In this document: piece by piece, positions 1-64,000 of the stretch
How positions within the stretch are numbered: the first letter of the stretch is position 1
Layout of the letters: every line of letters starts with the position of its first letter
NCBI GenBank assembly: GCA_949152475.1
Contig: OX424569.1
Coordinates: 32,533,950 to 32,597,949, forward strand
Direction of reading: 5' to 3'
Source: Terebella lapidaria
Lineage: Eukaryota > Annelida > Polychaeta > Terebellida > Terebellidae
DNA length: 64,000 nucleotides
Notes under the pieces: model-generated
The model's database searches: none
What the model saw: the letters and a program-made list of their open reading frames with translations, nothing else
Told to the model about the DNA's origin: nothing
Program-made: the position numbers and the translations under genes

Positions 1-1124
1 ATGATTTGACCTAAATGCAACAATATGTTGGTTCCAAACCTAAAATGTGCACCACTATCATCTAGCTCCGTTTGTTGTAGGGCCAATTATAGCGTAAGTT
101 CAATTCCGCATATGGTTGCAGTAATTGTCTGAAGAATTCGACTTGGTCATGTCAAAGATAAAAATTGAATAACGAAATTTCCATGTCGAAGATGGAAATA
201 GATGTTGAACGTAGAGTATCATGTCTGTTAGTACATGGACATACCCCGAAAGTTGCAGAAATATTAGTGTGAAGTTTATTTGTTATTGAAGCTCCAGAAA
301 AATCCCCAAACGAGGTCTGCGTCATTCAGGCCGAACGATTTTGATGGCTGGAATATTGATACAATATTTATTTGGATTATGAGTGACATTTTGAACGAGA
401 AAATGATGTTTATATTTTGTTGAATGACGGGAAATCAGGAGAGACATCTCATTGAATGATATGACTGAACCATCGTGATTAAAATATCTGCACGTTACTT
501 CCTTTCAATTGCAAGGTTCCCTCGATTTCATTCATGTGTCTGTTAATCTCCCGAATTGAGTTCGTACTTTACTCTGGTTATGTGATTGTACACGAACTGT
601 TGAGAGCATCGTATTGCCTCTCTCGTCGTGTGCTATACCAGTATGGGCGTATGACATATCATGCGTATCCGATAGTAGGTGTTCTTCGGTTGCTTGTGAG
701 TCTTTCTTTTTGTATTTCAGTTGATTTATTCGGTTAAAAAATGACACAGCACAAAATGCTAAGCTGTGTGGTATGAGATGACTTAAACAACCAGAATAAC
801 ACCGACGAGTGAATACATTCATTTCTGTTATGGTCCCAAAAAGAAAAGAAAATGAGTAGATGAGTAGATGTTTCTATTGAATACATTACTTGGTAAATGG
901 TTTATAGGAGCACAATAAGAAATACGATTACTTATACATGTGGTAGGCCTAATTGAGTATCCGACCAGATTGAGAAAACGACACCATTACACACCAAGTT
1001 TACTCGGAAAGAATAGTGTTGTGCTCGGAATACAACGCAGGGTTCGAGTGACCTCGTCATGCTGAGATCCAATGGTAAGAAAATCCGTGGATGATTCGTT
1101 ATGACACTTATTCTGCCAATTGCG
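1..1124. other. Upstream flank of GPCR unit A, no gene
   Basis: AT-rich sequence with no coding region I can support. The last part (about 1020-1124) resembles the upstream flanks of the other two GPCR copies (about 22070 and 49010), sharing a stretch around GGGTTCGAGTGA and CCAATGGTAAGAAAA. It therefore belongs to the same duplicated block and was cut by the transposon that follows. Confidence 0.5.
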
Positions 1125-1133
1125 CAACAGTGA

Positions 1134-3159
1134 GGGACACCCGAAAACGAGTTCCAAGTTCCAAGTTCCGAGTTCCAAGTTCCAAGTTCCGCGTTTAAAG
1201 TTCTAAGAGAAAGGTGTCGTCGGTGTTCAGTCAATACCGTAAAACTTCTAATGAACGCCCGGGCGTCTATTGATTTCAGTTACACTCTAGACCCGGCGTC
1301 TATTAGAACCCGGCGTTTATTAGAACCGGCGTTTATTGATTTCAGTCGTTGTGTGGACCTGGCATTCATTGGAATTGCCGAGGCCTGAGTTACGATATGA
1401 CAAATCGGACGACAGTTTAGATATTAAAAGCTGGAAATTCCCGACTGGGACGCGTTGACGTTGTCGATATTAGTATCTATACGTTGCTATGTTACACAAT
1501 GTACCTACATAGACCCGGCGTGCAGGGACGTCACCAGAACGACACCACGACGCACGTGCGTACACTTTCTTTCCAGAAAAACAAAAATAACATAAAAGAA
1601 AAAAAATCGGAGTGACCGAACGCGATCTTGGCTAGACCTATCGGCTGGATGACGTTTTAGAACCGTCAAACAATCTTCGGCCAATCACAGCGCAGCTATT
1701 TATTGTACACCATGTGGTCCGCCAAAGAAAAAGCGCGGGAAAACTGATAGCCACACATATATTACCTGGGTAGGTTCAAATATTTATTTTCAGTGCTGAC
1801 ATGTGAAAATATAGTGTCGGACTGATACACAATATTGTCGGCATACAATTGCGGTGTTTAAATTATCGATATTTCTATACCAAGCCGATGGCCAGCTACA
1901 CTCGGATTTATTTTATTTAAAGCAGCTGCCTTCGAATGTATGCAATATTTTCTTCAAAACTAAATCGTAGTGCAACACATCTAATACAAGATAATAAAAC
2001 ATGTGCACACTGACTTTGACGATTACACCCCGTCCGAGCTGTCTTTTAGCCTTGTAGACTCGACAATTAATCCGGTGTAGCCGTGTTGTCGGTGGCCAAT
2101 CAAATTGCAAGGGTTCTCTGATTAGGTCTAAGTTTCAATTATTTTTTGTTCGTTCATATTTCTGTGATCCGTCACATTGGAAGGTTTCAACAAATTTTAT
2201 AACGTCAAATATGGTCCAAATTTATCTATAGAAAGTGCAAAAACACAAAATTTTCTTGGGAGGCTTACGGCACCCCCAACCCCCCAGACCGGTCTCGCTT
2301 CGCTCGCTCGCATTCCTTTTAATGGTTCAGATTGGTGAGTTGTGCATTTCTCATACCATCTATTGAATATGTTCATCTTGTGTGCAATTTGGAAATAAAT
2401 AACTTATACTTACTCATACTTACTTATACTTACTTATACTAGTACACTTCTTTTCAATCCTGGTGTCGGCCCTGCCGGCGTCTATTAGAACCCGGCGTCT
2501 ATTAATTTCAGTATACCTGAACCCCCGGCGTCTATTAGAAATTTTACGGTATTTCTATGCCACGCTTTTCCAGGAGTTCTTTGAACATTGAGTCTGAAAG
2601 TTGCAGAGACGAGGGATCATGGCGTCAGTTTGAAGGCGCAGCACCACTATATGTTACACGTTCGAATAAATGATAAATATCAAATTCTTCTATTGAATAT
2701 TTGTTCAGTCATCCACAGCATAGTTCGTTGGTGATGCCTGAACAATTATTTAATAAAAGAAATAGACAAGATCCGAATTTATTTATGAATTTTTGTATTT
2801 AGTTTTGTGAATGTAAAATATAGAAATGATATAAAAAATACATTTGAACTAAATAGAATTGAACGAAAAACACACCTAAATCCGCAAACTATCCGAAATT
2901 TCAAATCATACCCGCGTGGCACTGCGAGGTCCGCGCGTACCAGGCATCAGCTTGGAAGGTTAATTTTCGACTTTTGATATTTAAAGGTGGCACAAGAAAG
3001 TGATTTAATGAGTTGGAGAGACCCGATGCAGAAATATAAATACGATAACTGCACTTTCTTGGGACTTTAAATGCGGAACTTGGAACTTGGAACTCGGAAC
3101 TTGGAACTCGGAACTTGAAACTCGGAACTTGGAACTTGGAACTCGTTTTCGGGTGTCCC
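1134..3159. mobile_element. Inverted-repeat DNA transposon with 9-bp target duplication
   Basis: The left end GGGACACCCGAAAACGAG is mirrored at the right end by CTCGTTTTCGGGTGTCCC. Both inverted repeats run about 100 bp inward and consist mostly of GGAACTTGGAACTC-type minisatellite repeats. The element is flanked by a perfect 9-bp direct repeat CAACAGTGA (1125-1133 and 3160-3168). The uninterrupted counterpart near 22195-22215 in the second GPCR unit lacks it. There is no transposase ORF, so it is non-autonomous. A 9-bp duplication with long inverted repeats suggests a Mutator-like (MULE) class, but this is inference. It carries the element at 1237-2549. Confidence 0.75.
1237..2549. mobile_element. 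Nested non-autonomous element, TA target site
   Basis: Terminal inverted repeats begin CCGTAAAACTTCTAAT on the left and CCGTAAAATTTCTAAT (reverse complement) on the right. They continue into a repeated motif, CCCGGCGTCTATTAGAA, present several times at both ends. TA flanks both sides (1235-1236, 2550-2551). The interior is AT-rich with an ACTTACTCATACTT tandem stretch near 2405-2440 and no transposase. TA duplication suggests a Tc1/mariner-type mobiliser, by inference only. Confidence 0.65.
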
Positions 3160-3408
3160 CAACAGTGAACAGTCTGCATCGCTCTAATGATGGTGTGTAT
3201 GATGAAGTCTTGTGGGCTGGTGATTATTAATTACGTATAGAGATTCCCCTAATGGCTTCTAATTACCTTCATGCTGTTACAAATTGGAAGGCAGGATGCT
3301 GTACAGAGGGATCATCAACGGGTATCTGCGCAATCCGGCTTGGCCGCTCATCTGGCCAGATCCTGATGAAACCCGAGACCATAAGCAGCATTGCTTACCA
3401 ACACAAGT

Positions 3409-3418
3409 CTATATAAGG
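3409..3418 (+). promoter_or_regulatory. TATA box of GPCR copy A
   Basis: CTATATAAGG lies 67 bp upstream of the ATG at 3476. The same TATA box and the following GCACNAGCACAG segment occur before the other two GPCR copies (22442, 49185). This conservation supports a core promoter rather than a chance AT-rich word. Confidence 0.6.
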
Positions 3419-3475
3419 CACCAGCACAGTATAACACTTTCAATCTTCAGACTATGATACAGCCTGGTGAAAAAA

Positions 3476-4678
3476 ATGATGGATTCTATCATAGTTTTGG
3501 GAACATTGGAATGTGTATTTGCCTCTTCAGTGGTGATAACCAATGGCTTGGCGGAAACTGGTTGTTGCCTTACGAAGAACAGAAAGAAATCAACTCACTC
3601 TTTTTTGATGCGAAACTGTGCTGCAGGATGTATCAATGGTCTTGCTATTTTATTCACTGGCTCCTATCCGGTACTTGCGATGCAAAACTGGACGCTGTGC
3701 GTGATAAGATCATGGATGATCCGATCATCTTCAGGGATATATGTTTATCACTTAGCGATGCTTACTTTGGATCTCTACCTATCACCGAAGCAGATGACGC
3801 TTGGTCCCACCTTGTCAATGAAGACAGTTGTGATTGCTTCAGTTGCTGGTAACCTGTTCTGGACCTTGTTGAATGTAAGTATCAATCTATTACCACATTT
3901 ATTATTATGCAGTACTATTTACCACATTTATATTACCACATTTATTATTATGCAGTACTATTTGGTGTAACCTATTACATATATGCAGTACTATTAACCT
4001 ATTAGTAACCTATAGTACTATTAACCTATTAGTAACCTATAGTAACCTATTAAATATATGCAGTACTATTTGCTGGTAACCTGTTCTGGACCTTGTTGAA
4101 TGTAAGTATCAATCTATTACCACATTTATTATTATGCAGTACTATTTACCACATTTATATTACCACATTTATTGTTATGCAGTACTATTTGGTGTGTCAG
4201 AACTGAACACGGTTCGGAAATCTGTGGAACTCTGTCCTGCACCCGCATGGATCAATGCAGGTTTTCTTGTGTTTTATCTCGTCACTTTAATTGTCGCGTT
4301 GACCTCTCATGCGCTGTCTACAGAGATTGCCGAAACACACACAGGTCCAGTTGGACATGTACAGAGTGCATCACTGAGGAAGCTGAAGAAAATGAAAATT
4401 GTTCTCACAGTTTACAGTGTTTCTCATGGCACTGGGGTTCCAAACCTTGTTTGCATTCTGTGAACCATGCGAGAGAACATGTGGAGGTAGCCCTGCGTTC
4501 AGTATTTACGATTGTATTGCATGCGCCACAGCTCTTCATACCTATTGTTCTCATCTCTGCAAATGATGGACTTCAAGAAGTTTACGACAAAATATGTCCC
4601 TGGAATTGTTGTTTGCGTCCTGAGAAGAGAGTGGTTCCCTCCGACACTGGACAGCAGGTCATCAGCGCTAATGTATAG
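3476..4678 (+). pseudogene. GPCR-like seven-transmembrane gene, copy A (broken)
   Basis: This copy is homologous to the GPCR-like ORFs at 22497 and 49252. From the ATG (the tandem ATG ATG GAT used by all three copies) it encodes the first four membrane segments up to the NLFWTLLN stretch. There it is interrupted by about 310 bp of repeated AT-rich sequence (3877-4186). Coding similarity resumes with the segment matching transmembrane helices 5 and 6. A 5-bp deletion near 4425 relative to the other copies, inside the motif SVSWFMAL, shifts the frame. The last part (helix 7 and tail, to 4678) is readable in another frame. Unlike the other two copies it keeps the full cysteine-containing C-terminal tail, ending at a TAG. 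It is most likely a pseudogene. An intron is the alternative for the insertion, but GT-AG joining at the obvious sites does not keep the frame. Confidence 0.7.
3845..4195 (+). repeat. Tandem duplication with GT...AG edges inside GPCR copy A
   Basis: A segment of about 226 bp, including exon sequence (GCTGGTAACCTGTTCTGGACC) followed by GTAAGTATCAATC, occurs at about 3845 and again at about 4072. It contains many short repeats of TATGCAGTACTATT and TTACCACATTTAT. Each repeat starts its insert with a splice-donor-like GTAAGT and ends in TATGCAG. The duplicate therefore contains a second copy of coding sequence within non-coding DNA. Confidence 0.7.
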
Positions 4679-4858
4679 ATTCAGTTAGCTCCTATAAAGT
4701 TGAGCAAGCAATGGACTTCCAAGAGGTTCAGAAATGGTTATCTCTAGAAATGTTATGTGCGTCGCGAGAACCAAGTGGTTCCCTCCGACATTTACTGGAT
4801 TGGATTGGGGGTCCTCAGGCGCAACATTTAGTTAGCTCTTATAGAATTGTGCACAATA

Positions 4859-5090
4859 CAGTGGTCCCCCTAGAAAATACCAACTCATAGTTGGTAATAC
4901 CAAAAATATAGTTGGTAATACCAAAAACATAGTTGGTAATACCAAAATACCAACTCACCCCTCTATGAAGACATTTTCGTGGCGTCAAGATCAGTTTAGC
5001 ATCTAAATGAACCCCTCTGATAAAATTTCCCCTCAGATAAAACCCTAATTTAGTGGCAGAATGGTGCGTCTTAACTGAGGGGGACCACTG
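4859..5090. mobile_element. 232-bp MITE with CAGTGGTCCCC ends, TA target site
   Basis: Perfect inverted ends CAGTGGTCCCCCT (left) and AGGGGGACCACTG (right) are flanked by TA (4857-4858, 5091-5092). The homologous stretch after GPCR copy B (around 23577) reads CACAATACTAC with no insert, which is the empty site. The interior has three tandem AATAYCAAAAAYATAGTTGGT units. CAGT-type ends with TA duplication fit a Tc1/mariner-derived MITE. Confidence 0.85.
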
Positions 5091-5092
5091 TA

Positions 5093-5819
5093 CTACAGAG
5101 ATAAAAAAAGTGAGAATATAACGACACGAATGTACAATTAGTTTGCCAAGAAAATAAAGAAGCCAAGTACAATGAGATGTTAACCACACATCCTGAACAT
5201 TTCAAACTACCCGACTGTTTTCTGCAAGTATGCTGCTGTGAAGACAAGTATTTGTAAGACCAGCGTACTACCTTTAGTAGTAAGAACATTTTTTTTACTT
5301 AATTAGATCCAAGAAAATACAAAAGAAAATACCAGTCTCAAATCACCTCCTGCGGAGCCCTTGGATCATCAATTATTTTCGTTTCTTTCACAAAATTGGG
5401 CAGTTCAATGGCTCCTTCGTCAGAAAAACATTATAATATCAACCGTTTGTACTGATTATATCGGAATGAAAGGCACATGACCAAAACATAACGATTAAGG
5501 CTATAGATAACGACGACATAAATTAAGGAAAGACAATTCAATTACTTGGATAAAACTATGTACATGTATTTTGAATAGTTTTTGTGATTGCTTCAATCAC
5601 TTGTTTCTCTTTTATGTGTAAAGTTTAGAAAAATGCTTGTATTGTTCCGTGTTTTCTCGTTCGATCATTAGTGACTAATTGTTCCATTATGGCTGAATAT
5701 ATCATTAGAAACGTAAGAGCTATTATCTTGTGTGTAGCATGTATATGTACCAATAATAAAAAACAAATAGACATGATTATGACATGATTTTGAGTCTTTC
5801 ATGCTATGTTAAATCCTCG
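5093..5819. other. Downstream flank of GPCR unit A, no gene
   Basis: Non-coding. It aligns with sequence after GPCR copies B (about 23590-23960) and C (about 50330-50680), for example the CCAAAACATAACGATT stretch at 5481 and 50645. It marks the extent of the duplicated block around copy A. No ORF is supported here. Confidence 0.6.
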
Positions 5820-7270
5820 TCATATCTCGGAACATATTGACTTGTATTAATCGGAATTCATATAAAGTGAAAACGGCACCATGACCATTATGAAACAATG
5901 GCTGTTTTTCTGTTTTTCGTTTCGTCAGTATATTCAGGAAAATATATATCCTTATGGGGTTTTAACATGGGAATTCTAGCTTGCCATTTGATGCTGTATG
6001 GGATTGAGACAAATCAGTGGAATAGCCGATTTGAATAGGGGTCTTCTCAAAGAAAATACAATGCTAATAATTCATTCTATTACTCGTGCTCGAATATATT
6101 TCGCATTGAAGAAATCACAATCAAACAATATCCACAGAAATTCTTCAGTCCGAATCAGAACTGGTGGATCCACCCGGATGTATGACGACCCGATCAATGT
6201 GGATTTCGTCGAAAACTTTGAACGTCAACTTCATGTTACGCTCATAGATATTATATGTATACATATGTTATAGGATACTGGTATTTTGGCCCATCTGTTT
6301 GAGTGGAAAATATTATAGGCATATGTGTTGTACGTTGAAAATATATTATCAGGAACAATATTTTGCTTGAATGATCAACAGCGCAATCAAGTACAAATAT
6401 TTTGTAATTTTTCTGAAATCTGTTCCATAGCTTCTTTGTGACAGTCCCTCAACCAAAACTGAGCTGAGCTCAGAGGATTTTAATTGGACTCAAAGGCCAG
6501 AGCAACGTGAGCATAGCCGGGCACGATACAAAGCTGATAAAAAACTAGACACCCTCAATCCTCAATTCATATAGTGGGCCCAAGTATCATACGCTGCGCT
6601 TTAATACTACTCGTCCACTAAATGAATGCCATTTAATCCGTCTGTCACCTTTTTAATCCTTATTGAATATGGAGCAAGGCGCAGTGGGCCCAAGTATCAT
6701 ACGCGGCGCCTTAATACTACTCGTCCACTGAAGGCATACCATTTAATCCGTCTCACACCTTTTTAATCCTTATTGAATACAGAGGAAGGCGCAGGATATG
6801 ATACTTGGGCCGCGCAGTGTATGATACTTGGGCCATATATTGATGAAAACTGAACATGTTCGTCTGTTTAGCGATAACAATGTACTGCAATCAGATTATA
6901 TAATTGTTGTACTGTTCGGCCTGACATACAGTTTCACACCCAAATATAAACCAACATTCTCAGCCTTTCCAGGACATAAAAATACAATCAGTTTTTGAAC
7001 AGCATAATTCATCACATTTTACTTTTCAGACCGTTGCACACCACTGGTCAGACCAATGATTTTTCTTCGCATTAATAAGCTGTAGCATTGGCATTCACCA
7101 TTGTTTTAACTTTCCGCTTTCCCGCTCATTGTTACAATGGTAAAACCCCCTTTAAAATCGTATTCATTGAAATAATTATTTTATGTGTGAAGAACAAACT
7201 TCAAATTCACCTCAGCTACGTTGGTCACAGTCTTGTTCAAACGTTGCCTGAATTTCATATGATACAAGTC
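5820..7270 (+). repeat. Interspersed repeat, inverted copy at 39258-40331
   Basis: This stretch aligns in reverse complement with 39258-40331. Examples are AACATGGGAATTCTAGCTTG at 5965 against 40165, and GTTCAAACGTTGCCTGAATT near 7240 against 39270. There is no convincing ORF. It ends within 20 bp of the LINE fragment at 7284 and contains the MITE at 6577-6834, which the other copy lacks. Confidence 0.75.
6577..6834. mobile_element. MITE with GGCCCAAGTATCATAC ends
   Basis: The left end GGCCCAAGTATCATACGCTG is matched at the right by its inverse with one mismatch. Inside are two tandem units of about 110 bp, each starting GGGCCCAAGTATCATAC. A second inverted copy of the end near 6797 makes the right side double-ended. 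The inverted sister repeat near 39580 runs through the corresponding position without it. No ORF. Confidence 0.7.
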
Positions 7271-7283
7271 ATATGATACAAGT

Positions 7284-7425
7284 TCGAGATTTACCCAAAG
7301 CACTCAACCACTGACGCTATTACTAAGTTTCTTGCAGATGTACTAAAAGGCCATGAAAATAAATTGCCCACTTTAGCAGTATTCCTGGACCTCTCCAAGG
7401 CATTTGATACTATTGACCATCATTC
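7284..7425 (+). pseudogene. LINE reverse-transcriptase fragment (N-terminal motifs)
   Basis: Translation from about 7290 gives PKHSTTDAITKF and then AVFLDLSKAFDTIDH. These are the two early RT motifs of non-LTR retrotransposons (the FDxVxH-type catalytic block). The similarity stops at 7425. The next expected RT block (YGVRGLALEWFRSYL) appears at 19656 in the same orientation, so this may be the 5' part of one LINE split by later insertions. Confidence 0.7.
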
Positions 7426-7924
7426 CCGGCCCCTCAGGGCCGGGTATATGTGATTGTCGTTGACCTCACCCTATGTATCTCCTGTCTTCCGACTCTCTCG
7501 GACGACTCTCCTAGATTCAGCATACATTGGTGTTGGTTTCGCGAATTTGCAATAAAAGCCGATAAATTCCGCTAAACTGATTTAAAAACACTGCTAATAT
7601 CACTGTACTAACAATAAGAATTTGAATGACAATGAGAAGTGCTGTTTCAAATTAGTTTTCGGCTGGTATTCGCAAGTGCAATTACCGATTCTCCTGCCGG
7701 TTATTTTGGAACTTCTCATATTTGAACCGCCCCAGATATAATCACTGCGTTATATAACTACGCCAACAAGTAATCACTAAGAATATGTTGTATTGCAGCG
7801 ACAGACAGTGATACGTTAGGTGTAAGCTTTTCAGAGAATAGTTTAAAATTATTTTTTCGAATTATTACAGTTGCATTAGGCCTGTTAGGCCATTTTTCGT
7901 GGGGCGATCAAGCGTGTAGCATAA
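7426..7924. other. Intervening sequence between LINE fragment and element 1
   Basis: It starts with a GC palindrome, CCCGGCCCCTCAGGGCCGGG, and then turns AT-rich. I see no gene. Its last bases, ATAA (7921-7924), are the target duplication of the LTR retrotransposon that follows. Confidence 0.5.
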
Positions 7925-8787
7925 TGTAAAGTTCGGTGCCCGCTACAGGGCGCCGCTCTCTACGGTAACAACTACAACCAGGTAACAGCACCTCCGGATC
8001 GGATCCAGAACATGCGGAGCGGGTTCCGCACATCCGGAACGGGTCCCGCACATCCGGAACGGGCTCCGGAACGAGTCCCGCACATCCGGAACGGGACTCC
8101 GCACATCCGGAACGGGCTCCGCATATCCGGAACGGGTCCGGCCGTCATACATCACAACATAACACATATCATCATCATCACCTTATCTACAACATGCACA
8201 TTATACATTCGTTATGGTAATGTAGCCGTGTGTAGAGTCCGAGGAGCCATGGAGCGGCTCCACGGAGCACGTACACGTGGGCATGTTGCTGGCCGGTCTC
8301 GCCGAAGGCACTGTCACAGAGATAGAACTCTGAGCCAGCCCGACGGTCTGCCAGAGCCTGTGTCACACGTCCCGGGAAGGGAGAGAACTGGCAATCCACA
8401 GGGCTTACGCCCCCGAGTCAGCAACTTGTCTCTCCCAGCCCGGGCCTCCCCATGGGAATCGTCCCCAGGGCTCTAAGAGCCCACTACTCCTGACCAGGGA
8501 ACGCAAAGCTCATGGCGAGCCTTGCGTGCGTCCTGTTCACTCTCTCTCGGACAATCTCCTCGATCGAGTCGCTTCCAGTGTATATATAATACACCACAAG
8601 CTGTAGGACGCACGCGAGGTTTAATCGATCCATTGTTATAGTTTACTGGAGCGTAAATTACAATACGTCGCCGTGGCTACGCACGCTCGAACGGAGCATG
8701 TCAAAACAAGGCCAAGTACGAAAAGGCCACATAAATGGCAGTTATGTTTACAATCACCTGCCGCGTGCTTAGGGCAAAATCGCCACA
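7925..8787 (-). repeat. Element 1 3' LTR (863 bp)
   Basis: In element orientation it begins TGTGGCG and ends TTTACA (TG...CA). It matches 18088-18930 but has one extra 20-bp unit in its internal array. It contains a TATA-like GTATTATATATACAC in element orientation at 8579-8594. Confidence 0.95.
7998..8145. repeat. Short tandem array CACATCCGGAACGG in the LTR
   Basis: Units of about 20 bp of the form GCACATCCGGAACGGGNNCC are repeated five to six times. The other LTR has one unit fewer. The units contain an ACATCCGGAA core resembling an ETS-type binding site. This resemblance is suggestive only. Confidence 0.8.
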
Positions 8788-8801
8788 TTACCCCCTTCTT
8801 A
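8788..8801 (-). other. Element 1 polypurine tract
   Basis: In element orientation, TAAGAAGGGGGTAA lies directly before the TGTGG of the 3' LTR. This is the expected plus-strand primer. The same purine run is found misplaced inside pol at 14351-14364. Confidence 0.85.
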
Positions 8802-8802
8802 C

Positions 8803-11408
8803 AATGTTGGTCCCCAACATGTTCCGCCCGCGCCCCAAACAGCCAAAACCCGACGAAGGCTTCGCATGGTGGGGTCCGGAAGAAGGCAAGATGGCAACGC
8901 CCGGAAGTCACGGCGCAAAACACTAGGACTTTAAGAGTCCCTTTTGGAAGAATGGGGAACTACCCCCGGACTTACGGAGTAAACTATAACGCGCTTTGTA
9001 ATTTTGAATAAACCCTCATAAACAAGCTAAAATTTTGACCGAGGTGGTCCAAAACCGTGTGATGACCTTGGAAGGTCATCCGTTATAAAAGGACGGTGTG
9101 TCGAGTCTTTGGAATATCTTTAAGGTTAAACTTTAAATTTAGAAATTTTGTAAAACGACACACCGAGTGATCAAAAGTGATAGTACCTCTAAAAAGTGTT
9201 GCCGGCCGCCCTACCGACCGGCACCTCAGACCCGCAGGGCGAATCTGAGGCAGGGCGGAGCCGCGGAAGCGGCTCCGGCTCGTCCGCACGGACATACATA
9301 CGCCTGACAGACATACATACACCTGCGGACAGCTGTCGCAGACAGCTATCAAAGCCAGCGCAGCAAGCCGCGCTGACTGCCAGTATCGGTATACTACTAC
9401 CCGGGCAGGCCAGTGTAGAGACGCGCGGACAGGCGGACATCCACAAACACATGTAGACACCCGTCCACCCGCACATCTCTGGACATGACCCGCCTACGGA
9501 ATACACCACCGGCATGAACACTCGCATCTCAAACGCCGGCCACGCTAGACCCCTCGGGGTCAAGCGCAGCTGCAGCGGACGAAACGCGAGTGGCACAAAA
9601 CAAATGCGCCAAACATCTGGAGATTAAATAAATAATCTGGGTACGACATTTTTACATATATTTATATGCAACAAATGTTGACAGCTATTCTACACGCGTA
9701 GCAGCGCACGCGGAGTCACTGAAAACTTCTGTCCCCGGTCATAACGACACACCACCCGAATCAAAATAGAAGCACTATTAGCTCATGCGGGTGCAATCAT
9801 TTCCCTCCGATGACTCCAAATCAAACCATGTATACGGGTAGAAAATAAATTTCTATCCCGGGGGACCTTGCAAATATCCTACAGTAGTTAAGATTAGTCA
9901 TTCGCTTTTGCGTCCGCACCGGCGGTAAATGACGTAAAATTAACCACCCCAGCAAGGTAGAAATTGGGCATAAAATTGACAGTAACCACTAACTTGTGGC
10001 TTGTACGAATATGTCAGACGAAAACAACAATAAATTGCCGTTCTCCAGTCTTTTCAAATATCACAGCAATCCGTCACTGTCAAAATTAGCGCAATCCCTT
10101 ACACCCCTCTAGCGAAAGCAGAAATCTCCCGATTTCTTACTCTCTTTTGCACCGGAAAGGAAATTTCACATACTTGTCTCACTTTGTATCAGTAAATGAG
10201 CAAGAACAGAATTCTCCAGAGACATGCCGCACACTTGTGGCTTATAATCCTCCCAATAAATAATAACTGAGATGGAAAATAAACAAAATCACTCCCCATA
10301 GCCGCTGGTACGCTTACAAGGCGATCGGACAAGCCCATGACAGGCGGACAGACAATTGGGCGCCCTGTGGGCGTTCATGACGCGCCCACTAGCAACCCCA
10401 ACGTACAGCCCGGCCGCGGAGCAAGCCCGGTCCAACCTTGAGCCCAAACGAACGACTACCGGAGCGCGGAGCCAATAGATTAGACGCGGAGCCGGCATGG
10501 TCCATAACCTCAATGGTTAGGGGGCGAACCCTTCATACCGGCGCCCAATCTAGAGGCGCCCAAAGATGGTGAAAGCAATAGCCGGCGGACGTCCGGAGCT
10601 GCCCGCGGATGGAGTCCAGACCGGACGCCTACCATTGTACGGCGTATTGCCCTTATCCAATGAATATGAAATTGGAATTAAAAGCCACCACAAGTGTTGC
10701 GCATGTAATCTACGACCCCCTTCTTAGAAGGAGGCCGGGGTTCCGGTCATTCCGGCCGGACCGCGTATTGTAAGGTACGATCCGGACGAGAATGAGCGTC
10801 ACCCGCTGCCGCGGCTGGTCCGCACACGCGGACTTAACAACCGCTCCATTATCATAATGGATAGTCGGTTTCCTGCCGTAAGAAACCTTAATTACTATAA
10901 CCGTAATAATAGTAATGGCTCACGGGGGATAACTACACCGAAGTGCGTCATCTTAAAGCGCCGCGGACGCCGGACGAGTCACGCGGACGAACCGCGGACG
11001 TCAGTCCTAACGTGCGGACACTATCCCCGCGTCCAGAGCCAGCTCCCCAAATCCGTGGGAAGGCGCTTCTCCCGCAGCGGACGTAAATCCCAACCTCAGT
11101 CTGGCCATATAAGAGGTTGTCCCGGGACCAGGGGCGTCCGGCCGGATCAGTAAACCGTTGTGCGGATTACGCCGGACAGCCGTCCACAATGTGCGGACAG
11201 GCCATCTGCACGTCCCTGGCGCTGGAAACTACAGGAGGGCGGATGCGGAGCGGCGGCGTTACAACATGAAAGTCTCCGCGGACCTCAACTCCGAAGATAG
11301 CCACAAAGTAGCCACCCGCGGAGGTAAGTCGTGCGGACTCTCACGGAACGACCTAAAACCCGTCCGTAGTATGATAGACGGGTACCGCAGACGCATCCGC
11401 ATGGGCGG
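8803..11408 (-). other. Element 1 non-coding region between pol and 3' LTR
   Basis: About 2.6 kb without a convincing ORF in the element's orientation. No envelope-like protein with signal peptide or membrane anchor is seen. The region is GC-rich and full of GCGGAC/GTCCGC words, like the rest of the element. It contains the palindrome and TATA box at 9062-9092 on the opposite strand. Decayed or regulatory sequence are both possible. Confidence 0.55.
9062..9090 (+). promoter_or_regulatory. Possible antisense promoter: palindrome plus TATA box
   Basis: ATGACCTT-GG-AAGGTCAT is an inverted repeat made of two AGGTCA-type half sites facing outward (nuclear-receptor-like). It is followed after 4 nt by TATAAAA (9084-9090). 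It lies on the strand opposite to the element's genes. No clear ORF follows, so function is uncertain. Confidence 0.35.
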
Positions 11409-14400
11409 TTATTCCCACCCATACCGGGCTGGCGCACGTGGTTTCCGGCGTGGCCGCCCGTCATCCGCAGGTACTGGAGGGAGTGGGGGTACCTGCGGAT
11501 CGCCGTCATCGGGCTGATAGCCACCCAGTCCATCATCTGACGGGTCAGAGAGGTCCGGGAGGCCCACCATACGGCGCACACGCTCGTCCGGAGTTCGCGG
11601 ATGCTGACCAGACGGATCCCATACGGGAGCATCATCCGGTTCCGCATCTTGAACGAGCGGATCCATGACAAGCGGGCCCTCGTACTTCTTCAGATTATCG
11701 ATATGGACAACCAGAACCCTGTCCGGATCGGAATCCCTCCGGATCCGGTAGTCCACATCTGTCACCTGTTTCAGTACCGTAAACGGGCCTATCCACGGCT
11801 TAGCAAATTTATTACCTTGCTTAAGCGGCGGATAATAGTAGCGCACCTTGTCGCCTTCCGCAAAAGCTGGCCTACCCTTAGCATGGGCGTCATAGCCTCG
11901 CTTCTGCCGGATGGCAGACTTGTCCAGGCGCGCGCGCGCGAAATCATGGGCGTTCGCCAGGGCGCGGCGAATCCACTCCACGTATTCCGGACCGCACTGG
12001 GGTACTGCGCCGGTCTCTGCCGCAGTTGGATACATAATATCCACGGGCAAATTTAGCTCCCGGCCGTACAACATCGCGTGCGGAGTAACTCCGATCGAAG
12101 AGTGGACCGACGACCTGTACGCCATTAAGACATACGGGAGGTGGTCATCCCAATCATTCGCACGATCGTTCACAAAGGCCGCCAGCATATTGAGGACCGA
12201 TCGATTAAAGCGTTCGACCTGGCCATCAGACTGGGACCTGTAGGGGGTGGTCCGCACCTTGGTACTGCCTAGCATCTGTGCTAGGTTTCGGAACAGGTTG
12301 CTCTCAAATTGCGTGCCCTGATCCGAATGTACCTGTTTAGGTACCCCATGGTACACCACCCATCTATTTACCAACAACCAAGCTACCTCGTCCGCAGTCT
12401 GGCGGCGCAGTGGGTAGGCGTCGGTATACTTGGTAAAATAGTCGGAAATCACCAGGATGTACCGGAAACCGCGCGGGGTGACCCGGTGGGTATCCAGTAT
12501 ATCCAAAGCTATCCGATCAAACGGCGCGCCCGCCTTAACCGTGGTTAAGGGGTGGCGGCCAGGAGTCGGAACTCCTTTGCGAGCTTGACACCGAGGGCAG
12601 GCTGCGCACCACCGTTGCACGTCCAAGCTGCTACCAGGCCAATGAAAGCGCTGTTGTAGCCTATGGACGGTCCTCCGGATTCCCAAGTGACCGGTCACCC
12701 GGAGGTCATGCAACTGGTGGAGTACTTCTTTCCGCAGCTCCGCCGGAAGCACCAACTGCCATATTGGAGGCAGTGGGGTCGGTGGCTCATAGCGCCGGTA
12801 TAAGAGGCCATCCCTCAAGGAGAGTCGTTCCCACTGAGATACTAGAGACAAGGTCTCCTCCCTGTAGGTCTTTCGCTCATCCTTCGAGGGCTTCTGGCCG
12901 GCCTCAAGGGCTGTAATTACCGGTGCCAGAGCTCTGTCAGCTCTTTGCGTCGCAGCTATCTGCGCCGGAGAGTAGCCACCCAAGTAATTAGGCTCCTCAT
13001 CCGTCGCGTCCGGCTGCGCCGCAGCGGCCATCACCACAGGGGGCAAGGACCGCTCATACTCAGACTCTCCAGAGGACGAGGGTACCCACGAGGAGTACAC
13101 CGCCGGGCTCGAGGAAGACTCGCTAGAGCTGAGCCGCACCTCCGCTTCATATGCGGGACGCCCTCGCCGATATCGGCGGGTCCGCGCGCGGAGATGAGCC
13201 CTAGACGCTCCGGCTGCCGTGTTGTTAGAGGGGGCGGCAGCCTGCGGTCTCCCCGGAACGTCCAATTCCGAGTCTGAGGACGAATCCGCGGCTTGCTGGA
13301 ATGGCGCCATCCCTGCACAGCCCGGATTCTTGCACTTATGACAACGGGACAGGCCGTCCGCGTTGCCGTGCAATTTACCAGCGCGATGCTCTATCTGCAT
13401 GTCATACTCCTGGAGTTTGACGAGCCACCGCGCCACCAAGCCATCGGCCTCACTATAGTTGAGGAGCCATCTCAACGAACTGTGATCAGTCCGCAAGCGG
13501 AAATGGCATCCCAACAAATAGTGCCGGAAGCGCTTGGTCATCGTAACCACCGCGAGCAATTCGCGATGAGTGGTACAGTAGTTCATTTGAGAGCGGCTCA
13601 AGGCCACACTCGCATAAGCTACTACCCGCTCTTGCCCGTCCACGATCTGCGAGAGGACACCGCCGAGTGCAAAGTTACTCGCGTCAGTGTCCAGGATGAA
13701 CTCGCAGTCCGGACGAGGGTGCCGCAGCACCGGGGCCACTACCAAGGCCTGCCGGAGTCCCGAGAAGGCGTCAGCCTGCTCGGCGGACCAAACAAAATCG
13801 GCGCCCTTTTCCGTGAGGATAGTAAGGGGACGCGCGATCTCCGCAAAGCCGCGAATAAACCTGCGGTGGTAGCTCGCGAAGCCCAAGAAGGACGGACATG
13901 GCGGAGGCCATTTCTGTACGGCCGCCACCTTTGCGGGGTCTGGTCTCACTCCGGTGCCCGTTACCATGAAGCCCAAGTACAGGATTTCCTGCGCGAATAG
14001 TTCGCACTTACTTGGCTTCAATTTAAGCCCTGCTCCGCGGATGCGATGGAGCACCATCTGGAGGTTGGTGAGGGTTTCCTCGAACGACCGGCCATACACG
14101 ACGACATCGTCGATGTAGACTATACATCGCTTCCAGAGGAACCCTTTAAGTACCATCTCCATGAGGCGCTCGAACGTCGCTGGTGCGTTACAGAGCCCGA
14201 ACGGCATTACCTTGAATTGGTAGAGCCCGTTCTTGGTAACGAAGGCAGTCTTCGCCCGATCACTCTCCTCCATCTCCACCTGCCAATACCCGGAGGCCAG
14301 ATCCAGAGCACAGAAATAGTGCGACCCGGCCAGGGCATCGAAGGTATCTTAAGAAGGGGGTAATGTGGAGGTTCTGCGTGGACTATCGGAAACTCAACGA

Positions 14401-15735
14401 TGCCACGCGGAAGGACTCATATCCTCTCCCGCACATCGAAGGTATCTTCAATGTGCGGGAGAGGATATGAGTCCTTCCGCGTGGCATCGTTGAGTTTCCG
14501 ATAGTCCACGCAGAACCTCCACGAGCCGTCCTTCTTCTTCACCATAACCACCGGACTGGCCCAAGGGCTGTCACTGGGTTCGATGATGTCCAAGTCGAGC
14601 ATCTTTTGCACCTCCTGATCTATGACCTCTTGGTGCACTATTGCTGCCCGACGAAGACGCTGCTTGAGAGGACGCTCGTCCATGAGGTCGATGCGGTGTT
14701 TGGCGACGTCAGTCTTGCCAACCGCACCATCAGGACCCATGAACACATCCGCATACTGCCGCAGCAGTTTGCGGAGCGCTTGGCGCTGCTCTTCATCCAA
14801 CCGGTCCTTCGGAACCCGAGATTCCAAATGGTCCGGCAGGGTGAACGGGTCATCTCCGGCGGCCGCCGCCGCGCACGCAGCGCGGCAGACAGGATCGTCG
14901 GGGAGGACACGACTCGACGACGCGGGCGTAGCAGTAGCTGCCACACAGCCGTGCCGCAGTACAACGGGAGCATCCGTAGGATTCACCACAAGGATGGGCA
15001 TCGAGCGGGCGTCGGACTTGACCAGAGCCCCACCCAACACGAGTCCAGTTCCCTTGGCGAAACTGCTCACTGGTTGCACTATGCACGGACGACCATCGAG
15101 GGGCATGCGGCGACGACGCGGCCTCGCCTCAATGATCATCTCACTCATCGGCGGCACAACCGTAGTGCGCGCCGCCCGCAATTGAAATGAATGCGCCGGA
15201 CCCGTGCGGAAGAGGAAATGTGTGTCCTCTCCCATCCGGAATTCGCCAGCATTGAAATTGGCGGTCACCCGGTGGGTCCGGAGAAAATTCATCCCAATAA
15301 TCCCGGCCGCTCCGACATCCGCAACGATTGCCTCTGTTAGGTACACCTTGTCCCCAAGGGTAATAGGCAGATCGATGATGCCATGGATGCGGAGCGCGGG
15401 CTCCTTCTTAAACGTTCCTGCGGCAACGAGGGTCACCTCCGAGCCAGAGTCCACGAGGAACCGGACCGGCTCCCGTCCGAAGGACAGGGGCAGGTACCAG
15501 CGGGGGTCCCTCACCAGTGCGCAGGTAGGGCGATACCGTTCGCACGCGCTGGGCTCATCTACGGAGTCCTCACCATCCGCCTCAGCCGCGGAGGAGCTAG
15601 ACTGATCCCCAAGGACTACTTCCGGAGAAGTCATATCAACTTGGGGTTCGTCCTGCTCATCAGCGGGTGGGGCGGCATCTTTTGCCACGGAACAACTATC
15701 CCCGGACGTAGTGTTGGTCGCCACCACGTCCGGAT
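11409..15735 (-). pseudogene. Element 1 pol (protease-RT-RNase H-integrase), interrupted
   Basis: Two open segments (15727-14417 and 14350-11409) together cover a Ty3/gypsy Pol. The first has the aspartic protease motif DSGS (near 15445) and the RT start ([17 protein letters not shown]). The second has YIDD at 14106-14117, RNase H (LDTDAS), an HHCC zinc-binding integrase domain (about 12590-12700), and the integrase core with D, D (HSDQG, about 12310) and E (GQVERFN, about 12215). It ends with a GPF-type module and a proline-rich tail. There is no ATG at its start: the frame is -1 to gag and opens through the slippery site at 15739-15745. A 98-bp insert at 14351-14448 with stops and a frameshift lies between the conserved IEDTFD and the following RT block, so no full Pol can be made. 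Confidence 0.9.
14351..14448. other. 98-bp template-switch insert in element 1 pol
   Basis: The insert consists of AAGAAGGGGGTAATGTGG (the polypurine tract and first LTR bases of this same element). This is fused to about 75 bp of the RT coding strand in inverted orientation, so an inverted repeat with 14449-14525 is formed. The flanking CATCGAAGGTATCTT is duplicated on both sides (14336-14350 and 14434-14448). Short microhomologies are visible at the joints (GTGG, CAT). It adds 98 bp (not a multiple of three) and breaks pol. Confidence 0.85.
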
Positions 15736-17973
15736 CTAGTTTCCCTGCCGCGGGTTCCTACCTTGCTGTCCCGGAGGACCAGACCGGAAGGAATTCCTCC
15801 GTTGCGGGCCAGGGAGGGCTCCCTGGTATCCGCGCGACCGCAGGCGTTCCAACAACTCCGGACACTTCAGCCAAAAGTGTCCCTGTTTTCCGCAGAAGTA
15901 ACAGGGACGGTTCTGGGCTGGTCCGGAGGTGAACGCACAACATTCTGCGGGTCCCGGAGCTTCGATCCCGGCGCAGTGCGCAATCATCTGCGCGGCGCCG
16001 AAATCGTATTCCTCCATGTCGCACTCGTCCGAGGACGAGCACGGCGCGGCGACTGGTGCCGCATGTGCGGGCGTCCCTGTGGAGGGTGCCGACGCACTAA
16101 CCCACTGCGGGGTAGGTTCCCTTCCGGGTTCCCGGACGACCGGGTCCTGCCACGGGGTTACCTGCGATGCTTTGGCCGGAGGAGGGGTCGCCGCCTGTGC
16201 GAGAACAGCCGAGGCCGGAGCCGGGGCCGGAGGCAACTGTCTAGGGCGGACAGCTACCTCGAGCGCAAGCGCGGAGTCTATTGCCTCCTCCATCGATCGC
16301 TTTTCATGGGTGGCCAGCCCGTATGCTAAGTGGTAAGGCTGGCCATCGATGAACTGATCGATCAGCATCGTTTCAAACCGTCTGGGGTCCATGTCCGGAA
16401 AAGCTCTCCGGCCGAGTAGGCGCAGGTTAAACGCATACTCTGTCACGGACTCAGTCGGTAGGCGGATCCGTGCTTTGAACTCCCGTTCAAACTGCCGCCT
16501 GTTGGTCGTCGGTGTGAACAGCAAACGAAGTTGACGGGCAACCTCGCCGAAAGTTACCGTTCCCACCGGCAGACACTGCATAACGCCGAGAGCTTTCCCT
16601 TCCAAGCTCCCCGCGAGGACATGCCCAGCCTCCTGCTGGGTCCATCCTTCATACACGGCGGTCCGCCACACTTGGAGTAAGTAGTCCTCCAAGTCGGCGT
16701 TATCCCCGTTGAACCTTTTCCGCCACGAAGAGTGGTCGGGCCCGTTATCGCGCGTGCTGCGCGCCCGACGTGCGGATCCGGCTCCGGGGTCGTCCGTGTA
16801 AGGCGGCAAGGTCCGCGAGCTACCCGCGCCTGCGACGGAGTCTGCCGGAGCAAACATCGACGCCGTGGACATAGGAGCAGGAAAGCTCACGCTCGCCGCC
16901 GGGTACATTCCTGCTTGTAGCCCACCCTGGCTAGGTGCGGGCGGGGCTCCCATCGAACCTACGGGGTAGGCTCCAGATGGGGCGGCAAAGCTAGCATAGC
17001 TCGGGGCCGGAGCCGCCGGTTGCCACTGCCCGCGAAACACATTTGGCGCACCAGGGTAAGTCGACCACGCGGCGTTAACTCCGGCCGCAGGAACGGTCAG
17101 AGCGGTAGCCAGCGTGGTGCCTCCAAGCCGCGGAGCAGGCGCGAATCCCATTGCTGAGACCACTGGCGCCTGCGGACTTGGCAGGACTTGGGGAGGAGCC
17201 ATAGGCCCAGTCATCCCCGGACTGTAAGGGATCGTCGGATCCACGCTCGGAACTGGCTGACTGCACTTGTACTGGTCAAGCGCCATGTTTATCAGCCGCT
17301 GCTCCCTCTCCGACATGGGCCCCGAAGGGCTCCGTGGCCGTGGAGAGGGTGAGCGGATCCGCCGATCTGATCGTCCCTGTTGGGGCGACCGGGCGCGGCC
17401 GTTGCGCCCTAGAGGAGCCAGCGCACTCAGTGTGTTGGTGAGCTGGTCCATCTCGCCCAGTGCGGACCGTCCGGTATCTGGGCCGGAGACCCTCGAGGGG
17501 GTCCACCCAGCCGGGTTAGGTAACCGGAGGAGTTGGTCCGCAGATCCGGAGTTGATTGCAGCAGTTGGCACTCTATTCCGGATGTCCGGACCTCCGGATG
17601 TCCGGATCTCCGAATGTCTGGATCTCCGGACGTCTGGAGACGTCCCCTGGAAGAGCGCCGCCTGCCACGACCGTCGTCCGGACAAGGGCAGGCGCGGTGT
17701 AGAGCCGTTGCCAGCTCCGTCAACCGCACCTAACACATCAAGACTAGGCCTCGATGGCAACACATGTTGCAGCCCCGCAGGGCTCGGCTCCACGTCCGGA
17801 GACGGAGCCGCAGACGCCGGAGTCGACTCCGTAGACTGGGTACTGTCTGCGGAGGGCTCCGCACGCTCCACACCATCGCCGGAGCCACCCTGGAGCGGCT
17901 CCCGGCCGTCGCGGGACCGGGTCCGGTCCGCAACGTTTCCTCCCTTTTCCCTCCCATTATCTTTCTCACTCAT
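15736..17973 (-). CDS. Element 1 Gag polyprotein
   Basis: 745 residues. A long Ser/Pro/Gly-rich N-terminal half is followed by a retrotransposon Gag core (about residues 410-570, [20 protein letters not shown]). A CCHC zinc knuckle, [14 protein letters not shown], sits at about 690-703. The C-terminus is basic and Gln/Gly-rich ([10 protein letters not shown]). Gag packages the element RNA into virus-like particles. The ORF begins at the first ATG after the primer-binding site and is intact. Its last two sense codons and stop read GGA AAC TAG and form a slippery heptamer with the preceding G, which would give Gag-Pol by -1 frameshifting. Confidence 0.9.
15739..15745 (-). promoter_or_regulatory. 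-1 frameshift heptamer GGGAAAC before the gag stop
   Basis: On the coding strand G GGA AAC immediately precedes TAG. GGGAAAC fits the canonical X XXY YYZ slippery pattern, and pol is open in the -1 frame from this point with no ATG of its own. The same arrangement with GGAAAAC occurs in element 2. Confidence 0.7.
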
Positions 17974-18068
17974 TTTGTTTGAGTTGTCCGTGAGGAGCGA
18001 GCGATCCCCAGGGACGAAGGAGGCTACAACACTGTGACGGTAGGCTGCGATGGAACACCGTCGGACTG

Positions 18069-18086
18069 ATCCTGGTCACGGCACCA
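18069..18086 (-). other. Element 1 primer-binding site
   Basis: One nucleotide after the 5' LTR, element-strand TGGTGCCGTGACCAGGAT follows. It starts with TGG, complementary to a tRNA CCA end. The acceptor-stem part TGCCGTGA matches the complement of an animal tRNA-His 3' end as I recall it. The tRNA identity is tentative. Confidence 0.75.
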
Positions 18087-18087
18087 A

Positions 18088-18930
18088 TGTAAAGTTTGGT
18101 GCCCGCTACAGGGCGCCGCTCTCTACGGTAACAACTACAACCAGGTAACAGCACCTCCGGATCGGATCCAGAACATGCGGAGCGGGTTCCGCACATCCGG
18201 AACGGGCTCCGGAACGAGTCCCGCACATCCGGAACGGGACTCCGCACATCCGGAACGGGCTCCGCATATCCGGAACGGGTCCGGCCGTCATACATCACAA
18301 CATAACACATATCATCATCATCACCTTATCTACAACATGCACATTATACATTCGTTATGGTAATGTAGCCGTGTGTAGAGTCCGAGGAGCCATGGAGCGG
18401 CTCCACGGAGCACGTACACGTGGGCATGTTGCTGGCCGGTCTCGCCGAAGGCACTGTCACAGAGATAGAACTCTGAGCCAGCCCGACGGTCTGCCAGAGC
18501 CTGTGTCACACGTCCCGGGAAGGGAGAGAACTGGCGATCCACAGGGCTTACGCCCCCGAGTCAGCAACTTGTCTCTCCCAGCCCGGGCCTCCCCATGGAA
18601 ATCGTCCCCAGGGCTCTAAGAGCCCACTACTCCTGACCAGGGAACGCAAAGCTCATGGCGAGCCTTGCGTGCGTCCTGTTCACTCTCTCTCGGACAATCT
18701 CCTCGATCGAGTCGCTTCCAGTGTATATATAATACACCACAAGCTGTAGGACGCACGCGAGGTTTAATCGATCCATTGTTATAGTTTACTGGAGCGTAAA
18801 TTACAATACGTCGCCGTGGCAACGCACGCTCGAACGGAGCATGTCAAAACAAGGCCAAGTACGAAAAGGCCACATAAATGGCATTTATGTTTACAATCAC
18901 CTGCCGCGTGCTTAGGGCAAAATCGCCACA
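18088..18930 (-). repeat. Element 1 5' LTR (843 bp)
   Basis: Same sequence as 7925-8787 apart from about five substitutions and one missing 20-bp unit. It ends next to the target duplication ATAA (18931-18934). Confidence 0.95.
18721..18736 (-). promoter_or_regulatory. LTR promoter TATA box of element 1
   Basis: In element orientation the LTR holds GTATTATATATACAC, a plausible TATA box about 200 bp from the LTR start. Transcription would run leftward into gag. I see no canonical AATAAA in this LTR. Confidence 0.5.
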
Positions 18931-18934
18931 ATAA

Positions 18935-19655
18935 CAAAACTGAAGCATGAGAAATTTTGTTGCTTCACAAGCGCGATCGCCTTTAATAGCCAAGACCGCC
19001 ATAACGAAGCCGTGACGAATCCATGCTTTCGACCACGGGTACTCAAAAACCCGGCAATAGGTATAACCTTTATTCCAGTTTTATATGAGCCATGCTATGG
19101 AATTTTGTACATATGCCTAGGGCCTGTGCAGGAACGGTTAGACATCTATCCATTGTAATACGGCTGTACACATACACTTTAGGCCTATATTCATCAAATC
19201 CTGCCGCCTCTATGTGAATATTTAAACCTATGGTGATGTTTTGGGGTATATTGGGAATGTGAGATTTTAAACTAGAAGATAGTTTCCAGATTCTTGGTCG
19301 ACTTATGGAGCAGGAATTTAGTAGGATGTTTTTAACAGAGCTGCCGACGGCTAGATCCAAAGACTGGCACTGGCGATCTGGCAAGGATACCGTACATCTA
19401 AGTGGACTTGGGGGAGATGAGTTGGCTGAGGGTGTACACGATTTCCTGTTTCATTTACTTTGATGTGACTGATTGTGTGACTTTTTATATGAACTGTACA
19501 ACCATTGTTGTGAGTTATTCATATGTGTTGATTGTGTATTGAATTCAGTTTTGTGAGTCCATGGGAAACACGTACACATAAAAGGGCCGGGTTTTTTCTG
19601 CCATGTTTTCTAAAACATGGCGTTATACTTGTATACTCCTGTGAAAACTTGAATT
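18935..19655. other. Sequence between element 1 and LINE 3' part, no gene
   Basis: AT-rich and non-coding. The first 50 bases form an imperfect inverted match to the bases just left of element 1 (GGCGATC near 7901 and GATCGCC near 18974). Element 1 may therefore have landed in a fold-back sequence. Nothing else is recognised. Confidence 0.4.
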
Positions 19656-21537
19656 TTATGGCGTACGTGGACTTGCCTTGGAGTGGTTCAGGAGCTACCT
19701 CACCAACAGATCGCAATACGTATCTTACCGTGACATTCAGTCAAACCACAATAACATTACATGTGGGGTGCCACAGGGATCGGTTCTGGGCCCACTCCTT
19801 CACATCATCTACACTAATGACCTCCCTAATTGCTTGAAACATTCAAAAAGTATCCTGTTTGCTGATGATACCACCATCTATCACACAAAAACTGAAAATC
19901 TGTTCAGCGAAATAGAAGCAGACCTACTCTCACTATCTGATTGGTTTGCAGCTAATAAACTCTCGCTATAGGTACTGAAGACTAATTTCATAATATTTCA
20001 CCCCAAACGTACAAAAAAAAGCTTCTTATCGAACGTAAATACACTAAAAATTGGCGATAACACAATCAATAAAGTAAATGCTACTAAGTTCCTAGGCATT
20101 TATATGGATGATGAACTGGAGTGGGGGGAACAAATAAACCATATATCTAAGAAAATATCAAGTGGAGCTTATGCAGTTGTAACAAAATACATACGACTGC
20201 CGCGCTGAAACGTTCGTTAGGAACGGTCACGTGACTCTCCAAAGTCCACTGGCGGGAGACACCGTTCGCGGAAGAACCGTTCGCGGAAGCACGATCGCGG
20301 AAGCACCAGCGGCGGAAGTACCCTTCGCGGAAGCACGTTCGCGGAAGAGTACGCGGAAGCAGCCTTCGCGGAAGAACCGTTCGCGGACGCAGTCTTCACC
20401 ACGTGGAGAAGAGTGCGGAAGATACGTTCGCGGACGAAGATGCGCGCGCAGCCACCCTGGCTATATAAGGGAGAGCGGACGGCCGCTCTGAGAGCACTGC
20501 AACAGCGACATCGACCGTGGGGAGATCACCGCCACAGCCAAGGGACTCGACGAACTCCGTGCGGACGACTCCTTTTTCAGGGCCTTAGAGTCAACCGGGA
20601 TTAGACCGACTACCTGGAGAAACCATTCGACTAAACGGGACGGGAAACTTCAACGGGAAGGGACAGAGAGACGCCGCCGGCTAAGAACTCTTTTTAGTTG
20701 TGCCCTCGTGCACTATTTATTTTTGAAATGTGATCATACAGTGCTCCATGTCTGAACTTAATATTTGTACGTCACGTGGGTGACCAGCCATACAATTGTA
20801 AGTTGATTTGATGTATATAAATCTTCAATTTATTTACATCTGAGTTGCTTCTTGCCTAACTGAAGCCGGTAAGCTACGGAGTGATGATACACCAGCGTTG
20901 GGGGACACCAATTTAGTGACGGCTCTCGAATCACAACGAGCGGGAGTTACATAAAGTCTATACGATCAGAGAAACCAGGTTTTTTGGGCCACACCGAAAA
21001 CAAGTCATTACCAAACGTCACACAATTAACAAAGCAAAACGAATCTTATCCACTAGTACTCTCAAATTGCTCTATTATAGTCTTGTTCAGTCCCATCTGG
21101 TGTATGGTATTATGTTATGGGGAGTGGCTTATAACTACAAATTGCATAAACTGGAAATTTTACAAAAGAAATGTATTAGGTATATCTGTAACGCTAAATA
21201 TAATGATCACACATGTTATCTTTTCAAAACGCTTGGTGTTCTTAAACTATCTGATCTTTTCAATTTACAGCTGTGTAAATTCATGTATTTACATGAGAAT
21301 AACCACCTACTACCGCCTCTTCTATCCCTCTACCAATCCAATACCGAGGTACATACTCACTATACAAGACGCTGTAATAATCCACATATTAACCATAGAT
21401 TGTCCGAATACATCGCAAAACCATTTCTTCACAAAGGTCCATATTTGTCGTTACAAATCCCAAATCAAATTAAGAATGCTGTATCTATTAAATCATTCTC
21501 TAACAGTTTACAAAAATATTACATCAATTCGTATTGA
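19656..21537 (+). pseudogene. LINE (non-LTR retrotransposon) RT, 3' part, interrupted
   Basis: The frames read YGVRGLALEWFRSYL-type, then GVPQGSVLGPLL, LFADDT (catalytic ADD) and WFAANKLSL. After an in-frame TAG at 19969 they continue as KTNFIIFHPK and FLGIYMDDELEW, as in Jockey/CR1-like RTs. After the insert at 20197-20959 the RT C-terminal region resumes (LLYYSLVQSHLVYGIMLWG, about 21067) and ends at a stop at 21537. The 3' end carries an ACCT microsatellite, typical of LINE tails. Stop codon and insert make it dead. The matching 5' RT motifs are at 7284-7425. Confidence 0.85.
20197..20959 (+). mobile_element. 763-bp GC-rich insert in the LINE, solo-LTR-like
   Basis: The insert interrupts the LINE frame and is bounded by a 6-bp direct repeat ATACGA (20191-20196 and 20960-20965). 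It has dense GCGGAAG repeats (20260-20440), an E-box CACGTG near 20228, and a TATA box CTATATAAGG at 20461-20470. This looks like an LTR promoter, and its base composition resembles the gypsy elements here. The ends are not a clean TG...CA, so solo LTR is an inference. Confidence 0.6.
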
Positions 21538-21849
21538 TCCACCGTCGTCATCTCTTTGATATTCATGCAAATTACTTTATATTCATCATAAACTACTATA
21601 ACAGCACTGAAAGGCACGAGTCAATGGGCACTGCTAACCGGTAACCTTCCAATCGCTAACCTTGCAATAACTCTTCTATATCAATAACTATATAAACTGA
21701 TCAAAATCATATTTAATTCTCTACACCGGTTCCTCCAACTCACAGATTTATTTTTATCTCTGGAGTAACCCCAAACTATATTTGTATATACATATGCATT
21801 GTAAACAATTACTGTAAATATGATCAACGAGTATAGTTTGAAAATAAAT

Positions 21850-21871
21850 TACCTACCTACCTACCTACCTA
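21850..21871 (+). repeat. ACCT microsatellite, LINE 3' tail
   Basis: Five ACCT units follow AAAATAAATT about 310 bp after the LINE stop codon. Short tandem repeats of this kind terminate many CR1/RTE-like LINE copies and mark the 3' end here. Confidence 0.7.
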
Positions 21872-22441
21872 TTTCATGAGATATATGTTCACGCCAATAA
21901 ACACATAAATTATGCGCTGACTTTTCCTTTTTAGCATAATATATTATATCTAGAATATTCCTTCACCAAGAGAGACACAGCAAAAGCTGTTGTTGTAACA
22001 TGGGGTTTCCTAAAGTCAAATTTTGCAGATTTGAGAAGACGACTTTATTCGAATAGAAGTCAGAGCAGAGTCCATTGTGTATTGAATACCAAGCAGGGTT
22101 CAAGTCATCTTGTTTTGCTGAGAACCAATGGTAAGAAAACCCGCGTATGATTCTGGCGTAACAGTTCAAAGCTGACACGTTTTCTGCCCATTGTGCAATG
22201 ATGCACAGACTGTGTTGCAATTATGATGCGTATGATGAAACCTTGTAGGCTGGTGATAATTAATTACGTACGGAGATTCCCCTGATGGTTTCTGATTACT
22301 TTCATAACCTTACAAATTGAATGACAGGATGCTGTAACAAAGCCCGTACAAAAAATGTATCTGCTCGATTCGGCTTGCTATCTCATCTGGTCCTATATCG
22401 TTAACCAGACACCTTTCGCACCGTTATGTACCAACATATCT

Positions 22442-22451
22442 CTATATAAGG
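22442..22451 (+). promoter_or_regulatory. TATA box of GPCR copy B
   Basis: CTATATAAGG followed by CACGAGCACAG, 46 bp before the ATG at 22497. Conserved in copies A and C. Confidence 0.6.
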
Positions 22452-22496
22452 CACGAGCACAGTGCCGTACTGTCAATCTTCAGTCTATGATAGATA

Positions 22497-23348
22497 ATGA
22501 TGGATTCTATCATAGGAATGGGAGCAATGAATTGCATACTTTCCTCTTTAGTGGTGATAACCAATGCGTCGGCGATAGCGGGTTTTTGCCTAACGAAGAA
22601 TAGGAAAAAATCGACTTACTATATCCTGATCCAGAACTGTACTGCAGGATGTCTCACTGGTCTGGCTACTTTAATAACTGGCTCTTACAGGGTATTTTTG
22701 ATGCAAAACTGGACGCTCTGTATGATAAGGTCATGGATGATCCGATCATCCACGGGAATATATGCTTATCACTTAGCGATGCTAAACTTGGATCTCTACC
22801 TATCACTGAAGCAGATGACGGTCGGACCCACTTTGTCAACGAGGACAGTTGTGATTGCTTCCGTTGCTGGTAACCTGTTCTGGACGTTGCTGGGTGTAGT
22901 AGTACTCGGTGTGTCGGAACTGAACACTTTGTGGAACTCTGTGGATCCCTGTCCTCCGCCCACATGGATCAGTGCAGGTTTTCTTGGGCTCTATCTCGTG
23001 ACGTTGATTGTCACATTGACCGCCCATGCATTGTCCATCAAGCTTGCCGAAACACGCACCAGTCCAATTGATCTTGTCCAGAGTACATCACTGAGGAAGC
23101 TAAAGAAGATGAAGATTGTTCTCTCAGTGTACAGTGTTTCTTGGTTCATGGCACTGGGGTTCCAAACTCTGTTTGCATTCTGTGGACCCTGCAAGCGAGA
23201 ACACGTGGAGGTAGGCCTGCGTTCGGCATTCACGATTGTGTTGCATGCACCACAGCTCTTCATACCTATTGTTCTCATCACTGCAAACGATGGACTTCCA
23301 AGATGTTTACAAGAAAATATGTCCCTGGAAATGTTGTTTGCGTCCTGA
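22497..23348 (+). CDS. GPCR-like seven-transmembrane protein, copy B
   Basis: 283 residues in one exon. Seven hydrophobic segments lie at about 7-31, 41-66, 75-102, 117-138, 156-180, 203-229 and 239-263. The pattern fits a short rhodopsin-class receptor: Asn in helix 1 (TNAS), a Cys75/Cys152 pair for the extracellular disulfide, LDLY where DRY normally sits, Trp in helix 4, a basic LKKMKIV start of helix 6 with SWF, and a Pro in helix 7. N48 and N71 are in glycosylation sequons. The N-terminus is very short. Classical DRY and NPxxY are not kept, so this is a divergent receptor, and a pseudogene is possible. Relative to copies A and C, one extra C near 23291 shifts the frame after ITANDGL. The cysteine-rich tail is replaced by an unrelated 16 residues. 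Ligand unknown. Confidence 0.6.
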   Translation: MMDSIIGMGAMNCILSSLVVITNASAIAGFCLTKNRKKSTYYILIQNCTAGCLTGLATLITGSYRVFLMQNWTLCMIRSWMIRSSTGIYAYHLAMLNLDLYLSLKQMTVGPTLSTRTVVIASVAGNLFWTLLGVVVLGVSELNTLWNSVDPCPPPTWISAGFLGLYLVTLIVTLTAHALSIKLAETRTSPIDLVQSTSLRKLKKMKIVLSVYSVSWFMALGFQTLFAFCGPCKREHVEVGLRSAFTIVLHAPQLFIPIVLITANDGLPRCLQENMSLEMLFAS

Positions 23349-24376
23349 GAATAGAGTGATCCCCTCCGACACTGGACAGCGGGTCATCAGCGTTGATATT
23401 TAGATTCAGTTAGTTCTTATAAAGTTGAGCAAACGATGGACCCCGAGAGGAGAAAATGTTTTCTCTCTAGAAATGTTATTTGCGTCGCGAGAACCAAGTG
23501 GTTCCCACCGACATTTACTGGATTGGATTGGGGTCCCCAGGACCAACATTTAGTTAGCTCTTATAGAATTGTGCACAATACTACACGAATGGCTACACAA
23601 GAGGCCACAAATGACAATATAACAGCACGTATGTACAATTAGTTTGTCAAGAAAATAAAGAAGCCAAGTACAATGAGATGTCAACCACACATCCTGAACA
23701 TTTCAAACTACCCGACTGTTTCCTGCGCGTATGCTGCTGTGAATAGAAGTATCTGTAAGACCAGCGTCGTTTTTGTAGTAAGAAAATTTTCGACCTAATT
23801 AGATCCAAGAAAATACAAAATTACCAGTCTCAAATCCCCTACTGCGGAGCCTTTGGATCATCAATTATTATCGTTTTCTTTGTTAAAATTGGGCAGTTTA
23901 ATGGCTCCTTCGTAAACAAAAACAATACAGTGTGAACCATTTGTACTGATTATATCAGATTGCCTTAATCAGCGATTCGTGAAGGCTATACCGGACTGCC
24001 ATAGTCTATTAAACGAAAGACACTTGGCCTTATTGGACTTAACAGAAATCGATGACAGCTGAAAGTCACTACATGTTCTCTAAATCTATACTGTTCACCA
24101 GTATACGATATGAGTTGTAGCAAAAGGCAGAACTCAGTTTGAAAGATGATTGCAAGCTCAATATCGTGTTTTGTTGCAGTGACTGTCAAAACATGTACAC
24201 ACATAAATGTCAGATATTTACAAGGATATCTGATAATTGAACGGTACAAGATCCTATCTGTAATAGAAAGTTCTATTTAACATAGTTGAATTTCATTTTA
24301 TTTTGTTGTGATAAATACTGTTGTTGGGATAAATACTTGTAAAGATCGTTATAGTGCACCCCGACTCGTTATAGTG

Positions 24377-24834
24377 TAAGCGGTGCAGCGGTGAAGTGGT
24401 TTTGTCCGGGCATGAGGTGGGCTTTGCTCGGGCAACACTGCTGATGCTGGGTGAAGATCAATTACTCTTTCTGTTGCAGCATCATATTTTGGTTGTCAGC
24501 GGATATAATAAAACAAGGTATGTGTCTCAAAATTTTGGTGACGAGAAGGATGTTTTGAAAGCAAATCTACCATGAAATGGACAAAGTATGTATTCCCTCA
24601 TAAAATAACCGATATGAATTGTGTAGTCACTTAGAACAGTTCGCAGGTTCTTGACTATCAAAGCTTATGATATTCCGGATTATTTGGAGGCGATAGCTGA
24701 ACTTGTGAATGAGTAGTATGTGCCCCAAAACAAAGCGAGTTGTACATACCATCCGTATGACCGAGCAAAACCCAGCATCAGCAATGTTGCCCGAGCAAAA
24801 CCCATGACCTGCCCAAGCAAAACCCACCGCTTAC
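24377..24834. mobile_element. 458-bp inverted-repeat element, unit B copy
   Basis: The left end TAAGCGGTGCAGCGGTG, GGGCTTTGCTCGGGCAACA and GCTGATGCTGGGT reappear inverted at the right (ACCCAGCATCAGCAATGTTG ... ACCCACCGCTTA). Arms are about 80-90 bp and imperfect. The second copy, at the same place in unit C (51518-51975), shows that it predates the duplication. No ORF. Confidence 0.7.
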
Positions 24835-27163
24835 AGGAATATGGAATATTTATTCAAAATGGTGTTTGTTTGTGAATCACAGAAATTAAGGATAAACCAC
24901 ATTCAATTATCTGGATGGAACTCTGTTTAGCTTGAATGATCGTTGTGCTTGCTTCACTCACTTGTTGTTTTTCTTGTGTGGATGTTAAATAAGTGGTAGT
25001 GTTTTACCGTATTTCCTCGCGTGATCAATGGTGACTGATTAATTCATGAAGGCTGAATACATCATTGGAAATGTGTTTGATGAAGTATCTTTCATGTTGT
25101 GGGGTATATGTGCTCGGGAGAAAAAAAACAAATAAACACGATTATATGTTGTGTGATTATCTCTGTTGAAAAGATGTACTCTTGGGTTCGAAATTGGAAT
25201 CGTGAGATCACGATGAATTCTTGGTCTCAACCTTGCTCAAAACCCAACAAAATGTTGATACCCGAGGTGTTTACCATACCATTTCCTTTATTGTATTAGT
25301 ATACTACCAAGTAGGCATTCCTGTTATGCATATCATTATTATCATATAACTAGTGTGTCCGAAAGAAACATTGAAATACAAACTGTTGCTGTAACATAGA
25401 CATTTCCAAAGTCAAATTTTGCCATATGTTGCATTTGGAAAAATCATGTCATTCTTTTAAATTTTATATATCAAGCAGCATAAAGACTACAGTGTATGTG
25501 TGTAACCGTACTGTTCATGGTTGATTTACAGAGTTAAATCAGTTGAGCACTCCATATAGAACCCGAAATTTTTCACGAATCTCAATATTCTACTTTACAT
25601 GTCTGAAGAAATATCCAGCAAACTGGAGAGTTGGTTACCACTATGGAGAACATTTATCCAAGTCGTGTTATCACATGTGGATGTTATAGGCATCTAAGAG
25701 GCATATATCCAAAAGATTCGTCTTGTTGTGCCTAGGTCCTTTCAGCCATTGGCAAGTTTAGTCTCACCAGATGGTAAGCATTCGTGTTCATTTAAATGCA
25801 AACCAGCAACCTATCTTTTGCACACTATATCCATCAATGCAGAAAACATAAGTTCCATTTATGGCGTTATGATGGTTCTCTTTTACACTAGATGGAATTA
25901 GTAAGCAATTGCATAGCAACGTATTAGAACAATTAAATAAACGGGGGGAGAAACGAACTCATACAAAAAGTATCCAATCAGAAGCCAGAAGGCTAGTTGA
26001 GTCTACGGTATCCTAGTGGCAGATTCAACGTCCGACACGGCTTCGAGGTATAAAATGTAAAAATCAACCAATTACCACCGACCCAACCAGATATTGACGA
26101 TGACATCACAAAGGACAACATTTTGTATTAAAACAAAACGTATTGCTTCAAGATTCACGTTATATGTTGAAATATACTACTAAGCAAAACATAATGATTT
26201 TCAAGCAAACTCGCGAATATTTCAGCTCCATCATGACTAAATCCGAACTCGAAGACAGATGAGCTATTGAAATAAGACTGAATAAATCAAACGGTAAAAA
26301 AAAAACACTGCTCCACTCGTCACCATTTTGATCTTTAATTGCATGGTTTTATATATTTAAAATGTATTGTACCATGTCTTCTCGTTTAATTATTAGCGAC
26401 GAATTACTCCATTAAGGTCGAATAAATCATCAGAAATTAATTATCTTGTATGTACTGATGTATTTTGGCCAGTAATATACACAAATAAACATGATTCAAA
26501 AACAGTCATGCTGCGCTCAATTTCTGTGTTTCTGGTAAATAACCTCTCTCAAAACTTATCCACCCTACTCTCCACATAAAATTATCTAAACAGCCTTCCA
26601 TCAGTTGTGGAGATATTTTCACTGGTGTGATCTCTTGACATCATGCGAATAATGGATCTTTCCACGGAGGCCTCTCTGAGACTATGAATATTCGGCAATT
26701 GTCGGGTTATTCCGTCAATTCAAACTAACCACTGAAGACTGCCCGCTCGCTAGTGCGTGTCCTGGCAACCTGAAACCATGTTTGTATTGTAACGGTTTTG
26801 GGGCGTACCCAAAGGTTTCCCCTAGGTATTTATGTTAGTGTTTTGTGATATTATGGTTAAATAACCGTTTATTAGGGTGTATATGTGTTTAAAGGTTCAT
26901 ACGGTTCCGTATTGTTAATGTTTTAAAGGTTTTCCGTCTCGGAACTTAGTAATTTATGATGTTGGTAAAGCCGGAGACGGATCCGGAGACGGAGACGGAA
27001 CCGGACACGGAGCCGGAACAATGGAGTACAAAAACGTAATGACGTTATTTCCGGAAGGTCATGTGATCAGCCTCGTTTTCGGTTTAAAAGGTGACGTGTC
27101 AGCCACTGATTGGTTCTAGAGTGTTTTTAGAAATCCGGAAAATATCAGTGTTTTGGCGGACTA

Positions 27164-27212
27164 TGACGTCACAATAGGTTGGTCACGTGACGTGGGTCTC
27201 AGGTCTATAAAA
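27164..27212 (+). promoter_or_regulatory. Element 2 LTR promoter
   Basis: TGACGTCA (27164-27171, CRE-type), TCACGTGA (27183-27190, palindromic E-box) and TATAAAA (27206-27212) follow in order, with an inverted CCAAT (ATTGG, 27109-27113) upstream. The same core recurs at 38243-38291 in the 3' LTR and, in closely similar form, before both zinc-finger ORFs. Confidence 0.75.
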
Positions 27213-27354
27213 GCCCCCGCTTCACAGCGGACGGCGGAGTTGGTGTCCTGACGTCGACCTGTGCAGACCCCTTCTCCCATAGCAGAGTACTCCCTTGTTC
27301 CGGATAGAGTCATCCAGATGATAGCAGTTAAGTCTTCCGACTGTGAACTTGGAA

Positions 27355-27360
27355 AATAAA
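27355..27360 (+). terminator. Polyadenylation signal in the LTR
   Basis: AATAAA lies about 150 bp after the TATA box, with a second AATAAA at 27416. In the 3' LTR the equivalents (38434, 38495) would end transcripts. This places a short R region in the middle of the LTR. Confidence 0.5.
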
Positions 27361-28181
27361 CATGAAAACTTCAACCGAGTTGTTTTTCCGTGTTCGTTAG
27401 GGAACTGGAAGTTATAATAAAGTTAGTTTCCCGGAAAAGACAGTTATACGGAGTAAAGGGAGATAAGACTACAGTCGGTTAAGACCAAGTTGTAACGACG
27501 TCTTAGGGTGATCTAAGAACCCAGATCACCGAGGAAGGAGTCGGAGACGGAGACGGAGGTGGAAATCAACGGAGCAACTACGGAGGCGGTATCGGACGGA
27601 GCAGTTGCAGAGACGGGAACGACGAAGCAGTTGCAGAGGCGGTACCGGACGACGGAGTTGCAGAGGCAGTACCTGACGGAGCGGTTGCGGTAACCGGAAG
27701 TGGGAACACTTCCGAGATACTCCATTTCAGGTGCAGTCGCAGGTTGCGGTGAGGCGGAGCCAACCGGAGCAGATTGCAGTGCGGCGGAACCTGGCAGAGC
27801 GGTTGCAGTATTCGGAAACGGCAACGTTCCCGGATTCTTTATTCCAGGCGCAGTCGCAGTTTGCAGTAAGACGGAAAACGACGGAGCTGTTGTAGTAAAG
27901 CGGTTTCCCGACGGAGCAGTTGCAGTACCCGGAGACGGAAACGCCTCCGGATCCTTACTTTACAGGTGCAGTTGCAGATTAGCAGTCGGGCAACGGTTAA
28001 GAGGTCCATTCCAGACCACGCTACCAACCTTAGAGACTTCTAGCCGGAGTTCAACCGTACAACAGTAGCAGTTTCCCGGAGTTTTACCGTTTCAGCTCCG
28101 GTTAAACAACAACTCACCCACCTCCCTAGAAAATCGGTTCATCAAGACGTCACAGAAGGGTTCAAACCCGTTACAACTTTT

Positions 28182-28199
28182 TGGTGGCAGCGGTGGGAT
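28182..28199 (+). other. Element 2 primer-binding site (tRNA-Leu type)
   Basis: TGGTGGCAGCGGTGGGAT starts 6 nt after the LTR. Its complement, ATCCCACCGCTGCCACCA, matches the 3' end of a metazoan tRNA-Leu as I recall it. Confidence 0.8.
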
Positions 28200-28209
28200 C
28201 ATCTGCAGT

Positions 28210-29502
28210 ATGACTACTAGACGGGGCAAATTGGCGGAACAGCAGCTGAAGGCAGCCGTGTCGGACACGGAGCAGCCTGTAGGAGCAGTAGGAGCTGAGC
28301 CGTTGCAGATGCCGGTTGCGGAAAAGGAAGCGGTTCGTCCTGCCGAGCGGAAGCTGTTGCAGCCGGAAATGCAGAAAGCAGTTGCAGACGAGCCCCTCCG
28401 GGTTCCTCAAGGAGAACAGCCTGCAGAGCAGTTAGCAGAGGCGGAAGTTAACTTTCCGGACCAGGCTGGCGATCGGGAACCGGATGCGGACCCGGAAGGC
28501 GGAGAGAACTTAGTCGACAACCTGACCAGATTATTGGCGACCCAAATGGAGGTGTTTCAGCAGCACCTGGCAGTAACCGGAAAGCAGCAGCAGGCAGAAG
28601 CAGTACAACAGCCAGCACCAAGGGCAGGAGTAGCCAGATTAATGACATACGACGGAACTGATCCGTGGCCGGAATATGAGGCTCACCTCCTTGAATACGC
28701 TCGGTACTACCGTTGGACAGCAGAGGAAAAGGCGCTGAACTTATGTGTCAGTTTGAGGGGTAACGCCCGCAGCATACTACTGGATCTGTCCGCGGAGCAG
28801 AGACGCAGCTTTGATACGGTTGTGGCGGCATTAAAACAGCAGTTTTGTCCGGGGGAGAAAACATTTGTTTTCCAGGCAGAATTGCAGACACGGAAATTGC
28901 AGCCGGAGGAGGAGCTGTCCGAGCTGGCCAGAGACATACGGAGCAAGACGCGGCTAGCTTACCCAAAAGCAGATCCGGCAACAACAGAAGTGCTCATGAA
29001 GATGCATTTCTGCAACAGCCTGACTAACCGAGATATGCGGTTGTCGGTATTGAAAAGCCACCCGGAAACGCTGTCGCAGGCCCTGGCTTTCGCTACCGAG
29101 TATGAGAGTATCATGAAAACGGACAACAGCAGACCAGCGGAGCGACACCGGACGAGGCAGCTGAACACGGAGCCGGAGTGGAGCCAGCAGGTGAACGAAT
29201 TGCGGAAGCAAGCCGAGCAGACTCAGCAGCAGATGGCGGATCTGATGACTCAGGTCAAGGAAGCGGTTAGCCGGCAGCAGCAGCAGCGCAGTTCCCGAGC
29301 GGATTTAGAATGTTTCAACTGTGGCCGGAAAGGGCATTTTGCCCGAGACTGTAGGCAGCCGAAGCAGCAGCAGCAGCGGCGTCAACCACAACAGCAGCAG
29401 TCGCCGCGACAACAGCAGCAGCAGCAGCAGCCGCAGCCGCAGCAGCAGCAGCAGCAACAATTGCAGCAGCCACGACAGCAGCAGCAGCAGCCGGAAAACT
29501 AG
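28210..29502 (+). CDS. Element 2 Gag polyprotein
   Basis: 430 residues from the first ATG after the primer site. The N-terminus is acidic and Ala/Glu-rich. A Gag core lies at about 143-300 (TYDGTDPWPEYEAHLLEYAR, LRGNARSILLDLSAE), then a CCHC zinc knuckle CFNCGRKGHFARDC at 368-381, then a long Gln-rich tail encoded by CAG/CAA runs. It forms the particle and binds RNA. The ORF ends GAA AAC TAG; the preceding G makes the heptamer GGAAAAC. In the -1 frame translation would run on into pol. Confidence 0.9.
   Translation: MTTRRGKLAEQQLKAAVSDTEQPVGAVGAEPLQMPVAEKEAVRPAERKLLQPEMQKAVADEPLRVPQGEQPAEQLAEAEVNFPDQAGDREPDADPEGGENLVDNLTRLLATQMEVFQQHLAVTGKQQQAEAVQQPAPRAGVARLMTYDGTDPWPEYEAHLLEYARYYRWTAEEKALNLCVSLRGNARSILLDLSAEQRRSFDTVVAALKQQFCPGEKTFVFQAELQTRKLQPEEELSELARDIRSKTRLAYPKADPATTEVLMKMHFCNSLTNRDMRLSVLKSHPETLSQALAFATEYESIMKTDNSRPAERHRTRQLNTEPEWSQQVNELRKQAEQTQQQMADLMTQVKEAVSRQQQQRSSRADLECFNCGRKGHFARDCRQPKQQQQRRQPQQQQSPRQQQQQQQPQPQQQQQQQLQQPRQQQQQPEN
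29493..29499 (+). promoter_or_regulatory. -1 frameshift heptamer GGAAAAC before the gag stop
   Basis: G GAA AAC directly precedes TAG (29500-29502). Pol is in the -1 frame, is open through this point and has no ATG near its start. The A-site shift AAC to AAA is the strong type, the P-site is non-canonical. Element 1 has GGGAAAC at the same place. Confidence 0.65.
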
Positions 29503-32500
29503 AGCGGGTCGCGGAAAAGGGGAAATCCGGGACCCGGAAGAGAGGACACCCCCATAACCGGCAGGTGGTTCACGGACCCGGTCCCAGGGGCGAGGTGGGC
29601 ATGTGTGTGACAGCCAGAGTATGCGGAGAGCCAGTAACGCTGATAATCGACACCGGCAGCACTGTCACAATGCTCAACCTACAAACCTGGGAACGGATCC
29701 GGAAACCCGGAATGAAGCTGAAGCGGTCGCCGATTCGTCTTTCAATGGTTGACGGAAGTAACATACGGACACATGGCCGGAAAGAACTCCCACTCAACAT
29801 CGCAGGAGTAGCTGAGACCGTGACGTTCGAGATTGCAGACTGTGAAGACGAAGGAATACTGGGGATGGATTTCATCCGTTCCCGAGTATCCGGCATAAAC
29901 TTCGACCGGATGACCATGCAGATGGGCAGCCAGGAGGTGTTCCTCACCATGTTCGAGCAGACCAGGGAGCCGTTTCCGATCAACGCTGTAGCAGATTACC
30001 AAATTCCGCCGGAAACGGAACAGCTGATTATAGGACAAGCAGAGAGTGTCCGTGAAGCAGAAGGAGTACTAGAAATGCCGCAGGAGCCTACGGAGAAAAG
30101 ACCTTGGCTGATCGGGAGAACTTTATCCCGGATAAAGCAAGGAACAGTCCCGGTTCGAGTGATCAACGTGATGGCAGAGCCGGTAATCATCAAGAAAGGA
30201 GCGCAGTTGGCGACGATGACCACCTTAGCAGCCGGTTGCAGTGTTGTGCCGTTGGCGGAGCGGAGCCGGAAGGTGCAGATTTCCACGGAGTCGGAGGCCG
30301 GGCGGAATTGGAGCGGGTACGAGAAGCTGCGGCAGTTAGCAGAGCAGACCCAGGATGCAGTGCCGAGTCATTTCCGCGAGAGAGTAACCGACCTCCTATT
30401 TCGGAATAAGCCGACCTTCAGTAATGATGCCGGAGAACTGGGGCAGACCAACGAGGTACAACATCAGATAAACACGGGCAGTCACCGGCCGATTAAGCAG
30501 CCAACCAGACGAATTCCGCCAGACAGGAGGGAGCTGGTGAGCAGTCTGATTCAGGAGATGAAAGACAAGAACGTCATTGAAGAAAGTAGCAGTCCGTGGG
30601 CTTCACCGATTGTCCTCGTGAAGAAAAAGGATGGAACCACCCGGTTCTGCGTCGATTACCGGCGGTTAAATGCAGTCACGGAGAAAGATGCTTATCCGTT
30701 GCCGAGAATAGACGACACCATAGCAGCCTGTGCAGACGCTAAATGGTTCTCCACTCTCGACCTGACCAGTGGCTACTGGCAGGTCGGGATGGATGAAGAC
30801 GCCCGGAAAAAGTCGGCCTTCTGTGTTCCTGGCGGCCTTTACCAGTTCAAAGTGATGAGTTTCGGCTTGTGCAATGCTCCGGGTACGTTCGAGCGGTTGA
30901 TGGAGAAGGTGCTAGGCGGTTTGTCCTGGAAGACCTGCCTCATATATCTGGACGACATCATAGTCTACAGCAAGACCCTGGAGGATCACATCCGTGATCT
31001 TCAGGAGGTGTTCAGCAAGCTGAGAGAGGCAGACCTAAAAGTCAAACCGTCAAAATGCAAGTTCTTCCAGCCGGAGGTGTCTTTCCTAGGTCACATAGTC
31101 GGCAGAGACGGTATCCGCACCGACCCGGCAAAAACGGAGGCAGTACGGAAGTGGCGGACACCCACCAACCTGACGGAGCTGCGCAGTTTTCTGGGTCTTT
31201 GCTCCTATTACCGGAAGTTCGTGCCGAAGTTCTCCGAGATTGCAGCGCCGCTGAATCACTTGACGGAAAAAGGGGTGCCGTTCCGGTGGCAGACGGAGCA
31301 AGAACAGGCATTTGCAGAGCTGAAGAACCGCCTAGTATCGGCACCGATACTCGGGTACCCAAGGGAGCAAGGCCGATATATCCTGGACACGGACGCCAGT
31401 GACACCGGGCTGGGAGCAGTACTGTCACAGAAGCAGGGCAACCAGGAGCGGGTGATAACCTACTTGAGCCGCAGCCTAACCAAAGAAGAACGGAGATACT
31501 GTGTCACCCGGAAGGAGCTCCTGGCGGTTGTGTTTGCGGTACAGAAGAATAAGCAGTACTTGCTGGGACGACACTTCCTTCTTCGCACGGATCATGGCAG
31601 TCTGACCTGGCTTATGAATTTCAAGGAGCCCCAGGGGCAGGTAGCCCGGTGGATTGAGCTCCTGAGTGAGTTTCATTTCGACATCGAACATCGTCCGGGG
31701 CGAATCCATAATAATGCGGACGCCTTGTCCAGATCCCCATGCAGCCAATGCGGAAAAATCGACTGGAAACAAGCCAAGATAGATGCCTGGAACTACGGAG
31801 AAAGAATCCGGCAGACACGAAGTGAAGAAACTCCTCAGCCCAAGCCAAAGAAGGGGGGACGCCGGAAGCGGTCAAGGAGATCGGGCGGAGAAGCGGAACT
31901 GACGGAGGAAGCAGTCCCAAGGAAGGCGGTTGCAGTAGCGGAGAAAGCAGCGTCCCGGAAGCCGGTTGCGGTTGCGGTGACGGAGAAAGCAGCGTCCCGG
32001 AAGCCGGTTGCGGTTGCGGTGACGGAGAAAGCAGTGTCCCGGAAGCCGGTTGCGGTTGCGGTGACGGAGAAGGCAGTTCCAGGAAAAGCGGATGCGGTTG
32101 CAGAGCAGATTAGGCTGGCGGAAAATGCGGACCAGGATACTGTGCTGGGGCAGAAATATCGACCAGATGATTTGCGGAGAATGCAGCAAGCAGAACCTTG
32201 GTACTCACTGGTGACGTCGCTGATCGACGGGAGCGGTACGGCTGGCAGTGCAGACTTTTCCAGCATGAGCAGCGAGGAGAAAGTGCTGTACGGGATGCGG
32301 AAGACCTTGCTGAAAGTCGACGGAGTAGTCTACCGGAAATGGAGAACGGCAGAAGGAACCAGCCGAATGCAGTTAATAACCCCGAAGGAGCTGAGACAGG
32401 AGATTTTCCGTCTGGCCCACCAGAGCCGGACGGGAGGACACCTCGGAAGCAGAAGGATGGCGGCTAGCATTCGGAGGCGGTATTTCTGGCCGGCTATGAT

Positions 32501-33566
32501 GCGGGACATAAAGCAGTGGGTGCTGAGCTGTGACGAATGTGCGTCAAGAAGTATGCAGAACTTGAAACGATCTCCGATGCAGAAATACCGGGTTGGAGCG
32601 CCCATGGAGAGGGTGGCAATGGACGTGATGGGTCCGTTACCTAAATCCACCCGGGGGAACCGGTACATCTTAGTAATCGGCGATTACTTCACCAAGTGGG
32701 TAGAGGCTTACCCGATGCCGAATCAGGAAGCGGTGACGGTTGCGGACATATTCGTCAACCAGTTTGCAGCGCGGTACGGTATCCCGATGGAGATACACAC
32801 CGACCAAGGCAGAAATTTCGAGTCCGACTTGCTGAGAAATGTTTGCAGAATCCTGGGGATTCACAAGACACGGACGACCGCTTTCCGACCTCAGTCGGAC
32901 GGTTTCATCGAGCGATTCAACCGGACGCTGCAGCAGATCTTGAGCCTGTACGTAAGCGAGCGGCAGACCAACTGGGATCAGCTAGTTCCGTTGGCGATGG
33001 CAGCTTACCGGAGTACCCCGCAGGAGACAACCGGGCAGAGTCCCAACTTGCTGATGCTGGGCAGAGAAGTCAACACTCCGGTAGAGTTACTGATTGGCAG
33101 ACCGCCGGGAGAATCAACGGCAGAAGTAACAGAGTATGGCAGTCAGCTCCGGGAGCGACTAGAGGCGGTATACAAGGCGGTTCGAGCGAAATCTGGCAGA
33201 GAAATGGAACGGCAGAAGAAGCTGTACGACCGGAGGAAGGTCAACAATCAGTTCCAGCCAGGAGACCGAGTGTGGATGGCGGTCAAAACACGGAAGAAGG
33301 GCAAAGCTCCCAAGTTGCAGAGGAAGTGGAGCGGTCCAAAGCTAGTGCTGAGCAGATTTACCGACGTGACCTACGAGATTGCAGAGAGTGAAACTCGACA
33401 GAAGGTGGTTCACTTCGATTTGCTGAAACCGTATAATGGCGTCAAGCATCCGAGATGGATGAAGCGGAGAATGGCGGATTCCTGGAGGCAGACGGAGCCG
33501 CCGAAGCAGAGTAGTGTTCCGGAGACGGAACCGACGGTCTCTGAGTCGGATACGGACTCGGAGTAA
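29496..33566 (+). CDS. Element 2 Pol (protease-RT-RNase H-integrase)
   Basis: Read by -1 frameshift from gag. Residue numbers here count from the GTG codon at 29565, which gives 1333 residues. The protease has DTGS at about 29-32. RT has FCVDYRRLN at about 357 and YLDD at 461-464. RNase H has LDTDAS at about 607-612. A linker with three 14-residue repeats follows. Integrase has an HHCC zinc domain (second Cys pair C989/C992), then D1020, D1080 and E1116, giving DD35E spacing. A GPF-like module and an acidic tail close it. All catalytic residues are present with no stop or frameshift, so Pol looks functional. It performs reverse transcription and integration. Confidence 0.92.
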   Translation, partial: KLERVAEKGKSGTRKRGHPHNRQVVHGPGPRGEVGMCVTARVCGEPVTLIIDTGSTVTMLNLQTWERIRKPGMKLKRSPIRLSMVDGSNIRTHGRKELPLNIAGVAETVTFEIADCEDEGILGMDFIRSRVSGINFDRMTMQMGSQEVFLTMFEQTREPFPINAVADYQIPPETEQLIIGQAESVREAEGVLEMPQEPTEKRPWLIGRTLSRIKQGTVPVRVINVMAEPVIIKKGAQLATMTTLAAGCSVVPLAERSRKVQISTESEAGRNWSGYEKLRQLAEQTQDAVPSHFRERVTDLLFRNKPTFSNDAGELGQTNEVQHQINTGSHRPIKQPTRRIPPDRRELVSSLIQEMKDKNVIEESSSPWASPIVLVKKKDGTTRFCVDYRRLNAVTEKDAYPLPRIDDTIAACADAKWFSTLDLTSGYWQVGMDEDARKKSAFCVPGGLYQFKVMSFGLCNAPGTFERLMEKVLGGLSWKTCLIYLDDIIVYSKTLEDHIRDLQEVFSKLREADLKVKPSKCKFFQPEVSFLGHIVGRDGIRTDPAKTEAVRKWRTPTNLTELRSFLGLCSYYRKFVPKFSEIAAPLNHLTEKGVPFRWQTEQEQAFAELKNRLVSAPILGYPREQGRYILDTDASDTGLGAVLSQKQGNQERVITYLSRSLTKEERRYCVTRKELLAVVFAVQKNKQYLLGRHFLLRTDHGSLTWLMNFKEPQGQVARWIELLSEFHFDIEHRPGRIHNNADALSRSPCSQCGKIDWKQAKIDAWNYGERIRQTRSEETPQPKPKKGGRRKRSRRSGGEAELTEEAVPRKAVAVAEKAASRKPVAVAVTEKAASRKPVAVAVTEKAVSRKPVAVAVTEKAVPGKADAVAEQIRLAENADQDTVLGQKYRPDDLRRMQQAEPWYSLVTSLIDGSGTAGSADFSSMSSEEKVLYGMRKTLLKVDGVVYRKWRTAEGTSRMQLITPKELRQEIFRLAHQSRTGGHLGSRRMAASIRRRYFWPAMMRDIKQWVLSCDECASRSMQNLKRSPMQKYRVGAPMERVAMDVMGPLPKSTRGNRYILVIGDYFTKWVEAYPMPNQEAVTVADIFVNQFAARYGIPMEIHTDQGRNFESDLLRNVCRILGIHKTRTTAFRPQSDGFIERFNRTLQQILSLYVSERQTNWDQLVPLAMAAYRSTPQETTGQSPNLLMLGREVNTPVELLIGRPPGESTAEVTEYGSQLRERLEAVYKAVRAKSGREMERQKKLYDRRKVNNQFQPGDRVWMAVKTRKKGKAPKLQRKWSGPKLVLSRFTDVTYEIAESETRQKVVHFDLLKPYNGVKHPRWMKRRMADSWRQTEPPKQSSVPETEPTVSESDTDSE
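31915..32110 (+). repeat. 42-bp (14-residue) tandem repeat in the pol linker
   Basis: VAVAVTEKAASRKP is repeated three times with partial copies at each side, between RNase H and the integrase zinc domain. The repeat is in frame and reads as an Ala/Val/Lys-rich flexible spacer. Confidence 0.8.
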
Positions 33567-34315
33567 AGCCGCAGAGGACGCAGAAATATTAGAAGACGGA
33601 GTGAGCTGTAGAGCAGGAGAAGGAGATAGCTGAGACCCTGGTAAAACGTTGAGTTCCGGCAGAGAGCGACCGCAAGAAGTCGGAGCAGTGAGCAAGTGCT
33701 GGTTCCGGAAACAGGGCGGAGAAAGGAAGCAGAGCGGAAAGCGGTGCAGGGACCGGATAGAGACATCCTAGAGGTTCTGACTGGGTTGAGCACATAGTCA
33801 ACCAGTCCGGGGTAGCGGCCAGGGGTCCAGAAGAACCTGGGTTAGCGGTCTAGTATCTCCAGAGAAGCAGCTACACGTCTTCCGTATTCAGAGAATTAAG
33901 ACGGAAAAGTTTTCCGGCTGTAGACATCCAACCGGAGTTTCCACTTAGCAGAGACAGCAAACCGGCTGCAGATCGACAGAAGCGGTGAAACATCATTCCA
34001 GATAGGAAGGGCCCTCCTTCTGGACAAGAATGTATGCAGTTTCCAGTGTCGACAAGCAGTAATACCAGTGAGCAGATATGCAGTTGACGAAGCAGTACAG
34101 ATGGCGGAAACGCCCAACTTGCAGTCTAGATGTTCGTCTGAGAGGCAGATTCAACTGGCTGAGACTCTATTCAACCCTCCTGATGGCAGAGATACTTCAA
34201 AATTGCAGATACTTCGCTCGGAGAAGCAGTTGAAAGGGAGCCGGAAAAACCCGGAGAAGCCGGTTGAGCCGGAGACGGACACCTCTCGGTTAACGGTTGA
34301 GTTTTTGCATAATTG
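33567..34315 (+). other. Non-coding stretch after pol of element 2
   Basis: About 750 bp rich in CGGAG and GCAG words, like the coding parts, but with no ORF of note. It leads into the first internal promoter. Confidence 0.5.
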
Positions 34316-34385
34316 TGACGTCACTCCTGAGGCAGCCAATCAGCATGGAGCTTTTCAAATCACGTGAGCAGAAAGGGTATATAAG
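34316..34385 (+). promoter_or_regulatory. Internal promoter 1 of element 2
   Basis: TGACGTCA (34316-34323), CCAAT (34336-34340), TCACGTGA (34360-34367) and TATATAAG (34378-34385). The 19-nt gap from CCAAT to TCACGTGA is exactly as in internal promoter 2. It lies about 245 bp upstream of the first zinc-finger ORF. Confidence 0.7.
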
Positions 34386-34629
34386 GGCCTTGAAATCGGG
34401 CTCTGACAGCAGTTGGAGAGCAGACCTCGAGCTGTGCACATCGCAGACAAAGTTTGGCGGAATCGAATCAAGTCCAGCATTTTCCGGTAGCAACAGATTT
34501 TGCAGTGAAAAACGACTAAGTGTTTCCCGGAAGACCACCAGTCCGGAGAAGCGGTGCAGAGGCGGCGCAGAAGCGGTGCAGTAAAAGCGGTGCAGTAGAT
34601 CGACAATTTCAGTTTCCCGGCCTTCCGGA

Positions 34630-35406
34630 ATGGCCTACTCGGCGTTCCTTGATAGACAAGATCGCGGCCGGAGCAGAGATTGGGCAACCCCGCAGCCACC
34701 GGATTATAGCCGGCTGCCACTGGATTATAGCCGGCTGTGTAAGCGGTGTGACCGGATGTTTGAGAGTGAGAGGGACCGGAGACGGCATGTGTGCCCAGCC
34801 CAGAGATTTCATTGCTGTTTGTGTGCCTTCTATGCCAACCGGGCGAACGACCTTAGGAGGCATCTCCGGGAGATGCACGGGTGGAAGTACCCTTCCGGGA
34901 ACCGTCCTCCTCAGGACGAGGCCACCCTCAACCATGTGGGAACCTTTGATTCGGCCTGGCGGGGAACAGCAACGCAGTCCCGGCATAAGCATTTCCGGCG
35001 ATACTGCACCCGGTCACCAAGGGAGAATACAGTTCCGGGAACTTATGCGGACCAGCTTCCGTTTGGCCCTGACTGGGATGCCGGAGCAGCCGCCCCCATC
35101 GGACAACCGGAGCAGTTAGATCTCCCGGAATGGGTTCCGGATCCACAAGGCTGTCTCCGGGCCGCCGACGACGCTCCTCCGGAAAGCTGGGATCAGGAGA
35201 TGGAGCTGATTGCAGAGGCGGTCAGAGCAGTTATGCCGGATCAAGCAGAGAAACCCGAAGAAGAAGATCAGCCGGTGGAAGACTGGGAGGCAGAGATCCG
35301 GGTGTGGGAATATCGACCACCTTCTCCCACTTCGGAGCCGGAGACGGATGAGTCGGAGTATGAGACGGCAGAGGAGGACTCCTGGACGGAAGCGAAGGCA
35401 GTGTGA
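34630..35406 (+). CDS. Accessory ORF 1: two-finger C2H2 zinc-finger protein
   Basis: 258 residues; ATG in good context (purine at -3, G at +4). First finger C37, C40, H53 with C55 in place of the last His, so degenerate. Second finger C62, C65, H78, H83 (CX2CX12HX4H). The last 90 residues are strongly acidic (EEEDQPVEDWEAE, SEPETDESEYETAEED), like an activation domain. The ORF sits between pol and the 3' LTR, on the same strand, behind its own CCAAT/E-box/TATA promoter. The combination of nucleic-acid-binding fingers and acidic tail suggests a transcription regulator of the element, but that is inference. I do not recognise the protein as a known retrotransposon product. Confidence 0.75.
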   Translation: MAYSAFLDRQDRGRSRDWATPQPPDYSRLPLDYSRLCKRCDRMFESERDRRRHVCPAQRFHCCLCAFYANRANDLRRHLREMHGWKYPSGNRPPQDEATLNHVGTFDSAWRGTATQSRHKHFRRYCTRSPRENTVPGTYADQLPFGPDWDAGAAAPIGQPEQLDLPEWVPDPQGCLRAADDAPPESWDQEMELIAEAVRAVMPDQAEKPEEEDQPVEDWEAEIRVWEYRPPSPTSEPETDESEYETAEEDSWTEAKAV

Positions 35407-35505
35407 AAAGTAGACGGAGGCGGTTGGCAGTATAGCGGTTGACGGAGGCGGTTGGCAGTTTGGCGGAGACGGAAGAAGCGGTGGCAGTTAGCAGCAACAA
35501 CACGG

Positions 35506-35555
<50 letters not shown>
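35506..35555 (+). repeat. 50-nt uninterrupted A tract
   Basis: Fifty A residues lie 100 bp after accessory ORF 1 and 49 bp before the CCAAT box of internal promoter 2. It may be the poly(A) tail of a captured transcript or simple slippage. No AATAAA precedes it closely. Confidence 0.9.
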
Positions 35556-35557
<2 letters not shown>

Positions 35558-35603
35558 ATTTATCCAAGAAGACCACCAGGAGGAGTTGCAGTTTGCTGAG
35601 CAG

Positions 35604-35653
35604 CCAATCATCAAGCAGATAAGCCGGTCACGTGACTTCCAGAGACTATAAAA
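35604..35653 (+). promoter_or_regulatory. Internal promoter 2 of element 2
   Basis: CCAAT (35604-35608), TCACGTGA (35628-35635) and TATAAAA (35647-35653). Spacing is 19 nt and 11 nt, against 19 and 10 in internal promoter 1. ATG of accessory ORF 2 is 79 nt beyond the TATA box. Confidence 0.75.
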
Positions 35654-35731
35654 GGGGCAGTTAGCTGTTACCGGATGCAGAAGGCAGTTTGCTGTAGCTG
35701 AGTCAACATCGACACAAAGCAGAGAATCAGA

Positions 35732-37087
35732 ATGCCGAAAGTAAAGACAACACCCCGCAAGCCCCGCCCTCACCGGTGTGGAGACTGCAACCTAGAGTTC
35801 AAGAGCGAGCACACGTTGCTCCGGCATGTCACGGAGCAGCACACAAGTGAAGTCACCGTCTTCGCCTGTCCGCAGTGTGACCATTGGAGCAGGCGGAAAG
35901 AAGGAACACAGAAGCATCTGCAGTCCCGGCACGCAATGGACGCAAACCCGATTCGACTGAGGGTGGGCAGAGAGCAGTTTGAGGAGAAAAGCCTCCGGTC
36001 CAAGATGACCCCACGGAAAAGCAAGAAGCCGGTAACACGGCATGACCAGTTGTCGGATACGGAGTCGGAGTCGGGAGGTTCGGTTTCGTCCCGGACCCGG
36101 TACCGTTCCGGTACCCAGTCGGTGGCCGCACTAGCAGCCGACGTTTCGTCCACGGAGGCGGAGAGCAGTTCGGAAGAGGAAGCGGAGCTGAAAATCATGG
36201 CAAGCGAAGACGAGTTGCAGGAACCAGGAGACCCGAAGCCGGTTAAGCCGCCTGTGACCCGGAGTTCTTCCCGGAACACCTCCCGGAAAAACAGCCCTGA
36301 CTCATCTCGAGGTACCGGAGCAGATCGAGACCGCGGAAAGAAGCGGAGTCGCAGCCGTTCGCCGGATAATTCCGGACGCCATCAACGCCGAGAATATAGG
36401 AAGGAGAGCCCGGAGCGAGCCAAGGACCGAGGCGGAGAACGTGGTCGAGAGGAGAAACGACACACCCCACCCAAGTCTTCCGGAGGCAGCGTCAAAGGAA
36501 AAGGCAAGGGGGTGTATGACTACAAGTTCCGGCTGTTGGAGGAAGGTTCCGGCGGAGCAACGGCAGAAGTGGGAGTGGCAGACATTGCGGAAATGCAGAG
36601 CCGAGACGATGAGGAAGACCTTTTCCGGAGTCCACCTCCGAGAACAACTAGCAGTGGCAGAGCAGTGAGCAGTGTGATTGTCCGGCCCGGAGGCGGAGCA
36701 GAAATCAGATCCAGCGGCCGAGCCGATAGCAGAGCAGATAGCCGAGTCGATAGCAGAGCAGATAGAGCAGATAGCAGAGCAGATAGCCGAGCGGACAGCA
36801 GACCCATTGGCAGATCGGGAGGCAGACCGGAGACCAAAACGGAAGGCGGAAACCGGAGCAGAGCTGGCAGTGAGACGGAGACCCGAGGATCCACGGAGCG
36901 AACTTTGCCGGCAACCATTCAAGCAGTAGCAGGAAGCAGAACCAGTTCAGCGGCTAGAGATGACGGAATGGAGTCTTCCGCGTCCGAACGAAGCCATGCG
37001 GACGTGCAGAGAGCCCGGAGGAGTATCCTGGTAGACCAAGCCAGAGCTACACCCGGAATCCTGTCTCCGGTGGAAACCCGACCTTGA
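35732..37087 (+). CDS. Accessory ORF 2: two-finger C2H2 protein with Ser/Arg-rich region
   Basis: 451 residues; ATG with A at -3. Two fingers near the N-terminus: C16, C19, H32, H37 and C46, C49, H62, H67, both CX2CX12HX4H. This is the spacing of the intact finger in accessory ORF 1, so the two ORFs are probably duplicates. Then follow an acidic/Ser stretch (STEAESSSEEEAE), an Arg/Ser-rich region (KKRSRSRSPDNSGRH), and a repeat of ADSR units (about residues 330-355). SR-like regions often bind RNA or splicing factors; here this is only a suggestion. One TGA (37085-37087) ends the ORF, yet the same frame stays open for a further 167 codons. Confidence 0.75.
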   Translation: MPKVKTTPRKPRPHRCGDCNLEFKSEHTLLRHVTEQHTSEVTVFACPQCDHWSRRKEGTQKHLQSRHAMDANPIRLRVGREQFEEKSLRSKMTPRKSKKPVTRHDQLSDTESESGGSVSSRTRYRSGTQSVAALAADVSSTEAESSSEEEAELKIMASEDELQEPGDPKPVKPPVTRSSSRNTSRKNSPDSSRGTGADRDRGKKRSRSRSPDNSGRHQRREYRKESPERAKDRGGERGREEKRHTPPKSSGGSVKGKGKGVYDYKFRLLEEGSGGATAEVGVADIAEMQSRDDEEDLFRSPPPRTTSSGRAVSSVIVRPGGGAEIRSSGRADSRADSRVDSRADRADSRADSRADSRPIGRSGGRPETKTEGGNRSRAGSETETRGSTERTLPATIQAVAGSRTSSAARDDGMESSASERSHADVQRARRSILVDQARATPGILSPVETRP

Positions 37088-37591
37088 CAGTCTTCCAGTG
37101 AGCGGTCCGGAAGGAGCCAAGTCCGAGCACCAACCCAGAGTCCACCCTACACCTTCTACCCGTTTGGCGGTCCTTCAACTCAACCGTGTCCGTCCCATTG
37201 TTTCCCGGTGAATATTGGGGGACGGAGCGCTTCCGTCTTTGCACCCGCAGTCCCGGAGCACGCCAGATACTATGCAGTACGTTGGGGACCGGAGCAGTGG
37301 GGGCCAGCCGAGATGAGAGACTCCGGCGTCTACGTGGAGATCATGGAGCAGAGAGAGTCACCGTTTGGTCTCGTCCCGACCCGTCAGATCGTCCGGATTC
37401 CAGATTGGTCCATCCGGGACGAACGCCTCAGGAATGGATTCTACGTCCCGCCCCAGTGGAGCCTCCATGATCCGGATCTTCTCCCGGTTGATGCCAGAGG
37501 GACAAGCTTCGGACGACCGTTGGTACCACAGACCTTTCCACCGCGTCCGCCGTCGGGGAGCAGTTCGCGCCGTGATACTGGTGGGCAGTAG
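37088..37591 (+). other. In-frame continuation of accessory ORF 2 after a single TGA
   Basis: The frame of accessory ORF 2 is open from directly after TGA to the TAG at 37589. It encodes a distinct Pro/Trp/Tyr-rich sequence (YYAVRWGPEQWGPAEMRDSG, DWSIRDERLRNGFYVPPQWS). There is no ATG near its start. Stop readthrough, a recent nonsense change in this copy, or splicing would all explain it. Confidence 0.55.
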
Positions 37592-37853
37592 TCGTCGCAA
37601 GTCGTCGCAAGTCGTCGCAAGTCAAGTCGGCGCAAGGAGAAGAAAGAAGAACCGTTTCCCGGATTCTAGTATAATTAAGAGTTAAAAAGTGGGAAACGGA
37701 ACAAGCAAGATATCCGGGTACAGTGACGGTAAACTAGTTAAGAGATACCAGTACCCGGATCACGGAGACAAGTTGTGTTTGATTTTACGGACAGTTTAAC
37801 GGTTGACAATTTGTATATATGTGATATTGTTCTGTTCGGGACGAACAGAGTCT

Positions 37854-37866
37854 AAGGAAGGGGGAG
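37854..37866 (+). other. Element 2 polypurine tract
   Basis: AAGGAAGGGGGAG is directly followed by the TGTAACGG of the 3' LTR, as expected for plus-strand priming. Confidence 0.9.
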
Positions 37867-39254
37867 TGTAACGGTTTTGGGGCGTACCCAAAGGTTTCCC
37901 CTAGGTATTTATGTTAGTGTTTTGTGATATTATGGTTAAATAACCGTTTATTAGGGTGTATATGTGTTTAAAGGTTCATACGGTTCCGTATTGTTAATGT
38001 TTTAAAGGTTTTCCGTCTCGGAACTTAGTAATTTATGATGTTGGTAAAGCCGGAGACGGATCCGGAGACGGAGACGGAACCGGACACGGAGCCGGAACAA
38101 TGGAGTACAAAAACGTAATGACGTTATTTCCGGAAGGTCATGTGATCAGCCTCGTTTTCGGTTTAAAAGGTGACGTGTCAGCCACTGATTGGTTCTAGAG
38201 TGTTTTTAGAAATCCGGAAAATATCAGTGTTTTGGCGGACTATGACGTCACAATAGGTTGGTCACGTGACGTGGGTCTCAGGTCTATAAAAGCCCCCGCT
38301 TCACAGCGGACGGCGGAGTTGGTGTCCTGACGTCGACCTGTGCAGACCCCTTCTCCCATAGCAGAGTACTCCCTTGTTCCGGATAGAGTCATCCAGATGA
38401 TAGCAGTTAAGTCTTCCGACTGTGAACTTGGAAAATAAACATGAAAACTTCAACCGAGTTGTTTTTCCGTGTTCGTTAGGGAACTGGAAGTTATAATAAA
38501 GTTAGTTTCCCGGAAAAGACAGTTATACGGAGTAAAGGGAGATAAGACTACAGTCGGTTAAGACCAAGTTGTAACGACGTCTTAGGGTGATCTAAGAACC
38601 CAGATCACCGAGGAAGGAGTCGGAGACGGAGACGGAGGTGGAAATCAACGGAGCAACTACGGAGGCGGTATCGGACGGAGCAGTTGCAGAGACGGGAACG
38701 ACGAAGCAGTTGCAGAGGCGGTACCGGACGACGGAGTTGCAGAGGCAGTACCTGACGGAGCGGTTGCGGTAACCGGAAGTGGGAACACTTCCGAGATACT
38801 CCATTTCAGGTGCAGTCGCAGGTTGCGGTGAGGCGGAGCCAACCGGAGCAGATTGCAGTGCGGCGGAACCTGGCAGAGCGGTTGCAGTATTCGGAAACGG
38901 CAACGTTCCCGGATTCTTTATTCCAGGCGCAGTCGCAGTTTGCAGTAAGACGGAAAACGACGGAGCTGTTGTAGTAAAGCGGTTTCCCGACGGAGCAGTT
39001 GCAGTACCCGGAGACGGAAACGCCTCCGGATCCTTACTTTACAGGTGCAGTTGCAGATTAGCAGTCGGGCAACGGTTAAGAGGTCCATTCCAGACCACGC
39101 TACCAACCTTAGAGACTTCTAGCCGGAGTTCAACCGTACAACAGTAGCAGTTTCCCGGAGTTTTACCGTTTCAGCTCCGGTTAAACAACAACTCACCCAC
39201 CTCCCTAGAAAATCGGTTCATCAAGACGTCACAGAAGGGTTCAAACCCGTTACA
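37867..39254 (+). repeat. Element 2 3' LTR (1388 bp)
   Basis: Copy of 26788-28175 with the same length, followed by the target duplication GTAT (39255-39258). Promoter and poly(A) elements recur at +11079. Confidence 0.95.
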
Positions 39255-39257
39255 GTA

Positions 39258-40331
39258 TTATATGAAATTCAGGCAACGTTTGAACAAGCCTGTGACCAAA
39301 GTTGCTGACGTGAATTCGAAGTTTGTTTTCCACACTATTTCAACAAATACGATTCTAAATGGGATTTTACCATTGTAACAACGAGCGGGAAAGCATGTGA
39401 TGGTGTTATGCTGTTACAAAAACGGATAATGGTCACAGTGTGATGTCCCAGAATGGCTGAGAGTATTATTGTATATTTGGGTGAGAAACTATATGTCACA
39501 GGCAGAAAAGGACACAAAATTATGTTTGATTGCAGTATATTGTTATCGCTTAACAAATGAACATATTCAATATTCAGCAATATTTGAATTAAGGATTTGG
39601 GGTGTCTAATTTTTGACAAACTTTGTCTCGTGCCCGGTTATGCTCGCGTTAATCTGGTGGAGTCCTCTGAGTCAAATTATATAGCTCAGCCCAGTATTGG
39701 TTAAGGGACTGTCTCAAGGATGCCAGATTTCAGAAAAATGCCAAAATTGTTGTGTTGGATTGCGCTGTTGATCAACCAAACAATATATTGATCATAATAA
39801 TTTGATCATAATATTGGTCATAGTAAATTTCAACGTACCGCACATAGGCCTATATTCCTTGGCAGATAGGCCTAGGCCAAAATACAGGTAACCTATATAC
39901 CATACATGTACATGTATACATATAATATCGACGAACGAAACATGAAGTTATCTTTCCACTTCAGTAACTGTTAGATGTATGATCAGAATCGGCCTGAATA
40001 CCTCCCGCGGATATTGTCTGATTGTGATTTTTTTACTGCAAAATATTCTCAAACACGAGCATTAAAACAAATTTTCATTTGTGACCATTGTATTGTCTTG
40101 AGATGTCCCCTATTCAGATCGGCTATTCCATTTGTTTGTCTCAATCCCATACAGCATCAAAATGGCAAGCTAGAATTCCCATGTTAAAACCACATAAGGA
40201 TATATATTTTTCTAAATATACGGACGAGAAATGCACACGACAGAAAAACAACCATTGTTTCATATTGGTCATAGTGCCGTTTTCACTTTATATAAATTTC
40301 AATTAATACAAGTCAGTAAATTCTGAGATAT
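39258..40331 (-). repeat. Interspersed repeat, inverted relative to 5820-7270
   Basis: Reverse complement of the repeat at 5820-7270, starting right after the LTR. It lacks the 6577-6834 MITE. Unit C has only a short unrelated stretch (54175-54275) here, so the repeat is specific to unit B. No gene. Confidence 0.75.
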
Positions 40332-40398
40332 GACACATAGGTTCGCGCCAATAAATTATGCGTCGACTTTAGTAGAAAGTAGACTTACACAATATAAC

Positions 40399-40558
40399 AA
40401 TAACGATGGTTTGCCAGGCGGTGTGGCGGTTTGAAGGCCCGACTTGGTCCATTGGACGCCTGACAAGGCCAAGGCTCGGGCAGACAATGTCTGGAAGGCG
40501 TCCAATGACCCAAGGAGGGTCTTCAAACCGCCACACCGCCTGGCAAACCATCGTTATT
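40399..40558. repeat. Fold-back element with 38-bp perfect arms
   Basis: AATAACGATGGTTTGCCAGG and the next 18 bases are perfectly mirrored at 40521-40558. The imperfect pairing goes on inward to a GC-rich centre holding GCCAAGGCTCGGGC. That core recurs in the fold-back at 44635. Absent from unit C. RNA from it would form a long hairpin. Confidence 0.85.
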
Positions 40559-40786
40559 ACTATTATTATCATTTTCATAGTCTGACTAGAACTTGAAACA
40601 CTTGATAAGGACAGTAAACCTGTGTAGCATTTGACGGACGACTCAATCTTGCATTTTGTGTTTTACTGTTCCGATTGCTCTGATTCTCACTCTGGTCACA
40701 GCACACTCCCTCCGACGCACTATTATAACGTATCCATCATAAGGTACCAGTTGCAAATAAAAAAAAACAGTCGTTTGAACTAATTT

Positions 40787-40861
40787 CACAAGACGCGGGC
40801 CTCGAATGAAAGACGCTGGCGTCGAATGAAGAGCAGTTTCATTCGAGGCCCGCGTCTTGTG
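40787..40861. repeat. 25-bp perfect inverted repeat
   Basis: CACAAGACGCGGGCCTCGAA and five further bases are mirrored exactly at 40837-40861 across a 25-nt loop that repeats GTCGAATGAA. Unit-B specific. Confidence 0.8.
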
Positions 40862-41187
40862 TTGGGTAGCCGAAAACGTTATTTGATGTCATGGGTTGCG
40901 TGAATAACATGCGTGTATTGTTTCGTTAACGGACAGCAGCGCCCGCAAAAATGATAATAATTCAATATAGCGTGGTAGCCTGGTAGATGCTCTCGGCATG
41001 AAAATGTGAAAATCAAATGCATCTATTGCATATCAGATTGTAAATGATACTGAACATTTAATACAATGCTCCGTAATCATCATTACACAGCAGATTTAAC
41101 ATTTTTATTTGCCAACTAGGCTTTCTGACTTTCGCGGACTTCGAAAATTGCAAACAAATACGTACTCTCCTGCCGTGAATATAGTTA

Positions 41188-42438
41188 TACTCTGATTTTT
41201 TAAACTCGTTTACACCGTTTTAGGCCTTAAGTTCAGTCAAGTTACTTCGAGCGAACTATTCAACTAAATATTGTATATCTGTGATACAAACGGCAATTAA
41301 TTTACACAAACCTGTCCTCCGGAATCTCTATCTGTTTCTATGGAAGCCCATAGGTGACAGGTGCGGGAAATTTTTTTTGATGTTTTTCCTATTAAAAATC
41401 TTGCACGTTCGAACGTAGAAAGTTCAAAACTACCACGTTCGCACGTAGAAGCATTTAGCGCTATCACGTTCGCACGTGGTATTCCACGTTCACACTTAGA
41501 ATGTCCAAAGCTACCACGTTCACACGTGGAAACATTATATGCTTTCAGGTTCGCACGTAGAAACTTTAAAACTTATCACGTTCACACGTAGAAAGATTTA
41601 GGTTTCTACGTTCACACGTAGAAAGTTTCAAAGCTACCACGTTCACACATGGAAGCATTTATACCTTTCCACGTTCGCACGTAGAAAGATTAGGTTTCTA
41701 CGTTCACACGTAGAAAGATTCAAAGCTACCACGTTCACACGTGAAAGCATTTGATGCTACCACACCCAAATCTTTGCACGTGCGAATGTGGTAGATCCTG
41801 AAGTTTCCACGTGCGAACGTGGAAGCGTTAAATACTTCCACGTGTGAACGTGGTAACTTCGGACTTTCCACGTGTGAACGCAATAGCCTTAACTGTTTCC
41901 ACGTGCGAACGTGATAGTGTTAAATGCTTCCACGTTCGAACGTGCTAGCTTTTTGCTGGAAAAGACATAGAAAATTTTTACGCGCATGTCACCTATGGGC
42001 TTCCGTATGTTTGTTTCAAAACACGAAAGTTTTATTTAAGCGAAGATTTGCTCGAACCATGGGCGCCGACGTATTGCTTGGTTCTCGACAACTGATGACG
42101 GGATCCAAATGGACAAGTTCAAATTAGTCATAATAGGGGGATCGGGTTGTCAGTTGTCGTCAAGGTGCCTGCACGTGCGAGTAATTTCGAATCAATTTAC
42201 CTGCGTGGGCGGTCCCGAATCCTAACCCTGGCCCCTATGCAAATTATCGGAACAAAATCGCCCATCACGTCCCAAAGGAAAGCAATATTTGTTGACATGC
42301 AAACGACAGGATTTCAGGGAAAATATATCATTGCAGTAGATTGCTAACTCTCACAGTTCTATGAGCTGAAGTCTGAAAGTTTGCAGAAAAAATGCCGTTT
42401 GATCTCCACGGTGTAAACGAGTTAGAAAAACCAGAGTA
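41188..42438. mobile_element. Fold-back family TACTCTGA, copy 1 (interrupted)
   Basis: Ends TACTCTGATTTTT...TAAACTCGTTTACAC (left) and GTGTAAACGAGTTAGAAAAA...CAGAGTA (right), flanked by TA. The inner part (AGTAGATTGCTAACTCTCAC) matches the arms of the copies at 59399 and 61971. It is split by the CACGT-array element at 41341-42005. Confidence 0.7.
41341..42005. mobile_element. 665-bp palindromic element built of CACGT units, TA target site
   Basis: The ends TGGAAGCCCATAGGTGACA and (inverted) CGGAAGCCCATAGGTGACA are flanked by TA (41339-41340, 42006-42007). The interior is an array of about 18 units of the form CCACGTTCRCACGTRGAA spaced about 30 bp apart: twelve in one orientation to about 41755, then six inverted. 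The whole can fold into one long stem. Many units are themselves near-palindromes of CACGT half sites. No ORF. Confidence 0.85.
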
Positions 42439-44634
42439 TAGTTTATGTGTCACTGCTGGTGGACATAATGTACAAGTATCCATGATCGATCTGGCACAAT
42501 GAAACATAAAGAACCGCGAGACTCTATTTTACAACTTTTCGAATTTTCGTTATCGCTCCTTGCTCCAAATTACCTACTCGAAAAAATGACAGTAACTTTC
42601 CATAAAAATATTATAGTACAACCTTTTTTCTCGAGAATTAGACTTTACATTAGGCCTATTGACTTGCCGTCCAGTCCTTCCTTCGCATGATATAGACATA
42701 TTTGCGATAAAACTCAGTTCGGCATCCCAGTGAGAATGGAAAGGATATGTACCCTGTGTGATCTGAATGAAATTGGTGATGAATATCATTATATTCGTAC
42801 TTGTACTTTCAAACTGTTGTGCCATTATCATTAGACCATTCATCATTTCCTATGTTGAAATGTTGTAAAAACATAATGTATCGGTCGGCCTCTTGTCATC
42901 CATCCCAATGAATTAGTTCCGATAATTTGAAACATCTTAACATAATGTACACTATAATTGGACTTGTTCTAACCTGGTAACATATGTTTTTCGTCCACAG
43001 TTCCGTGAAACTAAAAAGAATTCTGGCTTAACTGGACACATTACATATCATAACACACCTTTTGGCTTGTGATAAGGTACTTGAGTACTTGTCATACATC
43101 TATTCCATGTTTTTGTCGATTTCCTAATCGTTTTTTCTTAGATTGTTGGGCAGTTGTATGCTCATTCCATCAAGGGGTACTCTAGAAACAACTATATTTC
43201 ACACACTGTCTGCCCCTAGTGACGCTTGTGTGTCCGTGGATGAACTATTTGGTTAGGCTCTGTTTCTGTTAAAAATGTTGTATTTTACATTTTTTGTTGG
43301 AATCACCAAAATCTAGCTGTATTCGTGTTAATATGTTGCTGGTGGACGTTGCTGGTGGACGTCACTGCTGGTGGACGTTAAATCTGTCTCCGAGGATACC
43401 ATCCACTCAGTAGCCTTCTGGCTTGTGATTAGGTACTTATGTACTTGTCATATATCTATTCCACGAGGTTTCACGGGCTATTCCACGCGGATTTCTAAAA
43501 TATTTTTCAGAGGTTGTTGGGGAGTTGTATACTAATTCCATCAGGTGTAAATTAGATTACCAAAGCCATGAGAATAAACATGGCTTTTGTGATTTAATTC
43601 ACGAGTATAATAATAAAACTCACATTTCATGTTTGAGCAATTTTATTCGGGTTGAAAATAACGATTTTTTTTTCAGAGAAACGGACAGTCTGTAATTTTT
43701 TGGACATAAAATATCGGCAGATAAAAGCCACCGTACACTCATCGTATATGTTGTATTCGTGTGGTAATCTGATGGGCTTCCAGGGATTGATGTTCTTCGG
43801 TTGCGTGTGAATCTCATCTTCGCTGATAATCAGCTGATAATGAGGTGTTTCAAGCAATGACATTGCCAAGGTACATTTGTATATATCGCAGCACTATGAG
43901 AAATATGATTACTTTTAGAAGGCATAATTGAATATCCGACCTGATAAACCACACCATTTTATATTAGTAACTGCCCGAGTCATACCATGGGTATAATAGA
44001 CACTGAAGGCGGAGCCCTAGCCAGTGTAAGAAATATGATTACTTATAATAGTAGACCTAATTGAGTAACCGGCCAAAATAATTGAGGAAAACGACACCCA
44101 CTTTATATCAGAATAATGTCCATTATTATCAGTAACGAGGGTGTTACCTATGGGATATTGCTCATTTGGTCAAGCGACAAAACACTGTATTTGAGATCAG
44201 ACAAATAGTGCCGGGCCGACAATGAGAAAGTGGCGGGCCGACAACCGTTGTTAGCTCACCACTTTAATCACGTGACTTTGTTTACTTTTTTTCTAGCAAA
44301 CGGCGAATGCATGACACAAAATATTGTTCTAAAGAAGAATATTTCGCTACGTTTTATGTTGAATTGTATGTTATATTCCAACAAACATGTCTCATGCTAC
44401 GGAAGAATCTTTCGAATCGCGTCTGGACGAAGCGGCGATGGACGCACTGGAACAAATAGCCAAACCAGCGGCAACGGTCAAGACAACTATTCAGGCATGA
44501 ACGAGTAGTGTGACTGGAAGACAATAGAACTGAATGACCAAGCGCGAGTCTCTGGCCCAGTCATTTCTATTCGATACAATTTCATTCCGATGAGCATTTA
44601 CTGTTTTGACGACATTACAACTGATAATAATAGT
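42439..44634. other. Unit B flank, no gene
   Basis: AT-rich and non-coding. It aligns with unit C at about 55720-58330 (for example AACCGCGAGACTCTATTT at 42510 and 55754, and GGTTTCCAGGGATTGATG-type sequence at 43777 and 57881). Predicted ORFs here are short and not shared. Confidence 0.6.
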
Positions 44635-44810
44635 AATAACATTATGTTGTCGGTCGTCATAGAGTTTTGAAGTCCCTTCTTTGGTGGTTGTCGGCCCGCC
44701 ATATCATTGACAGCCCTCGCCAAGGCTCGGGCCTGCAAGGATATGTAGGGCTGGCAACCACCAAAGGCGGGCCTCCAAAACTTTATGACGCCCTCCAAAA
44801 TAACGTTATT
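44635..44810. repeat. Fold-back element related to 40399-40558
   Basis: Arms of about 56 bp (AATAACATTATGTTGTCGGT ... ACGCCCTCCAAAATAACGTT) pair imperfectly around a centre with GCCAAGGCTCGGGC, the same core as at 40399-40558. This makes a two-member family here. Confidence 0.7.
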
Positions 44811-45896
44811 GTTATATTGAGGGTGTGTAGCAGTTCACAGTTCCGATATTCATGCGGCTCCTACCATGTAAACAAATGTCCGTGCTCATGTATGTTTGTA
44901 TAACAAGAAGAACCATACAAAAATTAGCCATAGGCCAAGCTTGACGAAATAATTTACACATCTGTTTACATATAAAGCATTCACACAAAATTCACACATT
45001 TACGACATCTCCTGAGCAACATCCAGCATTGCTAACTGACCCATTTAAAACATCTCTTACTCAATGTGTGTATCAACATAATATATACTACCAGTTCCCA
45101 CAGCACAAAATTTTGATAATGCCAATAACAGAGCAATAATAAAAAAGCCTAAAATAAAACACTGTCAAAAATATCTATCATTACTCTTACAAATGCGTCA
45201 CTCGTCATGACTACGTCACTGTTGCCACTGTATTGCTCATCGACGACTGCCATTTCTCCCGGTGGGTCCTGCCTGGGGCCGTCATGCATCACTGGATGCG
45301 CCTTTTCGGCTGTACACTGGTCACTTATCTCCTGATGCGTTGACCGATCGAGCTATGCATACAACGGGTGATTTCGACGGTTTTTTTGCTGTGCTTTTCA
45401 CCTCGCAAGTTTTGCACGAAATTGGAACGTTTTGCGCCTTCTGGATGAATGAGCCTAATGCCGCTCCATTGTGTCCCATGTTCGCATAGATATAACAATT
45501 CGATCTTGTTGTTATCATTTTATATATCTTCATCACATCATCACCGAAGAAGACACTCACTATCAAGCGTTGACTATTTCCAGAAAATATTGTATGACCA
45601 TATGGGAAATATATGGTTTTGTTGTCCCAAGGATCATGAATATCACCCGATATTGCTGAGGGGAATATTCCAGACCCGAGGGACACCTAAACTTTATATT
45701 CCCCGTTTGGTGATACAATATTATCATCATCATTCATTTTGTGACGACATTCGGGAAATATGCATTCTCTATCTCGCGTTTGATTGACACGCGTGACTGA
45801 AGTAATTTGGGAGAAAATTCTATTCCCTGTGAAATAAGTACTTTTGTTCAATAACATTGTAAGAGTCGAAATCTTTTCAATGGACAATAAGTATAG

Positions 45897-45989
45897 GATA
45901 ATGCACAAGGACGAGGGTCTCTCGCCAATAGTGATCGAGTGCCCGAAGGGCACGAGGCCACTATTGGTGAGAGACCCGCGTGCATTATC
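45897..45989. repeat. Inverted repeat with GC loop, insertion in unit B
   Basis: GATAATGCAC...GGGTCTCTC and its inverse enclose the loop CGAGTGCCCGAAGGGCACGAG (a nested palindrome). In unit C the flanks are joined directly (GACAATAATCCAC near 62860), so about 200 bp (45889-46090) were inserted in B, with a possible TAA duplication. Confidence 0.75.
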
Positions 45990-46090
45990 TGACTTAGTGC
46001 AGGGGTTCATATTTGCTAAAATAGTAACCTGGTGGTCACTCTGTTCAATAGTAACCTGTAAACAACAAAGGAAACGGCCCCAACCATGCA

Positions 46091-49000
46091 CTAATCCACT
46101 ATATTGGCCGACCCTGTATCATTAAAATATATACGGAGTAACACATGCAAACAAAATTGCTTGACCAAATTGCGGCCCATAACAACAAGAACGAATCTGG
46201 CAAAAGAGATAGTAATTAACATAATTTATGGTAGATAAATATGTTGCAAATAAACAGTGTAAATAGGTGCAAATTGAATTGATGTAGATAAAAATATTAA
46301 CAACTGTAAATTGAATGGCATAATCGTAGATTGCAATAACATACAATACATACTTCATAGCACAGTATTGAAAAACTAGAAGAACAAGTGTATGTGTTAA
46401 TATTAATTTAAAAGTTTATGAAAAAATTTAAGTTTATAAAAGAGCGTGGATTTTGTTTTGACGTATGTTTACACAGATGCTCTTTAAAGTGATATTGGCA
46501 GAAAGTTATGGATTTTGCCATATCTTTCTGATTGAATGAAGAAGACATAAAAGTTATATATCTGCACTTGTATGCCCAAACAGATGCCCTTTTCTAATTG
46601 ATTTCGTTGCGAGTTTCTGGTGGATATAGTTTGAGTTTGTTTACATTACCGCCATTCTCGGTGCTTTGTATCCCTTAATGCAATGCGAGTGCAGCTTACT
46701 CGTATATGTTAGAGCCAGTCGAGCGTGAAATAGGTTAAGTCAGAGGTAACTCTGAGTGGCGCACTAAACAAAAGAAAAGCGGCTGCTAGTACTGTCATAT
46801 GCTTGATTTATCCATCTGATCAAGCATAGTTTGTTTTGTAACCTATTTTTTCTGATACCACAGGCATACATGTAATTGATTTGGAAAAACATAGTTTTTA
46901 TGCCAATATTTAACACATACTTTTTACAAATTGACTTGGGACTATTTGTACGGATCTGAGCAGGTAGACTGCTCCACAATTCGAAACCAGAAATGAAGAA
47001 TAATTTTAGGCTGAAAGATATCACTGCTGAGATAACTAGGGCTATTGGTCGGATCTGGTGTTATTTACATATTAGATAGTTTTGGGCTCATGGGTTGATA
47101 TTTTTTCAGACATGATTATGTTTTAGTTGATTGACTATAAGTTCCGCTGGTAGCATATTGACCTGTCTAAATTCTTTGGGACCAATATTGGACTTTGGGT
47201 TCTTGGATAAGCATAGAAGAAGTAGCAGATGATTCTGTTCTGCGTTACCAGTAACCTCTTTGAGAGAGCTTGGTTAAGCCAGAATACTTCGATGAATAAG
47301 CAAAGTGGCATTGAATAAGTGCTGACATTTCAGTTTCTGTACATACAATTCTGGCCTGTCTATACAGAAACTTCGATTTATCATTTGATTTACTGATCAC
47401 CTCATCACCAGTCAAATCTCTGGACAATGATTGGTCAAGTTCCAACTGTTTGGATTGTTTGATCCAAAACCAGATTGGTACTCGTATAAGAGTTTATGGG
47501 TACTCAATCTATTTATTCATTCACTAAGTTCTCAAAGATTTTTTTGAGAAGATGCTCAGAATAGAGATAGGTCTGTAGTTACCAGCTCCAATCTTGAAAT
47601 TGTTTTGTAGATGAGTGCAATCTCAGCAGACTTCAGATCTTCGGGGAATGGGCTGCTGGTTTAGTGGAGTAGTTCTGTACTCAGCAACTTCTTTACTGAA
47701 ACGTGCAGGGGCCTGGTTACCTTATGGTTGCCAGACCTGTTGCCTTCTTCGAATTTAGTGATTCTAGGATAGTCCATATTATTACTTCAGACACCCCTTA
47801 AAAAAAGAAAACGTCTTTTTAAACATCGAACTTACTAAAACACTGTTTGAGATGGTCAAATCAGTACGTACCGGGTTGAATTGGTAATCAGTGTAACCAT
47901 GGTAACTGGCAGATGTGGAGCCATAGTTAAAAAATATCGAATTTATTGTTATCATAAATCTGGAGTGCTTTGTTCTGGGATCTGGTGTGATGGTGTTAAA
48001 TGTTTGATAATGTTTTTTTGGGATGTTGCAGTATGAATTCGTCCTTGGCTGTTCTCTTTTTGTATTTGACTTTCTTTCTTGTGTGCATGTATGTATGGAA
48101 AAAGTTAATTAGTAGTGCGTTATCTTGAATTTGGTGAAGATTATGTCTCTGCAACAGCTCTCCTCGTTCGGATCTGTTTCGAGATACATCAGCATTGAGA
48201 CATAATATAGTAATAACAATTATTATTATTTGTAATATAATTGTGATTTCCTTCAGAGATTGCGCTTCATGATGTTTCCGTTCATGAGTGTCCTTCTGAG
48301 TGAAATAGACATATTAATTTGAGAGTGTCTGCTAGTGTAGGGGAAACTAAATGTGATAAACAGTTTAGATATCTACAGTATGCACGCTATGTATCCGTGG
48401 ATGACCTTCAACAGTAGCTGTGTGATGCTGCTGTCGTGCTGACATCACATGGTAAACCGTAAACTGCTGTATCGTTTTTGTGTGTCTGCGAAGAACTGTC
48501 TGATCGAGTTGAAATTTATGGAACTCTACTTGGCTCGCTCCTCCTTGATTTTGGTCGAAATCAGATAAAAAATTGTTGCCATGGGAACAGAAATGTGAAA
48601 TGCACATAAATGGCCATTAAAGTCTAATCTTGTATCAAAATTATTCTTTTTCTAACTACTTTTGTATTTATCTTTGGTCAATTACAGATCTTCGGGTTGA
48701 TGGTGGATGCTCATACAAACAGAACTCCCCAAATATCGTCAGAAGTAAAACATCCGGGTGGGGGGTGGGGGTGCACAATTTTGCAACTTAGTCTTGCTCA
48801 GTTGGTCAGAAGCCTAGATGTTTAGTTCTTCGGCGCACTCACGCTCCGGCTGTCGTGGTTATTCGGTTGAATTCGGCTCTCCGGCTGCAGGGGTGTTTGG
48901 GGTGACTTTGGTGCACCGGCTGCAGGCTATCTCGGGCAACTCCGATTATCTAGATGCAGGAGTGTTTGGGGCAAGGGTTTGCAATCTGTGATTGTCTAAT

Positions 49001-49180
49001 TGGGCTCGGAACACCGATCAGGGTTCGAGTGAGCTTGTGTTCCTGACATCCAACACTAGGAAAACCCTCATTAATGATCATTTTGGCATAACAGTTCCAA
49101 CCTGATAGGTTTCCTGAGATGCTTACATCCAGCCCTATCTTGTTTTTGCCGGCACAATTCGCTTCCGTTTATACCGACAC
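46091..49180. other. Unit B end and spacer, no gene
   Basis: 46100-47700 aligns with 62870-64000; unit C lacks 46490-46915. From about 47700 to 49000 I find no partner or gene. A C/G-rich patch (48830-48970) with CCGGCTGCAGG repeats is unexplained. The upstream flank of GPCR copy C starts near 49000. Confidence 0.5.
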
Positions 49181-49184
49181 AACC

Positions 49185-49193
49185 CTATATAAG
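49185..49193 (+). promoter_or_regulatory. TATA box of GPCR copy C
   Basis: CTATATAAG followed by CAACGAGCACAG, 59 bp before the ATG at 49252. Same position and context as in copies A and B. Confidence 0.6.
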
Positions 49194-49251
49194 CAACGAG
49201 CACAGTAGTACATTGTCAGTCCTCACATGTTAATGCACACTGGCGGAGGGA

Positions 49252-50064
49252 ATGATGGATTCTGTCATAATTTTGGGAGCAATGAATTGCGTGATTGCCT
49301 TTTTAGTCGTGATAAACAATGCGTTGGCGATATTAAGTTTTCGCCTAGCAAGGAACAGGAAGACATCAACTTATTATATCCTGATTCAGAACTGTGCTGC
49401 AGGATGTATCAATGGTCTGGCTACTTTAGTTACTGGCTTCTACCAGGCATTTTCGATGCAAAACTTGACGCTTTGCATGATACGTTCATGGATGCTCCGA
49501 TTATCTACGGGAATATATGTTTATCACTTAGCGATGCTAAATTTGGATCTCTACTTATCACTGAAGCAGATGACGCTTGGACCCACTTTGTCAATGAAGA
49601 CAGTTGTGATTGCTTCAGTTGCTGGTAACCTGTTCTGGACCTTGTTGAGTGCAGTAATATTCGGTGTGTCAGAACCGAACACTCTGCGGTACTCTTTGGT
49701 ACTCTGTCCTCGACCCACATGGATCAATGCAGGTTTTCTTGGGCTCTACCTCGTCACGTTGATTGCCGCATTGACTTTCCATGCGTTGTCTATAAAGAAT
49801 GCTGATCCAGCTGGACATGTACAGAGAAGGAGGAAACTAAAGAAAATGAAAATTGTTCTCACAGTTTACAGTGTTTCTTGGTTCATGGCACTGGGGTTCC
49901 AAACCTTGTTTGCATTCTGTGAACCCTGTAAGACAGAACATGTGGGGGTAGCCCTGCATTCATCGTTCACGATTGTATTTCATGCACCACAGCTCTTCAT
50001 ACCTATTGTTCTCATCACTGCAAATGATGGAGTTCAAGAAGTTTATAAGAAAATATGTCCCTGA
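49252..50064 (+). CDS. GPCR-like seven-transmembrane protein, copy C
   Basis: 270 residues in one exon, starting with MMDS like the other copies. Seven hydrophobic segments are in the same order as copy B. It keeps helix 1 Asn, LDLY at the DRY position, Trp of helix 4, SWF in helix 6 and the Pro of helix 7. A 13-residue gap in the third cytoplasmic loop distinguishes it from copy B. It ends with a TGA at 50062 where copies A and B have TGG in the sequence that encodes the cytoplasmic tail, so the last 25 or so residues with the CC palmitoylation-type pair are lost. The helices are complete, so it could be made, but decay is equally likely. Family: rhodopsin-like GPCR by layout; no ligand can be proposed. 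Confidence 0.6.
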   Translation: MMDSVIILGAMNCVIAFLVVINNALAILSFRLARNRKTSTYYILIQNCAAGCINGLATLVTGFYQAFSMQNLTLCMIRSWMLRLSTGIYVYHLAMLNLDLYLSLKQMTLGPTLSMKTVVIASVAGNLFWTLLSAVIFGVSEPNTLRYSLVLCPRPTWINAGFLGLYLVTLIAALTFHALSIKNADPAGHVQRRRKLKKMKIVLTVYSVSWFMALGFQTLFAFCEPCKTEHVGVALHSSFTIVFHAPQLFIPIVLITANDGVQEVYKKICP

Positions 50065-51517
50065 AAATGTTGTTTGTGTCCTGAAAACAGAGTGATCCCC
50101 TCCGACAATGGAAGAGGGTCATCAGTGCTAATATTTAGCTTCAGTTAGCTCTTATAAAATTGTACAAACGATGGACTCCAAGAGGTTCAGAAAAGGTTAT
50201 CTCTAGAAATGTTATGTGCGTCGCGAGAACCAAGTGGTTCCCTCCGACATTTACTGGATTGGATTGGTGTCCCAGGACCAATATTTAGTTAGCTTTTATA
50301 GAATTGTGCACAATACTACAGAGGCCAAAAATGTGAGAATATAACAGCACGTATGTACAATTAGTTTGCCAAGGAAAAAACCACACATGTTCACCACACA
50401 TCCTGAACATTTCAAACTACCCGACTGCTTCCTGCGTATATGCTGCTGTGAATGGAAGTTTTTGTAAGACCAGCGCCTTTTTTGTAGTAAGAAAATTTCT
50501 GACTTAATTAGATCCAAGAAAGTACAAAATTACCAGTCTCAAATCCCCTCCTGCGGAGCCCTTGGATCACCAATCTAACTGGTTATACTGATTACATCGG
50601 ATTATATCGGATTGCCTTAATCTATCGAACAAAAGGCACATCACCAAAACATAACGATTGAGGCTATAGATAAGGACGACAGCTGAATGTTACCAGATAT
50701 TGGTCTTATAATCTCAACCGTTGTCCAGTATACGTTAATGAGTTGTCGCAGAAGCCAGAATTCAGGTTGAGAAATAATGCAAGCTCAATATCATGTGGAA
50801 TTGCAGTAAATATCGAAACAAGTACATCCATCAATGTCAGATACTATACAATGCTGAGAATTGAACGGTAGAAGATCCTGTCTGTAAACTTTGTAAATGT
50901 AATAGAGACTTTCATTTAACAGAGTGGACGTTCATTCTCAATTTGTTATAATAAAGTCAATTAATGGCCGATTTTGATACATGTAATATTTATTCAAAAT
51001 GGTGTTTGCTTGTTAATCACAGAAATTAATGAGAGAAAATTCAATTACTTGGATAGAACTATGTACAGGTATTTCGAATAATTTTTGTGATTGTTAAGGT
51101 TAAAATCAGCGATTCGTAAGGGTTATACCGGACTGCCATAGTCTATTGAACGAAAGAAACTTAGCCTATTTGGAATTAACAGTTCTAAGTCGATGACAGC
51201 TGAAAGTGACTAGATGTTCTCTAAACCTATATGGTTTACCAGTATACGATATGAGTTGTAGCAAAAGGCAGAACTCAGTTTGAAAGATGATTGCAAGCTC
51301 AATATCGTGTTTTGTTGCAGTAACTGTCAAAGCACGTACACCCATAAATGTCGGATGTTTACAAGGATATTTGATAATTGAACGGTACAAGATCCTATCT
51401 GTAATAGAAAGTTCTATTTAACATAGTTGAATTTCATTTTATTTTGTTGTGATAAATACTGTTGTTGGGATAAATACTTGTAAAGATCGTTATAGTGCAC
51501 CCCGACTGGTTATAGTG
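50065..51517. other. Downstream flank of GPCR copy C, no gene
   Basis: Matches the downstream flanks of copies A and B. It includes the GTCGATGACAGCTGAAAGT stretch (51190) also seen at 24050. No coding region is supported. Confidence 0.6.
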
Positions 51518-51975
51518 TAAGCGGCGCAGCGGTGAAGTGGTTTTGTCCGGGCATGAGGTGGGCTTTGCTCGGGCAACACTGCTGATGCTGGGTGAAGATC
51601 AATTACTCTTTCTGTTGCAGCATCATATTTTGGTGGTCAGTGTATATAATAAAACAAGGTATATGTCTCATAATTTTGGTGACGAGAAGGATGTTTTGAA
51701 AGCAAATCTACAATGAAATGGACAAAGTATGTATTCCCTCATAAAATAACCGATATGAATTGCGTAATCACTTAGAACAGTTCGCAGGTTCTTGACTATC
51801 AAAGCTTATGATATTCCGGATTATTTGGAGGCGATAGCTGAACTTGTGAATGAGTAGTATGTGCCCCAAAACAATGCGTGTTGTACATACCATCCGTATG
51901 ACCGAGCAAAACCCAGCATCAGCAATGTTGCCCGAGCAAAACCCATGACCTGCCCGAGCAAAACCCACCGCTTAC
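51518..51975. mobile_element. 458-bp inverted-repeat element, unit C copy
   Basis: Counterpart of 24377-24834 with the same ends and position. Shared by both units, so older than the duplication. Confidence 0.7.
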
Positions 51976-53289
51976 AGGGGATGTAGTGGCCGATTTTGAC
52001 AGCTGGAATATTTATTTAAATTGGTGTTTGTTTGTGAATCACAGAAATTAAGGATAGACAACTTTCAATTATCTGGATGGAACTCTGTTTAGTTTGAATA
52101 ATCGTTGTGCTTGCTTCACTCACTTGTTGTTTTCCTTGTGTGGATGTTAAATAAGTGGTAGTGTTTTACCGTATTTCCTCGCGTGATCAATGGTGACTAA
52201 TTAATTCATGAAGGCTGAATACATCATTGGAAATGTGTTTGATTAATGATCTTTCATGTTGTGGGGTATATGTGCTCGGGAGAAAAAAAAAACAAATAAA
52301 CACGATTATAAGTAATATATGTTGTGTGATTATCTCTGTTGAAAAGATGTACTCTTGGGTTCGAAATTAGAATCGTGAGATCACGATGAATTCTTGGTCT
52401 CAAACTTGTTCAAATCGTACGAGAACCCAACAAAATGTTGATACCCGAGGTGTTTACCATACCATTTCTTTTATTATATCGATTTAGTATACTACCAAGT
52501 AGGCATTCCTGTTATGTTGGTGTAACATAGACATTTCCAAAAGTCAAATTTTGCTATATGTTGCAGTTGGAAAAATTATGTCATTCTTTTAAATTTTATA
52601 TATCAAGCAGCATAAAGACTACAGTGTATGTGTGTAATTGTATTGTTCATGATTGATTTACAGAGTTAAATCAGTTGAGCACTCCATATAGAACCCGACA
52701 TTTTTCACGAATCTCAATATTTTACTTTACATGTCTGAAGAATTATCCAGCAAACTGGAGAGTTGGTTACCACTATGGAGAACATTTATCCAAGTCGTGT
52801 TATTACATGTGGATGTTATAGGCATCTAAGAGGCATATATCCAAAAGATTCGTCTGGTTGTGCCTAGGTCATTTCAGCCATTGTCAAGTTTAGTCTCACC
52901 AGATGGTTAGCACTCGTGTTCATTTAAATGCAAACCAGCAACTTATCTATTTATTGCACATTATAAACATCAATACAGAAAACATAAGTTCCATTTATGG
53001 CGTTATGATGGTTCTCTTTTACACTAGATGGAATTAGTAAGCAAGTGCATAGCAACGTATTAGAACAATTAAATAAACCGGGGGAGACACGAACTCATAC
53101 AAAAAGTATCCAATCAGAAGCCAGAAGGCTAGTTTATTCTATGGTATCCCAGTGGCAGATTCAACGTCCACCAACACGGATCGTGGCATAAATGTAAAAA
53201 TCTACATATTACCACCGACCCAACCAGATATTGATGATGACAATAACAAAGTACAACATTTTGTATTAAAACAAAACGTACTGCTTTAA

Positions 53290-53528
53290 TAGACGTGGAA
53301 TCAATACCCAGTATTAAGTATTCCGAGCAAACAAAACAGGGTCCGTTATCCAATCTCATAGTCCGGGGACAGAAAGTCATATCAGGCATACGAAGTGAGA
53401 GAAAACAAAAATGACAGGGAAACTCATGAACCCCAGTAAATGGCCATTAGGAGGTGAAATCAGGTGTTCCGGAAAGAGTGAGCATTTCCTCCCCCACTAG
53501 TGGCACCCGTCACTAGTGGGGATTAAGA
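53290..53528 (+). mobile_element. Repeat X, copy 1 (239 bp)
   Basis: Starts TAGACGTGGAATCAATACCC. It is flanked by TTTAA (53285-53289, 53529-53533); unit B has TTCAA with no insert at 26147. Further copies of its left 100 bp lie at 58643-58742 and, inverted, at 60476-61284. It ends near a short palindrome CCCCACTAGTGGCACCCG. No ORF. Confidence 0.7.
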
Positions 53529-54275
53529 TTTAAGATTCACGTTATATGTTGAAATATACTACTAAGCAAAACAGAATGATTTTCAAGCAAACTCGCGAAT
53601 ATTTCAGCTCCATCATGATTAAATCCGAACTCGAAGACAGATGAACTATTGAAACAAGACTGAATAAGTCAAACGGTAAAAAAATTCCCAAAAACCACTG
53701 CTCCACTCGTCACCATTTTGATCTTTAATTGCATGGTTTTATCGATTTAAAATGTATTGTACCATGTCTTCTCGTTTAATTATTAGCTACGAATTACTCC
53801 ACTAAGGTCGAATAAATCATCAGAAAGTATTTCATTAATTATCTTGTATGTACTGATGTATTTTGGCCAGTAATATACACAAATAAACATGATTTATGCG
53901 CTCAATTTCTGTGCTCAATTTCTGTGTTTCTGGTAAATAACCTGTCTCAAAACTTATCCACCCTACTCTCCACATAAAATTGTCTAAACGGCCTTCCATC
54001 AGTTGTGGAGATGTTTCCACTGGCGTGATGTCTTGACATCATGCAAATAATGGATCTTTCCACGGAGGCCTCTCGGAGACTATGAATATTCGGCAATTGT
54101 CGGGTCATTCCGTCAATTCAAACTAACCACTGAAGGCTGCTCGCTCGCACGTGCGTGTCATGGCAACCTAAAACCACGTTCGTGAAACTCCGTGGCTTAT
54201 GACCAACCTATGAACCCCTACCACCGTAAGGATTATAAGCATGCATGTTACTAGTAGAAAGTAGACTTACACAAT

Positions 54276-57200
54276 TCAATATAGCGTGGTAGCCTGGTAG
54301 ATGCTCTCGGCATGAAAATGTGTAAATCAAATGCACCTATTGCGTATCAGATTGTAAGTGATACTGAACATTCAACAATGCTCCGTAATAATCATTACAC
54401 AGCAGATTTAACATTTTTATTTGGCACTTAGGATTTCTGACTTTCGTGGACTTTGAACATTGCAAACAAATATGTACAATTTTGTCGTAAATTCAGTTAG
54501 TTTATCTAACATTTACGCCAAATACAATTTACGAGACTATATTATTTATTTGTGAATATCTTCTCTCATTGTATATTCGCCCAATTCTGTAATATATTGA
54601 ATAGCCTATCTATATAAAAGAAGGTAAACTTTATCTCGGATGATGATCTGTGTAAATAAAGTGTGAATGAATCCGTGGTTCGATCAATGCTAGTTACTAC
54701 GCCTGGTCGTGGTTATTGAATCGACTACAGATGACCATGATAGAAACGGTATGAAAACAATGTGGACATATGTGGGACCAGGGAGTTTAAGCAACGCTAA
54801 ACTCTTTGGTGAGACATGGTCATAATTTACATGTAAAACAATCGCCACATGCACATATTGGACAATATTTTGATTATACTAAAACTGTTTGTACACTTGA
54901 TTTCGTTAGTTCAATCATTCCATCTACTAATGCAGCATATGATATCGACATCTTTCCGTATGTCACGGTCTTATATTTTGAAAGTATGTTTTGAAACTAT
55001 ATGTTTTTCTTTCTGATGTTACTATTCAACTTGTTTTGGCTTAAGAACAAAACAAGGCATTTTGGGCACATGTCGTTCTCATACAACATCTAATATCGAT
55101 CTTCTACACGTTATCCATTAAAGCTGCTGCCTTTGAATGTATGCAATATTGTTTTCAAAACCAATTTTTTGTTAAACACATCCAATGCAATATAACAAAA
55201 AGTTTGCTCAATGATTTTGACGATTACAGTACGTCCGAGTTGTCTCTTCATCCGTTTTAGTGCCCATTTTGTACCAGATTTGTATATCAACAAACGAAGT
55301 GTATCCATCAAACCCGAATGTAAACAAATGCTCAAATCGCGCTTAAAAGTCCACATCGAGTACATTTTCCAGTTCGTATGTGCATATATAGTGTATTTGT
55401 GAGAAAATAATCAGTGATATACCATGATGTGCGTTGAATTGTCAGTCTATCTCGCACTTCTATGCTTTGTCTACATCTGTGTGTGATGGATACAGTTCCT
55501 GTATTTACGCGATAACCGCCTGTTCAAATGAGCAAAATTTCCCTGAGAACTGGTTATTTTCAATACATTTGATGTGAGTATGTTTCATTCAGTTAGTTTA
55601 GCACGTTTAGTATGAAATATAGTTTCCAAAACATTATGACTGGTTTCAAAGGCAGCTGCTTTAATTGCCGCAGTCATATAATATGGAGTAGTGATTATTT
55701 TTTTCTCATAACACAAGTATCCATGATCGAGCTCAAACAATAAAACATAACAAACCGCGAGACTCTATTTGGCAACTTTTCGAATTTTCGTTACTGCTCC
55801 TTTCTCCAAATTACCTACTTGAAGAAATGACAGTAACTTTCCATAAAAATATCATAATACTTTTTTTCTCGAGAATCAGACTTTATATTAGGCCTCTATT
55901 GACAAGACATTGACATGCCGTCTGTAATTCAGGCATATTTGCGATAAAACTCAGTTCGACATCCAAGTGATACCACTTGATTTGTAGGAAAGATAACCTG
56001 ATAAATATGATAAAGACACCAACGCTATCAACATTGTTCATTGCAAGTCAACTGTTGTGCTATCATCAATAAACCATGTATATTTTCCTGTGTTGAAATG
56101 TTGTATAAACATTATGTATCGGTAAGCCTTTTGTCACCCATCCCAATTAATTAGTTCCGATAAGTTGAAACATCGTATCATAATGTGCACTATACCTGGT
56201 AACAGTTCCGTGAAACCAAAACGTATTCTGGTGTAATTGGACACATTACAAAATAGAACACACCTTTTGGCATGTTATAAGGTACTTGTGTACTTGTCAT
56301 ACATCTATTCCATGTTTTTTTTTCGGACTTTTAAACCATTTTTATTAGATTGTTGGGCAGTTGTGTGCTTATTCCATCAGGTGTACAGTATAAACAACTA
56401 TATTTCACACACTTCCTGCCCCTGGTGATGCTTATGTGTCCTTGGATGAACTTTTTGGTTAGGCTCTGTTTCTGGTAAAAAATGTTCTATTTTACATTTG
56501 TTGTTGGCATCATCAAAATCTAGCTGTATTTGTGGTAATAGATTGGTTTTTACAATTATACCGCTGAGCCGATGTCACTGCTGGTGGACGTTAAATCTGT
56601 CCCCGAGGATACCATCAACTCAGTCACTATGGCAAGACTGGATGCACTAACGATCGTCCGTTTGTGCATCCCGCAATGGCGAACAGCACTCGCGGTTCAT
56701 TTTAGATTTCTTCATTTTCCCGATAACTACACTGTGATCGATACACACATACATCTGCTGATTCTTATGTGCACGAAACAACCGTTCGTTGCAAATACAT
56801 GGCGATTTATGTTGGTTTGAGCTTGAAAAACTCGTCTGAAAAACAAAGCCGAAAGATCCACTAACGTTTTTTTGTAAAATCAAAGATTCCCTAACGAACA
56901 TGTTAAGATTCCCTAACGATCTTTTCTTCATTAATTCAAATCTACGTAATTTAAATGTTAAACGTGAAATGAAGTATCAATTGACATGTATTGATGTGTA
57001 CAGATGATCTTCTGATATGAATAACATAATATATTGTGTAGGTGTGTGTGTAGGTATATGAGGTATTGACTATATTTGTGTTTATTGATACACACCATTA
57101 AATGCAACTTCACTTGGAGTCGAAGCTTCGTTTGCGATAGTTTGACGAAAGGTACATAAGTGTTCATCTAGTTCTCTTTATCTAGTACAGATTTTCTATT

Positions 57201-58642
57201 TTTAATGTGACAATCTCTAATTCATGTCGCATAAATCAACGAATTCACAAAGGTGTATGATATGGACATTTTACAATATACACGTATTATGCCTATATCG
57301 TTAAGGAATCTCACTTTGTCGTTGGTGAATCTCATTGCTAATTCTTTTCCTAAACATACCTCAACGAAAAAAGCGTGATCTGATTGGAATAACTACGCAT
57401 GTCTTTGACCAAAACGCTAAGCTACCTTCGAAGTATCCATTTATCACAAATGGACTTGTCATTTGATAAAACACGGTTAAAACCAAACTGATGATTATTA
57501 GTGCATCCAGTCTCGCCACAGTGTCAGTAGCTTTTTGGATGGTGATTACATATAGGTACTTATGTACTTGTCTACATCTATTCCACGAGGTTTCACGGGC
57601 TATTCCACGCGGATTTCTAAAATAATTTTCAGAGGTTGCTGGGAGTTGTATACTAATTCCATCAGGTGTAAAGTAAATTACCAAAGCCATGAAAAAAATA
57701 TGGCTCTGGTGATTTATTTCATCTAATGAGTATAAGAATAAAACTCACAATTTTCATTGTTTGAGCAATTTCATTCGCAAGGAAAATAACTTCCAAATGT
57801 TTTGGACATGAACATATCGGCAGATAAAAACCACCATACACTTGTCGTATATATATGTTCTATTCGTGTGGTCATTTGATGGGTTTCCAGGGATTGATGT
57901 TCTTCGGTTGCGTGTGAATCTCATCTTCGCTGATAATGAGGTGTTTCAAGCAGTGACATTGCCAAGGTATATTTGTATATATATCGAAGCACCATGAGAA
58001 ATATGATTACTTATAGGAGGCATAATTGAATATCCGACCTGATAAACGACACCATTTTATAGTAGGAACTGCCCGAGTAACACCGTACGTATGATGGACA
58101 CTGAGGGCGAACCCGAGCCCATTATAGTAGACCTAATTGAGTAACCGGCCAAAATAATTGGGAAAAACGGCACCAACTTTACATAGGAATAATATCCATC
58201 AACGGTGTGAACCAGTTTACAGTTCCAATATTCATGGGTGTCAGTGATCATGATATGTTTGCATGGTGTCCGATTGTCGTCATTGTAATATCTCAAAACC
58301 GACGGACGAAATAATGATGTGAAGTAACACAAGAACCATACAAGAATTAGCCATAGGCCAAGCTTGACGAAATAATTCACACATCTGTTTACATGTAAAG
58401 CATTCACACAAAATTCACACATTTACGACATCTCCTGAGCAACATCCAGCATTGCTGACTGACCCATTTAAAACATCTCCTACTCAATGTGTGTCTCAAC
58501 ATTATATATACTACCAGTACCCACAGCACAAAATTTTGATAATGAAAAAACAGAGCAATAATAACAAGAAAATGCAGCAAACTGCGGAAGACGACATTAG
58601 AGCTTGAGCACATCATCAGCACCACGACAGCTGAATATATAA
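54276..58642. other. Unit C flank, no gene
   Basis: Aligns in pieces with 40963-44100 and 44900-45060 of unit B. AT-rich, with only short ORFs that are not conserved between the units. No gene is supported. Confidence 0.55.
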
Positions 58643-58742
58643 TAGACGTGGAATCAATACCCAGTATCAAGTATTCCGAGCAAACAAAACAGGGTCCGTT
58701 ATCCAATCTCATAGTCCGGGGACAGAAAGTCATATCAGGCAT
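58643..58742 (+). mobile_element. Repeat X, copy 2 (partial)
   Basis: About 100 bp nearly identical to 53290-53390, from TAGACGTGGAATC to ATCAGGCATA. It reads CAAG where copy 1 has TTAAG. Confidence 0.75.
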
Positions 58743-58788
58743 ATGACACAACGTAAGGCCTACCTTACCTTACACAACGTAAGGCCTA

Positions 58789-58830
58789 CCCCCCCCCCCC
58801 TCCCCCAAAAAAAAAAGAAAGAAAGAAGAA
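58789..58830. repeat. Low-complexity C, A and GAAA run
   Basis: A C-run followed by A-run and GAAAGAAAGAAG, preceded by CTTACCTTACAC. Assembly errors are likely in such a stretch. Confidence 0.8.
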
Positions 58831-59398
58831 GCCATAATTTCATCCCCTATGTGATTCCAATTCATTTCCGTATACTAGGATGAAAAACATGGCCTACTTC
58901 ATCATGTTCATTCATATTACTAATGAGTAAACATTTTTTTAAAATCGATCAATGGAACAGATATGCCTGCTAAAATGATATGGAACCTCATTAAAATATC
59001 CTCAAAACATTGGAGACTATGAGGAATATCTGCATCTGATAACATCAGATATAGCCTAACACATGCCTTTACTGGGCAAATTAAAATACCAGTTAAGAAT
59101 AAAAAGACTTCGCTATCCAGCACAGAACACCAGCTTAATTGTCATGTTATAAAATACGTCAAATTACGGTAAATGTAGCCATGGCATCGCAGACGAATCG
59201 TTGTGTTTACTTCTTAACGCCAAAAAAGTCCACACGCAGATGCCCACATGCATGTATGCATACACGAATTGCTGAACAGAAATTACGCGTCATTGTGGTA
59301 ATACGCGTCATTGTGGTAAAATTTGCTTTGCATTCTGGGAACGTCAATTTCCATCGGCTCCGCCATATTGGGACGTTTTTTGATAATTTGACCATTTA

Positions 59399-59972
59399 TA
59401 CTCGGATATTTCTAACTCGCTTACACTGTTTTTCGCTAATATTTTTGTGATGCTAAACGCTATCGGTCTATAACTTGGCATACTTCACCTGGGAGTCAAA
59501 CGGCAATTTGCTACCAAATTTCAGACAGCTATCGCGAAAATTGAAAGAGTTGGCAATCTACCCCAATGTTAAATTTAGCTATAATATTTATTTTCTGGGC
59601 CCGCACACAATTTTGTGCATTTGCTCCGCATTTTGTAGCGGAGCAATGTTTCAAAATCAACATGTTTGTGTAGAATACACCCCAGTGTATCTTCTGGTTC
59701 AAATTAACAAGAATATTTGGAATCCTGATGGATGTAAACAGGACCAATTCCTCGAATATGCTCATGCAGAATCTCGAGATCCCGTTTTGGGCTGAAATTT
59801 AACATTGAGGTAGATTGCCAACTTTTTCAATTTTCGGGTTAGTTGTCTGAAATTTGGTAGCAAATTGCCGTTTGACTCCCAGGTAAAGTATGCCAAGTTA
59901 TAGAACGATAGCATTTAGCATCACAAAAATATTAGCGAAAAACAGTGTAAACGAGTTAGAAAAATCAGAGTA
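59399..59972. mobile_element. Fold-back family TACTCTGA, copy 2 (574 bp)
   Basis: Arms of about 190 bp are inverted repeats (TTGGCATACTTCACCTGGGA left, inverse at 59880). TA flanks both ends. The centre is single-copy AT-rich. No ORF; likely mobilised by a TA-specific transposase elsewhere. Confidence 0.85.
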
Positions 59973-60475
59973 TACGTTATTTTCTCAAACCTAGCACATC
60001 GATTCATGCCTCATATATCTGGGGAATAGTCAAAGTTTCCCATCAATTCGAGAGATTTTATGTGAAGGACAAAGAAAATCCTCATTTGAAGTAGGTATCT
60101 AAACGTTTACATGCCAAAACATGCGTCGATAGGTTGGCATGAAACCTCCATGAAAAAGTCAGCACATAGACATGTAGAGGGTTGGGGGCTTCGCCCCCAA
60201 CGCTCTAATGTCAAAAATAGCCTAAAATAAAACACAGTAAAAAATTACTCATTACTCTTACAAATGTGCCACTCGTCATGAGTACGTCACTGTTGCCACT
60301 TTATCACACACTATAAACTGCAATGCTAGAGGACTCCGAAAGGTGTGATAACCTTTTCTGTATCAACCTACTTCAAATATAATCTGTGTCAATCGCTGAC
60401 CCACATCGGGCCGAAACTACTTTCTCACGCGGATTACGTAAAGACCGTTATTGCGTAAAAGAACAATGTTATATA

Positions 60476-61284
60476 ACTTTCTGTCCCCGGACTATGAGAT
60501 TGGAAAACGGACCCTGTTTTGTTTGCTCGGAATACTTAAAGTCATAGTAGCAAGATACCATTATATGGTTTTATTCCTGTTCAGATGAAGTCATTGTGGA
60601 CATTTGGTGATGAAAAAGGTGTTCGCGTTAATTGGTAACTAATAACAGCGACATGTAATGGAGTATATTGGGTCAGTATTACGGTCGCCTTCTCCAGCCG
60701 ATGAAAGAAATAGCTTCGGCAATTTCCGTAATCGTGACGTCAGTTGAGGCAGAATGTGCTTTGATGGCTCGCCGAAAACGTAAAACACGTAATTTGGTGG
60801 CCAGCTCGAAGAAAGGAAAATCACTTCAAAATGCATGCGATTCAACAGAAAACACGCAAAAACCAGCAAATACTGGACATCTTGCAGTTCAACAAACCTC
60901 CGTTCCGGGTGAATAAATAGTGCTGATCCTAAATATCAAGACAAGAAATGCCGTATTTCTGCCATCTCACCCCTTCACTTGAATTGTCAAACATACATCA
61001 GGGGAATGATTATGCGACATGCAGTTTTATCTTGCTGGCTACATGTACTTTCAGGTCTGCCTCAACTGACGTCACCAACCACGTGACCCACTCTAAAGTC
61101 AGGATCAAAATCTTCGGCAATTTACGGAAGGAGTGCCTATTTGGTTCAATATATCGAAAACCATTGATTGTATTTGTAGAATTCGTTCGAATTTATTGAA
61201 AACTATTTATAATAGACTAAATGAAAAGCACTTTCATCGGCATGCAACTAGGTCTTTAATACTGGGTATTGATTCCACGTCTAT
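60476..61284 (-). mobile_element. Repeat X, copy 3, split by a TTAA insertion
   Basis: In inverted orientation: the right part (ACTTTCTGTCCCCGG to GAATACTTAA) at 60476-60539 and the left part (TACTGGGTATTGATTCCACG) at 61260-61284 are separated by 716 bp. Confidence 0.8.
60540..61255. mobile_element. 716-bp element inserted at TTAA
   Basis: It sits exactly between two TTAA (60536-60539 and 61256-61259) in a repeat whose other copies show the unbroken site. Ends AGTCATAGTAGCAAG and (inverted) AGACCTAGTTGCATG match 11 of 15. Subterminal TGACGTCAGTTGAGGCAGA occurs inverted on both sides (about 60736 and 61055). TTAA target duplication is the mark of piggyBac-type transposition, but the ends are not typical. 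An 82-residue ORF (60668-60916) has no recognised domain. Confidence 0.75.
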
Positions 61285-61470
61285 CGTATGAAAACGATTC
61301 TAGTAACCTGGAGTTACTTACCAAGCCCAGACTTGAGATTTTTCGGACATCACATGCATATTCATGAATATAATTAAATTAATTTATTTATTTATAAATG
61401 ATCATTCACAATGTTCGTTGATAACGACGGTATTTAATATCATATCTGAATAGTAGTGTGTTATTAAATA

Positions 61471-61631
61471 AAAACCACGCTCGTGTGTTTTCCGCAAAAA
61501 GATATCCGTCTCGTTTGGTCTGGCGGATGAACACAGAATACACTCGTCCTTCGGACTCGTGCATGCTGAATTCATCCGCCAGACCAAACTCGACCGATAT
61601 CTTTTTGCGGAAAACACACTCGCATGGTTTT
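61471..61631. repeat. Fold-back repeat with 60-bp arms
   Basis: AAAACCACGCTCGTGTGTTT and following bases pair with 61572-61631 (over 90% identical by eye) across the loop ACACTCGTCCTTCGGACTCGTGC. The loop resembles that of 45897-45989 (CGAGTGCCCGAAGGGCACGAG). Absent at the unit B equivalent (about 45225). Confidence 0.8.
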
Positions 61632-61970
61632 ATATATGTATTGCTCATCGACGACCGTTGTTCCTCATGGTGGGTCCTGACTGGGGCCGTCATGCATCAC
61701 TGGATGCGCCTTTTCGACTGTACACTGGTCACTTTTCTCCTGATGCGTTGACCGATCGGGCTATGCATACAACGGGTGATTTCGACGTTTTTTTTTGCTG
61801 TGCTTTTCACGTCGCAATTATTGCACGAAATTGGAACGTTTTGCGCCTTCTGGACGAATGAGCCTAATGCCGCTCCATTGTGTCCCATGTTCGCATAGAT
61901 ATATTCGATCTTGTTGTTATCATTTTATACATTTTCATCACATCAACATCACCGAAGAAGACACTCACTA

Positions 61971-62509
61971 TACTCTGATTTTTCTAACTTGTTTACACCG
62001 GTTTTTGACGATATCTTTGGAATGCTAAATAGTATCGTTCTATAACTTGGCTTGCTTCACCTTGGGGACAAACGGCAATTTTATACCAAATTTCAGACTT
62101 TTATCGCAATAATCGGAGAAGTTGGCAATCTACCCCAATGTTAAATTTCAGCTAAAAACGGGATTTGATCCTGTTTACATCCATCAGGATTCGAAGTATT
62201 GTTGTAATTTTAGACAAGAAGACACATCGGGGTGTCTTCTACAAAAAAATTTTGATTTTGAAAGATTGCACCACTACAAAACCGAGCAAATGCACAAAAT
62301 TGTGTGCGGACCCAGAAATTAAATGACCGGGCTAAATTTAAAATTCGGGTAGATTGCCAACTTTTTCGATTTTTGAGATAGAAGTCTGAAATTCGGTACA
62401 GAATTGCCGTTTTACTCCCAGGTGAAGTATGCCAAGTTATAGAACGATAGCGTTTAGCATCACAAAAATATTAGCGAAAAACTGTAAACGAGTTAGGAAA
62501 ATCAGAGTA
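61971..62509. mobile_element. Fold-back family TACTCTGA, copy 3 (539 bp), with empty site
   Basis: Ends TACTCTGATTTTTCTAAC and its inverse, flanked by TA (61969-61970, 62510-62511). Unit B reads CACTATCAAGCG at 45558-45569, the unoccupied TA target. Insertion therefore followed the B/C duplication. Confidence 0.9.
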
Positions 62510-62511
62510 TA

Positions 62512-64000
62512 TCATGCGATGACTATTTCCCGAAAATATTGTATGACCATATGGGGAATATATAGTTTTGTTGTCCCAAGGATCATGATATTGCCCGATA
62601 TTGCTGAGGGGAATATTACAGACCCGAGGGACACCAAAACTATATATTCCCCGTTTGGTGATACAATATTGTCATCATCATTCATTTTGTGACAACATTC
62701 GGTAAATATACATTCTCTATCTCGCGTATGATTGACATGCGTGACTGAAGTCATTTGGGGAAATATTCATTTTTATTTGGAGGGGAATATTCTATTCCCT
62801 GTGAAATATCTACTTTTGTTCAATAACATTGTAAGATTCGAAATCTTTTCAATGGACAATAATCCACTATATTGGCCAACCCTGTATTAATAAAATATAT
62901 ACGGAGTAACACATGCAAACAAAATTGCTTGACCAAATTGCGGCCCATAAAAACAAGAACGAATCTGGCAAAAGAGATAGTAATTAACATAATTTATGGT
63001 AGATGAATATGTTGCAAATAAACAGTGTAAAAAGGTGCAAATTGAATTGATGTAGATAAAAAAAATAAAAACTGTAAATTGAATGGCATAATCGTAGATC
63101 ACAATAACATAGAATACATACTTCATAGCACAATATTGAAAAAATAGAAGAACAAGTGAACGTGGTAATATTAATTTAAGAGTTTATAAAAGAGCGTGGA
63201 TTTTGTTTTGACGTATGTTTACACATATGCTCTTTAACACATACTTTTTACAAATTGACTTAGGACTATTTGTACGGATCTGAGCAGGTAGACTGCTCCA
63301 CAATTCGTAACCAGAAAAGAAGAATAATTTTAGGCTGAAAGATATCACTGCTGAGATAACTAGGGCTATTGGTCGGATCTGGTATTATTTACATATTAGA
63401 TAGTTTTGGGCTCATGGGTTGATATTTTTTGCAGACATGGTTATGTTTTAGTTGATTAACTATGAGTTCCGCTGGTAGCATATTGACCTGTCTAAATTCA
63501 ATGGAACACCAATATTGGACTTTGGGTTCTTGGATGAGCATAGAAGAAGTAGCAGATGATTATGTTCTGCGTTACCAGTAACCTCTTTGAGAGAGCTTGG
63601 TTAAGCCAGAATACTTCGATGAATAAGCACAATCAAAGTGGCATTGAATAGGTGCTGACATTTCAGTTTCTGTACATACAATTCTGGCCTGTCTACACAG
63701 AAACTTCGATTTATCATTTAATTTACTGATCACCTCATCACCAGTCAAATCTCTGGACAATGATTGGTCAAGTTCCAACTGTTTGGAATGTTTGATCCAA
63801 AACCAGATTGGTACTCGTATAAGAGTTTATGTTTACTCAATTAGTGATATTTTTATTCATTCGCTAAGTTCTCAAAGATTTTTTTAGAAGATGCTCAGAA
63901 TAGAGATAGGTCTGTAGTCACCAGCTCCAATCTTGAAATTGTTTTATATATGAGTGCAATCTCAGCAGACTTCAGATCTTCGGGGAATGGGCTGCTGGTT
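62512..64000. other. Unit C right part, no gene
   Basis: Aligns with 45571-47690 of unit B apart from the 45889-46090 insert and a 430-bp deletion (46490-46915 of B). No ORF is supported. Confidence 0.65.

Follow-up and report, generated by a model that had tools for sequence, protein, structure and literature searches.

A Ty3/gypsy-type element of Terebella lapidaria carrying two selected zinc-finger genes downstream of candidate internal promoters

The DNA analyzed here (the window) is a stretch of 64,000 nucleotides from the annelid Terebella lapidaria (assembly GCA_949152475.1, contig OX424569.1, positions 32,533,950 to 32,597,949), of which positions 26788-39254 are occupied by a 12.5-kb insertion that is classed as Ty3/gypsy-type from its LTR ends and domain order. 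Two zinc-finger genes, ORF1 and ORF2, are located on the sense strand between pol and the 3' LTR, each downstream of a TATA box. The features, in window coordinates, are:

26784..26787, unstranded: target-site duplication GTAT, left copy
26788..28175, + strand: 5' LTR, TGTAACGG...CCGTTACA, 100% identical to the 3' LTR over 1388 bp
27164, 27183 and 27206, + strand: promoter words of the 5' LTR, namely TGACGTCA, TCACGTGA and TATA
28182..28199, + strand: primer-binding-site-like sequence TGGTGGCAGCGGTGGGAT
28210..29502, + strand: gag with one CCHC knuckle (Pfam zf-CCHC, 3.2e-07)
29601..33566, + strand: pol, open, with protease, RT, RNase H and integrase (Pfam)
34316..34384, + strand: P1 words TGACGTCA (34316), CCAAT (34336), TCACGTGA (34360) and TATATAAG (34378)
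34630..35406, + strand: ORF1, 258 aa, open in 47/47 copies; degenerate finger 1 at residues 37-55, finger 2 at 62-83, acidic tail at 136-258
35506..35555, + strand: run of 50 A between ORF1 and ORF2 (17-50 A in 45/45 copies measured)
35604..35654, + strand: P2 words CCAAT (35604), GTCACGTGAC (35627) and TATAAAAG (35647), without TGACGTCA
35732..37087, + strand: ORF2 as found in the window copy, 451 aa, fingers at residues 16-37 and 46-67, RS/basic tract
37088..37591, + strand: C-terminal part of ORF2 in the same frame, severed by an in-frame stop and, in most copies, continuous with the preceding part
37854..37866, + strand: polypurine tract AAGGAAGGGGGAG
37867..39254, + strand: 3' LTR, identical to the 5' LTR
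39255..39258, unstranded: target-site duplication GTAT, right copy

The LTRs have TG...CA ends and are flanked by a short target-site duplication, gag contains a CCHC motif, and the domains of pol follow the order protease-RT-RNase H-integrase (Pfam), as in Ty3/gypsy elements. Pol had initially been described as intact; indeed, its frame is open and every domain is present (Pfam). The sequence TGGTGGCAGCGGTGGGAT is presumably the complement of the 3' end of a tRNA-Leu including its CCA. The insertion is recent and the element young; its two LTRs, 1388 bp each, do not differ at any position. Besides ORF1 and ORF2, no further sense frame of at least 200 aa was found between pol and the 3' LTR, where frames of 147, 199 and 136 aa exist, and Pfam detected no env in the frames scanned. 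The window as a whole yielded neither a tRNA nor a match to an RNA family at its gathering score.

ORF1 is present where the initial annotation had placed it, with an acidic tail of 35 D/E and 6 K/R residues (pI 4.05). Its second finger has the spacing CX2CX12HX4H, and the first is degenerate as described, with CX2CX12H from residue 37 and a C two residues further on, a form that is kept in 7/7 copies whose sequence was inspected. Both fingers of ORF2 show the annotated spacing CX2CX12HX4H as well. Across the two proteins, this amounts to three complete CX2CX12HX3-5H units and one degenerate unit; the best scores of the Pfam C2H2 models in ORF1 and ORF2 lie below the gathering scores. Two fingers alone provide little DNA specificity. 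The basic, RS-rich tract ascribed to ORF2 was located at residues 171-260 (pI 11.6, measured on copy L010). As regards the extent of ORF2, the 451-aa frame that had been reported exists, but it is not the complete gene: in the window copy, it is interrupted by a stop at codon 452, whereas a frame of about 619 aa is found in 43 of 47 copies. The frame ending at 37591 belongs to the same gene as the annotated ORF2, and a separate third ORF at 37313 was rejected because it is the end of ORF2, with which it forms a continuous frame in most copies. This C-terminal part is conserved as protein. A structure model of ORF2 (mean pLDDT 33) was uninformative.

Chance reading frames in a T-poor region were ruled out by 1000 dinucleotide shuffles of positions 33567-37866, in which the longest ATG ORF averaged 115 aa and did not exceed 279 aa. 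An ORF of at least 258 aa arose in one shuffle out of 1000, a second one of this size in none, and a length of 451 aa was reached in none. Codon usage, trained on gag and pol, weakly favors the frame of ORF1 and hardly singles out that of ORF2 (0.030, vs. 0.019 and 0.002 for the two alternative frames).

The genome contains well over a hundred natural copies of the element. Those in which ORF1 and ORF2 were read had been picked from a ranking by ORF1 match, and intact copies are therefore over-represented among them. The initial annotation had named purifying selection across copies as the mark of a real element-borne system, and dN/dS is below 1 in both genes: 0.254 for ORF1 (197 of 1081 pairs with dS>0.05) and 0.055 for its finger part, 0.121 for ORF2 (159 of 946 pairs) and 0.025 for residues 1-100, its finger part. 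ORF1 and ORF2 are kept open and are under purifying selection that is strongest over the fingers. Neutral decay is contradicted both by these values and by the substitution pattern, e.g., 34 synonymous and 12 nonsynonymous changes in ORF2 between copies L018 and L059 (p 1.4e-12). Divergent ORF1 alleles yield dN/dS values of 0.19-0.50 in 15 comparisons, and ORF1 varies most in its tail. ORF1 alleles appear to have been exchanged between copies as a cassette.

Copies without the region had initially been regarded as evidence against such a system, and some exist: ORF1 is missing from 5 of 35 pol copies and present in 30. In four of these five, the finger half of ORF2 is missing as well; the matched pol of the five is free of stops in three cases and contains a stop in two. 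The genes may therefore be dispensable in cis, and help in trans would permit their loss. The fact that five copies manage without ORF1 would also agree with both genes being passengers, i.e., captured sequence that is copied along without function for the element. This is very improbable, however, in view of dN/dS values well below 1 in both genes, an ORF1 that is open in every one of the copies read, and the retention of the promoter words. That selection keeps both genes intact in many copies rather suggests that they probably control the activity of the element itself.

The TATA boxes claimed at 34378 and 35647 are present, and the words of both candidate promoters are retained in almost every copy examined. 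All four word types of P1 occur in 42/42 copies having 360 bp of upstream sequence; for P2, the counts are 45/45 for CCAAT, 43/45 for CACGTGA, 44/45 for TATA and 0/45 for TGACGTCA. The P2 TATA box lies 85 bp from the ATG in 43/45 copies, and the 170 bp before ORF2 vary less (3 of 170 informative columns) than the third codon positions of ORF2 (49 of 619; p 0.003). Both regions carry words in common with the LTR promoter. Within the element, TCACGTGA is confined to three distinct sites, located 18-23 bp upstream of the TATA boxes of the LTR, P1 and P2, and three such matches were obtained in none of 1,000,000 random placements of this word, which was picked after the promoters had been seen. 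At 37814, there is an additional TATA-like word that is not preceded by TCACGTGA. Alignments of P1 with P2 (score 33.5, reached by 0/300 shuffles and by 2/300 when longer stretches were shuffled) and of the two finger pairs (score 62, reached by 6/2000 shuffles with C and H fixed) support, without proving, the description of promoter and finger ORF as a duplicated module. P1 resembles the LTR less than P2 does (score 30.0; 1/300 shuffles reach it), and the similarity of the wider spacer 33567-34629 to the LTR is not beyond chance (6/100 shuffles).

The motif GCAG[AT] is found in 210 places on the sense strand vs. 6 on the antisense strand, both within and outside the coding parts of the element but not in U3, which points to a signal at the RNA level; transcribed parts rich in a sense-only motif would fit an RNA-binding partner. 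Together with the RS-rich tract of ORF2, this bias might be accommodated if both proteins were made from spliced, LTR-started RNA and acted on RNA instead of promoters, with ORF2, and perhaps ORF1, exporting unspliced genomic RNA and the internal TATA boxes being secondary or relics. A precedent is CERV of Cer1, which is described as the product of a spliced mRNA and as necessary for genomic RNA export (PMC10309623). However, relics should drift, whereas TATA, CACGTGA and CCAAT persist in almost all of the copies examined, and both the nearly constant spacing of the P2 TATA box and the conservation of P2 beyond that of ORF2 third positions speak against this possibility, which we consider somewhat unlikely.

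In protein searches, a single partial relative of ORF1 was obtained, which shares 98% identity and stems from an ENA contig of 868 bp; no homolog of ORF2 was found among the 8000 scored candidates sharing most words with it, the search with its C-terminal part returned no relative, and no relative could be confirmed in scans of viral contigs for which ORF1 and pol served as queries. The fingers had been called host-type, which is a fair description, but comparisons with CTCF and host zinc-finger genes did not pin down a donor. In the PDB, CTCF is the best match of the ORF2 finger pair, which aligns with human fingers 6-7 or host fingers 3-4 at similar spacing and about 34-38% identity, while the CTCF-like host gene has 11 fingers and ORF1 and ORF2 have two each. 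When human fingers 6-7 served as the query, most matches listed behind the 11-finger host gene were apparently ORF2 copies (not individually checked); with host fingers 3-4, the best match of the ORF2 pair in the CTCF-like host protein, ordinary host zinc-finger genes rank first. Against host CTCF-like fingers 6-7, ORF2 scores only 67.

These comparisons bear on another explanation, according to which the proteins would shield the element from silencing by binding its DNA and opening or insulating chromatin, like VANC or CTCF-like factors. VANC is described as an anti-silencing protein that is encoded by the element and acts sequence-specifically, its targets often occurring as tandem repeats (PMC5735166), and the LTR indeed contains clustered ACGGA/CGGAG units (ACGGAG 12 vs. 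0.6 expected). The matches of the ORF2 finger pair to CTCF and the variability of the ORF1 tail would be compatible with such a role as well. However, CGGAG-type words are spread over the whole element and therefore provide no clear target array, and the low score and identity of the CTCF alignments, as well as the higher rank of ordinary host genes, render this explanation unlikely.

The reading that we tentatively prefer, and consider quite possible, is that a Ty3/gypsy-type element acquired two sense regulatory genes as working equipment, which would form a Tas-like circuit with an RNA or chromatin partner. Host factors would bind the TCACGTGA site common to the LTR, P1 and P2, in addition to CCAAT/CRE sites, so that short ORF1 and ORF2 mRNAs would start at P1 and P2 concurrently with the LTR. 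ORF1, with its finger pair and a tail resembling acidic activators, might then enter the nucleus and boost transcription from the element's own promoters, similar to the internal-promoter circuit of foamy virus Tas, whereas ORF2, with its finger pair, basic RS-rich middle and conserved C-terminal part, might act on element RNA or chromatin, e.g., in export or packaging. The initial interpretation holds insofar as the genes are element-borne and selected, while a role in regulating transcription or RNA, or in counteracting silencing, is putative. It is unlikely that the resemblance extends to an independently evolved early gene block as in complex retroviruses, comprising two TCACGTGA-TATA promoters, a changeable acidic ORF1 activator and a slowly changing ORF2 zinc-finger/RS protein that recognizes a sense-only GCAG code in RNA.

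Complex regulation by accessory genes is usually regarded as a retroviral trait. If the preferred reading is true, the presence of two zinc-finger genes under selection and of internal promoters in a Ty3/gypsy element of an animal would imply that such control arose separately in retrotransposons, and the well over a hundred natural copies would make this element suitable for studying the self-regulation of mobile elements or their evasion of silencing. No Ty3/gypsy element with two C2H2 genes was among the matches listed from titles and abstract beginnings of the open-licence PMC literature. VANDALs are plant Mutator-like DNA transposons. Arabidopsis VANC, likened here by description, is an element-encoded, sequence-specific control protein (PMC5735166). 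CERV of Cer1 in C. elegans is a novel accessory protein of an animal LTR retrotransposon that acts in the nucleus; it is made from a spliced mRNA, and its abstract mentions neither zinc fingers nor a promoter of its own (PMC10309623). Among plant Ty3/gypsy elements, Grande of maize (gene23) and Retand (TRP28) are comparable to the present case, as the long stretch separating pol from the 3' LTR harbors an additional conserved gene. Gene23 is reported to have its own promoter and a nuclear product (Gomez-Orte 2013), and TRP28 is probably able to bind DNA (PMC11963269). The plant genes are antisense to gag-pol, whereas here two sense genes with C2H2-type fingers reside in an animal element.

Foamy viruses are retroviruses and have an env, located between pol and the accessory genes, whereas no env was detected in the frames scanned here, and ORF1 and ORF2 are the sole sense frames of at least 200 aa between pol and the 3' LTR. 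Their Tas/Bel1 is described as binding DNA in the nucleus, as having an acidic activation domain at its C-terminus and as operating alongside an internal second promoter, and Tas binds sites in the internal and 5' LTR promoters alike (PMC517496). With its candidate internal promoter, a putative DNA-binding ORF1 with an acidic tail, and a basic RS-rich partner in ORF2, the element looks like an independently evolved counterpart of this design, a likeness of layout in which activation by ORF1 is putative.

Element 2 is a single LTR retrotransposon of 12,467 bp (window positions 26788-39254), which ends in TGTAACGG and CCGTTACA and is flanked by a GTAT duplication. Downstream of the 5' LTR comes a primer-binding-site-like stretch, presumably matching tRNA-Leu, and a purine tract lies just upstream of the 3' LTR. 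Its gag encodes a CCHC knuckle, and its pol is open, with protease, reverse transcriptase, RNase H and integrase in Ty3/gypsy order. The features are:

26788-28175: 5' LTR
34630-35406, sense strand: ORF1, C2H2-type finger gene
35732-37087, sense strand: ORF2, C2H2-type finger gene, as far as it is open in the window copy
37867-39254: 3' LTR (1388 bp aligned with the 5' LTR, 100% identity)

The LTR identity and the intact structure indicate that the insertion is recent. The element adjoins the 3' side of the first of two long direct repeats (22421-26785 and 49165-54183, about 27 kb apart, with pieces of 82-93% identity), both of which contain frames that we read as receptor-like. A second gypsy-type element with gag and pol frames and LTRs of about 97% identity occupies 7923-18933 on the minus strand.

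Both finger genes described in the initial annotation are present. Among 1000 shuffles, an ORF of at least 258 aa arose once (279 aa), two such ORFs never, and 451 aa was never reached; shuffling therefore does not yield a pair of this kind. A codon-usage measure trained on gag and pol gives a weak preference to the ORF1 frame (0.078 vs. -0.049 and -0.061) and barely any to the ORF2 frame (0.030 vs. 0.019 and 0.002), but it is little informative, because one frame of the noncoding spacer 33567-34629 reaches 0.101. The annotated finger spacing was borne out, including the irregular first finger of ORF1, which is common to all seven copies inspected and therefore looks like a working form rather than decay of the window copy. 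For ORF2 the frame itself stands, but its 451-aa end is not that of the gene: the window copy stops at codon 452, and the frame ending at 37591 is the severed end of ORF2. Counted from the first methionine, ORF2 spans 604-627 aa, mostly 619, in 43 of the 47 copies read (L009, L010, L017-L061), the exceptions being the window copy (L009), L046, L047 and L060. The open-frame figure of the ORF2 search, at least 600 in 92 of 94 rows with one stop held by six rows, appears to read through stops. ORF1 is overlapped by a 199-aa stop-to-stop frame (34520-35119, +1 relative to ORF1); within ORF1, this frame runs on without a stop as far as codon 162 in 36 of the 47 copies and as far as codon 155 in nine. 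In one divergent copy (L061), finger 2 of ORF1 has a three-residue deletion at its beginning.

The genome (761.6 Mb, 438 contigs) contains many copies of both genes. The ORF1 search reported 161 matches with 147 main places of 89-100% identity (the best 147 of 707 candidates, a list thereby biased to intact copies), 14 of which match residues 1-196 alone and two of which contain an internal stop. ORF1 is open in 47 of 47 copies read, those fetched for reading being drawn from this best-match list. Among pairs with dS > 0.05, which are mutually non-independent, dN/dS is 0.254 in ORF1 (197 of 1081 pairs) and falls to 0.121 in ORF2 (159 of 946 pairs, without L046, L047 and L060); these ratios contradict the neutral decay that the initial annotation named as a refuting outcome. 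Constraint is strongest in residues 1-95 of ORF1 (0.055; remainder, 0.297) and 1-100 of ORF2 (0.025; 101-451, 0.177), and the C-terminal part of ORF2 differs between L018 and L059 by eight synonymous and two nonsynonymous changes. Single distant pairs are significant by themselves (ORF2 L018-L059, p 1.4e-12; ORF1 L009-L058, p 1.1e-05), near pairs are not (ORF1 L009-L036, p 0.39, and L009-L057, p 0.053; ORF2 L018-L009, p 0.43). Five further divergent ORF1 alleles yield dN/dS of 0.19-0.50 at dS 0.15-0.28 (15 comparisons); the top values, 0.45-0.50, belong to L064, where the ORF1 tail matches in another frame, and the frame is shorter (233 aa) in L063 and L068.

The block was also approached from pol, using the 35 copies scored out of 14,554 candidates. 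A listed ORF1 lies at the expected place in 24 of these, and the other 11 were fetched and read: five carry ORF1 at 77-79% identity, a sixth (L069/L073) has it further downstream, and L062/L074 has ORF2 without ORF1. In the remaining four (L066, L070, L071, L072), ORF1 is missing, save for its first bases in L071 and L072, as is the finger-coding half of ORF2; the C-terminal part of ORF2 is open in these four within the stretch examined. In all, 30 of the 35 have ORF1 and five lack it, a partial match to the refuting outcome named in the initial annotation, copies without the region. Matched pol of the five ORF1-less copies has no stop in three and one stop in two (4 of 35 with a stop overall). 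Three of the four large deletions have one 3' junction in common, which suggests that a deletion variant has multiplied; such forms could use the ORF1 and ORF2 proteins in trans.

Identity of the most divergent copies to the window, taken in bins of 150 bp, is 96-99% at 34600-34749, drops to 81-97% over 34750-35499 and returns to 97-100% at 35500-35799, with little sequence left of 34600 available for this comparison. ORF2 reaches 93-99%, with its minimum (93-95%) across the fingers, a stretch in which almost every change is synonymous. ORF1 is therefore a divergence island among otherwise similar copies, and its divergent block ends at an A run; the copies with the divergent ORF1 alleles have pol proteins of 98-99% identity. 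Since synonymous sites of ORF1 are likewise divergent, we think that the island would be better explained by old ORF1 alleles passing between copies than by fast protein change. The A run between the genes (35506-35555) measures 17-50 A in 45 of 45 copies; our guesses are a nucleosome-excluding tract for the putative promoter of ORF2, or a trace of capture from polyadenylated RNA.

The putative internal promoters upstream of ORF1 (P1, TATA at 34378) and ORF2 (P2, TATA at 35647) give a 64-column alignment whose score is matched by 0 of 300 shuffles (2 of 300 with longer stretches compared); against the LTR promoter, the score is reached by 0 of 300 shuffles for P2 and 1 of 300 for P1. Within element 2, TCACGTGA occurs only 23, 18 and 19 bp upstream of the LTR, P1 and P2 TATA boxes, respectively, and TGACGTCA only within the LTR and P1. 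When three sites were placed at random, none of 1,000,000 trials yielded three such hits, a figure to be read knowing that TCACGTGA was chosen after the promoters were seen; a fourth TATA-like word (37814) has no TCACGTGA upstream. P1 keeps CRE, CCAAT, CACGTGA and TATA words in all 42 copies examined, and P2 keeps CCAAT (45/45), CACGTGA (43/45) and TATA (44/45), with CRE in 0 of 45. The 170 bp preceding ORF2 vary less than third positions of that gene (three informative columns compared to 49 in 619, p 0.003) and are not significantly different in this respect from its codon positions one and two (p 0.45), as a functional promoter would look.

The element also has a strand-specific signature: GCAG[AT] occurs 210 times on the sense and six times on the opposite strand, about once per 55 bases of transcribed parts. 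It is distributed over LTR R-U5, gag, pol, noncoding spacers, ORF1 and ORF2, in all codon phases of pol (23, 16, 23) and ORF2 (12, 15, 8) and mainly two of gag (11, 2, 9); no instance lies in U3 (449 bp) or in the 275 bp upstream of the 3' LTR. CGGAG is similarly skewed (122 vs. 18). Host flanks contain GCAG[AT] at 1.4-2.7 per kb, about equally on both strands, and the other gypsy-type element of the window has no such bias (GCAGA 13, 11; CGGAG 37, 49). The GCAG[AT] bias is kept in divergent copies, and this sense-only pattern suggests that some protein recognizes element RNA. For the ORF1 and ORF2 proteins, a rival to self-regulation would be a role in RNA export, with synthesis from spliced RNA, as in the case of CERV (PMC10309623).

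Compared to solved structures, ORF2 resembles CTCF (E 8.8e-17 for the whole sequence, with repeats summed; about 1e-6 for the best single stretch), and ORF1 does so at 0.002, with all individual stretches non-significant. Human CTCF fingers 6-7 match best an 11-finger gene, which we take to be the host CTCF. The 149 matches ranking behind it appear to be mostly ORF2 copies (retyped frames at least 600 aa in 100 of 148), and at least one (C5:8184945) recurs among host genes listed with host fingers 3-4 as query. Within the 11-finger gene, ORF2 fits fingers 3-4 best, being identical at 20 of 53 positions with a score of 108, and fingers 6-7 poorly (score 67); with host fingers 3-4 as genome query, ordinary host zinc-finger genes outrank ORF2 copies. 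The two queries thus point in different directions on a possible origin from CTCF. A dense cluster of C2H2-like matches from these searches (L083 and further places) lies at 1.1-2.2 Mb of host chromosome G000:C5.

A second rival would be an anti-silencing role like that of VANC (PMC5735166). We consider a self-regulating block the likeliest mechanism, in which ORF2 may act as RNA or chromatin partner. PMC7264820 is cited for already-known precedent of this kind of block. In layout, the proposed block is comparable to foamy virus, where Tas has an internal promoter (PMC517496).
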